The notes beneath the pieces are model-generated. The model saw only the letters and a list, made by a program, of their open reading frames with translations, searched no databases and had not been told where the DNA came from. Shown piece by piece: positions 1 to 64,000 of a DNA stretch of 64,000 nucleotides; positions within the stretch are counted from its first letter, which is position 1; every line of letters begins with the position of its first letter. This DNA comes from Streptomyces sp. ATexAB-D23 (GTDB lineage Bacteria > Actinomycetota > Actinomycetes > Streptomycetales > Streptomycetaceae): contig NZ_KB892004.1 of assembly GCF_000373645.1 (NCBI RefSeq), forward strand, positions 23,967 to 87,966. The letters are read 5' to 3'. A program made the translations under genes and the position numbers.

Positions 1-321
1 CAGCCGCCACTCCTCCACCAGCGCCTTCAACCCGGGGGCGTTGGTGGTGTCCACCCGGTACGCGTACCGCTCGCCGGGCTCCGTCGCGATGACCGTCTCG
101 CGGAACGTGATCCCGCCCCGCAGCCGTACCTCGCGTCCTGCCCCCGCCTCCACGGGCACGGCGGCCGTCACGGCGGTGAACCAGGCCGGCCAGCCCTCGA
201 CATCGTCGGCGAGCGCCCGGTACACCACATCAGGGGGAGCGGACACCTCGGCGGTGAAGACGAGCCGCACCGGAGCGACCCGGGCGAAACCGAGGCTCTC
301 GGAGCGAAGACGATGTGCCAT
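1..321 (-). CDS. SRPBCC family protein (partial, C-terminus beyond window)
   Basis: The first 107 codons of a minus-strand gene that continues past base 1. The ATG at 321 is preceded by a good GGGAGG ribosome site. The visible part starts MAHRLRSESLGFARVAP and has the pattern of an SRPBCC (START/polyketide-cyclase) fold: a strand VRLVFTAEVSAPPDVVYRALAD, then DVEGWPAWFTAVTAA, then strands ending in GERYAYRVDTT. Proteins of this family bind hydrophobic ligands in a deep cavity, but the ligand cannot be read from sequence. A second SRPBCC gene follows on the same strand at 443-895, so the two may be related in function. Confidence 0.8.
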   Translation of the reverse strand, partial: MAHRLRSESLGFARVAPVRLVFTAEVSAPPDVVYRALADDVEGWPAWFTAVTAAVPVEAGAGREVRLRGGITFRETVIATEPGERYAYRVDTTNAPGLKALVEEWRL

Positions 322-442
322 GGATCGCACCTCCCGAACGGCCGACGGCAACGCGCACACCATAGCTGGCAACCCGTCAGATGTCCGTACCCGTACCGGA
401 CATGTGCCGGCCCCGGGCCGTTGCCGGGGCGGCCGCGCACCC

Positions 443-895
443 TCAGCCGTACCGCCCGGACGGCTGGTCCAGTACGGAGTCGAGCACCCGGCCGAAGACC
501 CGGCGGCCCGCACCGGCGATCACCGGGTCGGCCCAGCGCGGCAGCAGCCGCACGCTCATCTCCTCCACCCACACCACATGGGAGCCGGCCCGGTTCGGAT
601 ACACGTCGATCGACGCCCGGCCCAGCACCACCCGGCCACGCTTCTCCAGCCGGCACATGCCCGCCCGGCCCCCGGCCGGCGGCGACCAGCGGACCACTTC
701 CATCGGATCGTCGAACGCCAGCGGCCCCACTCCGGTACGCGCCACGAACACCGTCCCGACCCGGTTCGGCAGCCCCGTCGGCACCGTGATCGACGTCAGC
801 GGCACCAGCGCGGCATGCCTCTCCCAGTCCGTCACCCGGCGCCAGGACTCGGCTGCGGGCAACGGGGAGAAACGCTCGATCCGGAAGACGGCCAC
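443..895 (-). CDS. SRPBCC family protein (polyketide cyclase/dehydrase-like)
   Basis: 150 residues starting with GTG (M-AVFRIERFSPLPAAESWRRV). The sequence shows a full SRPBCC domain: the DWERHAALVPLTSITVP segment, a glycine-rich turn GLPNRVGTVFVAR, the WSPPAGGRAGMC strand and a long C-terminal helix with RVFGRVLDSVLDQ. No signal peptide or membrane segment is visible. It probably binds a small hydrophobic ligand in the cytoplasm; no reaction can be assigned. It sits 121 bp upstream of the other SRPBCC gene (1-321) on the same strand. Confidence 0.8.
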   Translation of the reverse strand: MAVFRIERFSPLPAAESWRRVTDWERHAALVPLTSITVPTGLPNRVGTVFVARTGVGPLAFDDPMEVVRWSPPAGGRAGMCRLEKRGRVVLGRASIDVYPNRAGSHVVWVEEMSVRLLPRWADPVIAGAGRRVFGRVLDSVLDQPSGRYG

Positions 896-950
896 ACCAC
901 GATCCTAGGCCGTGACAGGTCCGTCGCGAGCGGAGCGGAATCCCGCGTCC

Positions 951-1793
951 TCAGCCTTCGGCGGGCTCTTCGCTCCCGCCCCGGCCCGCGACCAGCAGAC
1001 CGGGCAGATGCTCCTCGATCTCCTCACGGGCGCCCGCGGACAGGCCCGCGTCCGTCACCAGCGTGCTCACCTCGTCCAGCGAGGCGAACGAGCTGAGCCC
1101 CACCGTCCCCCACTTCGTGTGGTCGGCGACCACCACCACCCGCCGCGCCGACTGCACGAACCGGCGGTTCGTCTCCGCCTCCGCGAGATTCGGCGTGGAC
1201 AGTCCCGCCTCCACCGAGATCCCGTGGACGCCGAGGAAGAGCACATCGAAGTGGAGCGAGGCGATCGCCCGGTCCGCGACCGGGCCGACCAGCGAATCGG
1301 ACGGCGTACGCACCCCGCCCGTGAGCACGACCGTCGCCGCCCCCGGCCGGCCCCCCGGGCCGCCCGGCCGCTGCGCCGCGTGGAACACATCGGCGACCCG
1401 CACCGAATTCGTCACCACGGTCAGCTCCGGCACGTCCAGCAGATGCTGCGCCAGCGCGTACGTCGTGGTGCCGCCGGACAGGGCGATCGCACTCCCGGGC
1501 ACGGCCATCGCGGCCGCCGCGCGGGCGATGTCCTCCTTGGCGGTCAGCTCCAGCGTCGACTTCGCCTCGAAACCGGGCTCGTGCGTGCTCGCCTCGACGA
1601 CCGGGACGGCACCGCCGTGCACCTTCTCGATCACACCCTGCCGGGCCAGCGCGTCCAGATCCCGGCGCACGGTCATGTCGGAGACGTTCAGCCGCCGGGT
1701 GAGCTCATTGACCCGCACCCCGCCCCGCCGGCGCACCTCGTCCAGGATCAGCGCACGCCGCTGCTCCGCGAGCAGATTCTGATTCTCGCTCAA
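951..1793 (-). CDS. DeoR/GlpR-family transcriptional regulator
   Basis: 280 residues. The N-terminus has a DeoR-type winged helix-turn-helix, with EQRRALILDEVRRRGG followed by the family signature VNELTRRLNVSDMTVRRDLD and the wing KVHGGAVPV (residues 10-65). The rest is a DeoRC sugar-phosphate sensing domain with the GTTTYALAQHL and VVVVADHTKWG motifs. These proteins usually repress a sugar or nucleoside catabolic operon and are released by a phosphorylated sugar. No sugar gene is next to it, so its target is unknown. It is divergent from the gene at 1975, with about 180 bp between them that may hold its operator. Confidence 0.9.
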   Translation of the reverse strand: MSENQNLLAEQRRALILDEVRRRGGVRVNELTRRLNVSDMTVRRDLDALARQGVIEKVHGGAVPVVEASTHEPGFEAKSTLELTAKEDIARAAAAMAVPGSAIALSGGTTTYALAQHLLDVPELTVVTNSVRVADVFHAAQRPGGPGGRPGAATVVLTGGVRTPSDSLVGPVADRAIASLHFDVLFLGVHGISVEAGLSTPNLAEAETNRRFVQSARRVVVVADHTKWGTVGLSSFASLDEVSTLVTDAGLSAGAREEIEEHLPGLLVAGRGGSEEPAEG

Positions 1794-1974
1794 CGCCGGG
1801 CCTTGCCCTTCCCTCTGGCCGTACAGGAGTCCGTATCGACGGTGTCATCCTGCCACGCGGTGTCGCATGGCGGCGCACGGGGGAGATTCGGTAGGAAGGA
1901 CGCGGCCACCCGGGCCCGCCGCGAGCGCGGTGACCGGGCATCAGCCGCCTTTCCCCCTGCGAGAGCGAGTCGCC

Positions 1975-4341
1975 GTGCCACCTCCCACCCAGCCCCCACA
2001 CGCCCCCGGGCCCGCACTCGAATTACTGGTACACGGCGTGGGCGGCACCACCCCCCAGGAAATGCTCGTCGAGCCGCGCACGGTCCGCGTCACCGGGGAC
2101 ACCACCGCGGCCATCTACCGGCGCTCCGCCGACGTCGACGCCGAACAGCACCCCGAGCGGTACCGCGAGGAGCCCATCGCGGAGGCCTACTGCTGGTCCA
2201 ACCTCACCTCGGGCAACGGCTCCCGCGCGCTGTGGCTGCTGCTCCTGCCGTTCATGGTGGTCAACCTCGCCCACTGGATGCGCCCCACCGCCCGGCGCCG
2301 CCCCCGCGCGATCCGGCTGTACGGGGTCCTCGTGCGGCTCATCGCGCTCAGCCTCACCGTGCTGCTGACCGCCGCCGCCTGCGAAGTCGCCCTCGACCTC
2401 ACCGCCTGGCAGTGCGCGGGCGTCCCCGACTGCTCCGGTCGGCGGTCCTGGCTGGGCTTCCTCTCCGCGGCGCAGGGCGGCTGGTGGTCCCAGCCCGGCC
2501 GCCGCCTCGCCCTGGCCGCGCTGGTGCCCACCGCACTGGTCGGGCTGCTCTGGTTCCTGTCCAACCGGACCTGGAGCGCCTACGAGTCCCAGCGGCCGCT
2601 GACCGAGCCCGACCCCGACGACGATGGGACTCCCGCCCCGGAGCCCATGCGCCCCGCACTGGGGCGGCCGGGATTCTGGTACGGCCGCAGGCTCGTCGCC
2701 CGGCTGCGCGCCGCCCACACCGCCGCCGGCTTCCTGACCGTCACCGCCTCCGTCACCGGCGCCGCCGCCCGTCACGACCGCGCGGTCACCGGACCCGTAC
2801 CCGCCGTGTTCGGACGGCTGATCGAGGCGGCGCTCGTCCTCGGCGCGATCGTCGTGCTCTGGGTGATCTGCCGCAGGGGCCGCAGCGAACGGCGCCTCGA
2901 CAACCGGCTCGACCGGGCCGTCATCACCTGCCTCCCCGGCACCGCCCTCGCGCTCCTCGTGCTCGCCGCCGTGCACGCCGCCTGGTCGCGCCCCGGCTGG
3001 ACCTCATCGGGCACGCTCCCCGGCGACTTCACGTTCCCCGCGGTCACTCTCGCCCAGGGCGTACTGGTCGTCCTGCTCGCCGTGGTCTCCCTCGACCTGT
3101 ACCGGCGCTGCCCCGAGCCCCGCACCGTGATGCGCGGCCTCGGCGGACCCGCCGTCGCGATGCTCGCGTGCGCGCTCGGCGGTGTGATGACCGGGGGAGT
3201 CGCCCAGCGCGTCGCCGACTGGCTCGACGGACCCGGCAGCCCCGGCATGGGGCGCGGCGCCCTCATAGAGGGCCCACCGGTCCTGCTCAGCTGGCAGGCC
3301 TCCGTCATCCCCGTCCTCCTCGTACTGCTCCTGGTGCCGGCCCTCGTGCTCGGCGTACGGACCTGGCTTGCCGCCCGCCGGCTGGGACCGGTGATCGACG
3401 AGGAGTACGGCGAGACACGCCCCGATCCCTCACGGACCGGGCGGATCGCGCGCATCCGGGCCACGGCCGCGCTCACCGACTCGGCGCCCGGCATGGTGGG
3501 CCTGGTCTCCGGCGCCACCCTGCTGCTGGGCGCGGGGGCCGTGGCCGGGGCCTGGGCCACCGGGGAGGTACCGGGGCTCGCCCTGGACGGCAACGGCCCG
3601 TTCGTGGAATCGGTGGCCGAGGCGGCCCAGTCCACCGGCTCCTGGCTCGTGGGCTTCGGCTTCCTCGTCTTCGTCGCCTGCGGCCGGCGCGCCTACCGCG
3701 ACGCCTCCGCCCGGCGCACGATCGGCATCCTCTGGGACGTCGGCACCTTCTGGCCGCGCGCCGCCCACCCCTTCGCCCCGCCCTGCTACGCGGAGCGCGC
3801 CGTGCCCGACCTGGCGTCCCGCATGTCCGGCTGGACCGCCCGCACCCGCGGCCGCCTCGTCATCTCCGGCCACTCCCAGGGCAGCGTCCTCGCCGCGTCG
3901 GCGGTCTGGCAGCTCCCCGCCAGGACCCGCGCCCAAGTCGCCCTGCTCACCTACGGGTCACCGATCGAGCGCCTCTACGCGCGATGGTTCCCCGCCTACT
4001 TCGGGCCCGGACAGCTCCACGGGCTGCACCGCTCGGTGCACTGCTGGCGCAATCTGTGGCGGGCCACCGACCCCATCGGCGGCGAGATCAGGCTCGGCCG
4101 GGAGTCCGGCCCCGAGGTGGACCGCGGCCCGCTCAAGGACCCGCTGGTCTACGGGCGGACCCCCGAGCACCCGCTGCCCGAGCCGGTGCTCGGCCACGGC
4201 GACTACCAGGCCGACCCCGTCTTCGCCGAGGAACGCGCCGCGCTCCTGGAACGGCTCGGCCCCGTCCTGCCCCACCAGGCGGACCAGCCGCGCGAGGACG
4301 TCAGGGCAGCTCCGGGAGGTCCTCCGGATACAGCAGAGTGA
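1975..4341 (+). CDS. Multi-pass membrane protein with lipase-like GHSQG motif
   Basis: 788 residues from the GTG at 1975 ([18 protein letters not shown]). The frame stays open upstream to 1867, so GTG 1930 is another possible start, and neither has a strong ribosome site. The N-terminus has an alpha/beta-hydrolase-like strand [17 protein letters not shown]. Roughly ten hydrophobic stretches follow. Near the C-terminus lies [18 protein letters not shown], a textbook nucleophile elbow G-x-S-x-G with oxyanion-hole context, followed by [19 protein letters not shown]. This arrangement suggests a membrane-embedded esterase or lipase with its catalytic half at the two ends. The substrate is unknown. 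Its 3' end overlaps the convergent gene at 4301 by 41 bp. Confidence 0.8.
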
Positions 4342-6721
4342 GATCGTCCGTGCTCGGATCGGCGAGCTGGGCGACCCGGCCGGCGTGCCGCTCGACCATC
4401 GACTCGAAGGTCTGGCGAGCGGTGCGCCCGTTGCCGAAGGCCGGGCCCTTCGGCAGCTCGGAGAAGTACTTCAGCAGCGCCTCACCGGTCCCGGACGCCA
4501 GGCTGTACTCCTGCTCCCGGGTCTGCTGCTCGACGATCCGCAGCAGCTCGGCGGGGTCGTAGTCGCTGAAGGTGATGGTCCGCGAGAAGCGGGACGCCAC
4601 CCCGGGGTTGACGGTGAGGAACCGCTCCATCTCGTGGGTGTACCCGGCGACGATGACGACCACCGCCTCCCGGTGGTCCTCCATCAGCTTCACCAGCGTG
4701 TCGATGGCCTCCCGGCCGAAGTCCCGGCCGGAGTCCTCGGGGGACAGCGCGTACGCCTCGTCGACGAACAGCACCCCGCCGCGCGCCCGGTCGAACGCCT
4801 CCTGGGTGCGGATGGCGGTGGAACCGATGTGCTCACCGACCAGGTCGACCCGGGACACCTCGACCAGGTGTCCCCGCTCCAGCACCCCGAGCGAGGCCAG
4901 GATCTCGCCGTACAGCCGGGCCACCGTGGTCTTGCCGGTACCGGGGGAGCCGGTGAAGACGAGATGGCGGCGGACCGACGCCGCCTTCAGACCCGCCTCC
5001 CGGCGCCTGCGCCCCACCTCGATCATGTCGGTGAGGGCCCGCACCTCGCGCTTGACGCTGTCGAGCCCGACCAGCGCGTCCAGCTCACCCAGGACCTCCC
5101 CGGAGGTGCGCGAGGGCTCGGCCGGCGCCGCCACCGCGGGCGGTTCCACGGGGCGCGGCGCGGGGACCGATCCGAGCAGCCCCGGGGTCGACTGCGTCGC
5201 CGTCAGGACGGTGGCCGGCGGGGGAGTGGCGGTCCGCAGACCGCTCTCGTCGCTGGTGCAGTCCTCCACGGCCGGACCGCCCCCCTGCCCCGTGTTCTCG
5301 GGGAACTCGTAGCCGCCGCGGGCGCAGCGCTCGGTGCGGCACCGGGTCAGCGTCGTCCGGCAGCCCTCCATCACATGGAAGCCGTACCCTTCGCTGCCCG
5401 TGACCCGGCAGCCGTTGAACGTGCCCCGGCCCTCGGCCGAGACATAGAAGCCGGCCTCCGCGGGCGAGGTCACGGTGCAGCGTTCGATCACCGGATCGGC
5501 GCCCTTGGTGACGATCACGCCGGTCTGCGCCGCGTCGATGGTGCAGTTGTTGAGCGTGCCGCCGCTCCCGTGGTCCCGGAACCAGGCGCCGGTCGACGCC
5601 TCCCGGATGCGGCAGTCGTCGAGCTGCGCGGTCGCCCCGTCGCTGACCGACACCGCCGTGTTGCGGACCTGGGAGAGATCGCTGTCCACGACATCGGCGC
5701 GCGAACCCCGGTCGAGGACGAACAGGGCGTCCGGCACATCGTGGACGCGGCAGGAGTCCAGTATCACCGTCGCCCCGTCGCTGACCCAGACCGCCGGGTA
5801 GTCGCCCGTACTGTCGTGGATCTCGCACTGGTTGGCGTCGACCCGGGTGCCGGGGTCCCAGACGGAGAGCCCGTTGCGGCCGAAGCGGCGCACCGTCGAG
5901 CGGGTCAGCGTGAGCACCGCCCGCGAACGCAGGTCCACCGCGTTCTCCGGGATGTCGTGGATATCGCAGTCGGCCAGCGTGAGCACCGCGTCGGTGTCCA
6001 GCGTGACTCCGTCCGCCGATGTGCGGTGCACCGTGCAGTCGGTGAGATGGGCGGAGCCGCGGGCGGTCACCTGTATTCCGCTGCCCTTGATCTCGTACAT
6101 CTCGCAGCCCACGGCCTCCAGGGCGCTGCCCTCGCCGGTGACGGACAGACCCGCGCCCGAGGCGTGGTGGACCCGGCAGCGCTCCAGCCGGGGGCGCCCG
6201 CCGTCGCGCACGGCGAACCCGGACTGACCGGCCGAGACGATCTCGCACTCCTCGAACACCCCGCCGGCGCCGTCGAGTACGGCGATGCCGACGCCCGCCG
6301 GATTGTCGACCGTGCAGCGGCGAACGGAGGGCCGGGCGGCACCCCGCACCTCGATACCGGCGGCCGAGCGGGTCACGATCCGCACGTCCGCTATCTCCGG
6401 GGCGCCCTCCTCGATCAGCAGGGCGGGGGCCGCGGAGTCCTGTCCCTCCACATGGAGGTCCTGGACGACGGCGGAGGCGCGCAGCGTCAGCGGCACCCCG
6501 TCGACGGGGGCGATGCGCACCGAACCGACGGAGCCCTCGGGACCGCGCAGCGTCACGGCGCGGGCGATGACCAGATTCTCCCGGTACGTGCCGGGGGCGA
6601 CGGTGAGCACATCACCGTCCGCCGCCGCTTCCAGCGCAGCCGTGAGGGAGCCGTATTCGCCCGTGCGGCGCCGCCACCGCGATGTGCCGGTGTGCGTCAC
6701 CTGGACCGTGCCCTGTGCCAT
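4301..6721 (-). CDS. Right-handed beta-helix repeat protein fused to CbbX/SpoVK-type AAA ATPase
   Basis: 806 residues. Residues about 60-490 form a right-handed parallel beta-helix made of repeated units such as [19 protein letters not shown] and [15 protein letters not shown], with many right-handed-turn asparagine, aspartate and cysteine positions. A Pro/Ala-rich linker follows. The C-terminal third is a CbxX/SpoVK-type AAA module: Walker [10 protein letters not shown] at about residue 588, Walker [13 protein letters not shown] at about 648, sensor VVVIVAGY and an arginine-finger region [11 protein letters not shown]. The ATPase half looks intact. The combination recalls ATPases that remodel partner proteins, with the beta-helix as a binding platform. 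No signal peptide is seen, so it is probably cytoplasmic. Confidence 0.88.
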
Positions 6722-6908
6722 GGCGCTGTCGTGCCCCCGCCTCGTGCGTGTGTGTTGCCCGTGTCACCGGCCTCGCGGCAGCGACCAGCCGGGGTCCGCC
6801 AGCCGGAGAGCGACGGGCGGGCCGGTCCACCGTAGCGCGCGCGGCGGGCGGGAGTTGACCCGATCCGCAGGTCCCGGCACCCGCCCGCCAGGGATTGGGG
6901 GAGGGCCC

Positions 6909-7514
6909 TCAGCTCCCGGCGCCCGTCCTTCCCCAGTCGGGGCCGACCGCTGCCCAGGCCCGGTCGAGCTCCGCGTGACGCCGCCGGGTCATGTGCCGGA
7001 CGATCAGTCGCCGGCCGCACTCGATCAGCAGGGCGGCCAGCATCGCGGCGCCGAAACCGGCCAGCACGGCATGGGTGTGCGCCGTCGGCGCGTCCATCGG
7101 CCGCAGCGCGGGGCCGCCCTTGCGGTCGGTCCAGACGCGGACCTTCGCCCCCGGCTTCGCGTTGCGCGAGGCGGTCGAGACCACGGTGCTGCGCGTGGTC
7201 CCGTCCGGTGCGTGCCACTCGGCGACCACGGCGGTCTGTGCGACGCGGCCGCTGGATATCTCGGGGTCGGCGCCGAGACGGGAGGCGGCCACCCGGCGCA
7301 CCACGACAGCGGTGGTGAGATGACGCTCCGCCCGCTGGGCGCGCACCGACGCCTGGAGCGCGCCGTCGGTCCGCGCGCCGCAGAGCCAGCCGAGCGCCGG
7401 CGCCGCCACCACCAGCAGGAGAAACGCCGTCAGCGCCAGCCACGCCTCGGACCGGTCCGTGGCTCGGCGCAGCGGATTGTGCCGCCAACGCCAGACACCG
7501 GTCATCGCTCGCAC
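6909..7514 (-). CDS. Rv1733c-like membrane protein
   Basis: 201 residues from GTG 7514, chosen because GGAAGGGGG lies about 8 bases upstream; the ATG at 7505 is the alternative. The protein has an N-terminal membrane segment (LALTAFLLLVVAAPALGWL), an extracytoplasmic middle that includes TRSTVVSTASRNAKPG and VRVWTDRKG, and a second membrane segment (HAVLAGFGAAMLAALLIECG) before a basic tail. This two-helix layout with a beta-rich central domain is that of the actinobacterial family named after Mycobacterium tuberculosis Rv1733c. The function is not established. Confidence 0.75.
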   Translation of the reverse strand: MRAMTGVWRWRHNPLRRATDRSEAWLALTAFLLLVVAAPALGWLCGARTDGALQASVRAQRAERHLTTAVVVRRVAASRLGADPEISSGRVAQTAVVAEWHAPDGTTRSTVVSTASRNAKPGAKVRVWTDRKGGPALRPMDAPTAHTHAVLAGFGAAMLAALLIECGRRLIVRHMTRRRHAELDRAWAAVGPDWGRTGAGS

Positions 7515-7944
7515 GGTCCCGCACCCCCTTCCGTCCGTATCGGCCCTGCCCCATACGGTGCGGCCCACACGCCGGGCCGCGCGAGGCCCGTGGCCCCACT
7601 CCGACCAACGCGCCGCCGGCCGCCGTGGGTTCCCGGCTCCGTGAACGTAATCGGCCGGGCGCGCGGAGCGGTTCGCCGTGCGGCGGCGGGACGGCCGCGC
7701 GCCGAGGGGGCCGGCGGGCGGACAACGGGGCGGGGGCGCGCGGTGCGTGACGACCGTGACCCCGGCGTCGACCAGCATCCCGCGGCGGCCCCCGTCGAGT
7801 CCCCATGGCTCGACGACGGCCTCACCGTACGCGTACCCGGCCGGCGCTTCGACCGGGTGGACGCGGACGGTGCTCAGCACGGGGCGGTGCGAACGCCCCT
7901 CCGGCAGGGGTCCCCGAGCCCGGCCTGATCCGGACGGAAAGGCC
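7515..7944. other. 430-bp stretch with no firm gene
   Basis: Between the Rv1733c-like gene and the proline/glutamine-rich protein gene nothing is convincingly coding. A 61-codon reading frame (7743-7928, plus) is listed separately at low confidence. No clear promoter, repeat or RNA is seen. Confidence 0.4.
7743..7928 (+). CDS. Possible small hypothetical protein
   Basis: A 61-codon frame from GTG 7743, with a GGGGCGGGGG stretch shortly upstream. It reads VRDDRDPGVDQHPAAAPVESPW at the start (first residues shown in part) and ends in PLRQGSPSPA. Third codon positions are rich in G and C, but so are the first positions, so codon bias does not settle the strand. It matches no family I know. It may be a chance frame in GC-rich DNA. 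Confidence 0.25.
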   Translation: MRDDRDPGVDQHPAAAPVESPWLDDGLTVRVPGRRFDRVDADGAQHGAVRTPLRQGSPSPA

Positions 7945-8421
7945 CTAGTAGCCCCGGCCGCCCTGGTAGGGGCGGCCGTACGGGTCCTCGTACGGCGACT
8001 GCGCGGGGGCGGGCCGCGGCGCCGCCGGGCGCATCGACTCGTAGCCCGTGTTCGGGGCCGGACGCTGCTGCTGCGGCGGGGGCGCCTGGTACATCCCGCG
8101 GCCGCCGGCGGGCTGCTGCGGAATGTAGGGCGCCGGCGCGTGCTGAAGCTGCGCGGGCTGCATCGGGGTGTAGCCCTGCTGGGCCGCCGGCTGGGGGTAG
8201 CCGTACGACTGCTGGGGCTGGGACGGCGCCGCGGGCAGCGCCGGGAGAGCCGCGGGAAGCGCCGGCAGGTAGCTGTTGCCGGTGTCGTACGCGGCAGGCA
8301 CTCGGATCGGTGCGATCTGAGGGGTGCCCCGCTCCGCGACCAGAGAGTCGTAGATCGGAGTATCGGGGAACGACGGCGCGGCGTAGTATCCGCCGCCGTA
8401 GGTGGAGCGGGGGGAGGTCAT
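7945..8421 (-). CDS. Pro/Gln/Tyr-rich conserved Streptomyces protein (DUF6643-like)
   Basis: 158 residues, ATG at 8421 behind a perfect AGGAGG site. The protein is low in complexity: a short conserved head (MTSPRSTYGGGYYAAPSFPDT, YDSLVAERGTPQIAPIRVP) is followed by runs of Pro, Gln, Ala and Tyr, and the end YEDPYGRPYQGGRGY. It has no membrane segment or signal peptide and is probably disordered. The head resembles conserved Streptomyces proteins annotated as DUF6643, a name I give from memory. Function is unknown. A short palindrome lies just upstream (8450-8467). Confidence 0.7.
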   Translation of the reverse strand: MTSPRSTYGGGYYAAPSFPDTPIYDSLVAERGTPQIAPIRVPAAYDTGNSYLPALPAALPALPAAPSQPQQSYGYPQPAAQQGYTPMQPAQLQHAPAPYIPQQPAGGRGMYQAPPPQQQRPAPNTGYESMRPAAPRPAPAQSPYEDPYGRPYQGGRGY

Positions 8422-8449
8422 GCCTCCTAAGTTAAGCCCACGATGTGCC

Positions 8450-8467
8450 AATTGGGGAGTCCCAATT
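8450..8467. promoter_or_regulatory. Inverted repeat upstream of the 8421 gene
   Basis: A perfect palindrome with 7-base arms, AATTGGG and CCCAATT, around a 4-base centre GAGT. It lies 29 bp upstream of the ATG at 8421, in AT-richer DNA than its surroundings. It could be an operator; no matching regulator was recognised. Confidence 0.35.
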
Positions 8468-8692
8468 TCCCGGTCATCGGATTTACTGAGTTTTTGACTG
8501 TCTGAGCTGCTGAAACCCCGGCCGGGCTTCCTTTGTCGGAGCCCTTTCCGCGGTAACGCCGGTCGGCCCCGATACCGACTCCGAAGATCGCACTCATTCG
8601 GGCCACCGGGCGCGCGAGGACAACACGTGGACGGCAGAGTGGGGCGCACCACTGCCGCAGCGCCCCCCCCAAGGCGTCCACCAGGAGGTTCC

Positions 8693-9346
8693 GTGCACGA
8701 CAAGCCGCTCCTCAAGAGTGCCGGTGAACTGTTGCGCCGACGACACGGCTCCTCCCGCACATCTGTGAAGGAGCCGGACAGATTCGGAGTGGACATGCCA
8801 CTGGTGGGCGGATTCCTCTCCGGCACCCTCACACCGGACGAAGAGGCACGACTCGCCGACGAAGTCGCCGAGTTGCTGCCGCACCGCTGGGACCTGCCCA
8901 ACAAAACCGTGGAGAGGCTGACCCCTCTCATCGATCACCTGGGCGGCCAGAAAGAGCTGATGGTCTGGCTCGACCGCCATCCCGGTCTGCCCCGGCACAT
9001 GGCGCGGATCTACGTACTCATGGGCAACCTGGACCGGTACAGCGACGACCCCGCCGTCCTTGACGCGGTACGCCGGGCCAGGGCGCAGACCCCCTACCCG
9101 GAGGGCCTGCGCGAGCACCTGACGCCGGCCACCACGGACGCGACGCTGGCCGGACTGGGCTCCGCGATCGAGGGCCTGCTCAGCGACGGGCGCGAGGACG
9201 ACGCCACCGCACTCGCCCTGGCGACCGCCGACTGGCTGCGCGGTGCGGTGCGGGACACCGAGAACCCCGGCGCGGAACTGCGCGAGGTCGGCGAACTCAT
9301 GGACCACCTCTACCGGGACATCAGCGAGTCCGGCGCCCGTTCCTGA
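8693..9346 (+). CDS. Conserved hypothetical protein
   Basis: 217 residues from the GTG at 8693, chosen because AGGAGG lies at 8683-8688. The frame is open upstream but without a ribosome site. The protein is soluble and mostly helical, with blocks such as TPDEEARLADEVAELLPHRW, TVERLTPLIDHLGGQKELMVW and MARIYVLMGNLDRYSDDPAV. I do not recognise the family. It has no membrane segment or signal peptide. Its 3' end overlaps the convergent membrane-protein gene by 26 bp. Confidence 0.75.
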   Translation: MHDKPLLKSAGELLRRRHGSSRTSVKEPDRFGVDMPLVGGFLSGTLTPDEEARLADEVAELLPHRWDLPNKTVERLTPLIDHLGGQKELMVWLDRHPGLPRHMARIYVLMGNLDRYSDDPAVLDAVRRARAQTPYPEGLREHLTPATTDATLAGLGSAIEGLLSDGREDDATALALATADWLRGAVRDTENPGAELREVGELMDHLYRDISESGARS

Positions 9347-10181
9347 CCGGGGCCGCGGGGCGCTCGAACGCCTGGGCGATCCCGGCGGCGCAGAAGCAGG
9401 CGGAGCCCACCGCGCTCGCCCAGTTGGCGACCCCCGCGTCGATCGCCCGGTCCGTCGCGTGGCAGACGTAGGCGCCTGCGGCGGACACCGCGAACAGCAC
9501 CGAGCCCGTCTGGTTGACCACGACGATCCACCACCCCAGATCGTGCGGCAGCAGGCGGGCCCTGCCCCGGCAGACCTCGATCAGTGAGAGGTGCCCCGAG
9601 ATCAGGAAGAGCGTGCATCCGATCGCGTCCGGCGCCCAGACGAGCCGGTCGGCCCGCGCCGACGACAGGTGCCGCAGAAAGGCGTCCGCCAGGCCGACGC
9701 CGAACACCACGGTCCCGGCCAGCAGCGCGAAGGTCGCCAGCCACCCGATGGAGAGCGGATCGTAGGACCACCAGCGCCAGGCACGGACGGCGGCTTCGCC
9801 CGGCGCGGATGCGCCGGTGAGATCACGGGCGTTCACGGCTTGCAGGAACGAGGCCCAGCCTCCCGCCACGAACACGACGCCGCCGAGCAGGTAGATCACG
9901 CCGCACGTCAGGGGCGCGAGCGCGTGCGTCTGCGAGAGCAGCGCACCGGCCATGAAGAGGGCGCCTCCCGCCGTGAAGGAGAGCGACACCACGACGTTCA
10001 GCAGACGCAGCCGGCGGCGCAGGTGTTCCGGCCCCGTGTGCAGCAGGGGCTGCCCCTGTCGCGTGGCACCGACCACGACGAAGCCCCGCTTGCGGGCGTG
10101 CCGCGGTGTGTCCCAGGCCAGTTGCGGGGCGAAGGCGCCGGCGAGCGACGTACGGCGGACGTGCGGCTCCTTTGCGACCAT
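9321..10181 (-). CDS. Integral membrane protein, conserved hypothetical
   Basis: 286 residues with about seven hydrophobic stretches, among them LLNVVVSLSFTAGGALFMAG, LTCGVIYLLGGVVFVAGGW, IGWLATFALLAGTVVFGVG and WIVVVNQTGSVLFAVSAAGAY. The N-terminus is soluble and basic. It follows the dimethylformamidase-like gene on the same strand after 54 bp, so it may be the last gene of the NRPS operon or independent. No transporter signature is seen. It may act in the membrane as a small accessory protein. Confidence 0.75.
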   Translation of the reverse strand: MVAKEPHVRRTSLAGAFAPQLAWDTPRHARKRGFVVVGATRQGQPLLHTGPEHLRRRLRLLNVVVSLSFTAGGALFMAGALLSQTHALAPLTCGVIYLLGGVVFVAGGWASFLQAVNARDLTGASAPGEAAVRAWRWWSYDPLSIGWLATFALLAGTVVFGVGLADAFLRHLSSARADRLVWAPDAIGCTLFLISGHLSLIEVCRGRARLLPHDLGWWIVVVNQTGSVLFAVSAAGAYVCHATDRAIDAGVANWASAVGSACFCAAGIAQAFERPAAPVRNGRRTR

Positions 10182-10235
10182 GCCCCGACCCTACGGAGCC
10201 GGGCCCCCGGGGCCGGGGAACCCGCGCACCCGTTT

Positions 10236-12149
10236 TCACACCACCGGCGCGGACTCCGGCGGATGGCTGACGAGGAGATCGTCGTGCGTCGCCGCCAGCA
10301 GCCGCCCCGCGTACGAGGCGAGAGCCCTGGCGGAGGGGAAGGGACCGGCCGGCGTGAAGAGGGCGTCGGTGGTGACCGGCGGGCGGGTGAGCAGCCCGTC
10401 GGGACCGGCGGCGTACAGGCGTGCGTTGAGCACGGTCAGCGAGGACGCCTTGCCCGCGGGGCCCAGCGCCGTCCACCGCGCGTCGGGGCGGAGCACCGGA
10501 CGGTGGTGCAGGGTGTCGTCGTGCGAGGTCACCGCGAACAGCGTGTTGTCGCACATCGCCAGGGCCGTCGTGCCGGCCGGGACCCTCCCCGCCGGGGTCC
10601 AGGGGGCCGGCCCGGACACCGGGGCGCGTACGAACAGCCGGTCGTCGGCGCCGACGGCCAGCAGGGCGAGCGGCGTCGGGTGGCACGCCTCACGCGGGGC
10701 GGCCAGGCACCGGATCTCGGGCGCGGGCCCCGGAGCGGCAGGGCAGACGGACCACGGCAGGTTCTGGTCGGACGGCTCACGGTGGAGCAGGGTCCTGCCG
10801 TCCTCGGCCACGGCGAAGAGCAGCCCCTCGCAGGCGGCGAGCGCCCGCAGCCGGGGCGCCTGCCCGACGGTGTGCCAGGAGGGCCGCGGAGCCCTGCCGC
10901 CGAGCCGGTCCAGCACGTTGCGGGTGATCCGGTCCACGACCGGATCGGCCAGCGCACGCCCCCAGTTGATGGTGGCCGCGTTGAAGACCGTGCCGGCGCC
11001 CAGCCGGAAGACCCCCATGGTGGCCCAGCCGCCCTGCCCGTACGTACGCCAGTGACGCAGGTCGGCGGTGGCGAGGACGGCGAAGGAGCGCGGGGTGCCG
11101 TCGCGGCCCGTGGCGCGGGGCACACCGGCCGACCAGTCGAGTTCGGCGGCGTCCGTCTCGTACCCGAGGGCGCCCCGGGCGAAGGTGTCCCCGTCGCGGA
11201 GCCCGGTCCCTTCGAAGACCCAGTGACCGGCGAACCGCACCGTGTAGGACTCGCGGCCTATGAGGCCCATGCCCTCGCCCCAGGAACCGGCGCCGTTGCG
11301 GAAGCTGACGCCGGTCATGGAGTTCTCGGGGCGGTCGACGGGCGAGCTGGACCACTCGACGGTGGTGCGGCGCGGATCCACGGCGCCGACGGGGTCGGCC
11401 GCGGCGTCGCGGTGGCAGACCATCGTGCGGCCCCCGTCCTCCAGGCGCATCTGCCACCAGGCCGTATTGCCGGCGAAGAAGGCCAGGTTGCCGCCCTTGC
11501 GGGCGAAGGTCTCGACGCTGTCGCGCATCCCGGCCGACCAGTACTCGTCGTGCCCGTTGACCACCAGCAGCCGGTAGGAGGACAGGAGTTCGCCGCCGTC
11601 GTCCAGATCGAGGCCCGAGCAGAACTCGACCGGGTATCCCGCCCCGGGGAGCCAGCGCAGCAGCGGTTCCTCCCAGCGCTCGGGCGGCGGACCTCCCCCC
11701 GGATCGGTGAAGGACACCCGTGCGGCGCGGCCCGGCTCCTCGGCGTAGTAGAGGCTGCGGCCCGGCTGCCCCGCGCGGTGGTAGGCGCGCCAGGTGGCGA
11801 AGGGGATGGAGACGAGCACCGACGAGGTGGCCGCGGGCCGCGCCGCGCGGACGACGAACCACACCTCGTGTTCGGCGTCCCGCTCGGGCTCCGGCGCCTC
11901 GGGGCGGTCGTCGTGGAAGCGGGCCACGTACAGCGAACTGGGCCAGTGCCGGGGGATGTCGAGGGTCCACTCGGTCCCGCGCACCACCGCGCGGGCCATC
12001 GGACGCTCCGTGACGGCGTCGGTCACGACGACACGACCGGTCAGCGGGGTGCCGTCGCCCGCGGTCACCCCGAAACGCATGCTCCCGCCCTGGACACAGG
12101 ACGTCACGTCCGCGCGGGCCGTCGGACGCGGGACGAGGGGCGCGCTCAT
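10236..12149 (-). CDS. N,N-dimethylformamidase large-subunit-like protein with C-terminal propeller-like repeats
   Basis: 637 residues. The first 430 or so match the fold of the N,N-dimethylformamidase beta subunit family: SILVSIPFATWRAYH-like strand (LVSIPFATWRAYHRAG), the conserved SSYRLLVVNGHDEYWSAGMRD block and GGNLAFFAGNTAWWQMRLE. The last 200 residues are repeated strands (LLAVGADDRLFVRAP, TALAMCDNTLFAVTSHDD, SLTVLNARLYAAGPDG) typical of a small beta-propeller. The ATG overlaps the stop of the lone condensation-domain gene (ATGA), so it belongs to the NRPS operon. A role as amide hydrolase or deformylase on the peptide product is possible but only inferred. Metal ligands were not identified. 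Confidence 0.75.
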   Translation of the reverse strand: MSAPLVPRPTARADVTSCVQGGSMRFGVTAGDGTPLTGRVVVTDAVTERPMARAVVRGTEWTLDIPRHWPSSLYVARFHDDRPEAPEPERDAEHEVWFVVRAARPAATSSVLVSIPFATWRAYHRAGQPGRSLYYAEEPGRAARVSFTDPGGGPPPERWEEPLLRWLPGAGYPVEFCSGLDLDDGGELLSSYRLLVVNGHDEYWSAGMRDSVETFARKGGNLAFFAGNTAWWQMRLEDGGRTMVCHRDAAADPVGAVDPRRTTVEWSSSPVDRPENSMTGVSFRNGAGSWGEGMGLIGRESYTVRFAGHWVFEGTGLRDGDTFARGALGYETDAAELDWSAGVPRATGRDGTPRSFAVLATADLRHWRTYGQGGWATMGVFRLGAGTVFNAATINWGRALADPVVDRITRNVLDRLGGRAPRPSWHTVGQAPRLRALAACEGLLFAVAEDGRTLLHREPSDQNLPWSVCPAAPGPAPEIRCLAAPREACHPTPLALLAVGADDRLFVRAPVSGPAPWTPAGRVPAGTTALAMCDNTLFAVTSHDDTLHHRPVLRPDARWTALGPAGKASSLTVLNARLYAAGPDGLLTRPPVTTDALFTPAGPFPSARALASYAGRLLAATHDDLLVSHPPESAPVV

Positions 12150-13591
12150 CGGACGGCTCCCTCGGCCGCGAGGAGCCCCGGCAGCTCCGTCAACAGGGGC
12201 GGGTTTCCGGCCGACGCGGTCACGACGACCTCCTCGATGGCGCGCAGATGGGCATGGATGGTGTCCGGCGGCAGGAACGCGGTGTCGGCGGTCAGGGTGA
12301 CGGTGAGCGCGCTGTCGTCCCCGCTCACGTGCAGGCAGTACCGGCAGGCGACGCGGTCCTGGGTCGCGGGGAAGTCGAGGACGCTGCGGCGGCGGAGCGC
12401 GGCGAGTTCGTCCGGAAGCGGCGCCCGGCCGGGCGCCGCCGGGCGTTCCACCAGACGCATGTCGTTGAAGCAGCAGTACGGATGCACCTCGGTGCCGCGC
12501 TCGACGGCCGCCTCGTCCAGCAGGGCGTCCCAGTCGGCGGGGTCGTACGCGGCGGCCCGGTACCCGGCGAGCGCGGCCGGCCAGGCGCCCGCCAGCAGAT
12601 CGGTGAAGCCGGCGTCCGGGCCCGCCACCTCGTCCATGCGCAGCACGAACAGCGCGTCCTGCGACAGCGTGGTGACCAGGGTGCGGTGGCCCTCGGCCGC
12701 GCGGTTGCCCGCGATCGGCATGACCGCCGCGACCGCGTGCCCCTGACCGGCGGCGACCAGGGCGGCCGAGGCGGTCAGGAGCACCGTCGAGCCGCTGACC
12801 CGGTGCGCGGCGGCCAGCGCGTCGACGGCCCGGGGGAGCGCGGCGGAGACGAGCCGGCCCGTCCAGAAACGGGGGGTGCGCGGCTCGGCGACCGGGGTGG
12901 GGAACATCGTCGGGGGCGCCGCACGGAGCCCCCTCTCCCAGTGCGCGAGTGCCGCCCGGCCCGAGCGGCGGCCGGCCGGGGACGCCTGATGGTGTGCGAG
13001 GTCGAGAGGGTTCCCGGCGCAGACGGGACCGGCCGACCCGCGTCGGGCCAGCAGCCGCAGATCACGGACCAGGACCTCGGCGGCGTGCCCGTCGGCGGCC
13101 AGATGGCACAGCGCCATCACCACGTGCGTGATCCGCCCCTCGTGGCGTACGGCACCGAACCGTACGGGCCACTCGTCCGCGTAGTCGAAACGGCGGGCGA
13201 CCAGGGACGACAGCAGGGCGTCGGCCGCCCCCGGGGCCCCGGCCCGCTCGGGCACGTCGTGGACGCGTACCTCCAGCAGCCCCTGGGAGTACAGGCGCTG
13301 GCGTGGTTCCCCGCCGTCGCCTGACACGATCCGGGTGCGCAGCGCCTCGTGGCGGACGACGAGCGCGGCGAGCGCGCCCGTCAGCCGGTGCAGGTCCACC
13401 GGAGCGCCCCGGTCGGCGAGCGGGAGGACCCGGCCGATGTTGAAGTAGTGGTCGTTGGGCGCGGTGCGCCCGATCGCGTGCCAGATCGCGCGCTGGCCCC
13501 AGGTGAGCGGGGCGTCGCCGGTCCGGCCGCCCGCGAAGGGCACGGCGGCCGCCGGGTCCGGGACGAGCGTGTCCCCGGCCGCCGCCGTCAC
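12146..13591 (-). CDS. Free-standing NRPS condensation-domain protein
   Basis: 481 residues from the GTG at 13591, which forms a GTGA overlap with the carrier-protein gene upstream. It is a complete condensation domain: the C1-like segment LTWGQRAIWHAIGR, the C2 region RHEALRTRI and the active-site region VVMALCHLAADGHA. The HHxxxDG signature reads C-H-L-A-A-D-G here, so the first His is Cys, while the catalytic second His and the Asp are kept. Later blocks include SGSTVLLTASAALVAAGQG. It contains no A or carrier domain and must act in trans, perhaps with the lone carrier protein next to it. Confidence 0.85.
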   Translation of the reverse strand: MTAAAGDTLVPDPAAAVPFAGGRTGDAPLTWGQRAIWHAIGRTAPNDHYFNIGRVLPLADRGAPVDLHRLTGALAALVVRHEALRTRIVSGDGGEPRQRLYSQGLLEVRVHDVPERAGAPGAADALLSSLVARRFDYADEWPVRFGAVRHEGRITHVVMALCHLAADGHAAEVLVRDLRLLARRGSAGPVCAGNPLDLAHHQASPAGRRSGRAALAHWERGLRAAPPTMFPTPVAEPRTPRFWTGRLVSAALPRAVDALAAAHRVSGSTVLLTASAALVAAGQGHAVAAVMPIAGNRAAEGHRTLVTTLSQDALFVLRMDEVAGPDAGFTDLLAGAWPAALAGYRAAAYDPADWDALLDEAAVERGTEVHPYCCFNDMRLVERPAAPGRAPLPDELAALRRRSVLDFPATQDRVACRYCLHVSGDDSALTVTLTADTAFLPPDTIHAHLRAIEEVVVTASAGNPPLLTELPGLLAAEGAVR

Positions 13592-13854
13592 GGCGTGCCC
13601 TCGGCGGCCAGACTCCGTACCCGTTCGGTGAGTCCGGCGAGACCCTCGGTGTACAGCGCCCGGTCGCCGAGGTCGATGAGCACGCCGTACTCGGACTCCA
13701 GGCTGTCGGCGAGCCGCAGCAGGGAGAGCGAGCTGACCCCGAGGGCGGCCAGGGGTTCGGTGGAGCCGACGAGACCGGCGGCGGCGATCCGGCCGTCGGT
13801 GGCCCGCTCGACGAGCCGGGCGATTGCGTACGGGGTCGGGGCGGGCGCGGTCAC
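13588..13854 (-). CDS. Free-standing peptidyl/acyl carrier protein
   Basis: 88 residues from GTG 13854, overlapping MbtH upstream and the condensation protein downstream by 4 bp each. The phosphopantetheine site is visible as LGVSSLSLLRLADSLE, with the attachment Ser in the usual G-x-S-S-L context, and the helix-2 acidic and hydrophobic residues are kept. Its position beside a lone ligase-containing operon suggests it carries the starter unit activated by the ligase at 17097-18602. That pairing is inferred from gene order alone. Confidence 0.85.
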   Translation of the reverse strand: MTAPAPTPYAIARLVERATDGRIAAAGLVGSTEPLAALGVSSLSLLRLADSLESEYGVLIDLGDRALYTEGLAGLTERVRSLAAEGTP

Positions 13855-14075
13855 CTGGCACCGCCCGCTTGCCGGGCCGCCTCGTCGGCCAGACGGCGGC
13901 GCAGGCTGAGAGGCCGGATGTCCGGCCAGACCCGGTCGACGTGCGCGACGCACTCCTCCTCGGTGCCGCTGAAGCCCTCGGCCCGCCAGCCCGCGGGCAG
14001 TTCGGTGCCTTCCGGCCAGAGGGCGTGCTGCTCCTCGTCGTTGACGGCCACGAGGTAGCGGATCTGATCCGTCAT
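13851..14075 (-). CDS. MbtH-like NRPS accessory protein
   Basis: 74 residues with the MbtH signature: VNDEEQHALWPEGTELPAGW, then the segment ending in HVDRVWPDIRPLSLRRRL. The three conserved Trp positions are represented. MbtH proteins bind NRPS adenylation domains and raise their solubility or activity. The gene starts 4 bp after the stop of NRPS3, so the two are translated together. One copy probably serves the operon's A domains. Confidence 0.96.
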   Translation of the reverse strand: MTDQIRYLVAVNDEEQHALWPEGTELPAGWRAEGFSGTEEECVAHVDRVWPDIRPLSLRRRLADEAARQAGGAR

Positions 14076-14079
14076 GGTG

Positions 14080-17000
14080 TTACTCCTTGCGCAGGGCGGT
14101 GACGGCGGCGGCGACGCCGCGCACGGTGGGGGCGTCGAAGAAGACGTCGAACGGGAGGTCCACGCCCAGGGTGCGGTGGATACGGGCGGCGATCGCGGTG
14201 ATGGTCAGGGAATGGCCCCCGAGGTCGAACAGGTCCTCGTCGGGGCCCAGATCGTCCAGCTCCAGGACCTCCCGCCAGATGGCGAGCACCGCGTCGACGG
14301 CGGGGCCGGAGCCGGGCCCCCCGTCGTCGCCGGCCGTGGGCCCGCGCACCGGGACCGGCTCCGGGAGCGCGGCCCGGTCCAGCTTGCCGTTCGGTGTGAG
14401 CGGGAAGACCTCCAGCACCGTGTAGGTGGCGGGCACGGCGGCGGCGGGGAGCGCGGCGGCGAGATGGGCGCGCAGCTCCTCCGCCGTGGGCGGCGGGCCG
14501 GCCGGGACGACATAGGCGCTCAGCCTGCGGTCGCCGTCCGCCCCGTGGACCGCGGCGGCGGCCCGCGCCACCGAGGGATGCGACGTCAGCCGCGCCTCGA
14601 TCTCGCCCAGTTCGACGCGGTGGCCGCGCAGCTTGATCTGGGTGTCCGAGCGGCCGAGGCAGACGAGGCCGCCGCCGGGCAGGCGCCGGACGAGGTCGCC
14701 CGTGCGGTAGAGGCGGGCCCCGGGCGGACCGTACGGGTCCGGGACGAAACGTGTGGCGGTCAGTCCCGGACGGTGCCGGTAGCCATGGGCCAGGCCCGCG
14801 CCGCCGAGGTACAGCTCACCCGGCAGCCCGTACGGAACGGGGCGCAGCCGCTCGTCCAGGACGTAGGCGCGGGTGTTGGCGAGCGGTTCGCCGATGAGGA
14901 CCTCTCCGTCGTCGCTCACGGCGGGCTCCGCCAGGGTGGACCAGATGGTCGTCTCGGTCGGCCCGTAGACGTTCACCAGCCGTTTGCTGACGGCGCCCAG
15001 GTCCGTGGCCAGGGCGGGCGGCAGCGCCTCGCCGCCGGTCAGCGCGGTGAGCCCCGCCGCGTGCCCGCCGAGCCCCGCGTCGAGGAGCATCCGCCACCCG
15101 CTGGGCGTCGCCTGGACGTGCGTGACCTCCTCGCGGACGATGAGCCCGAGGAGCGCCGGCCCGTCGCGGTGGCCGCCCTCCGGCACGAGGACGACGCGGC
15201 CTGCGCTGATGAGGGGCAGGAGCAGTTCGACCGCGGAGATGTCGAAGGACAGCGAGGTGAGCCCCAGCCAGCGGTCATCGGGCCGGGAGCCCAGATGGTC
15301 GCGCAGGGCGCCCAGGACGTTGGCGAGCGCGGAGTGGGGCACCTCCACGCCCTTGGGCCGCCCGGTCGATCCGGAGGTGTAGAGCACATAGGCGGGATGG
15401 CCGGGCGCCGGGCCGGACGGCAGCGCCGGGGTGTCCGGGCCGGCGGGTGCGAGAGCGGCCGGGGCGAGGTCGCCGGGGCCCTCGGGGCGCGTCGTGATGC
15501 GGAGCGCGAGGCGGGAGTCGGACCTGATGAACGCCAGCCGCTCGGCCGGGTAACCGGGGTCGAGCGGCAGATAGGCGGCCCCGAGGGCCAGCGAGGCGAG
15601 GACGGCCACCAACTGGTCGCGCCCGCGCGGCAGCTCGATCCCGACGAGCGTGCCGGGGCCCGCACCGTGGCGGCCCAGCGCGTCGGCCGCGTGCGCCACG
15701 AGCGCGGAGAGCGCGCGGTAGGTCAGGGTCTCGTCGCCGCAGACCACGGCGATCGCGTCCGGACGGGCCGCCACCGCCTCGGCGAACAGCTCGGGCACGG
15801 TGCGCCGGGCGAGTCCCGGGCGCGGCTCCGGCGCGGCCAGCTGCGCGGCCCGCTCCCGGGGCGCCAGCAGGGGCAGGCCGGCGACCGGCGTTCCCGGCTC
15901 GGCCAGCGCGCCGTCGAGAAGAGTCGTCCAGTGGTCCGCGACGCGCCGTGCTCCCTCGGCGGTGAGCGCGGCGGCGCGGAACTGGAGACTGGCCTCCACC
16001 TCAAAACCGGAGTCGACGAGCTGGAGGTGCGCCAGGTTGCGCGCGGTGCCGCAGAAGCCGAGCAGGCGGACCTCGGCGCGCACCCCTGCACCGAAATCGG
16101 GGCACGGCCGGGAGGCAGCCAGGCGCCGGTAGCTGAGCGAGAGCGGGGTGAGCGCGGTGCGCGGGGTCAGCCCGCGCACCGCACGGCCCAGCGGGACGGC
16201 CCGGTGCCGGTACAGGGCGCGCAGCTCGGCGCGCACCGTCCGGGCCCAGGCCGCGAACGGCGCGTCGAGGTCGGCCGTGGTGAACAGGGGCAGCTCGTTG
16301 ACGGCCGGCCCCACGCCGCGAGCCGCGCCCGGCTGACGCAGCGACAGCTCGATGGCCGTCACGGGGGCGGGGTCGCCGTAGCGCGCGAGCAGTGCGTGCC
16401 AGGACGCGGTGAGGAGTTCGAAACGGGTGAGCCCGAGCCGCTCGGCCGCCGCGCCCAGGCGCGCGGCCCGGTCGGGCCCGAGGCTCCACGCGGTCTCCGC
16501 ACCGGGCGCGGGCGCGGTGCCGGGCACGGAGGAGACCACGAGCCCCGGCAGCGGAGGCGCGGCCGGGTCGTGCCAGCGGGCCGCCCAGTACGCCTCGGCG
16601 TCCGCGAGGGCCTCGCGGGAGGGAGCGCCTTGCGGCAGCGGGACGGCAGGGGCGAGCGGACCGCCCCGGTAGGCGGTGGCCAGGTCGTCGACCAGCCGGT
16701 CCTTGGACTCGCCGTCGAAGACGAGGTGATGGGCGGTCAGGACCAGGACATGCCGTACGGGGGACAGCCGGACGAGCAGGAAGCGGTGCGGCGGACCGTG
16801 GACGAGGTCGAAGGGCAGGGCCCGTTCCCGGGCGAGAAGCGCGTCGAGTTCACCGGGGGCGCACTCGGCGGTGCGCGGGTGCGACGGCCCGGTTCCGGGC
16901 CCCGGGGTGCCGTCGGAGGCGAACACCGTGGTGAGGGCCGGGTGATGGGCGGCGACGGCGGAGCAGGCCCGGACCAGGCGGTCGGCGTCCAGCGGGCCGT

Positions 17001-17100
17001 CGAGGTGTACGGCCAGGGTCAGGTGATAGGCGGAAGCGGTGTCCAGGGTGCGCTCGGTGAGCCAGACGCCGTGCTGGGCGGAGCTGAGGGTCGCGTTCAC
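14080..17100 (-). CDS. NRPS3: C-A-PCP, predicted glycine-activating
   Basis: 1006 residues from GTG 17100, which overlaps the ligase stop (GTGA). Domains in order: C (1-430; HHLVFDG intact), A (about 440-920; [45 protein letters not shown]) and a PCP ([14 protein letters not shown], Ser at about residue 960). Reading the pocket against PheA positions gives D-I-V-Q-L-G-V-I-W-K, close to the published glycine code DILQLGLIWK. There is no epimerase or thioesterase. Because release is on NRPS2, this module probably acts before it, although its gene comes later. Confidence 0.93.
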   Translation of the reverse strand: MNATLSSAQHGVWLTERTLDTASAYHLTLAVHLDGPLDADRLVRACSAVAAHHPALTTVFASDGTPGPGTGPSHPRTAECAPGELDALLARERALPFDLVHGPPHRFLLVRLSPVRHVLVLTAHHLVFDGESKDRLVDDLATAYRGGPLAPAVPLPQGAPSREALADAEAYWAARWHDPAAPPLPGLVVSSVPGTAPAPGAETAWSLGPDRAARLGAAAERLGLTRFELLTASWHALLARYGDPAPVTAIELSLRQPGAARGVGPAVNELPLFTTADLDAPFAAWARTVRAELRALYRHRAVPLGRAVRGLTPRTALTPLSLSYRRLAASRPCPDFGAGVRAEVRLLGFCGTARNLAHLQLVDSGFEVEASLQFRAAALTAEGARRVADHWTTLLDGALAEPGTPVAGLPLLAPRERAAQLAAPEPRPGLARRTVPELFAEAVAARPDAIAVVCGDETLTYRALSALVAHAADALGRHGAGPGTLVGIELPRGRDQLVAVLASLALGAAYLPLDPGYPAERLAFIRSDSRLALRITTRPEGPGDLAPAALAPAGPDTPALPSGPAPGHPAYVLYTSGSTGRPKGVEVPHSALANVLGALRDHLGSRPDDRWLGLTSLSFDISAVELLLPLISAGRVVLVPEGGHRDGPALLGLIVREEVTHVQATPSGWRMLLDAGLGGHAAGLTALTGGEALPPALATDLGAVSKRLVNVYGPTETTIWSTLAEPAVSDDGEVLIGEPLANTRAYVLDERLRPVPYGLPGELYLGGAGLAHGYRHRPGLTATRFVPDPYGPPGARLYRTGDLVRRLPGGGLVCLGRSDTQIKLRGHRVELGEIEARLTSHPSVARAAAAVHGADGDRRLSAYVVPAGPPPTAEELRAHLAAALPAAAVPATYTVLEVFPLTPNGKLDRAALPEPVPVRGPTAGDDGGPGSGPAVDAVLAIWREVLELDDLGPDEDLFDLGGHSLTITAIAARIHRTLGVDLPFDVFFDAPTVRGVAAAVTALRKE

Positions 17101-18598
17101 AGGATGGCCTCGGAGTCGTCTTGGGCGAGGATGCGGCGCAGTTCGCGCTTGAGGACCTTGCCGGCCTCATTGCGCGGCAGGGCGTCGCGGAACAGCACGG
17201 TGGCGGGCAGTTCGTGGACGGCCAGCAGGTCGAGCAGGAAGGCCCGCAGGGCGCCGGCGGTCAGGCCGTCGTCGTCGGCGACGACCACGGCGGCGACGAC
17301 GCTTCCCAGCACCGGGTGCGGCACCCCGAAGGCGGCGGCGTCGCGGACCTGCGGATGGGCGTGCAGGGCGTCCTCCACCTGGAGGGTGGAGACCTTGTGG
17401 GCGCCCGACTTGACGACGTCGCGCTCCCGGTCGAGCAGGTGCAGGAAACCCTCCTCGTCCACCCGGCCCAGGTCGCCCATGCGTATCCAGCGCCCCTGGA
17501 AGACCTCGCCGTCCACCTCACCCACGTACGCCCGGGGGGCCGCGGCCGAACGCAGCCACAGCTCGCCCGGCTGCCCCGCCGGGACCGGCGAGCCCCCGGG
17601 CGTGGTCACCCGCAGATCGGCCAGCGAGGCGGGACGGCCGGGCGAGTCGGGGCGCGCCGGGTCGAACAGCAGGGTGATCTGCGCGGGCGCCGCCTCGGTC
17701 GAGGTGTAGTAGTTGACGATCTGCGCCTTCGGGAAGGCCCGGCCGAGGCCGAGCGCGACCGGCTGGGGCAGGGCGGCGGCCGTGGAACCGACCAGGCGCA
17801 CGGCGTCCCGCGCGCCCGGAGAACCCGCGTCGGCGAGGGCGGGTGACGCCAGCAGTTCGATCGCCATCGCGGGGACGAGGAACACGCTCCCGATGTCGTG
17901 CTCCGACAGCAGGCGCAGGAAACGGGCCGGGGTGAACTGAGGGGCGGTGACACAGGTGGCGTACGCGTTCAGCGCGTTGACCAGCATGGTCTGGCCGGCG
18001 TTCGTGCCGACCGGGAAGGCGTGCAGGAAGGCGGACGAGTGACGCAGCGGCCGCCTGCGCTCGTCCGAGGTGCACCCGTACGCCAGGTTGGAGTGGCGGG
18101 CGCCGACCGCCTTCGGGGTTCCGGTGGTGCCGGAGGTGTAGAGGATCTGGGCGAGGTCACCGGGCGCGGGTTCGGGCAGGTCCGGCCGGGAGGGGTGGCC
18201 GTCGGCGTCGGACTCCGTCAGCACGGCGGTCCCGCCGGGCAGCGCGGGCAGGGGGTCCCCCGCGCCGTGCAGCAGGAAGCGGGCCCCCGTATCCGCGAGC
18301 ACGTAAGCAGTGGTGGCCGGTGCGGACCGGTCGGACAGCGGGACGGCCACCCCGCCCGCGCGCAGCACCGCGAGGAAGGCGACGGCGAAATCCGTCCACC
18401 GTCCCGTGCTGTGGTGGAGCACCACGCGGTCCCCCGGCCGCACCCCGGCGGAGCGCAGCGCGGAGGCGTACGCCCCCGAACGGGCCTGCCACGACGCGAA
18501 GTCGAGCCGGTCACGGCCGGTGATCAGGGCCGTGCGCTCCCCGTGTGCCGCGGCACGGTGGGCGAGGAGGGCGGGCAGCGTGGCGACCGCTGTCGGTG

Positions 18599-18602
<4 letters not shown>
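17097..18602 (-). CDS. Free-standing adenylate-forming ligase (acyl/aryl-AMP ligase type)
   Basis: 501 residues from ATG 18602, overlapping the NRPS2-MFS stop (ATGA). It is an ANL-superfamily enzyme with [20 protein letters not shown] (A3), [14 protein letters not shown] (A5), [20 protein letters not shown] (A7) and the A10 lysine in [12 protein letters not shown]. It has no carrier domain. The A5 region is unlike amino-acid A domains and closer to acyl-CoA synthetases. It most likely activates a carboxylic-acid starter and loads the lone carrier protein at 13588-13854. The substrate cannot be read from sequence. Confidence 0.88.
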
Positions 18603-24162
<5,560 letters not shown>

Positions 24163-24166
<4 letters not shown>

Positions 24167-27100
24167 GAGCGGGGCCGGCTTCCTTCCAGTGCGTCCTGCG
24201 CGGCCAGCAGTTCTTCGGCGGCCGTGTCCGACAGGGCGTCGATCTCGGCGGTCAGAGCGGCTTCCACGGCCTCGGCGAAGGCGGCACAGGTGCGGTGGGT
24301 GAACAGGGTGCGCAGGGGGACGGCGAGGTCGACGGAGGCGCGGAGTCGGGCGATGACCCGCGTCGCGAGGAGCGAGTGGCCGCCCAGGTCGAAGAAGTCG
24401 TCGTCCGCGCCGACCGGTCCCGTGCCGAGCACCTGGCGCCAGATGTCCGCCACAAGTTCCTCCGCCTCGGTCCCGGGCGGCACGAAGGCGGCCCGGCCGG
24501 GCGACGCGGCCCCGGGGTCCGGCAGGGCCGCCCGGTCCACCTTGCCGTTGGGGGTGAGCGGCAGGCGGTCGAGCACGGCCCAGGCGCTGGGGACCAGGTG
24601 CGGCGGCAGCGCGGCGGCCAGTTCCGCGCGCAGCCGGGCCGGGTCCGGCGGGGCCGTGTCCGGGGCCGGTACGACGTGGGCGACGAGCCGGTCCTCGCGG
24701 GCGGACACCACGGCCTCGGCCACCGAGGGAAGGGCGGTGAGCGCGGCCTCGACCTCGCCCGGCTCGACCCGGAAGCCGCGCACCTTCACCTGGCCGTCGA
24801 GCCGGCCCAGGAACTCCAGCTGCCCGTCCTCCCGGCGCCGGACCCGGTCGCCGGTCCGGTAGCGGCGGGCTCCCGGCGGCCCGTCCGGGTCGGGCACGAA
24901 GGCGCGGGCGGTGGCCCCGGGGCGGCCCAGGTATCCGTCGCCGACCCCGGCCCCGCCGATGACCAGCTCGCCGGGTGTGCCGGGCGGCACCGGCGCGCCG
25001 TTGCGGTCCAGCACGGCCAGGGTGGTCGCGCCGATGGGGCGGCCGATGGGCGGCCTGCGCAGCCCGTCCGCCGCGCCCAGCTCCGCCGTGGTGGCGATGA
25101 CCGCGGTCTCCGTCGGGCCGTAGGAGTTCACCAGCCGTACGGCGTCGCCGAACCGGGCCCGCCAGGCGGCGACCGCCTCGGCGCGCACCTGGTCGGCGCC
25201 CAGGACGACCAGGCGCAGGGTGTCCGGCCACGGGGTCTCACCGAGGTCGGCGACGAGATGGTGCCAGTACGGGGTCGGCAGGTCCAGGACGGTGATCCCG
25301 GCCGCGTACGGTTCGGCCAGCTGGTCGCCGAGGGCGGCCCCGGGCCGGGCGGTGACGAGGACCGCGCCCGATGCCAGGGCCGGGAAGATCTCCTCGGCGC
25401 TGGTGTCGAAGGAGAGCGAGGCGCTGTGCAGGACCCGGTCGCTCTCGCCGAGACCGTACCCCTGGCGCATCCAGGCGACCCTGGCGGCGAGCGCGCGGTG
25501 CGGCACGAGGACGCCCTTGGGCGTGCCGGTGGAGCCCGAGGTGTAGATGACGTACGCGGGATCGTCCGGGCCCGCCTCGGTGCCGGGCCCGGGGAGCGGC
25601 CCGGCCGGAGCCCCGGGCCCGGGGGCGGCGGACAGGACGGGGACATCGGCGGTGAGGCCCGTGACGGGCTCGCCGTCGGCGGTCAGCAGGAGCGCCGCCC
25701 CGCTGTCCCGCAGCATGAAGTCGAGCCGGGCGGGCGGGTATTGCGGGTCCAGCGCGAGGAAGCCCGCGCCGACGCGCCAGGCGGCGAGCATGGCCACGAC
25801 CGGCCGCGGGCCGCGCGGCAGGCAGAACGCGACGAGGTCGCCGCGGCGGACACCGTGTGCCAGGAGCCGGGCGGCCAGCGCGCGGGAGGCGTCCGCGAGT
25901 TCCCCGCGGGTGAGGCTTTCCCCGGGCCCGACGAGGGCCGGGGCGCCGGCGGCCAGGGCTGCCCGGTCGATCGCGGCGAGGACCGTCGGCGGGTACGGCG
26001 CGAGAACGGGTCCCGCCGCCTCGTCCCGCCGCTGCGCCGACTCCCGCTCGTCGAGCAGGGGCAGCAGGTGCACGGGCGTACCGGGCGCCTCCAGGGCGGC
26101 GCGCAGCAGGACCTCGAAGCGGGCGGCGAACCGGGCGGTCCGCTCCGCGTCCAGGAGATCGGTGCGGTAGCCGAAGACGGCGTGCAGATCGTCACCGTCC
26201 GGGCGGACGTCCAGACTCAGTTCGGACTTGGCGGCGGTGTGGCCGCCGTCCCCCTCGGCGCAGACGAGATCCGCGAAGCGGTGCTCACCGAGGGCGCCGC
26301 CGCTCTGGGTGTGCACGGTCAGCAGGGTCTGGAAGACGGGCGTGCGGCCGGTGTCCCGGTCCTGCCGCAGCTCCTCGGTGAGCCGTTCGAACGGGACACG
26401 GCCGTGGGTCAGGGCGCGGAGCCAGTCGCCCCGGATCCGCCGCAGGACGGTGTCGAACGACCGGGTGCCGGAGAAGTCGGCGCGCAGGACGAGGGTGGAG
26501 GAGAAATAGCCCACGGTCCGCTCGCTGTCGACCGTCGTCCGCGCGGCGGTGGGGACACCCACACAGAAGTCGTCCTGGCCGGTGCAGCGGTGCAGAAGGG
26601 TCTGATAGGCGGCGGCGATCACCATGAAGGGGGTGAGCCGCCGCGCGCGGGCGAAGGCTTCCACCGCGCCGCCCAGGCCGCGCAGCACCCGGGTGTGGTA
26701 GGCGCCCCGGCTGCTCGGTACCACGGGGCGGGGGCGTTCGAGGGGGAGCGCCAAGGGCTCGGCACCGTCGAGTAGTTGGCGCCAGTGGCCCAGTGCGGCG
26801 GTGGCCCCGGCGCTGTCCAGCCAGGCGCGTTCCGCGGCCGCGTGCGCCAGGTAGGACGGTGGCTCGCTCAGCTCCGCGCCGCCGCCCGAGCGGTACGCCG
26901 AGTAGAGCGCGGCGAGTTCGGAGCGCAGCAGGCCGAGCGACCAGCCGTCGGCGACGATGTGGTGCACGACGAGACAGAACGTGTACGCGCTCTCCCCGGT
27001 GCGCAGCAGCGCGGCACGCAGCAACGGCCCTTGCGCCAGGTCGAACGGCCGGTTGGTGAACTCGCCGGTCAGCGCGGCGGCGTCGGCGTCCGTACACCCC

Positions 27101-27423
27101 CGCAGATCACGGCTGTCGAACGGCACCGGGGCCGGCGGGTCGACCACGACGTACGGGCGGCCGTCGGTGGCGGGGAACCGGCTGCGCAGCGCGTCGTGCC
27201 GGCCGGCCACCGTGTCCAGCGCGGCCCGGAGGGCCTCCGGTGAGAGGGGGCCGGTGAGCCGGAGCACGAGCGGAATGTTGTACGCCGGGTCCCCCGGCTC
27301 GAACTGGTCCAGGAACCAGAGGCGTTCCTGCCCGACGGAGAGAACAGCCGCCGCGTGGGTCCCGGCCTGCGGCCCGGACACTCCGGGCGCCGAGGGATGG
27401 GGCTGCTGGTCCGATGCGGGCAT
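24163..27423 (-). CDS. NRPS1: C-A-PCP, predicted basic amino acid (Lys/beta-Lys-like)
   Basis: 1086 residues. The ATG at 27423 is chosen because CAGGAG lies 5 bp upstream; the frame remains open to 27624 but the DNA there holds the promoter. Domains: C (15-440; [11 protein letters not shown]), A (450-960; [41 protein letters not shown]) and PCP ([14 protein letters not shown], about 1010). The pocket reads D-T-E-D-V-G-S-V-I-K. The acidic residues at positions 239 and 278 suggest a positively charged side chain, and the code is close to one I recall for beta-lysine. It is the first gene of the operon and starts the peptide with a C domain, so an acylated first residue is likely. Confidence 0.93.
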
Positions 27424-27551
27424 GACGCTCCTGAGGGCCGGGTCGTGGACGGTCCGGCCGAACTGGCTGAATCCGTATGCGTGCACGGCCTGTGAGGGTG
27501 ACGCGTGAGGGAGGGGGACAGCTGCCCCGAGAGGGTGCCGTGATGCCGCAG

Positions 27552-27581
27552 ATGCTAGAGAGCGACCGAACGGCGGGTCAA
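27552..27581 (-). promoter_or_regulatory. Promoter of the NRPS operon
   Basis: On the minus strand, TTGACC (27576-27581) is separated by 18 bp from TAGCAT (27552-27557), a good match to the HrdB-type consensus. Transcription would start near 27545, giving a leader of about 120 bases before the ATG at 27423. It is the best promoter match I noticed in the window. Confidence 0.7.
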
Positions 27582-27595
27582 TGGTCTGGACCAGA
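27580..27595. promoter_or_regulatory. DasR-like operator (dre) touching the -35 box
   Basis: TGGTCTGGACCA at 27582-27593 matches 11 of 12 bases of the published dre core TGGTCTAGACCA. It directly abuts the -35 hexamer of the NRPS promoter. DasR is the Streptomyces GntR-family sensor of glucosamine phosphates, which links N-acetylglucosamine supply to secondary metabolism. Bound here it would be expected to block RNA polymerase. Confidence 0.65.
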
Positions 27596-27973
27596 ATATC
27601 GAGGGCCCCGCTCAAACGTTCCACAGCTCCGGATCAGGGGAAAACGGCCGAAACCCGCTCCCGGGTGTCCGCCCTCTTCGGAGATCCGGCCCTCCCCCTC
27701 GGGCCGGACGGTCCGTCGGTTCCACGGCCCGAGGCGCCCCTTGTGAGCGCCTGCCCCGCCCCGGGCCGCCGTCACGCCGCCGAGCGGCCCGCCGATCAGC
27801 CGGGCTCCGAGGCATGGGCGCGGCGGACTCCGGACGCGGTGGCGCTCGTCCGGCGGCACCGGCCGCTCACCTGCCCGTGCGCCCCGTCCGGGCACCTCTT
27901 TGGGGCCGGGGCCGCGCGGGCATTAGGTTGACCCCGGAAAGGTCTCGGCAGCGGACTCACGATGGGGGCGAGC

Positions 27974-29296
27974 ATGACCATGCAAAAGGGAACCAATGTC
28001 CCAGTGGCGGCCCAGGCCGTGCGCGTCGAACTGGGGTGGCACACCGCTCCGGGGACGCCGGACGTGGACGCCTCCGCGCTCCTTCTCCTCAGCTCGGGAA
28101 AGGTGCGCGACGACGCGGACTTCGTCTTCTACAACCAGCCCGCCCACGCCTCCGGCGCGGTGCGCCACGAGGGCAAGCGCACCGCGGGCGGTTCGGCGAC
28201 CGACACCCTGGCGGTCGACCTGGCCCGGGTGGAGCCCGCCGTCGACCGCGTGGTGCTGGCCGCTTCGGCGGACGGCGGCACGTTCGGCCGGGTGAGCGGA
28301 CTGTACGTACGGCTCATGGACGCGTCCAACGGCGCCGAACTGGCGCGCTTCGACACTTCCGACGCCACGGTGGAGACGGCCTTCATCCTCGGCGAGCTCT
28401 ACCGCCGCCAGGGCGCCTGGAAGTTCCGGGCCGTCGGCCAGGGCTACGACTCCGGACTCGAGGGGCTCGCCACGGACTTCGGGATCTCCGTCGACGAACC
28501 CCAGCAGCCCCAGGCCCCCCAGCCGCCGCACCCGGGCACGCGGGTCACCGCCGCGCCGCCGCCCCCGCCGGCCCCCCAGCAGCCGCAGCCGACCCTCGCC
28601 GCCCCGATGGCCCCGCCCATCCCGCCCGCGCCCCCGGCGCCGCCCGCCCCGCAGCCCGTGCGGCTCACCAAGGTGACGCTCACGAAGGAAGCGCCGTCCG
28701 TCTCGCTCGCCAAGCAGGGCGGCACCTCGGGGGCCATGCGGGTGAATCTCAACTGGGAGACCCGCAAGCAGTTCAAGGGCTGGGGCAGCAAGCTCGGCCG
28801 GGCCGTCGCGAACCACTCCGACCTCGACCTGGACCTCTGCGCGCTCTACGAGCTGACCGACGGGCGCAAGGGAGTCGTGCAGGCGCTCGGAAACGCCTTC
28901 GGCTCCCTCCACCAGCCGCCCTTCATCCACCTCGACGGCGACGACCGCACCGGAGCCGTCGACACCGGCGAGAACCTGACGATCAACCTCGACCAGAAGG
29001 CCGCCCTCCGCCGGATCCTGATCTTCGTCACCATCTACGAGGGGGCCCGGAGCTTCGCCGACCTGCACGCGACCGTCACCCTCCAGCCCCAGAACGGCGC
29101 GCCGATCGACTTCTCGCTGGACGAGTGCACGGTGCCGTCCACGGTCTGCGCCCTCGCGCTCCTCACCAACACGGGGGGCGACCTCACCGTGCAGCGCGAG
29201 GCCCGCTACCTGGTGCCGCAGCGCGGCGTCAGCCCGCAGCGCACCATCGACCAGGCCTACGGCTGGGGCATGAACTGGACCCCCGGCCGCAAGTGA
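27974..29296 (+). CDS. TerD-family protein with two TerD domains (TerA-like)
   Basis: 440 residues from ATG 27974 ([11 protein letters not shown], the usual TerD start); ATG 27962 is an alternative. The N-terminal domain (about 1-180) has the TerD pattern [21 protein letters not shown] and VYNQ-type core ([16 protein letters not shown]). A Pro/Gln-rich linker of about 60 residues follows. The second domain (about 245-440) has [30 protein letters not shown] and [18 protein letters not shown] with acidic calcium-binding residues. Such proteins belong to the tellurite-resistance group and have stress-response roles. It is divergent from the NRPS operon and probably unrelated to it. Confidence 0.9.
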
Positions 29297-29318
29297 GCCC
29301 GCGCGGGCGCCGGGGGAC

Positions 29319-30491
29319 TCACTGATCCGGCGCGGCCTCGGGACGGGCGTACGTACGCCCCTTCCAGGCCGCGCCGCGCCCCCGGTAGTGCTGCACCGCC
29401 GAATCGACCGTCATCAGCAGGTACAGCAGCGCCGTGACCGGCAGCAGCGGGGCGAGCCACAGCGACTGCCGGTAGTACCCCAGCATCGGCATGTACGTCC
29501 CGGCCATCACGGCCCACGCCAGGCCCCCGGCCGCCGCCGCCACCGGACCCGCGCCCAGCACCCCGGCGACCAGCGTCACGGGCGGCGCGAGATAGACGAG
29601 CGCGAGCCCGAGCACCGTACCGAGCAGCACCAGGGGATGGTGCCGCAGCTGGGCGTACGCGCTGCGCGAGACCATCCGCCACAGGTCGGCCAGGCGCGGG
29701 TAGGGGCGCACACTGTCCACCCGCTCCGCGAGCCCCAGCCAGATCCGGCCCCCCGCGCGCCGTACCGCGCGGGCCAGCGCCACGTCGTCGATCACCGCCT
29801 GCCGGATCACATCGGGCACCCCGGCCCGCACCGCCGTCTGCGTCCGCAGCAGCACACAGCCGCCCGCCGCGGCCGCCGTCCGCCCCGTGGCCCGGTTCAC
29901 CCACCGGAACGGATAGAGCTGGGAGAAGAAGTAGACGAAGGCCGGCACCACGAGCCGCTCCCAGACGCTCGCCACCCGCAGCCGCGCCATCTGCGAGACC
30001 AGGTCGAAACCACCCGCCCCCGCGGCGGCCACCAGCTCCCGCAGACTGTCCGGCTCGTGCGCGATGTCCGCGTCCGTCAGCAGCAGGTACTCCGGGTCCC
30101 GGGCGCGCGCCAGCGCCATCCCGTGCCGTACGGCCCAGAGCTTGCCCGTCCAGCCCGGCTCGGGCTCCCCCGGAGAGACCACCGTCACCGGAAGCCCCCC
30201 GTACCGCACGGACAGCGCGCGGGCGACGTCCCCGGTGCCGTCCTTGCTGCAGTCGTCGACCAGGAAGATCTCCGCGGTCCCCGGATAGTCCTGCGCCAGC
30301 AGCGACGGCAGGCTCACCGGCAGCATGGCCGCCTCGTCGCGGGCGGGCACGACAATGGCGACCGACGGCCAGCGCTCCGGGTCCGCACGTCTCGGCAGCC
30401 GCTGGTCGGTGCGCCAGAAGAACCCCTGGCACAGCAGCAGCCACACCCATGCGGCAAGCGAACCCACGGCGATCCAGGCAACGGCGCTCAT
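29319..30491 (-). CDS. Family 2 glycosyltransferase, HpnB-like
   Basis: 390 residues. An N-terminal membrane anchor (AWIAVGSLAAWVWLLLCQGFF) precedes a GT-A domain with WPSVAIVVPARDEAAMLPVS, EIFLVDDCSKDGTGDVARAL, the metal motif LLLTDADIAHEPDSL and the acceptor-site VIDDVALARAVRRAGG. Two or three membrane helices follow (LVLLGTVLGLALVYLAPPVT, WLAPLLPVTALLYLLMTVDS). This layout matches hopene-associated glycosyltransferase HpnB. No hopanoid genes are in the window, so the substrate stays open. It is divergent from the racemase gene. Confidence 0.85.
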   Translation of the reverse strand: MSAVAWIAVGSLAAWVWLLLCQGFFWRTDQRLPRRADPERWPSVAIVVPARDEAAMLPVSLPSLLAQDYPGTAEIFLVDDCSKDGTGDVARALSVRYGGLPVTVVSPGEPEPGWTGKLWAVRHGMALARARDPEYLLLTDADIAHEPDSLRELVAAAGAGGFDLVSQMARLRVASVWERLVVPAFVYFFSQLYPFRWVNRATGRTAAAAGGCVLLRTQTAVRAGVPDVIRQAVIDDVALARAVRRAGGRIWLGLAERVDSVRPYPRLADLWRMVSRSAYAQLRHHPLVLLGTVLGLALVYLAPPVTLVAGVLGAGPVAAAAGGLAWAVMAGTYMPMLGYYRQSLWLAPLLPVTALLYLLMTVDSAVQHYRGRGAAWKGRTYARPEAAPDQ

Positions 30492-30549
30492 TGGCCGAAG
30501 TCTGCACCACTGAGCGGGGACCGCAAGGGCGGTCGACTATGGTGACCGG

Positions 30550-31335
30550 GTGAAGATCGCGCTCATGGACTCCGGAATCGGCCTGCTCGCCGCCGCCGCC
30601 GCAGTACGCCGGCTGCGTCCGGACGCCGATCTGGTGCTCTCGTCCGACCCGGACGGCATGCCCTGGGGGCCCCGCACACCCGAGGACGTGACGGCCCACG
30701 CGCTCGCCGTGGCCAGGTCCGCCGCCGCCCACCGGCCCGACGCGCTGATCGTCGCCTGCAACACCGCCTCCGTGCACGCGCTGGCGACGCTGCGCGCCGA
30801 ACTGGAACCCGGGCTGCCGGTCATCGGCACCGTCCCCGCGATCAAACCGGCCGCGGCGGGCGGCGGCTCCGTCGCCATCTGGGCCACCCCGGCGACCACC
30901 GGAAGCCCGTACCAGCGCCGGCTGATCCGCGACTTCGCCGGGTCCGCCGCCGTCACCGAGGTGCCCTGTCCGGGCCTGGCCGACGCCGTGGAGCACGCCG
31001 ACGAGGCCGGGATCGACAAGGCACTCGCCGCCGCCGCCGCGCTCACCCCGCCCGACGTGCGGGCCGTCGTCCTGGGCTGCACCCACTACGAGCTGGTCGC
31101 CGAACGCATCCGCGACGCCGTCCGCGGGCCCGGCCGCCCCCCGGTCGCCCTGCACGGCTCCGCCGGGGCCGTCGCCGCCCAGGCACTGCGCCGGATCGGG
31201 GCCGAACCCGCTCCGTCGGCCGAACCCTCCACCGCCATCGCGGTACTCCTCAGCGGACGTGTCGCCGAGCTGCCGCAGACCGCCCTGACCTACTCCGAAG
31301 GGCGCGGGCTGGCCGCTGTCGGCTCCGTCCGCTGA
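30550..31335 (+). CDS. Aspartate/glutamate racemase-family protein (MurI-like)
   Basis: 261 residues from GTG 30550. The two catalytic cysteines are in the usual places: ALIVACNTASVHAL in the N-terminal half and VVLGCTHYELVAERI in the C-terminal half. The start MKIALMDSGIGLLAAAAAV fits the glutamate-racemase N-terminus, where D-S-G-I/V-G is conserved. It would interconvert L- and D-glutamate for the cell wall or a related acid. TATGGT ends 6 bases before the GTG, so the mRNA is probably leaderless. Confidence 0.85.
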   Translation: MKIALMDSGIGLLAAAAAVRRLRPDADLVLSSDPDGMPWGPRTPEDVTAHALAVARSAAAHRPDALIVACNTASVHALATLRAELEPGLPVIGTVPAIKPAAAGGGSVAIWATPATTGSPYQRRLIRDFAGSAAVTEVPCPGLADAVEHADEAGIDKALAAAAALTPPDVRAVVLGCTHYELVAERIRDAVRGPGRPPVALHGSAGAVAAQALRRIGAEPAPSAEPSTAIAVLLSGRVAELPQTALTYSEGRGLAAVGSVR

Positions 31336-31403
31336 CCTCCGGCGACCCGGCCGGGACTTTCGGACCCCTTCCCGCGCGCACATTCTTCAGTACGCTGCTC
31401 GGC

Positions 31404-31967
31404 ATGAGGGAGCACGCCGGAGAACCGAAGCACGCCGGAACCGGAACCCACTCCGCGGTCTGGGTCGGCCGGGCCACCAACCGCACTCAGTGGGTTCTCG
31501 CGGCCCTGGGCGCCGCCTGCCTGGCCCTGGGCATCCAGCTCGCCGTCAGCTCCACCTGGACCTCCGGCATCGCCCCGCTGCTGATGTCGGTGATCGGCTG
31601 CGTGGCCGCGGGACTGCTCATGCTCTTCGGCACCCTCGCCTTCGTGAACGTCGACGTCCGCATCGACGGCGACGCGCTGGAGGTGCGCTGCGGCCACATG
31701 GGGCTGCCCCGCCGCCGCATCCTGCTCACCCATGTGGTGGCCGCCGACTTCGCGCCCCAGGTGACCCCCCGGCAGTGGGGCGGCTGGGGCTACCGCTGGC
31801 GGCCCGAGAAGGGCACCGCGGTGGTCGTGCGCCGGGGCGAGGGGCTGGTGCTGCGGCTCGGTGACGGCCGCACGTTCACCATCACGGTGGACGACGCCGA
31901 GGCGGGCGTCCGCTTCATCCGCGACCGCCTGCACCTGCCGTCCTCGGGTTTCCCGGCCGGGGCCTGA
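31404..31967 (+). CDS. Small membrane protein, conserved hypothetical
   Basis: 187 residues with two hydrophobic segments (WVLAALGAACLALGIQLAVS and IAPLLMSVIGCVAAGLLMLFG) followed by a beta-rich domain (FVNVDVRIDGDALEVRCGHM, GTAVVVRRGEGLVLRLGDGR) that resembles the bacterial PH-like domain of membrane proteins. Its ATG lies 7 bases after TACGCT, so it may be leaderless. The function is unknown. Its 3' end overlaps the convergent ligase-like gene by 53 bp. Confidence 0.75.
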   Translation: MREHAGEPKHAGTGTHSAVWVGRATNRTQWVLAALGAACLALGIQLAVSSTWTSGIAPLLMSVIGCVAAGLLMLFGTLAFVNVDVRIDGDALEVRCGHMGLPRRRILLTHVVAADFAPQVTPRQWGGWGYRWRPEKGTAVVVRRGEGLVLRLGDGRTFTITVDDAEAGVRFIRDRLHLPSSGFPAGA

Positions 31968-33021
31968 CCTCCGGCCCGGGGTCCGCTTCCGGGCCGCACG
32001 GCTCGCCCGCCCCGATCGGCCGCCTGGCCGACGCCAGCCCCGCCAGCAGCCCCGCCCCCGCCGTGACCGGCGTGAAGCTCAGGGCGTTGCCCACGCTCGC
32101 CAGCGCGGCCAGAGCCGTGAGCGCGGCGCCCGCCGTCAGGGCCACCGACGTGGTGCGCGGCGAGCGCCACAGTACGTACAGCAGCCAGCCGAACGCGGCA
32201 CCCAGCAGCACCACCCCCACCACGCCCTGCTCGGCGGCCTGCTGCCACGGGGCCGAGTGCGGCTTCCCGTCCGAACCGAGGCTCTGCTGCGCGGTCGGAC
32301 TCAGCTCGGCGAAGCGGCCCGGCCCGATGCCCAGCGCGGGGTGCTGCCCGGCCAGCCGTGCGGCGTCCTGCCAGAGATCGACCCGGTTGCGGGTGAGCTG
32401 GCCCTCCAGGGAAACCGTGAGGCCGTCGGGCAGCGCCCCCTCGGCCACGGCCCACGAGGTCGCGACGATCAGCCCGGTGGCCAGCGCCAGACCGGTGAGA
32501 CCGAGCAGCCGGCGCCGCGTCCTGGCGGCGGCCAGCGAGCACAGGAGCACGCCGAGCCCCGCCGCGAATCCGGCCACCGAACCCAGCCCGAGCGCGGCAC
32601 CCGCCGTCCCCAGAGCCAGCAGCCGCAGAGCGGCGCGCAGCGGACCGCGCCGGGAGGCGGCGGCCGCGCAGCAGGCGGCCCCCGTGGCGAGGACCAGCAG
32701 CGCGGCGGCGGCCCCGGTCTGTCCCGGCGCGATGTCCGCGGTGGCCGTCGCACCCGGCATGCCGTGCCGCCAGGCGAGCGCCATGAGCAGAGCGGCCAGC
32801 GCCGCGCCCGCCGCGGTCGCCACCGGCAGCAGCGTGCCGCAGATGCGCCCGCAGGCGAAGCCCGCCGCGACCGCGAGCAGGGCGAGCAGCACCCCCTCGG
32901 GCCTGGTCTCGCGCCCCGCCGCGCTGATCAGCGACCAGATCGCGCAGGTGGCGAGGATCAGGGCCCCGACGGCATCGGAAGCGGTGCCGCCCTCGGGCCC
33001 CCGCCCCGCTGATTCAGTCAT
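31915..33021 (-). CDS. O-antigen ligase-like membrane protein
   Basis: 368 residues from the ATG at 33021 (MTESAGRGPEGG). About nine membrane helices are present. A large extracytoplasmic loop after LPDGLTVSLEGQLTRNR contains DLWQDAARLAGQHPALGIGP, the pattern seen in the periplasmic loop of Wzy/WaaL-type O-antigen ligases and polymerases. It probably transfers or polymerises a cell-surface glycan. No sugar-nucleotide genes lie beside it, although a glycosyltransferase is 1.4 kb away. Confidence 0.72.
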   Translation of the reverse strand: MTESAGRGPEGGTASDAVGALILATCAIWSLISAAGRETRPEGVLLALLAVAAGFACGRICGTLLPVATAAGAALAALLMALAWRHGMPGATATADIAPGQTGAAAALLVLATGAACCAAAASRRGPLRAALRLLALGTAGAALGLGSVAGFAAGLGVLLCSLAAARTRRRLLGLTGLALATGLIVATSWAVAEGALPDGLTVSLEGQLTRNRVDLWQDAARLAGQHPALGIGPGRFAELSPTAQQSLGSDGKPHSAPWQQAAEQGVVGVVLLGAAFGWLLYVLWRSPRTTSVALTAGAALTALAALASVGNALSFTPVTAGAGLLAGLASARRPIGAGEPCGPEADPGPEVRPRPGNPRTAGAGGRG

Positions 33022-33215
33022 CACGTCCGTCCCCCGGCCTGTGACCGTCCCGTACGCGAGGGCCGGAACCGGACCGTCGGCGGGGGACTGGCGCACAGGC
33101 TAACGGCCACGGCGGGCATATGGGCGGAAGATGCGGAGACGCGATCCGGTAGTAGGGATTCCGCCATAGGGACGGGACTGCCCCGTGGCCCGTCCGTCAC
33201 CGTAGACTCCGCCGG

Positions 33216-34811
33216 GTGAGCACCACCATCGCCCAGGTCGGCGAACCGCAGAAGCCCGCCGCCGCCCCCCGAACAGGCCGCCTGCTGTCACGCCTCGTGC
33301 GGCCCGGGGCCGCCGTGCTCTCCGGGCTGATGCTCTACGCGAGCTTCCCGCCCCGGCCGCTGTGGTGGCTGGTTCTGCCCGGCTTCGCGCTGCTCGGCTG
33401 GGTCCTGTTCGAGCGCGGGGCACGCGCCGCGTTCGGGCTCGGGCTGCTCGCCGGGCTCGGATTCATGCTGCCGCTGCTGCACTGGACCGGCGAGGAGGTC
33501 GGCCCGGTGCCGTGGCTGGCGCTCGCCGCGGCCGAGGCGCTGTTCATCGCGGTCGGCTGCCTCGGGATCTCCGCCGTCTCCCGGCTTCCCGGCGGCCCGC
33601 TGTGGGCGGCCGCGGTCTGGACGCTGGACGAGGCGGTCCGCGCCCGGGTGCCGTTCGGCGGCTTCCCCTGGGGGAAGATCGCCTTCGGGCAGGCGGACAG
33701 CGTGTTTCTGCCGCTCGCCGCGCTCGGCGGCACCCCGCTGCTCTCCTTCGCCGTGGTGCTCTGCGGCTTCGGCCTGTTCGAGGCGGTACGCCGCTTCGCC
33801 CGCCACCGGGCCACCGGGGAGCTGCCCCGCCTCGCCGTCGCCGCGGCGGCCGCGACCGTCCTCGTACCGCTGGCCGGTGCCTTCGCGGCGCTGCCGCTGG
33901 TCGACGACGCGGCCGAGGACGGCACGGCCACCGTCGCCGCGATCCAGGGCAACGTGCCCCGGCTCGGCCTCGACTTCAATTCCCAGCGCCGCGCCGTGCT
34001 CGACAACCACGCCAACCGCACGGAGCAGCTCGCCCGGGACGTGAAGGCCGGCAAGGTCCCGCAGCCGGACTTCGTCCTGTGGCCGGAGAACTCCTCCGAC
34101 CTCGACCCCTACCGCAACCCGGACGCGCGGATCGTCATCGACGACGCGGTCAGGGCGATCGGGGTGCCGACCGTGATCGGCGCGGTCGTCGAGCCCGACA
34201 CGGGCAACCTGCGCAACACCCTCATCCAGTGGGACCCGGACAAGGGCCCGGTCGACACCTACGACAAGCGGCACATCCAGCCGTTCGGCGAGTACATGCC
34301 GATGCGCTCCTTCGTGCGTCTGTTCAGCTCGGACGTCGACCGGGTGCAGCGCGACTTCGGACCGGGCGAGAAGGTGGGCGTCTTCGACCTGGCGGGCACC
34401 TACGCCGGGCTCGTCACCTGCTACGAGGCCGCGTTCGACGACGCCGTACGCGACACGGTCGAGCACGGCGCCCAGCTGATCGCCGTCCCCAGCAACAACG
34501 CCACCTTCGGCCGCAGCGAGATGACCTACCAGCAGCTGGCGATGTCCCGGGTGCGCGCGGTCGAGCACAGCCGGTCCGTCGTCGTCCCCGTCACCAGCGG
34601 GGTCAGTGCCGTGATCCGCCCGGACGGCACGGTCGTGCGGAAGACGAAGATGTTCACCCCGGACGCCCTGGTGGAGGAGGTGCCGCTGCGCTCCTCGCTG
34701 ACCCCCGCGACCCGGATGGGCCCGCTGCCCGAGGGCGTGCTGGTGCTCCTCGCGCTCGGCGGACTCGGCTGGGCGGGGGCGCGGGTGGTGCGCGCCCGGC
34801 GCGTGCGCTGA
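33216..34811 (+). CDS. lnt: Apolipoprotein N-acyltransferase
   Basis: 531 residues from GTG 33216. Six or so N-terminal membrane helices (through residue about 220, including LMLYASFPPRPLWWLVLPGF) lead into a nitrilase-fold catalytic domain: VAAIQGNVPRLG, the Glu in DFVLWPENSSDLDP, the Lys in DTYDKRHIQPFGEYMP and the nucleophile Cys in YAGLVTCYEAAFDDAV. All three residues of the Glu-Lys-Cys triad are kept. The enzyme adds the third acyl chain to lipoproteins. TAGACT lies 7 bases before the GTG, so it appears leaderless. Confidence 0.95.
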   Translation: MSTTIAQVGEPQKPAAAPRTGRLLSRLVRPGAAVLSGLMLYASFPPRPLWWLVLPGFALLGWVLFERGARAAFGLGLLAGLGFMLPLLHWTGEEVGPVPWLALAAAEALFIAVGCLGISAVSRLPGGPLWAAAVWTLDEAVRARVPFGGFPWGKIAFGQADSVFLPLAALGGTPLLSFAVVLCGFGLFEAVRRFARHRATGELPRLAVAAAAATVLVPLAGAFAALPLVDDAAEDGTATVAAIQGNVPRLGLDFNSQRRAVLDNHANRTEQLARDVKAGKVPQPDFVLWPENSSDLDPYRNPDARIVIDDAVRAIGVPTVIGAVVEPDTGNLRNTLIQWDPDKGPVDTYDKRHIQPFGEYMPMRSFVRLFSSDVDRVQRDFGPGEKVGVFDLAGTYAGLVTCYEAAFDDAVRDTVEHGAQLIAVPSNNATFGRSEMTYQQLAMSRVRAVEHSRSVVVPVTSGVSAVIRPDGTVVRKTKMFTPDALVEEVPLRSSLTPATRMGPLPEGVLVLLALGGLGWAGARVVRARRVR

Positions 34812-34840
34812 GCGGACCGCGCGCCGCGTAGGGTCGGTAT

Positions 34841-35320
34841 ATGGCAATTCCTGACTTCATCCGCGAGATCCGTGCCACCGCCGGGCAGCAGCTGCTCCTG
34901 CTGCCCGGCGTCACCGCCGTCGTCTTCGACGACGAGGGAAGAGTGCTGCTGGGGCGGCGCGCCGACACCGGCAAGTGGTCCGTGATCGGCGGCATCTCGG
35001 AGCCCGGGGAGCAGCCCGCGCAGACGGCGGAGCGCGAGGTGCACGAGGAGACCGCCGTGCACTGTGTCGCGGAGCGGGTCGTCCTCACCCAGGCACTGCC
35101 GCCCCTTCAGTACGCGAACGGGGACCGCTGCCAGTTCCTGGACATCACCTTCCGCTGCCGCGCCACCGGCGGCACGGCCCGGGTCAACGACGACGAGTCG
35201 CTGGACGTCGGCTGGTTCCACGTGGACGCGCTGCCGGAGCTGGCCGAGTTCTCGCTGCTGCGGATCAAGCAGGCGCTGACCGACGGACCCACCTGGTTCG
35301 AGGCCACCGTCCCGCAGTGA
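34841..35320 (+). CDS. NUDIX hydrolase
   Basis: 159 residues. The Nudix box is GGISEPGEQPAQTAEREVHEE followed by TAV, matching G-x5-E-x7-R-E-U-x-E-E-x-G-U except for the last position. It would hydrolyse a nucleoside diphosphate linked to another group; the substrate is not predictable. A TAGGGT hexamer ends 6 bases before the ATG, suggesting a leaderless transcript. A strong terminator follows the stop. Confidence 0.92.
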   Translation: MAIPDFIREIRATAGQQLLLLPGVTAVVFDDEGRVLLGRRADTGKWSVIGGISEPGEQPAQTAEREVHEETAVHCVAERVVLTQALPPLQYANGDRCQFLDITFRCRATGGTARVNDDESLDVGWFHVDALPELAEFSLLRIKQALTDGPTWFEATVPQ

Positions 35321-35326
35321 ACACGA

Positions 35327-35362
35327 GGAGCCGGGCGGACCGCGTACGGTCCGCCCGGCTCC
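35327..35362 (+). terminator. Strong terminator-like stem-loop after the NUDIX gene
   Basis: Perfect 15-base arms (GGAGCCGGGCGGACC and its complement) with a 6-base loop, starting 7 bases after the stop codon and followed by GGGTTTCC. It should stop transcripts from the 33-35 kb genes before the mobile-like element. Confidence 0.75.
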
Positions 35363-35467
35363 GGGTTTCCCACGGACGGTCGGACGGCCCGTGAGAACAG
35401 CCCGGCCGTGACGGCCGGCGGCAGGTGCCAGGAACCGCGCGTGCCGATCAGCGCCATGCCTCGGGCC

Positions 35468-35635
35468 CTAAGGGCTGTCCCGCAATTCCTGGCGGGCGCA
35501 CGACGTCGGCTACGGCACCTCGCCGCGTTGTCGAAACGCCCGAATACATCCAGTATGCGGGCGCCTCTCCGCCTTGCGATGCACCGCATCTGACGCCGCG
35601 CGCTGATCCGCCAGGAATTGCGGGACAGCCCTTAG
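35468..35635. repeat. MITE-like element 1 with 28-bp perfect terminal inverted repeats
   Basis: A 168-bp non-coding element bounded by identical inverted 28-mers (35468-35495 and 35608-35635), beginning CTAAGGGCTGTCCCGCAATT. Inside, a hairpin with CGCCCG-A-ATAC arms encloses a TCCA loop. Element 2 at 40796-40962 has the same layout and a related centre. The right end supplies the TAA stop of the LysR gene. The shape is that of a non-autonomous transposable element; no transposase is in the window. No clear target duplication is visible. Confidence 0.75.
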
Positions 35636-36480
35636 AGACGTGTCGCGGTCCGGACGAGGTCGGCGACGGGCCTGGACCGGCTGTGCGGGGGCCAGGCGAT
35701 GACGGTGGTGACCGCCGGGGCGTCCAGCACGGGCACGGCGGCGAGGTCGTCGGGCAGCTGGGCCCGGCACGACCCCGGTGAGACCGCGCAGGCACGGCCG
35801 AGCGCGACGAGTTGCAGCAGCTGTGCGTGGTCGCGGACCTGTGGGCCGGGGCCGGGCGGGTACGTGCCGTCGGGGGCGGGCCAGCGCGGCAGCGGCAGGC
35901 CCGGCAGGTCCGTGATGTCGGCCAGGCGCACCTGGGCGCGGGCGGTGAGCGGATGCCCGGCCGGCAGAACCGCCACCTGGCCCTCCGTGCCGAGATCCTC
36001 GGTGTCGAACCCGGCCGTCGAGTCGAACGGCCGGTGCAGGAGCGCCACATCGGCCCGGCCCTCGCGCAGGAACCGCTCCTGCTCGGCCGGACCGCACAGG
36101 ATCACTTCGACGGGGACCGCGCCCTCCTCGGCGGCGTACGCGTCGAGCAGTTTCGCCAGCAGCTCGCGGGACGCGCTGGCCTTCGTCACCAGGACCAGGC
36201 CGGCCCCGCCGGTCGCGGAAGGGGCGGCACGGCGAGTCCGGCGCTCGGCGGCGTCGATCGCGTCGAGGGCCGCCCGGCCCTCGGTCAGCAGCACCGAACC
36301 GGCCTCGGTGAGCGTGACGGTGCGGCTCGTCCGGTCCAGCAGCGCAGCGCCGAGCCGCCGTTCGAGCTGCTGGACGGCCCGCGACAGGGGCGGCTGCGCG
36401 ATCCCGAGCCGCTGTGCCGCGCGCCCGAAGTGCAACTCCTCGGCGACGGCCACGAAGTACCGCAGTTCCCGCGTCTCCAT
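35632..36480 (-). CDS. LysR-family transcriptional regulator
   Basis: 282 residues. The N-terminal helix-turn-helix (residues 1-60) reads ELRYFVAVAEELHFGRAAQR and LGIAQPPLSRAVQQLERRLG. The effector domain follows, with GTEGQVAVLPAGHPL and VTTVIAWPPHS near the end. The stop TAA lies inside the right repeat of the mobile-like element, so the last codons may have been replaced by insertion; the protein is slightly short for the family (about 290-310). It is divergent from the SDR gene, which it probably controls through the palindrome between them. Confidence 0.92.
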   Translation of the reverse strand: METRELRYFVAVAEELHFGRAAQRLGIAQPPLSRAVQQLERRLGAALLDRTSRTVTLTEAGSVLLTEGRAALDAIDAAERRTRRAAPSATGGAGLVLVTKASASRELLAKLLDAYAAEEGAVPVEVILCGPAEQERFLREGRADVALLHRPFDSTAGFDTEDLGTEGQVAVLPAGHPLTARAQVRLADITDLPGLPLPRWPAPDGTYPPGPGPQVRDHAQLLQLVALGRACAVSPGSCRAQLPDDLAAVPVLDAPAVTTVIAWPPHSRSRPVADLVRTATRL

Positions 36481-36498
36481 GCGGCCACGCTACCCCGG

Positions 36499-36521
36499 AT
36501 CGATACCCTGCCGGTATCGAT
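36499..36521. promoter_or_regulatory. LysR operator between LysR and SDR genes
   Basis: A perfect palindrome, ATCGATACC and GGTATCGAT around a 5-base centre. It contains the T-N11-A motif of LysR-type operators and lies between the divergent starts at 36480 and 36567. It is the expected site for autoregulation and for control of the SDR gene. Confidence 0.75.
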
Positions 36522-36566
36522 GGCCATCGGATCGGTCTTGGACCCGTGGCGCGGTCCGGAGGCAGC

Positions 36567-37307
36567 ATGGTTCTCATGAGCGAACGAACGACTGCGCTGG
36601 TCACCGGCGCGAACAAGGGAATCGGCTACGAGATCGCCGCGGGCCTGGGCGCCCTCGGCTGGAGCGTCGGCGTCGGCGCCCGGGACGACGGGCGCCGGGA
36701 GGCGGCGGTGGAGCGGCTGCGTGCGGCCGGGGCCGACGCGTTCGGCGTACCCCTGGACGTGACGGACGACGCGAGCGTGACCGCCGCCGCCCACCTCATC
36801 GAGGAACGGGCCGGGCGCCTCGACGTGCTCGTCAACAACGCCGGCATCACCGGCCGGCTGCCGCAGGAGCCCACCCGGATCGATCCCGCCAACATCCGGA
36901 CCGTCGTGGAGACCAACGTGATCGGAGTCGTCCGCGTCACCAACGCGATGCTGCCCCTGCTGCGCCGCGCCGCCTCGCCCCGGATCGTGAACATGTCCAG
37001 CAGCGTCGGCTCACTCACCCGGCAGTCGGGAACCGCCACCGAGACGACGACGGGCCCGGTGGCCGCCGCGTACGCGCCGTCGAAGACGTTCCTGAACGCG
37101 GTCACCGTGCAGTACGCCCGGGAGCTGAGGGACACGAACATCCTGATCAACATGGGCTGCCCCGGCTTCGTCGCGACCGACCTCAACGGCTTCCGCGGGG
37201 TGCGCACCCCCGAACAGGGCGCGGCGATCGCCATCGAGCTGGCGACCCTGCCCGATGACGGCCCGACCGGGGGGTTCTTCGAGGACGCGGGCGTCGTGCC
37301 CTGGTGA
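36567..37307 (+). CDS. Short-chain dehydrogenase/reductase (SDR)
   Basis: 246 residues from ATG 36567, with GGAGG just upstream; ATG 36576 is the alternative. The classical SDR marks are present: TALVTGANKGIGYEIA (nucleotide-binding glycine motif), LDVLVNNAGITGR, IVNMSSSVG and a catalytic tyrosine in AAYAPSKTFLNA, followed by GCPGFVATDLNGF. It probably reduces a ketone with NADPH; the substrate is not known. It shares a promoter region with the LysR gene. Confidence 0.92.
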   Translation: MVLMSERTTALVTGANKGIGYEIAAGLGALGWSVGVGARDDGRREAAVERLRAAGADAFGVPLDVTDDASVTAAAHLIEERAGRLDVLVNNAGITGRLPQEPTRIDPANIRTVVETNVIGVVRVTNAMLPLLRRAASPRIVNMSSSVGSLTRQSGTATETTTGPVAAAYAPSKTFLNAVTVQYARELRDTNILINMGCPGFVATDLNGFRGVRTPEQGAAIAIELATLPDDGPTGGFFEDAGVVPW

Positions 37308-37383
37308 AGCGCGGTGCCCGGCGGCCCTCACCCGCCCGGACCACCGGCTGCTTGACCTTCCTCGTGCGGGGTAGCGAAGTGGC

Positions 37384-39345
37384 ATGGTCACTGACAACGC
37401 ATCCCCTGCCGAGAGCGGTTACGTACAGCCCGAGATCGACGTACGGGCCCTGACCGAGGTGCTCGACGGCGAGTACGCCGGGATCCGCGACCTCGTCCGG
37501 ACCAATCTGACGGCGTACGCCTCCGTCCTGGAGGAGGCCGAGGAGCTCGGCATCGACGCGTATCGCGAACGGGTGCGCGACATCGTGGTCGAGATGGCCG
37601 CGACCGGGCAGACCGGGATGGGCTTCCCGGGCGAGTACGGCGGGGGCGGCGACATCGGGGCCTCGATCGCCGCGTTCGAGACGCTGGCCTTCGGGGACCT
37701 GTCCGTCCTGGTGAAGGTCGGTGTGCAGTTCGGGCTCTTCGGCGGCGCCATCCTCCACCTGGGGACCCGGCGCCATCACGACGCCTATCTGCCGGACCTG
37801 ATCACCGGCCGCCTGATGGGCTGCTTCGCGATGACCGAGACCGGGCACGGCTCCAACGTGCAGGCGCTCGGCACCGTCGCGACGTACGACGCCGCCGCCC
37901 AGGAGTTCGTCATCACCACCCGGGGTGAGGAGGCGGGCAAGGACTACATCGGCAACGCGGCCCGCCACGCGGAGCTGGCCGTCGTCTTCGCCCAGCTGGA
38001 GGTGGGCGGGAAGGGCGAGGGGGTGCACGCGTTCGTCGTGCCGGTCCGGGACGGGGGCGAGGTGGTGCCCGGTGTCCGGATCGAGGACGACGGCCGCAAG
38101 ATGGGCCTCAACGGGGTGGACAACGGCCGCATCCGGTTCGACGGTGTGCGGGTGCCGCGTGAGGCGCTGCTCAACCGGTTCGCCGACGTCACCCCCGAAG
38201 GCGCCTACGAGAGTCCGATCGAGAATCCCGGCCGGCGATTCTTCACCATGCTCGGCACGCTGGTGCAGGGCCGCGTCAGTGTCGCGGGGGCCGGGGTCGG
38301 CGCCGCCAAGGTGGCCCTGACCATCGCCACGAAGTACGCCGTGCGGCGCCGGCAGTTCGCCGCGGCCCCGGACGCGGACGAGCAACTGCTCCTCGACTAC
38401 GGACTGCACCAGCGCCGGCTGCTGCCCCTCCTCGCGCGTACGTACGCGCTGCACTTCGCGCAGGACGTCGTGCGCACCCAGCTGCACGACGTCTTCTCCG
38501 GCACCGAGGACGACGCGCACGCCCGGCGCCTGCTGGAGTCACGGGCCGCCGGCACCAAGGCGCTCGCCACCTGGCACGCCACCCGGGTCGTCCAGGAGTG
38601 CCGCGAGGCGTGCGGCGGGGCCGGCTACCTCAGCGTCAACCGGTTCGCCGCCCTCAAGGCCGACAGCGACATCTTCACCACCTTCGAGGGGGACAACCAC
38701 GTCCTGCTCCAGCTCGTGGCGAAGGGCCTGCTCACCCACTACGCGAGCGAGTTCGAGGACCTGGACCAGCTGGGTACGGTCCGTCATGTCGCCTCGCTCG
38801 CCGTCGAGACGGTGCTGGAGAAGACGTCGGCCCACAAGCTGTTCGAGCGGGTACGCGACCTGCTGCCCGGTGGCGACGAGTGGGACCGCGAAGCCGGTCT
38901 GCTCGACCCGGAGTACCAGCTCGCGATGGTCCGCTTCCGCGAGGAGCACATGCTCGCCGGTGTCGCCCGCCGGCTCAAGCGCGGCATCGACGACCGGCGC
39001 GACCCGGGCGCCGTCTTCTCCCAGGTGCAGGACCACGTGATCGCACTCGCCCGCGCGCACGTCGAGCGGCTGGTGCTGGAGGCGTTCACCGACAAGGTGC
39101 GCGGACTCCCCGAGGGCGGCAACAGGACGGCGCTGGGCCTGCTGTGCGACCTGTTCGCCCTGTCCACGATCGAGGCGGACCGCGCGTGGTTCATGGAACA
39201 CGGCCGCCTGACCGTCCAGCGCTCCAAGGCGATCAGCCGCGAGGTGAACGACCTCTGCCGCAAGGTCAGGCCCCTCGCCGTCGACCTGGTCGACGCCTGG
39301 GGCATTCCGCCCGAGATGCTGCGCGCGCCGGACCTGTTGGGCTGA
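37384..39345 (+). CDS. Acyl-CoA oxidase/dehydrogenase
   Basis: 653 residues, the length of acyl-CoA oxidases rather than of ordinary dehydrogenases (about 380). Visible are MGFPGEYGGGGDIGASI, the FAD-binding CFAMTETGHGSNVQAL, GVKV-like YAVRRRQFAAAPDADEQ, REACGGAGYLSVNRF and the CoA/FAD motif FEGDNHVLLQLVAKGLL. The long C-terminal helical domain is complete. It would oxidise acyl-CoA at the alpha-beta bond, using O2 or an electron carrier. It does not sit in an operon with other beta-oxidation genes. Confidence 0.92.
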   Translation: MVTDNASPAESGYVQPEIDVRALTEVLDGEYAGIRDLVRTNLTAYASVLEEAEELGIDAYRERVRDIVVEMAATGQTGMGFPGEYGGGGDIGASIAAFETLAFGDLSVLVKVGVQFGLFGGAILHLGTRRHHDAYLPDLITGRLMGCFAMTETGHGSNVQALGTVATYDAAAQEFVITTRGEEAGKDYIGNAARHAELAVVFAQLEVGGKGEGVHAFVVPVRDGGEVVPGVRIEDDGRKMGLNGVDNGRIRFDGVRVPREALLNRFADVTPEGAYESPIENPGRRFFTMLGTLVQGRVSVAGAGVGAAKVALTIATKYAVRRRQFAAAPDADEQLLLDYGLHQRRLLPLLARTYALHFAQDVVRTQLHDVFSGTEDDAHARRLLESRAAGTKALATWHATRVVQECREACGGAGYLSVNRFAALKADSDIFTTFEGDNHVLLQLVAKGLLTHYASEFEDLDQLGTVRHVASLAVETVLEKTSAHKLFERVRDLLPGGDEWDREAGLLDPEYQLAMVRFREEHMLAGVARRLKRGIDDRRDPGAVFSQVQDHVIALARAHVERLVLEAFTDKVRGLPEGGNRTALGLLCDLFALSTIEADRAWFMEHGRLTVQRSKAISREVNDLCRKVRPLAVDLVDAWGIPPEMLRAPDLLG

Positions 39346-39374
39346 GCCGAAGCGGGCAGTGGCCCGCCGGCCGT

Positions 39375-39563
39375 TCACCAGCGCGGGGTGCGCACCGCCG
39401 GAGGGCCGTCGTCGCCCCGCAGTGGGCGCGGGGGCTGGTTGAGGATGTCGCGGGCCGTACTGCCGTCGCCGCCGGGCGGGGGCCGGCGGCGACGGGCCCG
39501 CCCGCCGAGAAGGAAGGCCGCGCGGCCGAGGAGCAGGGCGAGTGTCCCTTTGGTCCGTTCCAC
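39375..39563 (-). CDS. Small basic peptide, candidate product of a LuxR-controlled gene
   Basis: 62 residues from GTG 39563, with GGAAGGA 7 bases upstream. It has a hydrophobic N-terminal stretch (GTLALLLGRAAFLLGG), then an RARRRRPPPGGDGS block and a Pro/Arg-rich end ...PPAVRTPRW. It is unlike anything I know. It is divergent from the LuxR-type gene, and a direct repeat CATCTG lies between them (39602 and 39617). It could be a secreted small peptide or a chance frame. Confidence 0.45.
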   Translation of the reverse strand: MERTKGTLALLLGRAAFLLGGRARRRRPPPGGDGSTARDILNQPPRPLRGDDGPPAVRTPRW

Positions 39564-39601
39564 GGTGTTTCCTTCCAGGGGGTCTGGGAATATCCACCGC
39601 G

Positions 39602-39622
39602 CATCTGAACAATAGACATCTG
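39602..39622. promoter_or_regulatory. CATCTG direct repeat between small-peptide and LuxR genes
   Basis: Two copies of CATCTG spaced 15 bp apart (39602-39607, 39617-39622) flank a TATTGT that reads as a -10 on the minus strand at 39610-39615. It is a plausible binding site for the divergent LuxR-type protein. Confidence 0.4.
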
Positions 39623-39664
39623 TACGGGCCGGGCGGAGCCATCGGAAGCTGACGAGGGGGTCGG

Positions 39665-40729
39665 GTGGGCGGCATCGGTGAGGGTGACGGCCGGTCGACG
39701 GGCCCGCGCGAGCAGACGGCGGGGACGGCGCCGAAGGCACAGCTGTCCGAGGACGCCGTCCGGGTGTTCCGCTGGGTGAGCGACCAGGGCTCGTGCGACG
39801 TGCGCACCGTGGGCGCGATGCTGGGCCTGCCGGAGAACTGCGCGGCATCGGCGGTGCGGACCCTGACCGACCTCCTGCTGCTGAGGCATGTGCCCGAGGA
39901 CCCCGACCGGCTGGTGCCGGTGGCCCCGGACGCGGCCATCGCCGCGCTCATCGCACCGAAGGAGGCGGGGCTGCGCCGGCAGCTCGCCGAGATCGACCAG
40001 CTCCGCGGCGAGCTGGCGCTCCTGACTCCGCTCTACACGGAGGGCCGGCGAAGATGGCAGGGGCGGCCGGCGCTGACGGAGGTCACGGACCTGAAGACCG
40101 TCGTCGGCATGATCACCGAGGCGACCATGCGATGCCGCCGCGAAGTGCGCACCTGCCACCCCGGCGGGGGCCGCTCCCCGGCTCTCCTGGAGCAGGCCTT
40201 CGTTCGGGACCGGGACATGCTGCGCAGAGGAGTGCGGATGCGCACGCTGTACCAGCACACGGCCCGCTACCACCTGCCCACCCAGGAGTACGCGCGGCGG
40301 ATGACCGCCGAGGGGGCCGAGATCCGGACGCTGAGCGAACTGTTCGGCAGGATGGTGGCCTTCGACGGGGAGACGGTGTTCATCCCGCACCAGGACGACC
40401 TGGACGCGGCCATCGTCATCCACGACCCGTCCACGGTGGCGTACCTGTGCACGACCTTCGACCACGCCTGGTCGCTCGCGGAGCCCTACCAGCCGGCGTG
40501 GACGGAGAGTTCGGCGCGCGACGAGGTGAAGCAGGCCATCGTGCGCCTGCTGGCCGAGGGCATGAAGGACGAGATGGTGGCCCGGCGGCTGGGGATGTCG
40601 CTGCGCACCTGCCGCAAGCACATAGCCGAGATCATGGAGCAACTGGGCGCGGCCAGCCGCTTCCAGGCCGGATATCTCGCCCGCGTGCAGTCCTCCGGCC
40701 CGGCCGCCACGGCCCCGGGAACCGCCTGA
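39665..40729 (+). CDS. LuxR-type regulator with N-terminal TrmB-like HTH
   Basis: 354 residues from GTG 39665. The N-terminus (40-90) has a winged-helix-like segment AVRVFRWVSDQGSCDVRTVG. The middle resembles the phospholipase-D-like sensor fold of TrmB-type proteins. The C-terminal LuxR helix-turn-helix reads VKQAIVRLLAEGMKDEMVAR and LGMSLRTCRKHIAEIMEQLG. Similar two-HTH proteins often accompany Streptomyces specialised-metabolite genes. It may activate the divergent small-peptide gene, or be an outlier of the RiPP locus that begins downstream. Confidence 0.8.
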   Translation: MGGIGEGDGRSTGPREQTAGTAPKAQLSEDAVRVFRWVSDQGSCDVRTVGAMLGLPENCAASAVRTLTDLLLLRHVPEDPDRLVPVAPDAAIAALIAPKEAGLRRQLAEIDQLRGELALLTPLYTEGRRRWQGRPALTEVTDLKTVVGMITEATMRCRREVRTCHPGGGRSPALLEQAFVRDRDMLRRGVRMRTLYQHTARYHLPTQEYARRMTAEGAEIRTLSELFGRMVAFDGETVFIPHQDDLDAAIVIHDPSTVAYLCTTFDHAWSLAEPYQPAWTESSARDEVKQAIVRLLAEGMKDEMVARRLGMSLRTCRKHIAEIMEQLGAASRFQAGYLARVQSSGPAATAPGTA

Positions 40730-40795
40730 GCGCCCCGGCGGCGCCCCCGGCGCCGCGCCGGAGGGATCCCGCCCCGGGATCTTCCGGACACGGCC

Positions 40796-40962
40796 CGGGG
40801 CCGGTCCGGCGGATCTTCGCGGGCCCGCGACGCCTGGCACGCACTCTCGCCGCACGCCCGAATCACCCAAGTACGTCCAGTACGAGGGCGATTCGGGCGC
40901 ACGCAGATAGCACGCACCGGACGCCGCGGGCTGATCCACGAGGATCCGCCGGACAGGCCCTA
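40796..40962. repeat. MITE-like element 2 with imperfect terminal inverted repeats
   Basis: About 167 bp. The ends match as imperfect inverted repeats around an identical 12-base core GTCCGGCGGATC and its complement. The centre has a perfect 10-bp hairpin (CGCCCGAATC) enclosing a second one (GTAC, GTCCA). Ends differ from element 1, but the layout, the CGCCCGAAT arm and the TCCAGTA loop are shared. Its right end CCCTAG supplies the TAG stop of the SARP-type gene at 40960. Confidence 0.65.
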
Positions 40963-42828
40963 GCACCGCGTGTCCCTCGCGCTCGCCTGCTCCCGGGCGA
41001 ACAGCAGGGTCAGCCAGGGGAGTTCGTACCGCACACACTCCTCGGCCGCCTCGGTGTGCGCGGTCACCTCGGGGCAGGGCGGCGGGGGCAGGACGCCGAC
41101 ATCGATCAGGTTCTCCAGGGCCCGTTGCGCGGCCCGGCCCTCCATGCCCAGGGCGCGGGCCGCGGTGGGGAGGGAGAAGGCCGGGTCCGGCAGCGCCGCC
41201 AGGGCGTCGAGGGTGTCGCGGGCGGGCAGGGGCAGCCGGGCCCAGGTGCCCGCGAGCCGGGTGCGGACCCCGACACCGCCGGACGCCAGCTCGTCCAGGG
41301 CCTCCGCCGGGTGCTCCAGCCGGTCCGCGTACTGGCCGAGCGGCATGTGGCGCAGCACGCAGAGGCGGTTGCCGGCCGCGCGCAGGGCGAACGGAAGCAG
41401 CCCGGTGGCGGCGACGATACGTGCGGCGGCGGCCGGTTCGGCGGCCACCCGGGTCCGGCCGATGATCCCGCCGAGCAGGCCCAGGGCCTCGTCGGGGGAG
41501 AGCGGCGGGAGTTCCGTCCGGTGCGCGGCCTCCAGACCGGGCAACCGGCTCCGGGAGGTGACCAGCGCGGCGGTGGGACCCGAGGGCGGCAGCAGCGGGC
41601 CGAGGGCGGCGGCGTCCGGAGCGTCGTCCAGGACCAGCAGGATCCGGCGCCCGGACAGCCAGGACCGCCAGGCGGTCGCGGCCTCCTCCCGGCCGGCCGG
41701 CAGGCGCTCCGTACAGCCCAGGGCGCGGGCCAGCTCCGCCAGCACCGAGGCCCACGGGCGTACGGAACCGTCCTCGGCGCAGAGCCGGGTGGCGACCACG
41801 CCGTCCGGGTAGTGGGCGGCGAGGCGGTGCGCCACGTGCACCGCCAGAGCCGTCTTGCCGACGCCGGCCGGTCCGGTGAGCAGTACCGGCGGGCCGCCCT
41901 CGCCGCCCAGCCGCGCGGCGACCGCCTCCGCCTCCCGCGCCCGCCCGGTGAAGTCGGCGAGGCCGGGCGGCAGCAGCCGGGGCCCGGTGGCACCGCCGCC
42001 CGGCCGTGGCGGGGCGGCATCCGCGAGCACGGCGCGGTAGGCGCCCCGCACCGCAGTGCCGGGCTCCAGCCCCAGCTCGCGGGAGAGCTGCTGCCGGCAG
42101 TCGTCGTACGCGGCCAGCGCCTCCGTGCGGCGGCCGACCCGGTGCAGCGCGGTGATCTGGGCGGCGCGCAGCCGCTCCCGCAGCGGGTGGCGGGCGACCA
42201 TCTCGTCCACGGTGTCGGCGACCGCGGCCGCGTCACCCGTCTCCAACTGCGCCTCCGCCCACGCCTCGTACACCGCGAGCCGGCGCACATGGCGGCGTGC
42301 GACGGCGGCGCGCAGCACATCGGCGCGGCCCGCGAGATCGCTGAAGGGCTCATGCCGCCACAGGTCGAGTGCCTGGCGGTAGAACCGGGCGGCGCGGCTC
42401 GGGGCGCCCGCACGCACCTCGGCGTCACCGCGGCGGGCCAGTTCCTCGAAGCGCAGGCTGTCGCACTCGTCGGCGCCCAGATGCAGGACGTAACCGCCGG
42501 GACCGTGGTGCAGCCGGCCCAGATCGTCGGGGTCCAGGACCCGCCGCAGCGTCGACACGTACACCTGGAGGTTCTTGCGGGCCGTGCGCGGCGGGTCGTC
42601 CGGCCAGACCGCGTCGGTCAGTTCCTCCAGGGAGACCGGCGCGTTCGGCCGGGTCAGCAGGACCGCCAGGACCAGACGCTGCTTCAGCGGGCCGAGCGGC
42701 AGCGGAAGCCCGTCACGGGTGGCGCGCAGCGGGCCGAGCAGGTCGATCCGCAGACGCGCGCCGGCGCGTTCTCCCGCCGCCCCGGACTCCGCCTCCCCGG
42801 GGCGGGTTTCCGCAAAGGTATCCGTCAT
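40960..42828 (-). CDS. SARP/AfsR-type regulator with NB-ARC ATPase
   Basis: 622 residues from ATG 42828 (GAGGA upstream). Residues about 25-120 form the SARP DNA-binding wing (RIDLLGPLRATRDG, KQRLVLAVLLTRPNAPVSLE, DAVWPDDPPRTARKNLQVYV), followed by the bacterial transcriptional activation domain (to about 275). An AAA/NB-ARC module then has Walker A LLTGPAGVGKTALAVHV and Walker B RRILLVLDDAP. It lacks the long TPR tail of AfsR. It lies at the edge of the RiPP locus, whose promoters carry SARP-type repeats. Its stop codon comes from element 2, so it may be shortened at the C-terminus. Confidence 0.88.
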   Translation of the reverse strand: MTDTFAETRPGEAESGAAGERAGARLRIDLLGPLRATRDGLPLPLGPLKQRLVLAVLLTRPNAPVSLEELTDAVWPDDPPRTARKNLQVYVSTLRRVLDPDDLGRLHHGPGGYVLHLGADECDSLRFEELARRGDAEVRAGAPSRAARFYRQALDLWRHEPFSDLAGRADVLRAAVARRHVRRLAVYEAWAEAQLETGDAAAVADTVDEMVARHPLRERLRAAQITALHRVGRRTEALAAYDDCRQQLSRELGLEPGTAVRGAYRAVLADAAPPRPGGGATGPRLLPPGLADFTGRAREAEAVAARLGGEGGPPVLLTGPAGVGKTALAVHVAHRLAAHYPDGVVATRLCAEDGSVRPWASVLAELARALGCTERLPAGREEAATAWRSWLSGRRILLVLDDAPDAAALGPLLPPSGPTAALVTSRSRLPGLEAAHRTELPPLSPDEALGLLGGIIGRTRVAAEPAAAARIVAATGLLPFALRAAGNRLCVLRHMPLGQYADRLEHPAEALDELASGGVGVRTRLAGTWARLPLPARDTLDALAALPDPAFSLPTAARALGMEGRAAQRALENLIDVGVLPPPPCPEVTAHTEAAEECVRYELPWLTLLFAREQASARDTRC

Positions 42829-42950
42829 ATTTTCCTCAACCCCTTCCCCAGCCGGTGTCGTCGGAGTTCGGGGAGCAGAGAACAATGGCGTGCACGAAAG
42901 CCTCCGGGGAGCGGTCGGGGGGGTGAGCGAATCCGCGAGGAGCCGTGAAT

Positions 42951-42980
42951 ACGGCGGGAATACGATGGAATTCCCGCCGT
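42951..42980. promoter_or_regulatory. 11-bp-arm inverted repeat between divergent genes
   Basis: ACGGCGGGAAT and ATTCCCGCCGT are perfect complements around an 8-base centre. It lies about 125 bp upstream of the SARP gene and 245 bp upstream of the radical SAM gene. It may be an operator or a bidirectional insulator; no regulator is assigned. Confidence 0.5.
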
Positions 42981-43144
42981 TCTTCACAGCATGGTCACAA
43001 GCCGGGGGCGCGGCCATGGGCTTGAGGATGGCTCAAGGTGCATGCAGCAACACACCCGCCGGGACGAAGGGTGGACAAGCCCCATAGCGGGGTGAAACGG
43101 CCGGCCGGCCGCACGGGCGGACGGCCCCGCTCCCGTACCGGCTC

Positions 43145-43187
43145 CGAACCGGACCCCAACCACTGCCGAACCGGCGCCGCGCACGCT
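43145..43187 (+). promoter_or_regulatory. SARP-type heptad repeats and -10 of the radical SAM operon
   Basis: Three heptads at exact 11-bp steps: CGAACCG (43145), CCAACCA (43156) and CGAACCG (43167). Eight bases later is the -10-like CACGCT (43182-43187). SARP proteins bind such repeats, usually 8 bp upstream of a -10. The same arrangement occurs at the precursor and P450 promoters. Confidence 0.75.
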
Positions 43188-43223
43188 GGCGCCGCATGCC
43201 CAGGTGACCGAGGAGGTGACGCG

Positions 43224-44267
43224 ATGCGACTGGCGGAGATCATCGAACTGCGTCCGGTGCCCGCCGCCGGGCTGCTCGCCACCCTCACCAGACGCTGCCC
43301 GCTGAGCTGCGCCCACTGCTCCACCTCGTCCGGCCCCCGGGGCGAGGACACCCCCGCCGACGCGCTGCGCCGGTTCGTCGGCGGCTTCACCCCCGGCGAC
43401 CGCCCGCAGGTCCTCATGCTCACGGGCGGTGAACCCCTGCTGCGGCCCCGGCTCGTGGACGGGCTCGCCGGACTCGCCGCGCGGGCCGGGACCCGGACGG
43501 CCGTCCTCAGCGGCATGTTCTTCGCGGCCGACGGACGGATACCGGCCCGCATCATGCGCGCGCTGCGCCACATCGACCATTTCTCCGCCAGCATCGACGT
43601 ATTCCACGAACGCGAGGTGCCGCGCGCGGCGGTATTCCGCGCGGTGCACCACATCATGGAAAAAGGAATCGACGCGAGTTTCCATGTCGTGGGACTTTCA
43701 CCCGACGACCCCTATCTCGCGGACGTCACCGCCGCCATCCGGGCCGAGTTCCGGGACCGCGCGGCCGTCCTCGTCAACCACGTACGCCCGGCCGGACGCG
43801 CCGCGCACTGGGCGGCCGCGCGCCCGCCGGGCGGAGCCGGACAGCGCCCCGCCCCGTGCGCGATGGCGGCCTGGCCGACCGTGGCCTTCGACGGGACCGT
43901 CACCGCCTGCTGCAACCAGCGCGTGGTGGACGTCCGCCCCGCGCCGCCGCACCTGCGGCTCGGGCACATCGCCGTCGACGACTGGGCGGACATACGGTGC
44001 CGCTGCCAGGAGTCGCCCGTGCTGCGCACCCTGCGGACCGCCGGCGCCGGGTCCTGCGCGGACTGCCGGGCCCTGGCGCGGCGGCCCGGAGCGCTGGGGG
44101 CGGCGCGGGCCGCCGGGTCCAGCCCCGCCGCCGGCGCGATGGATGTGCTCGGCGCCCGGCTCCAGCGCGACGCGGGGGCCGAGACGCTGCTGCGCCGGTA
44201 CGGGACCGGGCGGTACGCGCCGCTCGTGCTGCTCGGCGGCCGGGACGGCGAGGAGGCACCCGCGTGA
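43224..44267 (+). CDS. Radical SAM protein (RiPP maturase type), first gene of plus operon
   Basis: 347 residues from ATG 43224, with AGGAGG 7 bases upstream. The cluster motif is CPLSCAHCST (C-x3-C-x2-C). GGEPLL (LMLTGGEPLLRPRLV) is the S-adenosylmethionine-binding motif. The C-terminal half has more cysteines (GQRPAPCAMAAWP, TACCNQR, CRCQESPVL, GSCADCRALARRP), suggesting extra iron-sulfur ligands as in SPASM-like enzymes. The stop overlaps the next gene's GTG. Together with the small peptide downstream it is likely a peptide-modifying enzyme. Confidence 0.88.
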   Translation: MRLAEIIELRPVPAAGLLATLTRRCPLSCAHCSTSSGPRGEDTPADALRRFVGGFTPGDRPQVLMLTGGEPLLRPRLVDGLAGLAARAGTRTAVLSGMFFAADGRIPARIMRALRHIDHFSASIDVFHEREVPRAAVFRAVHHIMEKGIDASFHVVGLSPDDPYLADVTAAIRAEFRDRAAVLVNHVRPAGRAAHWAAARPPGGAGQRPAPCAMAAWPTVAFDGTVTACCNQRVVDVRPAPPHLRLGHIAVDDWADIRCRCQESPVLRTLRTAGAGSCADCRALARRPGALGAARAAGSSPAAGAMDVLGARLQRDAGAETLLRRYGTGRYAPLVLLGGRDGEEAPA

Positions 44268-44971
44268 GAAGCGCCGGCGCCACCTCACCGGCCGCCGCGC
44301 TGCTGCGGCTGGAACTCTCCCTCGTCCAGCCGGTGTTGCGATCGGCCGCCGCCCGCATGTGGCGCTCCGGCCCCGGGCTCCCCGCCCGCTACCGCCACTA
44401 CCTGCACACCATGCACCAGGTGATCCGCGCCTCCGTCCCCCTCATGGAACGGGCCGCCGGGCACTGCGAGGCGCGGCCGCACGACCCGGTGGCACCGCCG
44501 CTCGCCCGGTACCTGCGGGCGCACGCCGAGGAGGAACGGGGCCACGACGACTGGCTGCTCACGGACGCCGCCGTCTGCGGGGCGCCGCCCGGCGAACTGA
44601 CCGCCGCCGTCCCGCCCGCCCGGGTCGCCTCCCTCGTCGGGGCCCAGTACTACTGGATCGAGCACAGCCACCCGGTGGCCCTGCTCGGCTACATCGCGGT
44701 ACTGGAGGGCAACGCACCGGCCCCCGGCCTGGCCGCCCGGCTCGCGAGGGAGACCGGGCTGCCGCCCGCCGCCTTCGAAACCGTACGCCTGCACGCGGAC
44801 CTCGACGACGGGCACAGCGCGGACCTGGACCGGCTCATCGGCCGGCTGCCGCTGAGCCCGCAACAGCGCTCCCTGATCGCCGTCAGCGCGCTGCACACCG
44901 TCACCGCACTCGCCGAGCTGTTCGACCGCATCGCCACGGGACCACACACATCGGGGAGCACCCATGACTGA
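44264..44971 (+). CDS. Heme-oxygenase-like (iron-containing redox) enzyme
   Basis: 235 residues from GTG 44264 (GTGA overlap). It is all-helical, with LRAHAEEERGHDDWLLTDA and VRLHADLDDGHSADLDRL as likely metal-ligand helices (the H-x3-D-x2-H group). This is the pattern of heme-oxygenase-like diiron enzymes, some of which oxidise or shorten amino-acid chains. It contains no heme-binding signature. Sitting between the radical SAM and the 69-residue peptide genes, it probably acts on the same peptide. Confidence 0.75.
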   Translation: MRSAGATSPAAALLRLELSLVQPVLRSAAARMWRSGPGLPARYRHYLHTMHQVIRASVPLMERAAGHCEARPHDPVAPPLARYLRAHAEEERGHDDWLLTDAAVCGAPPGELTAAVPPARVASLVGAQYYWIEHSHPVALLGYIAVLEGNAPAPGLAARLARETGLPPAAFETVRLHADLDDGHSADLDRLIGRLPLSPQQRSLIAVSALHTVTALAELFDRIATGPHTSGSTHD

Positions 44972-45173
44972 CCCTGCGGACGACCGCGACCGCCTGCGCG
45001 CACTGGAGGACGCCGGGTTCCCGCTGCACAGCCTCTCGCCCGAGCAGCGGGACGTGCTCCGGGACCTCAGCGCGGAGGAACTGACCCTGCTGCTGGGCCT
45101 CAAGGAGCGGCTGGACGCGGCCGAGCCGGAGGTACAGGCGCACAGCGAGATCGCCGGCGGAGCGCTGTTCTGA
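44964..45173 (+). CDS. 69-residue candidate RiPP peptide sharing PEVxAHS with the three-core precursor
   Basis: Starts at ATG 44964 and overlaps the previous gene by 8 bp; its stop TGATG overlaps the next start. The N-terminal two-thirds is a helix-rich leader-like stretch (SPEQRDVLRDLSAEELTLLL). Residues 55-62 read PEVQAHSE and the end is IAGGALF. PEV-x-AH recurs three times in the 85-residue precursor (55727-55984). It may be a second precursor with a short C-terminal core, or a partner protein. It has no membrane segment. Confidence 0.75.
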   Translation: MTDPADDRDRLRALEDAGFPLHSLSPEQRDVLRDLSAEELTLLLGLKERLDAAEPEVQAHSEIAGGALF

Positions 45174-48100
45174 TGACCACCGCCACACGGACGAAGTGCC
45201 CCGACTGCCCCGAACCACCGCCGGACGGCGCAGCCTTCTGCCCCCGGTGCGGGACCGCCTGCGTCCCGGCGGCCGGTTCCGGCGCGGCCGAGGAACGCCG
45301 GGTGGTCACCGTCGTCTTCTGCGACCTCGTCGGCTCCACGGCCCTGTCCGGACGGCTCGACCCGGAGACGCTGCGCACCGTGACCCTGCGGTACTTCGCG
45401 CTGATGCGGACCCGCATCGAGGAACATGGCGGCACGGTGGAGAAGTTCATCGGCGACGCCGTGATGGCGGTCTTCGGCGTCCCCGCCCGCCACGAGGACG
45501 ACGCCCACCGGGCCCTGGCCGCCGCCCGCTCCATGGTCACCGGCCTCGACGGGCTCAACGCCGACCTGGACCGCGGGCACGGAGTACGGCTCGCCGTCCG
45601 CATCGGCGTGAACACCGGCGAGGTCGTGGTGAACGCCGACCCGGCAGCCCGACAGGCACTGGTCTCCGGCGAAGTCGTCAACATCGCCGCCCGCCTCGAA
45701 CAGCACGCCGGCACGGGCGAGATCCTCATCGGCCCCGCCACCCTCCGCGCCGCCGGACCCTCGGCGGTCACCGAACCGGCCGGGGCGCTCTCCCTCAAGG
45801 GCGTCCTTGCCCCCGTACCCGCCCACCGCCTGGTCGCACTCCACGAGGACGACCCGGAACGGGTCCGGCGCTTCGACACCCCCTTCATCGGCCGCGAACA
45901 GGAACTCGCCGAACTCCGGCTGCTGCTCCGCAAACTGGCCACCGACCCCCGCTCGCACCTGGTCACCGTCTACGGCGAGGCGGGCCTCGGCAAGACCCGG
46001 CTGCTGCGCGAATGGCTGCGGGACCGCCCGGCGTACGGAGAAGGCAGATGCCGCCCGTACGGCGAGACCGGGACCCTCGCACCGCTCGCCGAAGCGGTGC
46101 GCCAGGTGCTCTTGGCCGTCGGGGAGGACGCCGGGCTCGCCCGGCTGCCGGCCCCGGAGCGGACCGAGGCGGACCAGGCGCTGCGCCTCCTGCGCGGCGG
46201 ACTGCTCGCGGACGGCACCCCCAGCCCCTCCACCGACGACACGCTCATGGCCCTGGCCTGCCTGCTGGACGCGCTCTCGCGGGAACGGCCCGTGGTGCTC
46301 GTCCTGGACGACTGCCACTGGGCGTCCGCGCCGCTGCTCGACCTCGCGGACCGGCTGCTGGACGAACTCGACCGCTCCGCCGTCGCCCTGGTGTGCGCCG
46401 CTCGCCCCGAACTCCTGGAGACCCATCCGGGGTGGGGCAGCGGCCGGATGCGCTCCGCCTCCCTCATGCTCACCCCGCTCACGCGCCAGGAGGCCGCGGC
46501 CCTGGCCGGCGAACTCGTCGAGGTCGCCGCCCACCGCCAGGGTGTGCTGGAGAGCGCGCTCGACCGCGCCGAGGGCAACCCGCTCCACCTGGAACACCTG
46601 ACGGCCGTGGCCGCCGAGTGCGACGACCTGCCGCTCACCGTGCACGCCCTGCTCGGCGCCCGCATCGACGCGCTGCCGCCCGAGGAGCGGACCCTGCTGC
46701 AACTCGCCGCCGTCCTGGGCCGCGAGTTCCGCCGCGCCGACCTGACCGGGCTGGCCGCCGCCGAGGAAGCGCGAACCGCCGACTCCGCCACCGGCCTGCT
46801 GCGCGGACTGCTGCGGCGGCGGCTCATCGAGACCGGCGACCGCAGCCGGGCCGCGAGCGCGGTGCTCCGGTTCGGCAGCGCCCTCGTCCAGGAGACCGCG
46901 TACCGGGGGATGGCCAAGAAGGTGCGCGCCCGGCGGCACGAGCACGCCGCCAGGGTCCTGACCGGGCGGGAGGCGGGGGACGCCGCCGTCGGCACCCACC
47001 TGGCGCGCGCCCACCGGCTCCTGACCGAACTCGGCACGCACGACGAGGACACCGACGTACTGCGGGCCCGCGCCGCCGGACTGCTCACCCGGGCCGGCGC
47101 GGCCGCCCTGGCCCGCTCCGACCTGGCCTGGGCCGACGACCTGCTGACCCAGGCCCTCGACCTGGCCGCCCCCGGCGAACCCGTCGCCGCCGAGGCCGCC
47201 CGCCGCCTCGGCGAGACGAAGGCGGCCCGCGGCGACGCGGTGCGCGGCCGGGAACTCCTCGCCGGGGCGCTCGACACCGCCGAGCGGGCCGGTGACGCGC
47301 TGGGCGCCGCCCACGCCCGGCTCGCGCTGACCGCGCTCGACCCCCGGCACGGTTCGGCCGCCGACGTCGCCGAGGCCGCGCTCGGCCCGTTCACGGCGGC
47401 GGGCGACGACCAGGGCATCGCCCGCGCCTGCGTGCGGATGGCCCAGGACCGCCAGCGGCGCGGCCGGCACGCCCAGGCCGAGGCGCTGCTCAGCCGCGCA
47501 CTCGACCACGCGGACCGCGCCGACGCCGAACCCGAACGGGCCCTCGCACTCGGCGCGTTCGGGATCTCCCTGTGGCGGGGCCCGACCCCGGTCGCCCGCG
47601 CCGTCGAGCGCTGCGAACAGCTCCTCGCCGCCCACGGCGCCGGCCGGCCGACGGTGCGCGCCACCCTGGCCTGCCCGCTGGCCGTGCTCCTGGCCCTCCA
47701 CGGCCGCCCCGACGAGGCCCGAGCCCTGCTGGCCGAGGCGGCGGGGCTCGCCCACGGCCTCGGCTATGCGGAGAGCGCGTTGTTCGTCCCGCTGTTCGCC
47801 GCCGAGGTCGAGGCGCTGACGGGCACCTCCGAGCGCAGACTCGCCCTGCTGGACGAGGCGGCCCGCGCCGGCCGGGAACTCGGCGCCACGGGTGCGCTGC
47901 CCGGCATCGCCCGCGAACGGGCCCGCCTGCTGCTGGAGCGCGGGGAGCCGGCCCAGGCGCTGGCCCTGCCCGACCCGCTGGAGGCCGGGCTGCCCCCGGC
48001 GGAGTCCGCCGACGCCTTCGGGCTGCGGGCCCGCGCCCTGGCACTCGCCGGGGAACCGGCCGCCGCCCGCACCTGCGCGCAGCGGGCGACCGCCGCCGCG

Positions 48101-48331
48101 GGTGACACCGACTCACCGGTCGTGCGCGGCACGGCCGCCCTCGACCTCGCGCACACCCTGCGCACCCTGGCGCTGCCCGGCGAGGCGGCCCGGGAGGCGC
48201 GTACGGCGCTGCGGCACTTCGCCGCCAAGGGACACCGGCTCGGCGCGGACCGCGCGGCCGCGTTCGCCGACGACAGCGCGGCCGCGGCCCGGGACACCGA
48301 CCCGGCCGGGCGGGAAGGCAGGACCGTATGA
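45173..48331 (+). CDS. Class III nucleotidyl cyclase with AAA ATPase and TPR-like repeats
   Basis: 1052 residues. An N-terminal zinc-ribbon-like pair (CPDCPEPPPDGAAFCPRCGT) precedes a class III cyclase domain with metal-binding Asp residues in VVFCDLVGSTA and FIGDAVMAVFG and the NIAARLE substrate motif, so it may be active. An AAA/NACHT-like ATPase follows (YGEAGLGKTRLL, VVLVLDDCHWA). The C-terminal half is alpha-helical repeats. It is the largest gene of the operon and may integrate a nucleotide signal with peptide-processing, although such multi-domain proteins are usually regulatory. Confidence 0.88.
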   Translation: MTTATRTKCPDCPEPPPDGAAFCPRCGTACVPAAGSGAAEERRVVTVVFCDLVGSTALSGRLDPETLRTVTLRYFALMRTRIEEHGGTVEKFIGDAVMAVFGVPARHEDDAHRALAAARSMVTGLDGLNADLDRGHGVRLAVRIGVNTGEVVVNADPAARQALVSGEVVNIAARLEQHAGTGEILIGPATLRAAGPSAVTEPAGALSLKGVLAPVPAHRLVALHEDDPERVRRFDTPFIGREQELAELRLLLRKLATDPRSHLVTVYGEAGLGKTRLLREWLRDRPAYGEGRCRPYGETGTLAPLAEAVRQVLLAVGEDAGLARLPAPERTEADQALRLLRGGLLADGTPSPSTDDTLMALACLLDALSRERPVVLVLDDCHWASAPLLDLADRLLDELDRSAVALVCAARPELLETHPGWGSGRMRSASLMLTPLTRQEAAALAGELVEVAAHRQGVLESALDRAEGNPLHLEHLTAVAAECDDLPLTVHALLGARIDALPPEERTLLQLAAVLGREFRRADLTGLAAAEEARTADSATGLLRGLLRRRLIETGDRSRAASAVLRFGSALVQETAYRGMAKKVRARRHEHAARVLTGREAGDAAVGTHLARAHRLLTELGTHDEDTDVLRARAAGLLTRAGAAALARSDLAWADDLLTQALDLAAPGEPVAAEAARRLGETKAARGDAVRGRELLAGALDTAERAGDALGAAHARLALTALDPRHGSAADVAEAALGPFTAAGDDQGIARACVRMAQDRQRRGRHAQAEALLSRALDHADRADAEPERALALGAFGISLWRGPTPVARAVERCEQLLAAHGAGRPTVRATLACPLAVLLALHGRPDEARALLAEAAGLAHGLGYAESALFVPLFAAEVEALTGTSERRLALLDEAARAGRELGATGALPGIARERARLLLERGEPAQALALPDPLEAGLPPAESADAFGLRARALALAGEPAAARTCAQRATAAAGDTDSPVVRGTAALDLAHTLRTLALPGEAAREARTALRHFAAKGHRLGADRAAAFADDSAAAARDTDPAGREGRTV

Positions 48332-49188
48332 CCACCAAAACGGCGGAAGGGCTCACCTGGAGCCTGCGCGACCGCACGCCCGACGACCTCGCGATGCTCG
48401 CCGACACGGTGCCGGCCCTCTCGGCCGACCCCTCGCAGTGGTCGGACGGGGCAGGCGTACGCGTCTGCGTCGTCGACACCGGGGTGGAGTGCGGGCACCC
48501 CGGGGTCGGCCCGGTCGACGGCTCGTACGAGGTGAGGGCCGGCGCGGACGGGACCCCGCGGGTCATCGACAGCGGCCCGCTGCCCGACGGAGCCGGCGAC
48601 GGATGCGGGCACGGCACGGCGTGCGCCGGGATCGTGCGGCGGGTGGCCCCGGAATGCTCCCTGTACAGCGTGCGCGTGCTCGGCCAGGGCTTCACCGGCA
48701 CCGGAGACGCCCTGCTCACCGGGTTGCGCTGGGCGGTCGACCAGGGCTTCGACGTGGTCAACCTGAGCCTGTCCACGACCCGCCCGCAATTCCTGGAGAC
48801 CCTGCGCTCCCTGGCCGACCAGGCGTTCTTCACCGGCACCACGCTGGTGGCATCGGCCCACAACACGCCCGTGGAGAGCTTCCCCTGGCGGTTCTCCTCG
48901 GTGATCTCGGTCGGCACGCACCGCGAGGACGACCCCGGGCTCTTCCTCTACAACCCCGCACCGCCCGTCGAGTTCTTCGCTCCCGGCCAGAACGTGCAGG
49001 TGGCCTGGACGGGCGGCAAGACCATCCGCACCACGGGCAACAGCTTCGCCACCCCGTTCATCAGCGGGCTGTGCGCGCGGCTGCTCGGCAGCCGCCCCAA
49101 GCTGACCCCGTTCCAGATCAAACACGCGCTGTACCTCTCCGCCGCGAACGTACGCATCGGCGATCCAGGAACCCGAGGTGAATCATGA
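48328..49188 (+). CDS. S8 (subtilisin-like) serine protease, no secretion signal
   Basis: 286 residues, ATGA overlap with the cyclase gene. The catalytic triad is complete: Asp in VCVVDTGVECGHP, His in DGCGHGTACAGIV and Ser in TTGNSFATPFISG. The oxyanion-hole Asn is within TLVASAHNTPVES. There is no signal peptide and no long propeptide, so it should act inside the cell. In a RiPP operon, such a protease could remove the leader of the 69-residue peptide or cut the multi-core precursor. Confidence 0.93.
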   Translation: MTTKTAEGLTWSLRDRTPDDLAMLADTVPALSADPSQWSDGAGVRVCVVDTGVECGHPGVGPVDGSYEVRAGADGTPRVIDSGPLPDGAGDGCGHGTACAGIVRRVAPECSLYSVRVLGQGFTGTGDALLTGLRWAVDQGFDVVNLSLSTTRPQFLETLRSLADQAFFTGTTLVASAHNTPVESFPWRFSSVISVGTHREDDPGLFLYNPAPPVEFFAPGQNVQVAWTGGKTIRTTGNSFATPFISGLCARLLGSRPKLTPFQIKHALYLSAANVRIGDPGTRGES

Positions 49189-49796
49189 GCCAGTCCCACG
49201 GCCTCGTACCCGCCACCGGCGCGGGCCCCGCGACACGGGCGGGCAGCGCCGAACGCGATCTGCTGCAGTCCGTCGTCGAGACCGCGCGCGCCATCTTCGG
49301 CGCCGCGGCCAGCTCCGTCCTGCTGCACGACCGGGACGCCGACGAACTGGTCTTCCAGGCGGTGGCCGGGGAGGGCGAGGAGGCCCTCGTGGGCTCCCGG
49401 TTCCCGGCCGGCCGGGGGCTCGCCGGCTGGGTGCTCGTCTCCGGCGAGCCGATGGTCGCGGACGACCTGAAGCAGCAGGGCATGTTCGCCCGCGATGTCG
49501 CCCGGTCGACCGGCTACGTCCCGGACGCGCTGATGGCCGCGCCGCTCGCCCACCACGACCGGGTGCTCGGCGTGCTCGAAGTCCTCGACCCGGTCGAGCA
49601 GTCCCGTTCCAGCCTCTCCGAACTCGACCTGCTCGCCCTCTTCGCCCGACAGGCGGCGGCGGCCCTCGCCGTCGTCACCGAGCGCCGCGAGGAGGAGACA
49701 CCCACGGCGGTCCGGACGCGAAGCCTGGAACTGGTGACCGCCTTGCGCGACGTCCTGCTCGACGGTCTTCCGCCGCAGGCCCCGCACGCGGGCTGA
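49185..49796 (+). CDS. GAF-domain protein
   Basis: 203 residues, ATGA overlap with the protease. A single GAF domain (about residues 20-165) has AASSVLLHDRDADELVFQAV, GRGLAGWVLVSGEPMVADD and APLAHHDRVLGVLEVLD. GAF domains bind small ligands such as cyclic nucleotides, which fits with the cyclase two genes upstream. It is the last gene of the plus operon; the convergent glycosyltransferase begins 10 bp later. Confidence 0.85.
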   Translation: MSQSHGLVPATGAGPATRAGSAERDLLQSVVETARAIFGAAASSVLLHDRDADELVFQAVAGEGEEALVGSRFPAGRGLAGWVLVSGEPMVADDLKQQGMFARDVARSTGYVPDALMAAPLAHHDRVLGVLEVLDPVEQSRSSLSELDLLALFARQAAAALAVVTERREEETPTAVRTRSLELVTALRDVLLDGLPPQAPHAG

Positions 49797-49806
49797 GCCG
49801 GGAGCG

Positions 49807-50919
49807 TCAGCGTGCCGCCGACTCCACGGCGTCGGCGGCACGCGCCTCGCTCTTGCCGTCGGCCAGCAGACCGCCGACCTCCCGCACCCGCGCGCACAGC
49901 CCCGGATCGCGGCCCGTGTCCTCGACGGCGCCGCGCAGTTCGGCCGCGTCCGCCCCGGCCTCCGGCAGCCTGCGGGCGACTCCGGCGCGCAGACAGGCGG
50001 CGGCGAGGACCTGCTGCTCCGACCCGTTGGGGGCGACGAGCAGCGGCTTGCCGTGCAGGAGCGCCGCGAGCACGGGGGCGGACGTGGCATTGGTCAGCAC
50101 GAGGTCGGCCCGCTCCACGAGCGGCCCCATCCAGGTGCGGCGCCCGATGGCCAGCCGGGCGCCGGGGGCGGCCTCGGGGGCACCGGACCGGCCCAGCTCG
50201 ACGACGGCCCGGTACGTGCCGGAGGCGAACGCGGCGTTCAGACGCGGCCAGAGACTGCTGCCGCCGAAGGTGCGGCCCAGATGCACGTACGCGATGGGCC
50301 CGGCGGCCGGCAGCGGCTCCGGCACCGGGGGCGCCGGCTCCCACCAGCAGGGGCCGACATGGCGTACGGCCGGGGGCAGTTCGGCGCCTGGGACCTCCAT
50401 GACGGGGTGGCCGCGCAGCAGGAAGGCGGTGCCCAGGAGCGGGGTGTCCGGGAAGCGGTCGCGGCGCGGGGCGAGCCCGGCGCCCTCCCGGAGCGCCGTG
50501 TAGTGCTTCAGCGTCCGGGCCAGCCGCCAGGCACGGCCGCAGCCGTCGTCCGGGCCGGTGCGGTAGGGCCACAGGTGCGCCGCGAGCCCCAGGACCACCA
50601 CCGGCAGCCCGGCCGCCTCGGCGGCCACCAGCGCGCCGTGGTTGAGCACCGAGGTGACCAGCACATCGGGGCGCAGCGCGCGGACCGCCCCGGCCACGGC
50701 GGCGTACTGCTCGGGGCCCCGGACCGTCCAGTGGGTCACCGACAGCGCGGCGTGCCCGGCGACGGCCGCCGGCTCAAGTCCCGCGGCGGTGACGGCGGGC
50801 GCGGCGTCCGGCCCGCCGAGGACCTGGACGGTGTGGCCGCGGCGGCGCAGCTCGCGGCCGGCCGCGAGGACCGGGTAGAGGTAGCCGGGATCGCTCAGCG
50901 GGCACAGCAGTACGTTCAT
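49807..50919 (-). CDS. Glycosyltransferase, GT-B (UGT/MGT type)
   Basis: 370 residues, ATG overlapping the POP stop (ATGA). The N-terminal half starts MNVLLCPLSDPGYLYPVLAA with HTVQVLGG, as in GT1 enzymes. The C-terminal half has a nucleotide-sugar region LVLTNATSAPVLAALLHGKP and VAPNGSEQQVLAA, with the usual His-Gly-Gly changed to Asn-Ala. It is the last gene of the precursor operon, so a glycosylated peptide is a reasonable prediction. The sugar donor is unknown and no sugar-synthesis genes are nearby. Confidence 0.85.
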   Translation of the reverse strand: MNVLLCPLSDPGYLYPVLAAGRELRRRGHTVQVLGGPDAAPAVTAAGLEPAAVAGHAALSVTHWTVRGPEQYAAVAGAVRALRPDVLVTSVLNHGALVAAEAAGLPVVVLGLAAHLWPYRTGPDDGCGRAWRLARTLKHYTALREGAGLAPRRDRFPDTPLLGTAFLLRGHPVMEVPGAELPPAVRHVGPCWWEPAPPVPEPLPAAGPIAYVHLGRTFGGSSLWPRLNAAFASGTYRAVVELGRSGAPEAAPGARLAIGRRTWMGPLVERADLVLTNATSAPVLAALLHGKPLLVAPNGSEQQVLAAACLRAGVARRLPEAGADAAELRGAVEDTGRDPGLCARVREVGGLLADGKSEARAADAVESAAR

Positions 50920-53027
50920 CCGGAGGCGTCCTTCGTCAGGTCGAGGCCCAGGTGGTGGGCGAGGAAGGCCATGACGTCCGCGTACAGGCCGGCGCTGCGC
51001 GAGACGCCGCGCGTGCCGTGCCCCACACCGCGCTCGGTGCGCAGCACCACCGGCCCGTCCCCCGAACCGGCCCACTGGAGCGCGGCGCACATCTTCCGCG
51101 CGTGCGCCGGGTCGACGCGGCTGTCGCCGTCGAACACGGCCAGCAGCACGGCCGGGTAGCGGACGCCCTCGCGCACCCGGTGGTACGGGGAGTACGCCAG
51201 CAGCCGCGCGAAGTCGGCGGGGTCCCCGGCGCTCCCGTACTCCTCGCGCCAGCTCGCACCCATCCCCGACAGCTCGTAGCGCACCATGTCCAGCAGCGGC
51301 GCCGCGCACACCACCGCCCCGTACAGCTCCGGCCTGCGCGTCAGTGCGGCGCCCGCCAGCAGGCCGCCGTTGGAGCTGCCGAGCACCCCGAGCCGGCCCG
51401 GTGCGGCCCAGCCCCCGGCGAGCAGGTGGCCGGCGGCGGCGTCGAAGTCCTCGAAGACGCGGTGCTTGTGCTCGCGGCGCCCGGCCTGGTGCCACTCCTC
51501 GCCCTCCTCGCCGCCCCCGCGCACACAGGCCACCGCGTACACGCCGCCCGCCCGCACCCAGGGCACCGCCTGCGGGGTGAAGCCGGGCGTCATCGAGGCG
51601 CCGAAGCCGCCGTATCCGGTGAGGACGGCGGGGCGGGGCCGGTCGGGAACGCCGGCGGGGGACATCACGAACATGCGCACCTCGGTGCCGTCACCGGAGA
51701 GGACGACCTCCTGGCTGACCCGAACCCCCTCGGCCGGCGGCGCGGCAGGCGGACCGCCCGCCCACGGACCTAGGCGTCCGGTCACCGCGTCGTAGTGCAG
51801 GACGGTTGCGGGGGTGATGTGGTCGGTGTACGTGAACCACACCTCGTGGCCGCCGTCCTGACGCATTGTCAGGCGAGTGACCGTGCCCCGCCCCGGCAGC
51901 GGAACGGACCCTGTCCGTGTGCCGGTCCGGGCATCGTGCAGGGTCATCTCACCGACCGCGTGCCGGGTCCGTACGACCACCAGCAGCGGCCGCTCCAGCG
52001 CCGGCCCGTCCAGGACCGCGACGTCCCCGAGCACCGTGCCCGGTTCCTCGCCGACCAGGGTGCGCCACCGGCCGGGTCCCGTGGCGTCGGGGCGGGCCTC
52101 GGCGATCCTGCCGCGCGGCGCGTCCGCCGTCGTCCTGAGGAGCAGCGGCCCGCCGCCGGAACGGACGCGGACCGAGGTGCGGGCGTCGGTCCCCCGCTGG
52201 AAGGGGCGCAGGACCGGCCGGTCCGGGCCGGTCGCGCTCAGATCGGCCGTCCACAGATCGGTGCGGGGCGCGGTGCCCTCGCTGGCCCCGACGACCAGGA
52301 GCAGGCCGTCGGGGGAGGTGGCCACGGTGTAGTACTGGGTCTCGGACCGCCCGGCGCCGAAGATCTCGGTATCCAGGTCCGCCGGGGTGCCGACCCGGTG
52401 CAGGTACACCCGGCGGTGACGTCCCCCGGTCCGCTCCGGCGGCAGCCGGCGTACGTAGTAGAAGGCCCGGCCGCCCGGCAGCCAGGCCACGGGGGAGCGG
52501 CGGACCCGGTCCACGGGCCCGTCCACCACCGCCCCGGTCACCGTGTCGAGCACCCGCAGCACCGACTGCTCCGTACCGCCCGACGACAGCTGCACGGCCA
52601 CCGAACCGCCCTCCCACGACGGCTCCCAGGCGTCCAGCACCGTCGAACCGGACGGGTCGGCGTCCAGCGGGTCGAGCAGCACCCTGGTCCGGCCGCCCTC
52701 GCGGACGGCGAGCACCGCGAACTCCCGCCCGGGGTCCCTGCGCAGATGGAACTCCCGCCCGCCACGCACCACCGGAGGCGAGGCGCCGCCCCCGGCGAGC
52801 AGCGCCGCCATCCGGCCGCGCAACGCCTCCCGGCCGGGCCAGCGGGCCTGCTCCCCGGCGTAGAGCCGGTCCTGAGCGGCGCTCCAGACCGCGGTGGCGG
52901 GGTCGTCCGGGTCCTCCAGCCACCGGTACGGATCGGCCACCGGCCGGCCGTGGAGGACCTCGACCGGACCGGTGCGGGGAGCGGCCGGGTAGACCGGCCC
53001 GGCGTCGCGGGGCGGTGACACGGTCAT
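50916..53027 (-). CDS. Prolyl oligopeptidase (S9)
   Basis: 703 residues. The N-terminal seven-bladed propeller covers about 80-420. The catalytic domain has Ser in GVLGSSNGGLLAG, Asp in AVFDGDSRVDPAHAR and His in RGVGHGTRGVSRS, a complete triad. No signal peptide is visible. POP enzymes act on short peptides and could trim cores released from the precursor; the precursor's PEV, VESP and DTP-W segments contain prolines. It lies in the precursor operon after the exporter. Confidence 0.93.
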   Translation of the reverse strand: MTVSPPRDAGPVYPAAPRTGPVEVLHGRPVADPYRWLEDPDDPATAVWSAAQDRLYAGEQARWPGREALRGRMAALLAGGGASPPVVRGGREFHLRRDPGREFAVLAVREGGRTRVLLDPLDADPSGSTVLDAWEPSWEGGSVAVQLSSGGTEQSVLRVLDTVTGAVVDGPVDRVRRSPVAWLPGGRAFYYVRRLPPERTGGRHRRVYLHRVGTPADLDTEIFGAGRSETQYYTVATSPDGLLLVVGASEGTAPRTDLWTADLSATGPDRPVLRPFQRGTDARTSVRVRSGGGPLLLRTTADAPRGRIAEARPDATGPGRWRTLVGEEPGTVLGDVAVLDGPALERPLLVVVRTRHAVGEMTLHDARTGTRTGSVPLPGRGTVTRLTMRQDGGHEVWFTYTDHITPATVLHYDAVTGRLGPWAGGPPAAPPAEGVRVSQEVVLSGDGTEVRMFVMSPAGVPDRPRPAVLTGYGGFGASMTPGFTPQAVPWVRAGGVYAVACVRGGGEEGEEWHQAGRREHKHRVFEDFDAAAGHLLAGGWAAPGRLGVLGSSNGGLLAGAALTRRPELYGAVVCAAPLLDMVRYELSGMGASWREEYGSAGDPADFARLLAYSPYHRVREGVRYPAVLLAVFDGDSRVDPAHARKMCAALQWAGSGDGPVVLRTERGVGHGTRGVSRSAGLYADVMAFLAHHLGLDLTKDASG

Positions 53028-53080
53028 CGCGGCCCTCCAGGGAGAACGGTCGCATCGGACACGGCGGGAGGCGGGTGCGG

Positions 53081-54427
53081 TCAGGAGCCGCCGCTGCCGG
53101 GACGCGGCCCGGGAGGCGCCGGGACCAGTCCGGCGGCCCCGGCGTCGTCCTCACCGGCCGGTGCGGGCAGCGGCTCGTCCGCGTCCTTCGGCGCACCACC
53201 CCGGTCGTCCTCGGTGGCGTCCAGACTGGTTTCGCGCAGCAGCGGCACCGAGGAGAGCAGGGTGACCACCGCCGCGGTGCCCGCCAGCACCAGCCAGGTG
53301 CGGCTCGCCCCCACGGAGTCCACGAAGGAGCCCGCCACGATCGGCCCGGCGGAGGCCAGCCCGGCCATCATCAGACCGGTCGCGGTGCTGACCCGGCCCA
53401 GCAGATCGCGGGGCGCGAGCACCAGCACCGCACGGCCCACCACGATGCCCGCGGGCGGGCTGAAGAAGACGACCACGATCAGGACCGGGCCGATCGCCCA
53501 GGGAAGCGTCGTCCGGGAGAAGATGGCCAGGCCCAGCGCCCAGACCATGCCGATGAGCAGGAAGAGCCGCCCCGCCGGGTTCCGCTTGATCAGCCAGGGC
53601 GCGGCAGCCGCGCCCAGCAGCCCCCCGATGCCGGCACAGGCCATCACCGCGCCGATCGCCGTCCCGCCCGCACCGCTCTGGCGCAGCGAGACGACCATCG
53701 TCACCTGAGCCGCCGCCGAGACGATGTTGATACCCGCGGCGAAGATCAGGGCGGCCAGCAGCGCCCGCTGGTGCGTCAGCCAGCGCAGCCCGGCCGTCAG
53801 CCGGTTGTCGCGCTCGCTGTCCGCGACCCGTTCGGTCGGCCTGATCCCGATCCGCAGCAGCAGCACGGCCGACACCCCGTAGGAGGCGGCATCGACGGCG
53901 AACGGCAGGATCGGGTCCAGGGTGAACAGCCAGCCGCCCAGGAACGGGCCGATCAGCGAACTCGACGCCATCGCCGTCTGGCTGCGGCTCAGCGCGTCGG
54001 TGAGATCCTTCTCCGGCACCACGTCGCGCACCGCGATCGTGGCCGCGGGCGAGAACATCGCGGTGGCCGCCCCCTCCACCACGGCCACGCCGAGCAGCTG
54101 CGCCTGCCCGAGCCCTCCGAGCCCCGACGCCAGCGGGATGCTGGCCAGCGCCACCAGACGCACCACATCGGTGCCCACCATGATCATCCGACGGTCGAGC
54201 CGGTCGGCGAGATGGCCCGCGGGCAGCCTCAGCAGCGTCCGCGTCACCATCGAGCAGGTCGCGACCGTCCCCGCCTGGGCCGCGCTGCCGCCGATGGACA
54301 GCACGAGCAGCGGGAAGGCCAGCAGCGACAGCTGGGAGCCGAGGGTGGAGAGCGTCGAACTGAGCCAGTAGCGGCGGAAGTCGGCATTGGTGCGCAGAAT
54401 GCCCGCGCTCTTCATACCGGAATTCAC
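53081..54427 (-). CDS. MFS exporter
   Basis: 448 residues. The start is taken as the GTG at 54427 because it forms the GTGA overlap with the radical SAM stop; ATG 54415 is the alternative. About twelve membrane segments are present (for example LSLLAFPLLVLSIGG, LLGVAVVEGAATAMFSPAAT, AIGAVMACAGIGGLLGAAA). DRLDRRMIMVGTDVVRL is the loop 2-3 motif. The acidic, proline-rich tail is cytoplasmic. In this operon it probably exports the mature peptide. Confidence 0.9.
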   Translation of the reverse strand: MNSGMKSAGILRTNADFRRYWLSSTLSTLGSQLSLLAFPLLVLSIGGSAAQAGTVATCSMVTRTLLRLPAGHLADRLDRRMIMVGTDVVRLVALASIPLASGLGGLGQAQLLGVAVVEGAATAMFSPAATIAVRDVVPEKDLTDALSRSQTAMASSSLIGPFLGGWLFTLDPILPFAVDAASYGVSAVLLLRIGIRPTERVADSERDNRLTAGLRWLTHQRALLAALIFAAGINIVSAAAQVTMVVSLRQSGAGGTAIGAVMACAGIGGLLGAAAAPWLIKRNPAGRLFLLIGMVWALGLAIFSRTTLPWAIGPVLIVVVFFSPPAGIVVGRAVLVLAPRDLLGRVSTATGLMMAGLASAGPIVAGSFVDSVGASRTWLVLAGTAAVVTLLSSVPLLRETSLDATEDDRGGAPKDADEPLPAPAGEDDAGAAGLVPAPPGPRPGSGGS

Positions 54428-55620
54428 CCCAGCCGTCCGGCACCGTGCAGGCAGTCCAGCACCCCTGCGTCCACCCGGTCCTGGAAGACGGCGCGGACCG
54501 CCGCCTCCTCGTCGTAGCGGTAGTGGTCGTGGCAGCTGACCCAGCGGCCCTCCGTCTGCTCCGCGCTCAGATAGCCGTCGGCGACGGTGCCGACCTCCAT
54601 GCCGGGCTTCCCCGCGGTCTCCCAGCAACTGGCCAGCACACCATCGGCGTTGATGACCGCCCCGTACCGGCCGTCGGCGAAGGAGCAGGCCTGGCAGGGG
54701 ACATGGGCGCGCGGCCGGGACACCGTGAAGCCGAGCTCCAGCGCGCGGGCGTGCCAGCGGACGAAGTCCTCGACCAGGCCGTCCTCGTGGAGCAGGTTGT
54801 TGGCGTAGCCGACACCGACGTCGCCGACACGGGCGAAGTGGATGCCGCAACGGGCCGGGTCGAGGCGTGACCCGAGGCGTTCCACCAGCTCGTCGACGCC
54901 GTGCCGGTTCAGGTGCGAGACGTTGACCCGCAGCATCCAGCGCAGGGAGGTGCGCTCGATGGCGCGCGCGATGTTGGAGACGATGACGTCGAAGGTGCCG
55001 CCCCCGGAGCGCTTGACCCGGATCGAGTCGTGGTCGGCGCGGTCGCCGTCGAAGGTCACCTGGACGGAGCCGAGACCCGCCGCGTTCAGCTCCTTCGCGA
55101 TCAGCGGGGTGAGCAGCGTGCCGTTGGACGTCATCGACGCGGTGAGCGGGCCCAGTTCACCGGCCCGGGTGAGCAGGTCGCGGCAGCCGCGCGGGTTGAG
55201 CAGCGGCTCCCCGCCGAACAGCAGCAGCGACAGCCGGTCGAGCCCCGCCGCCTCCATGCGCGTCCGGGTGAAGTCCAGGACCTGCCCGACGGCCTCGGGC
55301 GTCAGACGGGCGTGGCGGATGCGCGGCGGCCTGCTGCCGCCCTTGGGGTCCTGCGAGGTGTTCTGGAAGCAGTAGCCGCAGCCGAGGTTGCAGTCGGTGC
55401 TGGTCAGCACGGTCAGGGAGTACGAGCTGTAGGGCTTCAGGTCGTACAGACCGGCGTCGCGCAGATAGCGTTCGGCCGAGGGCCGCAGGGTGCCGTCGGG
55501 CTCCACCTGCGCGGGGCGCATCAGCGCGTACCCGCCGGCGCCGAGGAACCACCACCCCCTGTCGGCGCGGATCAGACGGGCCCCGGCGGAGGGGACGGCG
55601 AGGGACTGCGTACCGGACAC
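54424..55620 (-). CDS. Radical SAM/SPASM-like peptide maturase of the multi-core precursor
   Basis: 398 residues from GTG 55620 (GGAGGT upstream). The cluster motif is CNLGCGYCFQNTSQD (C-x3-C-x2-C), with LLLFGGEPLLNPRG for SAM binding and MTSNGTLLT. C-terminal cysteines occur in PCQACSFADGRYGAVINADG, VLASCWE, WVSCHDHY and VLDCLHG, typical of auxiliary iron-sulfur clusters. The N-terminal ~85 residues probably form a leader-binding wing. It lies 106 bp after the precursor and likely makes a cross-link in each WCGVHQE core. Confidence 0.93.
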   Translation of the reverse strand: MSGTQSLAVPSAGARLIRADRGWWFLGAGGYALMRPAQVEPDGTLRPSAERYLRDAGLYDLKPYSSYSLTVLTSTDCNLGCGYCFQNTSQDPKGGSRPPRIRHARLTPEAVGQVLDFTRTRMEAAGLDRLSLLLFGGEPLLNPRGCRDLLTRAGELGPLTASMTSNGTLLTPLIAKELNAAGLGSVQVTFDGDRADHDSIRVKRSGGGTFDVIVSNIARAIERTSLRWMLRVNVSHLNRHGVDELVERLGSRLDPARCGIHFARVGDVGVGYANNLLHEDGLVEDFVRWHARALELGFTVSRPRAHVPCQACSFADGRYGAVINADGVLASCWETAGKPGMEVGTVADGYLSAEQTEGRWVSCHDHYRYDEEAAVRAVFQDRVDAGVLDCLHGAGRLG

Positions 55621-55674
55621 GGCGACCTCCGGGTCGGGGCGGGGGCGGGAGCGGGGTGGCCGGGACGGGCCCCC

Positions 55675-55701
55675 GGCCGCGGCGACGAGGCCGCCGCGGC
55701 C
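55675..55701 (-). terminator. Stem-loop between precursor and radical SAM genes
   Basis: GGCCGCGGC and GCCGCGGCC form a perfect 9-bp stem with a 9-base loop. Between a RiPP precursor and its enzymes, such hairpins partly stop transcription so that much more precursor is made. Confidence 0.6.
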
Positions 55702-55726
55702 GAGGAGGACCGGCCTGAGGACCGGA

Positions 55727-55984
55727 TCAGAGGTTCTGCTCCTGGTGGACGCCGCACCACGGGGTGTCCTCGCCCTCCTCGGAGTGGGCGATCACCTCGG
55801 GCTCCTCGGCCACCTCCTGGTGCACCCCGCACCAGCCGATGGGCGACTCGACGTGGGCGACGACCTCGGGCTCCTCGGCCACCTCCTGGTGCACCCCGCA
55901 CCAGCCGATGACGGAGTCGGAGTGGGCCTCCACCTCGGGGGCGTCCTGCTCGGGGGTCTCGTTGGGCTCGACGTTCTCGGCCAT
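55727..55984 (-). CDS. Multi-core RiPP precursor with three WCGVHQE repeats
   Basis: 85 residues, ATG 55984 behind GGAGG. A short leader (MAENVEPNETPEQDA) is followed by three units. PEV-x-AH begins at residues 16, 39 and 62, and WCGVHQE at residues 28, 51 and 76. The first two units are separated by VAEE; the last ends QNL. The peptide is very acidic outside the cores. Trp, Cys and His are the likely sites of radical SAM cross-linking. I know no family with this core. Confidence 0.93.
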   Translation of the reverse strand: MAENVEPNETPEQDAPEVEAHSDSVIGWCGVHQEVAEEPEVVAHVESPIGWCGVHQEVAEEPEVIAHSEEGEDTPWCGVHQEQNL

Positions 55985-56046
55985 GATGGTCCTCCATACG
56001 ACGGGCGATCGGGACGACGGACGGCGGCACTGCGCCGACGGCCAGG

Positions 56047-56089
56047 AAGCTAGGAGCACGGGGTTCGGCACCGGTTCGTCCCCGGTTGT
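56047..56089 (-). promoter_or_regulatory. SARP-type heptad repeats and -10 of the precursor operon
   Basis: On the minus strand: ACAACCG (56083-56089), CGAACCG (56072-56078) and CGAACCC (56061-56067) at exact 11-bp steps, then 8 bases and TAGCTT (56047-56052). Transcription would begin near 56040, giving a leader of about 56 bases. Confidence 0.78.
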
Positions 56090-56157
56090 GCGGCGGTGAA
56101 TCCTCCTGGTCGGCGCCCCGGCGCCGCCGGCGGGACGGGGAGCGGGCATACCGGAAC

Positions 56158-56200
56158 CGCACCCGGGCCGAACCGGCGGGCAACCCGCCGTTCCTACGGT
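56158..56200 (+). promoter_or_regulatory. SARP-type heptad repeats and -10 of the P450 gene
   Basis: CGCACCC (56158), CGAACCG (56169) and GCAACCC (56180) at exact 11-bp steps, then 8 bases and TACGGT (56195-56200). It lies back to back with the precursor promoter in the 255-bp divergent region. Confidence 0.75.
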
Positions 56201-56239
56201 GTGCGCCGCACACTCCGCGACGTGAGAGGACGGCTCCGT

Positions 56240-57541
56240 ATGGAAACCGAACCCGCTGTCACGGCCGGCGCGCCAGTGCCGGCAGGGCGGCCGCGACTTC
56301 CGGAGCCGCTCGGGGCCGGGTTCGTGGACCGGCCGGCCGAGGTGCTGGCCGAGATCCGGGAGACCTGCCCGGTGACCCGGGTCAGGACACCGGCCGGGCG
56401 CCCGGCGTGGCTGGTGACCCGGGCCGAGGACGTGCGGGCCGGATTCATGGACCCGCGCCTCTCCCTGAGCGGCGGCCGTACACCCGACCCCGCGGTGCGC
56501 CGCCGCGCACTCGACCTGACCCTCGTCAACTACGACCCGCCGGACCACACCCGCATCCGCCGCCTGGCGACGCCCGCCCTGACCCCGGCGCGCATGGCCG
56601 CCCACCGCGGGCGGATCGAGCGGGCCGCCGCCGAACTCCTCGACGCGGCGGACGCGGCGCGCGGCCGGGGCCCGGTCGAGCTGATGGACGCCTTCGCCCG
56701 CCCCTTCGCCTTCCGCTCGCTGTGCGAGGTCTTCGACGTCCCCGAGGAGGAGCGCGCCGCCCTGTACGGGCCGGTGGCGCTCCTCGCGGACAAGACCGGA
56801 CGCACCGCCGCCGAGGTGGACGCGAGCGTCACCCGGATCGACGCCTTCGTACGCGGTGAGATGGCCCGCAGGTCCGCCGCCCCGGGTGACGACCTGGTCT
56901 CCCGCGTCCTGGCCGCCTGGCGGGAACAGGGCGGCGCGAGCGAGGACGAAGTGGCGTCCCTGCTGGCGATGCTGCTGCTCGCCGGGTTCGACAGCACGGT
57001 GCAGGCGATGGGCATGAGCGTGGTGGCGCTGCTGGCCCACCCGGAGGTGTGGCAGCGCCTGAGCGAGGAGCCGGGACGCATCCCGCGCGCCGTGGACGAG
57101 CTGCTGCGCTGGGACACCCCGGGCTCCTTCGGCACCAAGCGGGTGGCGCTGGAGGACATCCGGTTCGGCGACACCGTCATCCCGGCGGGCAGCGGTGTCC
57201 TGCTGTCCGTGGCGGCGGCCAACCACGACCCCCGCTGCCACGCCGACCCCGGCACGCTGGACCCCGGCCGCTCCACCGCGAGCCGCCACCTGAGCTTCGG
57301 CCTGGGACCGCACTACTGCCCCGGGTCAGGGCTCGCCAGGCTGGAGCTGACGGTGGCCCTGACCCAGTTGCTCGGCCGCTGGCGCCGGCCGGCCCCGGCG
57401 GTTCCGCTGTCCCAGCTGGCCTGGGGCGGCGGCTACCTGCACCGCCGCCTGGCCGCGCTGCCCGTCCTGCCGGACGGGCCCGTGCAGCGCCGGCTTCCGG
57501 TCAGCTGCCCCAGCGCAGGGCCACCGTGTCGCCCGCGTTGA
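56240..57541 (+). CDS. Cytochrome P450
   Basis: 433 residues from ATG 56240 (GAGAGGA upstream). It has the I-helix LLAGFDSTVQA, the ExxR region ELLRW and the heme loop FGLGPHYCPGSGLARLE. These are all intact, so the enzyme should be active. No fused redox partner is present and no ferredoxin gene adjoins it. Its promoter shares the SARP-type repeats, so it probably oxidises the peptide in the same pathway. Its stop overlaps the convergent gene's end by 41 bp. Confidence 0.93.
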   Translation: METEPAVTAGAPVPAGRPRLPEPLGAGFVDRPAEVLAEIRETCPVTRVRTPAGRPAWLVTRAEDVRAGFMDPRLSLSGGRTPDPAVRRRALDLTLVNYDPPDHTRIRRLATPALTPARMAAHRGRIERAAAELLDAADAARGRGPVELMDAFARPFAFRSLCEVFDVPEEERAALYGPVALLADKTGRTAAEVDASVTRIDAFVRGEMARRSAAPGDDLVSRVLAAWREQGGASEDEVASLLAMLLLAGFDSTVQAMGMSVVALLAHPEVWQRLSEEPGRIPRAVDELLRWDTPGSFGTKRVALEDIRFGDTVIPAGSGVLLSVAAANHDPRCHADPGTLDPGRSTASRHLSFGLGPHYCPGSGLARLELTVALTQLLGRWRRPAPAVPLSQLAWGGGYLHRRLAALPVLPDGPVQRRLPVSCPSAGPPCRPR

Positions 57542-58913
57542 TCACCGTGCCCCGGGCCGCCCCGGCGAACGCCGATCCGTCGATGCCGGCCTTCCACGTG
57601 CCGGACCCGCTGTTGGCCTTGCCGTTGATCGCGGTGAGGGTGCCGGTGCCCGACGCGGGCGTCACCGCGCTCACGCAGCCGGCGGGCGTGGCCGACGTCG
57701 TGGCCGCGTCCAGCACCGCGCCGAGCGTGGTCGTCGTCCCGGTCGGCGTGAACGCGACCGAGCACACCTTCAAGGCGCCCGTGCCGTCGTCCACGGTCAG
57801 GGCCAGCTTCGTGGCGGTGCCCGGGGTGAACGCGGACTGCGCCACCCACCGGGGCGCGCCGACGGTGACCGGGGCCGGGGGAGCGGCGGTGAAGCCGCCG
57901 CCCGCGACAGCGCGCAGACCGTCCACGGACGCGTAGGCGGAGGGGGCGGTGTCGCTCGGCAGGTACTTGAAGCCGCCGCCGGGGTTGAACTGCTGGGCGA
58001 TGAGGAAATCCACCGGGGTCTTGCCGGCGGAGGTGAGGAAGTCGCCCGTCTGCGGGTTGATCCCGCACGCGTTGAGGCCGGAGACGGCCCAGCCGTTGGA
58101 GTCGGTGTTGACCCCGAACATCGCGTTGAACGCGCCGCTGGACGGCACCAGTTTGCCCTTGAGGAACGCCTTGGCCCGTGAGACGTCCGCATCGGTGTCC
58201 GGGACGCCCGAGACGCACAGCGCGGCCATCGCCGCGCCCGTCATGTCGACGTCGCTCGTGGTGGCGAGCTCGCCCGCGTCGCCTTCGGCCTTGCCGTAGT
58301 TCCAGCCGCCGTCGTCGTGCTGGTTGGCGCGGATACGGGTGATCAGGGCGTCCCGCAGCGACTGGGGTATGCGCTGGGCACCGGCCTGGGTCTTCGTGCC
58401 GCCCAGGGCGAGCGCCGCGAAGACGGTTCCGTTGAAGTTCCCCGACGGGCCGAAGTAGCCCGGCTCGGCCGTCTGCCAGTAGCTGTAGATGTCCCCGATC
58501 AGATTGCGGGAGGCGGAGACGCGGGAGGGATCGATCCCGGCCGCGTACGCGTTGAGGGCGGCGCGTTCGTAGTCGGTGACCACCGGAGTCGCCGACGGCC
58601 AGGCCGCCGTGGCGAGCAGGTCGCGGTAGACCGATCTCGCGTTCTTCGTGGCGTCGCCGCCCGGCGTGACGTCGACGGCCGCGGTGCCGGCGGCGGCGAG
58701 CGCGCTGAACGCCCACTCGTTGGACAGCCCCGGCCCGGCGTACGAACCATCCGCTGCCTGGAGGGACTTGAGATATGCCACACCATTGGTCTTCGAGGTG
58801 GCGATCTGGGCGGGGGTGGCCGTGGCGGCGGCCGGCAGAACGGTCAGACAGAACGCCCCGAGCGAGGCGGACGCGGTGAACGCGAGACGGCGCGTGAACG
58901 AAAGGCGGGACAT
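57501..58913 (-). CDS. Secreted prenyltransferase/squalene-oxidase-repeat protein
   Basis: 470 residues from ATG 58913 (AGGAG upstream). The N-terminus is a signal peptide (LAFTASASLGAFCLTVLPAAATA). Repeats of the alpha/alpha toroid type follow (GVAYLKSLQAADGSYAGPGL, NQHDDGGWNYGKAEGDAGEL), then a DUF4430-like C-terminal domain (KVCSVAFTPTGTTTTLGAVL). A cobalamin riboswitch precedes it. Its fold is like that of transcobalamin-type B12 binders, so a role in extracellular cobalamin capture is likely. Confidence 0.8.
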   Translation of the reverse strand: MSRLSFTRRLAFTASASLGAFCLTVLPAAATATPAQIATSKTNGVAYLKSLQAADGSYAGPGLSNEWAFSALAAAGTAAVDVTPGGDATKNARSVYRDLLATAAWPSATPVVTDYERAALNAYAAGIDPSRVSASRNLIGDIYSYWQTAEPGYFGPSGNFNGTVFAALALGGTKTQAGAQRIPQSLRDALITRIRANQHDDGGWNYGKAEGDAGELATTSDVDMTGAAMAALCVSGVPDTDADVSRAKAFLKGKLVPSSGAFNAMFGVNTDSNGWAVSGLNACGINPQTGDFLTSAGKTPVDFLIAQQFNPGGGFKYLPSDTAPSAYASVDGLRAVAGGGFTAAPPAPVTVGAPRWVAQSAFTPGTATKLALTVDDGTGALKVCSVAFTPTGTTTTLGAVLDAATTSATPAGCVSAVTPASGTGTLTAINGKANSGSGTWKAGIDGSAFAGAARGTVINAGDTVALRWGS

Positions 58914-58984
58914 GGCCTGCTCCTGGGATGAGGGGCGCCGGCCGGCCCCGCGGCCTCGCCGAACCGGGCGGGAGGCAGCAGCGG

Positions 58985-59150
58985 GCAGGGCCGCCGCCCG
59001 AACGCGTGGACCGGCTTCCTGTGGTGCTTCGCCGCGTGGGCATTCGGGCTCGGAACGGCCCCCGCCGTCCCACACCGCTGCGCGTCAGCCCCGGAGTCTC
59101 ACCGGGTTCCCCCATGTGGCAGGGCGGGACGCTACCGGACGCCGGGCGGC
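58985..59150 (-). ncRNA. Cobalamin riboswitch (minus strand)
   Basis: The core at 59074-59112 reads on the minus strand as GGGGAACCCGGTGAGACTCC then GGGGCTGACGCGCAGCGGT, the conserved junction of cobalamin riboswitches. The GCCCGAATGCCCAC further downstream may be part of the peripheral element. It controls the gene at 57501-58913. Outer limits are estimates. Confidence 0.82.
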
Positions 59151-59215
59151 CCCGCCAGACACCCTCCGGCCGCCGGCCGAAGGCGGACGACGGCGTCTTG
59201 ACGATCCGGGAGCCA

Positions 59216-59345
59216 CCGTGCTGCAATCCGCTCGACAAGCACTGAGTTCCAGGGGAAGCCGGTCGAAATCCGGCGCTGACCCGCAACCGTAGGCCCGGCA
59301 ACCGCCGGGCGAGCCGGATTACCTGGGGCTGATTCTGCAGCGAGA
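59216..59345 (+). ncRNA. Cobalamin riboswitch (plus strand)
   Basis: The core at 59252-59291 reads AGGGGAAGCCGGTCGAAATC then CGGCGCTGACCCGCAACCGT, a close match to the cobalamin-riboswitch consensus. It lies 117 bp before the long secreted protein at 59462. Outer limits are estimates. Confidence 0.9.
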
Positions 59346-59461
59346 AGCGCCGTCGCGGACTACGGCGTGGTCGACCAGCCCTGCCCTGCGCCGGACCGCG
59401 CGCGGCTGTGGCCGCCTCTGCCACGTTCACGTCCCGAGGGGAACGGAACGAGGGGGCCGCG

Positions 59462-62248
59462 GTGGGGACCGCACAGCGAAGAGACCGGCACAAGGGCGCC
59501 AGTGCGCTGCTGGCCCTGATATCCGCGGCGTTCCTGCTGCTTGCCATGTGCGTGACACTCGTCACGGTCGGCCCGGCCGCCGCCGCAGGCCCGGTCGGCG
59601 ACTGCACGGCCACCGAAGGGGCCGTCGTCGCCGTCGACTTCGGCCCCTTCGGCGGCAAGGTCGAGCGGGGCTGCGACACGACGCCGACGACCGGCTACGA
59701 ACTCCTGCACGACGCCGGGTTCACCACCGAGGGCACCCAGCACGACGGCCCCGCCTTCATCTGCCGCATCGGCCTCGGCTCGGGCACCCAGTACCCGACC
59801 ACCGAGCAGGAAGCCTGCGTCCTCACACCGCCGGCCACCGCCTACTGGTCGTACTGGATCGCGTCGCCGGGCACCAACACCTGGACGTACAGCCAGTACG
59901 GCGCCATGTCCCGCAAGCTGAAGGACGGTGACGTCGACGCCTGGGTGTTCGGAGGCACCGACGCCGGCGGCTCCACCGGCAAGCCGGCGTTCACCCCCGA
60001 CGACGTACGCGCGGGCGGCTCCACCGGGACCCCCGGCCCCGGCAGCACTCCCACGGCCCCGGCGGGCGAGGTCGATCTCGCGGCGGCGGCGGCCTGGGTG
60101 TCGGGCGTCCTCGAAGACGGCGAACGCGTCGTGGACGAAGGCGCCGGCACCCCCGACTACCTCCTGACCACCGAGGCCGCCTACGCCCTCGTGGCGGCGG
60201 ACCCCGAGCACGCGGACATCGCGAAGGTCACCGCCTTCCTCGCCGCCCACACCGACGACTACGCCTACCCCTCGGGCAAGGACGGGGCCCCGGACCCGGC
60301 CGCCGCCGCCCGGCTCGCCCTGCTCGCCGAGGCGACGGACGCCGATCCGGGGGACTTCGGCGGACACGATCTGACCGCCTCCCTCACCGGCAGCGTCTGC
60401 GCCGCGGGCCCCGAGGCCGGCAGCCCCGCGCCCGGCTGCACCGCCAAGGGCGACTTCCGCAACGCCGGTTACGCGGACGGCCAGGCGCTCGCCGTGCTCG
60501 CCCTCGTCCGAGCCGGTGCCACACCCCCGGCCGACGCGGTCGCCAGGCTCGCCCGGCTCCAGTGCGAGGACGGCGGGATCACGAGCATCCTGATCCGCCC
60601 CGGCGAGTACTGCGACGGCGACCCCGCCACCACCGGCCTCGCCGCCCTCGCCCTGCACGAGGCGGGCGGCCAGGAAGCGGCGGTCACCCGGGCGGTGGCG
60701 TACCTGAAGAAGGCGCAGCGCGAGGACGGGGCGTTCCCCGGCTACACCGGGTCCACCACCGGCAGCGTCCACGCCACCGGGTTCGCCGCACAGGCGCTGC
60801 GCGCGCTCGGCGCCCCCGCGTACGCCGACGCCGCGGTCTCCTGGCTCTCCCGGGAGCAACTGGACGGCGGCGGCTTCGGGTTCGAGGAGGACGCCACCGA
60901 CCCGGTTCTCTACCCGACGGGCCCCGCGGTCCTGGCCGGGGCGGGCACCGATCTCGCCCGCCTCACGACGAAGCGGTCCGGCCCGACCGACCCGCCGGCC
61001 ACCGAGCCCCCCACCACCCGGCCGCCCACGACCGGACCGCCCACCGCGGAGCCGACCCGCCCCGCGGGCGAAGGTCCCGATCTGAAGAAGGGCGTCGCCT
61101 ACCTCACCAGCGCCGCCAACCTGAGGCAGGGCCAGTACTACCCGGTCGGTCCGGAATCCCCGCGCGCGGACTTCGGCCTCACCATCGACGGCGCCTACGC
61201 GCTCGCCGCCACCGGCCTGGACAACGACAAGCTGCGCGGCATCGTCGACTTCCTCGACAAGGGCGGCAAGGACGGCGACGGCAAGACCCTGCAGGACTGG
61301 ACCGGGACCGGCACCAAGTACGCGCTCGGCGGCTCCATGGGCAAGGCAGCCCTCCTCGCCGAGGCCGTGGGCCGCGACCCCCGCGCTTTCGGCGGCCAGG
61401 ACCTCATCGCAGGACTGAACGCCGCCGTGTGCGAGAAGGCCACCCCGGCCCCGGACCGCAGCTGCGCCGCCAAGGGCGCCTACACCTACGCCCCCTCCGT
61501 CTTCTCCCAGGCACTGGCGGTCATGGCCCAGGTGCGGGCCGGCGAGGAGAAGGCGGCCCAGGAACCGATCGCGTACCTGGAAAGCCTCCAGCACGACAGC
61601 GGGGCATGGCCCAGCCTGATCCCCGCCACCGGGGACTCGGACGTCGACTCGACCGCCATCGCCGCCATGGCCCTGGACCTCGTCGGCGGCGAGAAGGCGG
61701 AGAAGGCCGTCGCCAAGGCGCTGGCCTGGCTCGCGGACCAGCAGCTGTCCGACGGCGGCGGCTTCCCCGGCGCGGCCGGCAACTCGGTCAACTCGGCCGC
61801 CCTCGCCATCCAGGGGCTCTCGCTGGACGAGGAGCGCTACGCCTCCCGGATCGCCAGGGCCCAGAAGTTCCTGGCGGGCCGGCAGAACAGCGACGGCGGC
61901 TTCGACGTCGCCAAGGAAGGCCGGCGCGAATCGAACCTGCGGGCCTCCGCCCAGGCGGTCGGCGGGGCGACCGGCATCTCCTTCGGCACGCTGGAACGCA
62001 GCTTGGACGGCACCACGCCCCAGCCCACCCCCAGCCCCTCCACCCCGCAGATCGTCACCCCCGACGACCCGGCCGGGGGCACCGGCGGCATCATCGACAC
62101 CGACGGGGGCGGCTCCGGTGGCGGTGCGCTGGCCTCGACCGGTGTGCGGGCCGGCGCCTTCGCCGGCCTGGCGGCCCTGCTCGTCGCCGCCGGATGGCGG
62201 GTCGTCGTGATCGCCCGCCGCAGGGCAGCGGTGGGGGACGGGATATGA
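59462..62248 (+). CDS. Large cell-wall-anchored prenyltransferase-repeat protein (LASTG sortase signal)
   Basis: 928 residues from GTG 59462 (GAGGGGG 6 bases upstream). The N-terminus is a signal peptide (ALISAAFLLLAMCVTLVTVG). A head domain ends in DGPAFICRIGLGSGTQYPTT. Two sets of alpha/alpha repeats follow (for example YLKKAQREDGAFPGYTG; LQHDSGAWPSL), separated by a Pro/Thr-rich linker. The end LASTG-hydrophobic-RRR is a class E sortase signal. The head is repeated in the next gene. It probably captures cobalamin at the cell surface. Confidence 0.85.
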   Translation: MGTAQRRDRHKGASALLALISAAFLLLAMCVTLVTVGPAAAAGPVGDCTATEGAVVAVDFGPFGGKVERGCDTTPTTGYELLHDAGFTTEGTQHDGPAFICRIGLGSGTQYPTTEQEACVLTPPATAYWSYWIASPGTNTWTYSQYGAMSRKLKDGDVDAWVFGGTDAGGSTGKPAFTPDDVRAGGSTGTPGPGSTPTAPAGEVDLAAAAAWVSGVLEDGERVVDEGAGTPDYLLTTEAAYALVAADPEHADIAKVTAFLAAHTDDYAYPSGKDGAPDPAAAARLALLAEATDADPGDFGGHDLTASLTGSVCAAGPEAGSPAPGCTAKGDFRNAGYADGQALAVLALVRAGATPPADAVARLARLQCEDGGITSILIRPGEYCDGDPATTGLAALALHEAGGQEAAVTRAVAYLKKAQREDGAFPGYTGSTTGSVHATGFAAQALRALGAPAYADAAVSWLSREQLDGGGFGFEEDATDPVLYPTGPAVLAGAGTDLARLTTKRSGPTDPPATEPPTTRPPTTGPPTAEPTRPAGEGPDLKKGVAYLTSAANLRQGQYYPVGPESPRADFGLTIDGAYALAATGLDNDKLRGIVDFLDKGGKDGDGKTLQDWTGTGTKYALGGSMGKAALLAEAVGRDPRAFGGQDLIAGLNAAVCEKATPAPDRSCAAKGAYTYAPSVFSQALAVMAQVRAGEEKAAQEPIAYLESLQHDSGAWPSLIPATGDSDVDSTAIAAMALDLVGGEKAEKAVAKALAWLADQQLSDGGGFPGAAGNSVNSAALAIQGLSLDEERYASRIARAQKFLAGRQNSDGGFDVAKEGRRESNLRASAQAVGGATGISFGTLERSLDGTTPQPTPSPSTPQIVTPDDPAGGTGGIIDTDGGGSGGGALASTGVRAGAFAGLAALLVAAGWRVVVIARRRAAVGDGI

Positions 62249-63156
62249 CGACCGCCCCATGGCGCAGGGCAGTACGGGCGGTGACCGCACTCCTGCTCGG
62301 GACCGCCGCGCTGACGGCCAACGCGCCGTCGGCGGCGGCGGACCCGCAGCCCATGGGCCGGTGCACCACCACGTCCGGGGCCGTGCTCGCGGTCGACTTC
62401 AGCCACTGGGGCGGGCCCGTCTACCGCTCCTGCGGAACCACCCCGACGACCGGGTACGAACTGCTCAACCAGGGCGGCTGGCGCACCACCGGCACCGGAC
62501 ACGACGGTCCGGCCTTCATCTGCCGGATCGGCTACAGCGGCCACCAGGGCGGCAAGCAGTACCCCACGCCCCAGCAGGACGACTGCGTCCTGACCCCGCC
62601 CGCCTCCGCCTACTGGTCGTACTGGCACGCCGACCCGGGGGCGAGCACCTGGGAGTACAGCCGGCTCGGCGCGATGCTCTACCGGCCGAAGCCGGGCAGC
62701 GTCGACCTGTGGATCTTCGGCGGCACCGACATCGGCGGCACCGAGGGCCGCCCCACCCTCACCCCGGACCAGCTGCGCGCCCACAACACCGAGGCGCGGG
62801 GGGACGCGGGCAAGCCCGAGTCGACCGAGCGGGCCCCGGAGCTGCCCCCCGGCACCAGCACCGGTCCGAAGGCGACCGCGACCCGCAGGCCCCCGCCCTC
62901 CACAACCGCGTCCGCCTCCCCGGAGACCTCGCCCGGCCCGTCGCGGTCCGCGTCACCGAGCCCCTCGGTGACCGGGACGCCCGGCCCGTCGCCGAGCGCG
63001 TCGGAGACCGGGACCCGCGTGGTCGACGCGGCCCCCGCGAGCGAGGCCAGGACGGACGCGGGCTCCGTCCTGCCGGTGGTGGCCGGCGGCGCCCTGATCC
63101 TGCTCGTCGGCGGGGCGGCCGTGTACGCGGCCGGGCGCCGCCGCCGCACGGAGTGA
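62245..63156 (+). CDS. SCO2322-like secreted/anchored protein
   Basis: 303 residues, ATGA overlap with the previous gene. After a signal peptide (ALLLGTAALTANAPSAAA) the head domain (GTTPTTGYELLNQGGWRTTG, DGPAFICRIG, WSYWHADPGASTWEYSRLGA) closely resembles that of the upstream protein. A Pro/Ser/Thr-rich stalk and a C-terminal helix (VLPVVAGGALILLVGGAAVY) with RRRR follow. The family name is recalled from Streptomyces annotation. It is probably the membrane-tethered partner of the same B12-uptake system. Confidence 0.78.
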   Translation: MTTAPWRRAVRAVTALLLGTAALTANAPSAAADPQPMGRCTTTSGAVLAVDFSHWGGPVYRSCGTTPTTGYELLNQGGWRTTGTGHDGPAFICRIGYSGHQGGKQYPTPQQDDCVLTPPASAYWSYWHADPGASTWEYSRLGAMLYRPKPGSVDLWIFGGTDIGGTEGRPTLTPDQLRAHNTEARGDAGKPESTERAPELPPGTSTGPKATATRRPPPSTTASASPETSPGPSRSASPSPSVTGTPGPSPSASETGTRVVDAAPASEARTDAGSVLPVVAGGALILLVGGAAVYAAGRRRRTE

Positions 63157-63161
63157 CCCGG

Positions 63162-64000
63162 GTGACCCACACGGCCCGCGAGGCGGCCGCACCGGTCTCC
63201 GGCAACCTGCCGGACACCGGCGGCCGCCGCCTGCCCAGGACCCTGCATCCGGTCGCCTGGTGGATCTGGGCGCTCGCCCTGGCCACGGCGGTCAGCCGCA
63301 CCAACAACCCGCTGCTGCTCCTCCTCGTCCTCGCGGTCCTCGGCTACGTCGTCACCGCGCGCCGCACCGAGGCCCCCTGGGCACGAGGATTCAAGTACTA
63401 CCTCTTTCTCGCCGGCACCGTCGTCGCGATCCGGGTCCTGTTCCGGGCCGTGTTCGCCACCGGCATCACCCCGCACGACCACTTCCTCTTCGCGCTCCCG
63501 CACATCCCCACCCCCGACTGGTACGCCGGCATCCGGCTCGGCGGCCCCGTCTCGCTCGAAGCGCTGCTGTCGGCCGCCACCGACGGACTGCGGCTCGCCT
63601 GCATGCTGTGCTGCATCGGCGCCGCCAACACCCTCGCCAACCCCAAACGGGCCCTGCGCGTCCTGCCCGGAGCCCTGCACGAACTCGGCGTCGCCGTCAC
63701 CGTCGCCATCAGCGTCGCCCCCCAACTCGTCCAGAGCGTCCAGCGCGTCGCCCGCGCCCGCCGGCTCCGCGCCGGCCGCAACAAGGGGCTGAAGGCCCTG
63801 CGCGGCATCGTTGTCCCCGTCCTGGAGGACGCCCTCGAACGCTCCCTGCGCCTGGCCGCCGGCATGGACTCCCGGGGATACGGCCGCGCCGGCACCGCGA
63901 CCCGCCGCTCCCGGCGCGTCACCGGCACCCTCATGCTCCTCGGCATGTGCGGGCTGTGCGCCGGGGCCTACGGGCTCCTCGACGCGACCGCGCCCCGCTT
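63162..64000 (+). CDS. ECF transporter T component, EcfT (partial)
   Basis: 279 codons before the window end. GTG 63162 is chosen for the GGAG 8 bases upstream; GTG 63153 would overlap the previous stop. The protein has repeated membrane helices (PVAWWIWALALATAVSR, LLLLLVLAVLGYVVTAR, FLAGTVVAIRVLFRAVFATG, GVAVTVAISVAPQLVQ) and a coupling segment with ARARRLRAGRNKGLKALRG and AGMDSRGYGR, the A-x-x-x-RG pattern of EcfT/CbiQ. Its operon suggests cobalamin uptake. An EcfA ATPase is expected beyond the window. Confidence 0.88.
   Translation, partial: MTHTAREAAAPVSGNLPDTGGRRLPRTLHPVAWWIWALALATAVSRTNNPLLLLLVLAVLGYVVTARRTEAPWARGFKYYLFLAGTVVAIRVLFRAVFATGITPHDHFLFALPHIPTPDWYAGIRLGGPVSLEALLSAATDGLRLACMLCCIGAANTLANPKRALRVLPGALHELGVAVTVAISVAPQLVQSVQRVARARRLRAGRNKGLKALRGIVVPVLEDALERSLRLAAGMDSRGYGRAGTATRRSRRVTGTLMLLGMCGLCAGAYGLLDATAPR

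Follow-up and report, generated by a model that had tools for sequence, protein, structure and literature searches.

A family of tagged RiPP precursors, with one to several cores, beside a radical SAM enzyme in actinobacteria, with predicted thioether rings from Cys to the residue at +3

Introduction

Which residues of a small repetitive peptide are joined by the radical SAM enzyme encoded next to it? This question is raised by a locus of Streptomyces sp. ATexAB-D23 (assembly GCF_000373645.1, contig NZ_KB892004.1, positions 23,967 to 87,966; this whole stretch of 64,000 nucleotides is called the window here). An original prediction described a three-core RiPP precursor in which the core WCGVHQE is repeated, placed it before a radical SAM/SPASM gene and an exporter, and proposed Trp and His, said to lie three residues apart, and an adjacent Cys as likely sites of carbon-carbon or thioether links. 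We have compared the precursor, its enzyme (rSAM1) and the surrounding genes with their relatives in other loci (numbered with the prefix L).

Results

The precursor gene and its repeats

The precursor is read on the minus strand (55727..55984), from an ATG at 55984 to a stop at 55727, and a GGAGG sequence ends 6 bases upstream of the ATG. Its 85 amino acids consist of an acidic N-terminus and three units, each formed by PEV-x-AH, a further 6 to 8 residues and WCGVHQE, as had been described. The tags start at residues 16, 39 and 62 and the cores at residues 28, 51 and 76; the core periods, given before as 23 and 23-25, are 23 and 25. Trp and His are four residues apart and not three, which is the spacing of Cys and His. 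The array is the top tandem repeat of the window, with a score of 254 versus 94 for the runner-up. Because a search of 5.8 billion proteins gave nine protein matches at E <= 10 (15 candidates), the reading frame is, judged from sequence, a gene and not a chance occurrence; one of the nine, P0009, leaves the repeat pattern past the second tag and seems to be read in the wrong frame. In 11 window-like loci the 32 core copies are solely WCGVHQE or WCGIHQE, written in 10 DNA spellings. The codons of the window's precursor differ from those of L020 by three synonymous and three amino-acid-changing substitutions, and from those of L096 by one of each, both pairs being too similar for a selection test.

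No NCBIfam or Pfam family matched the precursor at E <= 0.01. Within NCBIfam, the aroma-sacti models did not match the three-core precursor, nor did NF045559 (StsA-related sactipeptide), which was also without a match in 10 relatives. The core strings are absent from 5.39 million open-access texts, a collection that leaves subscription journals mostly outside its scope, and as far as these tests reach the core belongs to no named RiPP family, as first supposed. We found no description of the rSAM1/precursor family in the open-access literature consulted, which does not imply its absence in print, and the term "aroma-sacti" did not occur in the open-access literature searched.

The precursor family and the residue at +3

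Relatives of rSAM1 occur at E 1e-20 in 19 of the 295 Streptomyces genomes sampled, in 62 loci of a genome collection that include several actinobacterial genera besides Streptomyces, and among proteins in 668 cases at E 1e-10 (7996 candidates scored; the best 120 of the 668 are listed). In a phylum-wide sample of 396 genomes rSAM1 was matched at E 1e-40 in only two, the window's own genome and another Streptomyces, and the family is therefore patchy. A near DNA search and a protein search of a plasmid collection gave no match.

Small acidic peptides encoded near these relatives have [ED]V-x-AH and a later Cys in common. With the window counted, a precursor is present in 69 of 81 loci, giving 58 distinct precursors; L001-L019 were omitted from the precursor and unit counts, their places being represented by the window or by longer loci. 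The 12 loci scored without a precursor are L030, L033, L038, L045, L047, L060, L066, L067, L068, L076, L081 and L095, among which three are short contigs (L033, L038, L047), two are distant (L076 with 36%, L081 with 25%), L060 does have a precursor that was probably lost through the fragment-length filter, and L095 has as its sole candidate the weak one of L019. A single tagged unit is found in 40 of the 58 distinct precursors and two to six in the remainder; in L032 a fifth core has no tag of its own.

Cys and the tag were the gathering conditions, and Cys is consequently present in all 81 distinct units. The residue three positions after it was no condition in the first steps, although a profile employed later did include it, and it is Asn in 40 units, His in 28, Gln in eight, Asp in three, and Ser and Tyr in one each; that is, 79 of 81 units have Asn, His, Gln or Asp at +3, versus a background of 21%. 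Entropy at +3 is 1.69 bits, compared with 2.15 to 3.17 bits at offsets -8 to -1 from Cys. Further precursors were obtained from the database as the best 120 of 135 matches, 108 of them new and 12 already seen. Among the matches listed, the 108 have Asn (100), His (6), Val (1) or Phe (1) at +3, hence Asn or His in 106 of 108, a count to be read with the fact that the final search profile already held Asn and His at this position. Trp directly precedes Cys in 46 of the 81 units and is absent in 35; among the further precursors listed it is present in 16 of 108 and absent in 92. The conserved feature of the core is, from these alignments, Cys with Asn, His, Gln or Asp at +3, and not Trp. Trp-His or Trp-Cys chemistry was discarded as the core reaction of the family because Trp is not conserved, and with it the proposed Trp-His linkage loses its footing.

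Some loci combine different cores beside one enzyme. In L069 and L070 one rSAM1 lies beside two sorts of precursor, with CG[VI]Q units and with CIGD, a pairing that would be useful for defining acceptor range, and in L031 three single-core precursors (CGVH, CPLS and CEIH) lie upstream of one rSAM1, CPLS being among the rare +3 exceptions.

The radical SAM enzyme

The gene for rSAM1 (54424..55620, minus strand, 398 amino acids) is the next one downstream of the precursor, after a gap of 106 bases. It encodes a radical SAM peptide maturase with CxxxCxxC at C76, C80 and C83; in an alignment of 37 sequences these residues are invariant, as are C308, C311 and C362, and C331 is kept in 33 sequences and replaced by Ser in four. 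In a complete SPASM domain, with its two auxiliary clusters, there are about seven Cys. The C-terminus of rSAM1 seems closer to a twitch than to a complete SPASM domain, and a SPASM domain (PF13186) is not among the Pfam matches of the enzyme at E <= 0.01. The radical SAM gene and the exporter of the original prediction were both found, the exporter being of the MFS type; its SPASM label is not borne out by the Pfam search.

The best NCBIfam models for rSAM1 are those of Cys-peptide maturases, all those listed scoring far below their cut-offs (PapB, 74.5 bits versus 340). A Qhp-type match is also present, far under its equivalog cut-off, and the cyclophane maturase models FxsB and YhhB score low, at 47 and 51 bits. 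Both by profile and by the structure of a confident model, the best solved relative is CteB; profile E-values are 4.6e-16 for CteB versus 6.4e-6 for anSME, which is nearly as close as CteB in structure. TigE and ChlB follow CteB among the profile matches, and the structural matches include SkfB, a sactisynthase. Ahead of the barrel the model has three short strands and one helix, in the model less than an RRE, which has three strands and three helices according to the portion of PMC8326336 available to us. Overall, rSAM1 resembles thioether-forming maturases in its sequence matches.

Gene neighbourhood and its variation

Behind the precursor, all on the minus strand, lie rSAM1, an MFS exporter (53081..54415, about 444 amino acids, start uncertain), a prolyl oligopeptidase (S9) family peptidase of 703 amino acids (50916..53027) and a GT-B glycosyltransferase resembling MGT/CalG2 (49807..50919). 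A cytochrome P450 gene (56240..57541, plus strand) is divergent from the precursor. The plus strand at 43224-49796 carries six genes with successive overlaps of a few bases, which encode rSAM2, a second radical SAM protein that is weakly YydG-like (43224..44267), a haem-oxygenase-like iron-containing oxidase (PF14518, 44264..44971), a second small peptide of 69 amino acids, the proposed second precursor (44964..45173), a guanylate cyclase/AAA ATPase regulator of 1052 amino acids (45173..48331), a subtilase (S8) with QhpE-like matches among others, the proposed processing protease (48328..49188), and a GAF-domain protein (49185..49796). A SARP/AfsR-type regulator is encoded at 40960..42828 on the minus strand. 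The same genes are present across the fetched extent of L096, from the same species as the window, and of L020, from Streptomyces sp. A1277 (rSAM1 98%). On the other side of the precursor, a cobalamin riboswitch match (RF00174, 33.6 bits versus a gathering threshold of 31.5) is found at 59038-59112 on the minus strand, and downstream of it on that strand is the gene of an apparently secreted protein (57501-58940) with weak, sub-threshold squalene-cyclase matches.

Co-occurrence was counted, with no account taken of phylogeny, in 53 distinct loci that have a precursor and extend over 14 kb or more, 11 near-duplicates being left out. An S9 peptidase gene at 45% identity or more is present in 43 of the 53 and a glycosyltransferase gene at 40% or more in 42. 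With the same disregard of phylogeny, P450 genes occur in 11 of 21 loci with Trp cores versus one of 32 without Trp, and DUF6895 genes in 30 of 34 single-core loci versus one of 19 multi-core loci; in 27 of the 32 loci without Trp, DUF6895 takes the place of the P450. A DUF6895 protein is cited as a lasso-peptide epimerase in the accessible part of a 2026 review (PMC13352647). These gene orders and the conservation of the peptide support well the first description of a multi-core RiPP precursor with a radical SAM maturase and an exporter. In L055 and L091, and in L093, which repeats L055, the half comprising regulator, subtilase, GAF protein and oxidase is 84-91% identical to the window (subtilase 89-91% and GAF 88-90% in L055 and L091), and the adjoining rSAM1, of a DUF6895-type locus, is 60% identical, a pattern that looks as if the halves had been exchanged as modules.

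The second peptide, the EV-x-AH tag and the subtilase

The second peptide, whose gene shares the operon of the subtilase, ends in EPEVQAH-SEIAGGALF and so carries EV-x-AH near its C-terminal end. It matches aroma_sacti_dom (NF045560) with 73.7 bits versus a cut-off of 30 and is the sole match of its genome at E 0.001. Among 35 distinct aroma-sacti peptides, 24 end in AG[GA]ALF and 11 in KLA/KLV/KVV-like tails. The oxidase is encoded near 22 of the 24, and rSAM2 too near 20 (the window counted by its own genes), the two peptides without oxidase lying at the extreme end of their locus; neither rSAM2 nor oxidase is found with any of the other 11. In eight loci with the oxidase no aroma-sacti peptide was matched by script, but for six the gene-order table contains the peptide gene; the remaining two are repeats of L036 and L040. 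We therefore regard rSAM2 and the haem-oxygenase-like oxidase as likely to act on the AGGALF peptide.

The same 35 peptides disfavour the His of EV-x-AH as a ring partner of Cys, since [DE]V-x-[AG]H is found in every one and the final 60 residues are always free of Cys.

A similar tag occurs in the StsA-type precursor of L101, as PDVVAH followed by WTAP. Two StsA-type clusters have the subtilase (48-49%) and the GAF protein (52%) in common with the window, a weak S9 peptidase match (30%) and a still weaker SARP match, and no counterpart of rSAM1 at E 1e-3. The published StsA (PMC12710340, known to us in part) is in our reading a member of NF045559, because the name is shared and WTAP follows VVAH in L101. 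For StsA, the passages of that paper at hand describe a separate RRE that binds the WxxP motif; the tag precedes this motif and hence lies inside the leader. No signal peptide was seen by eye in the subtilase, and its NCBIfam match to QhpE is second to mycosin and under its own cut-off; QhpE is a cytosolic subtilisin-like protease that removes the leader in the cytoplasm, according to the available part of PMC7876137. A cut by the subtilase at or near EV-x-AH is suggested because the tag is present in a peptide of its own operon and in an StsA-type precursor, and because StsA-type clusters have the subtilase and GAF protein without rSAM1. The position of the StsA tag inside the leader, before WxxP (PMC12710340, same passages), speaks against a cut there.

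Discussion

The peptides described here form a real, well conserved, large and so far unnamed actinobacterial RiPP family. We predict, with a probability of about 0.48, that the 85-residue peptide is a multi-core RiPP precursor in which rSAM1 ties each Cys to the His at +3 by a thioether at a carbon other than the alpha carbon. The enzyme would abstract hydrogen from the residue at +3, at the carbon adjoining its imidazole, amide or acid group, and the Cys sulfur would attach there, giving one thioether ring per unit and, in the window's precursor, three rings with a loss of 2 Da each. The P450 may oxidise or cross-link the Trp that precedes Cys. The subtilase, likely cytosolic, would cut at or near EV-x-AH and separate the units. 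Trimming by the S9 oligopeptidase, addition of a sugar by the glycosyltransferase and export by the MFS protein can be envisaged. Parts of this reading are opposed by the position of the StsA tag and by the profile match of rSAM1 to TigE.

The conservation of +3 bears on the other chemistries. In a sactipeptide-type reaction rSAM1 would link Cys to the alpha carbon of an upstream residue, in the acidic stretch or Trp, and +3 would be a recognition feature. SkfB among the structural matches and the S8, GAF and VVAH elements shared with StsA-type clusters are in keeping with this, but those clusters have no match to rSAM1 at E 1e-3 and the upstream offsets are the less conserved ones, and we consider it unlikely. 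The carbon-carbon bond from Trp to His or another residue that was proposed originally draws on the invariance of W-C-G-[VI]-H-Q-E in all 32 core copies of the window-like loci; the many units without Trp before Cys and the low FxsB and YhhB scores make such a cyclophane very improbable. The original prediction was right about the precursor, and its chemistry is probably wrong. TigE is an enzyme of cyclopropane formation. If rSAM1 closed no ring and instead carried out epimerisation, formylglycine-like oxidation of Cys or cyclopropane formation, ring closure being left to the P450 or other enzymes, the strict +3 partner would be left unexplained; the profiles moreover favour CteB over anSME, and we regard this course as quite unlikely. 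Most improbable of all is an exported chelator whose cores bind metal through Cys and His and have no Cys ring: CxxH in the window-like clade and the cobalamin riboswitch match 3 kb away would agree with it, but most relatives have Asn or Gln, poor metal ligands, at +3, and a plain chelator needs no radical SAM maturase.

The predicted thioether from Cys to +3 is closest to the ranthipeptides (freyrasin/PapA-PapB, thermocellin/CteA-CteB and NxxcA), with which the family shares CteB as the best solved match of its enzyme, a conserved donor Cys in each core, several units per precursor and an acceptor at fixed spacing, of a class with a carbon adjoining an amide or acid group. We know of no precedent for His as a thioether acceptor. 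Order and spacing differ: PapA has C-x3-D, linked at the Asp beta carbon or, for Glu, at the gamma carbon (PMC9413430, available part), and in NxxcA Cys23 is linked to Asn20, so that Asn comes three before Cys (PMC8326336, available part), whereas here Cys comes first, in C-x-x-N/H/Q. Unlike ranthipeptide systems, the present one has a twitch-like enzyme C-terminus, its own EV-x-AH on nearly every unit, and genes for a subtilase, oligopeptidase, glycosyltransferase and P450 or DUF6895 protein. The StsA-type actinobacterial sactipeptides (NF045559) are similar in subtilase, GAF protein and PDVVAH behind an aroma-sacti-like leader, and differ in a radical SAM enzyme unmatched by rSAM1, a separate RRE protein and a CxC core. 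Several cyclophane RiPP systems are actinobacterial. The FxsB, YhhB and HaaA types are likewise radical SAM RiPP systems, but these triceptides have a conserved core aromatic residue and here there is none, besides the low model scores. Maturation of QHNDH by QhpC, QhpD and QhpE also combines radical SAM thioether formation with a cytosolic subtilisin-like leader protease (PMC7876137, in the part available), and both rSAM1 and the subtilase have Qhp-type matches far under equivalog cut-offs; its substrate, however, is an enzyme subunit, and here short multi-core peptides are encoded beside an exporter.

A wider proposal is that the EV-x-AH-tagged family is a new RiPP class with C-x-x-[H/N/Q] thioether rings, including Cys to His, in every unit of multi-core precursors, that one subtilase recognises the tag in both of the unrelated precursors that a locus encodes, and that a single regulator governs the joint release of Cys-ring peptides and of AGGALF peptides made by rSAM2 and the oxidase. 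As a whole we hold this to be doubtful.

The product with the predicted ring is probably an uncharacterised kind of modified peptide. If the thioether reading is true, the rSAM1 family forms small rings whose direction and acceptor set lie outside the ranthipeptides compared here, possibly including a Cys-His thioether. The natural occurrence of Asn, His, Gln and Asp at +3 would provide a ready substrate panel for acceptor choice by radical maturases, and the common EV-x-AH motif makes it directly testable whether one protease serves several RiPPs.
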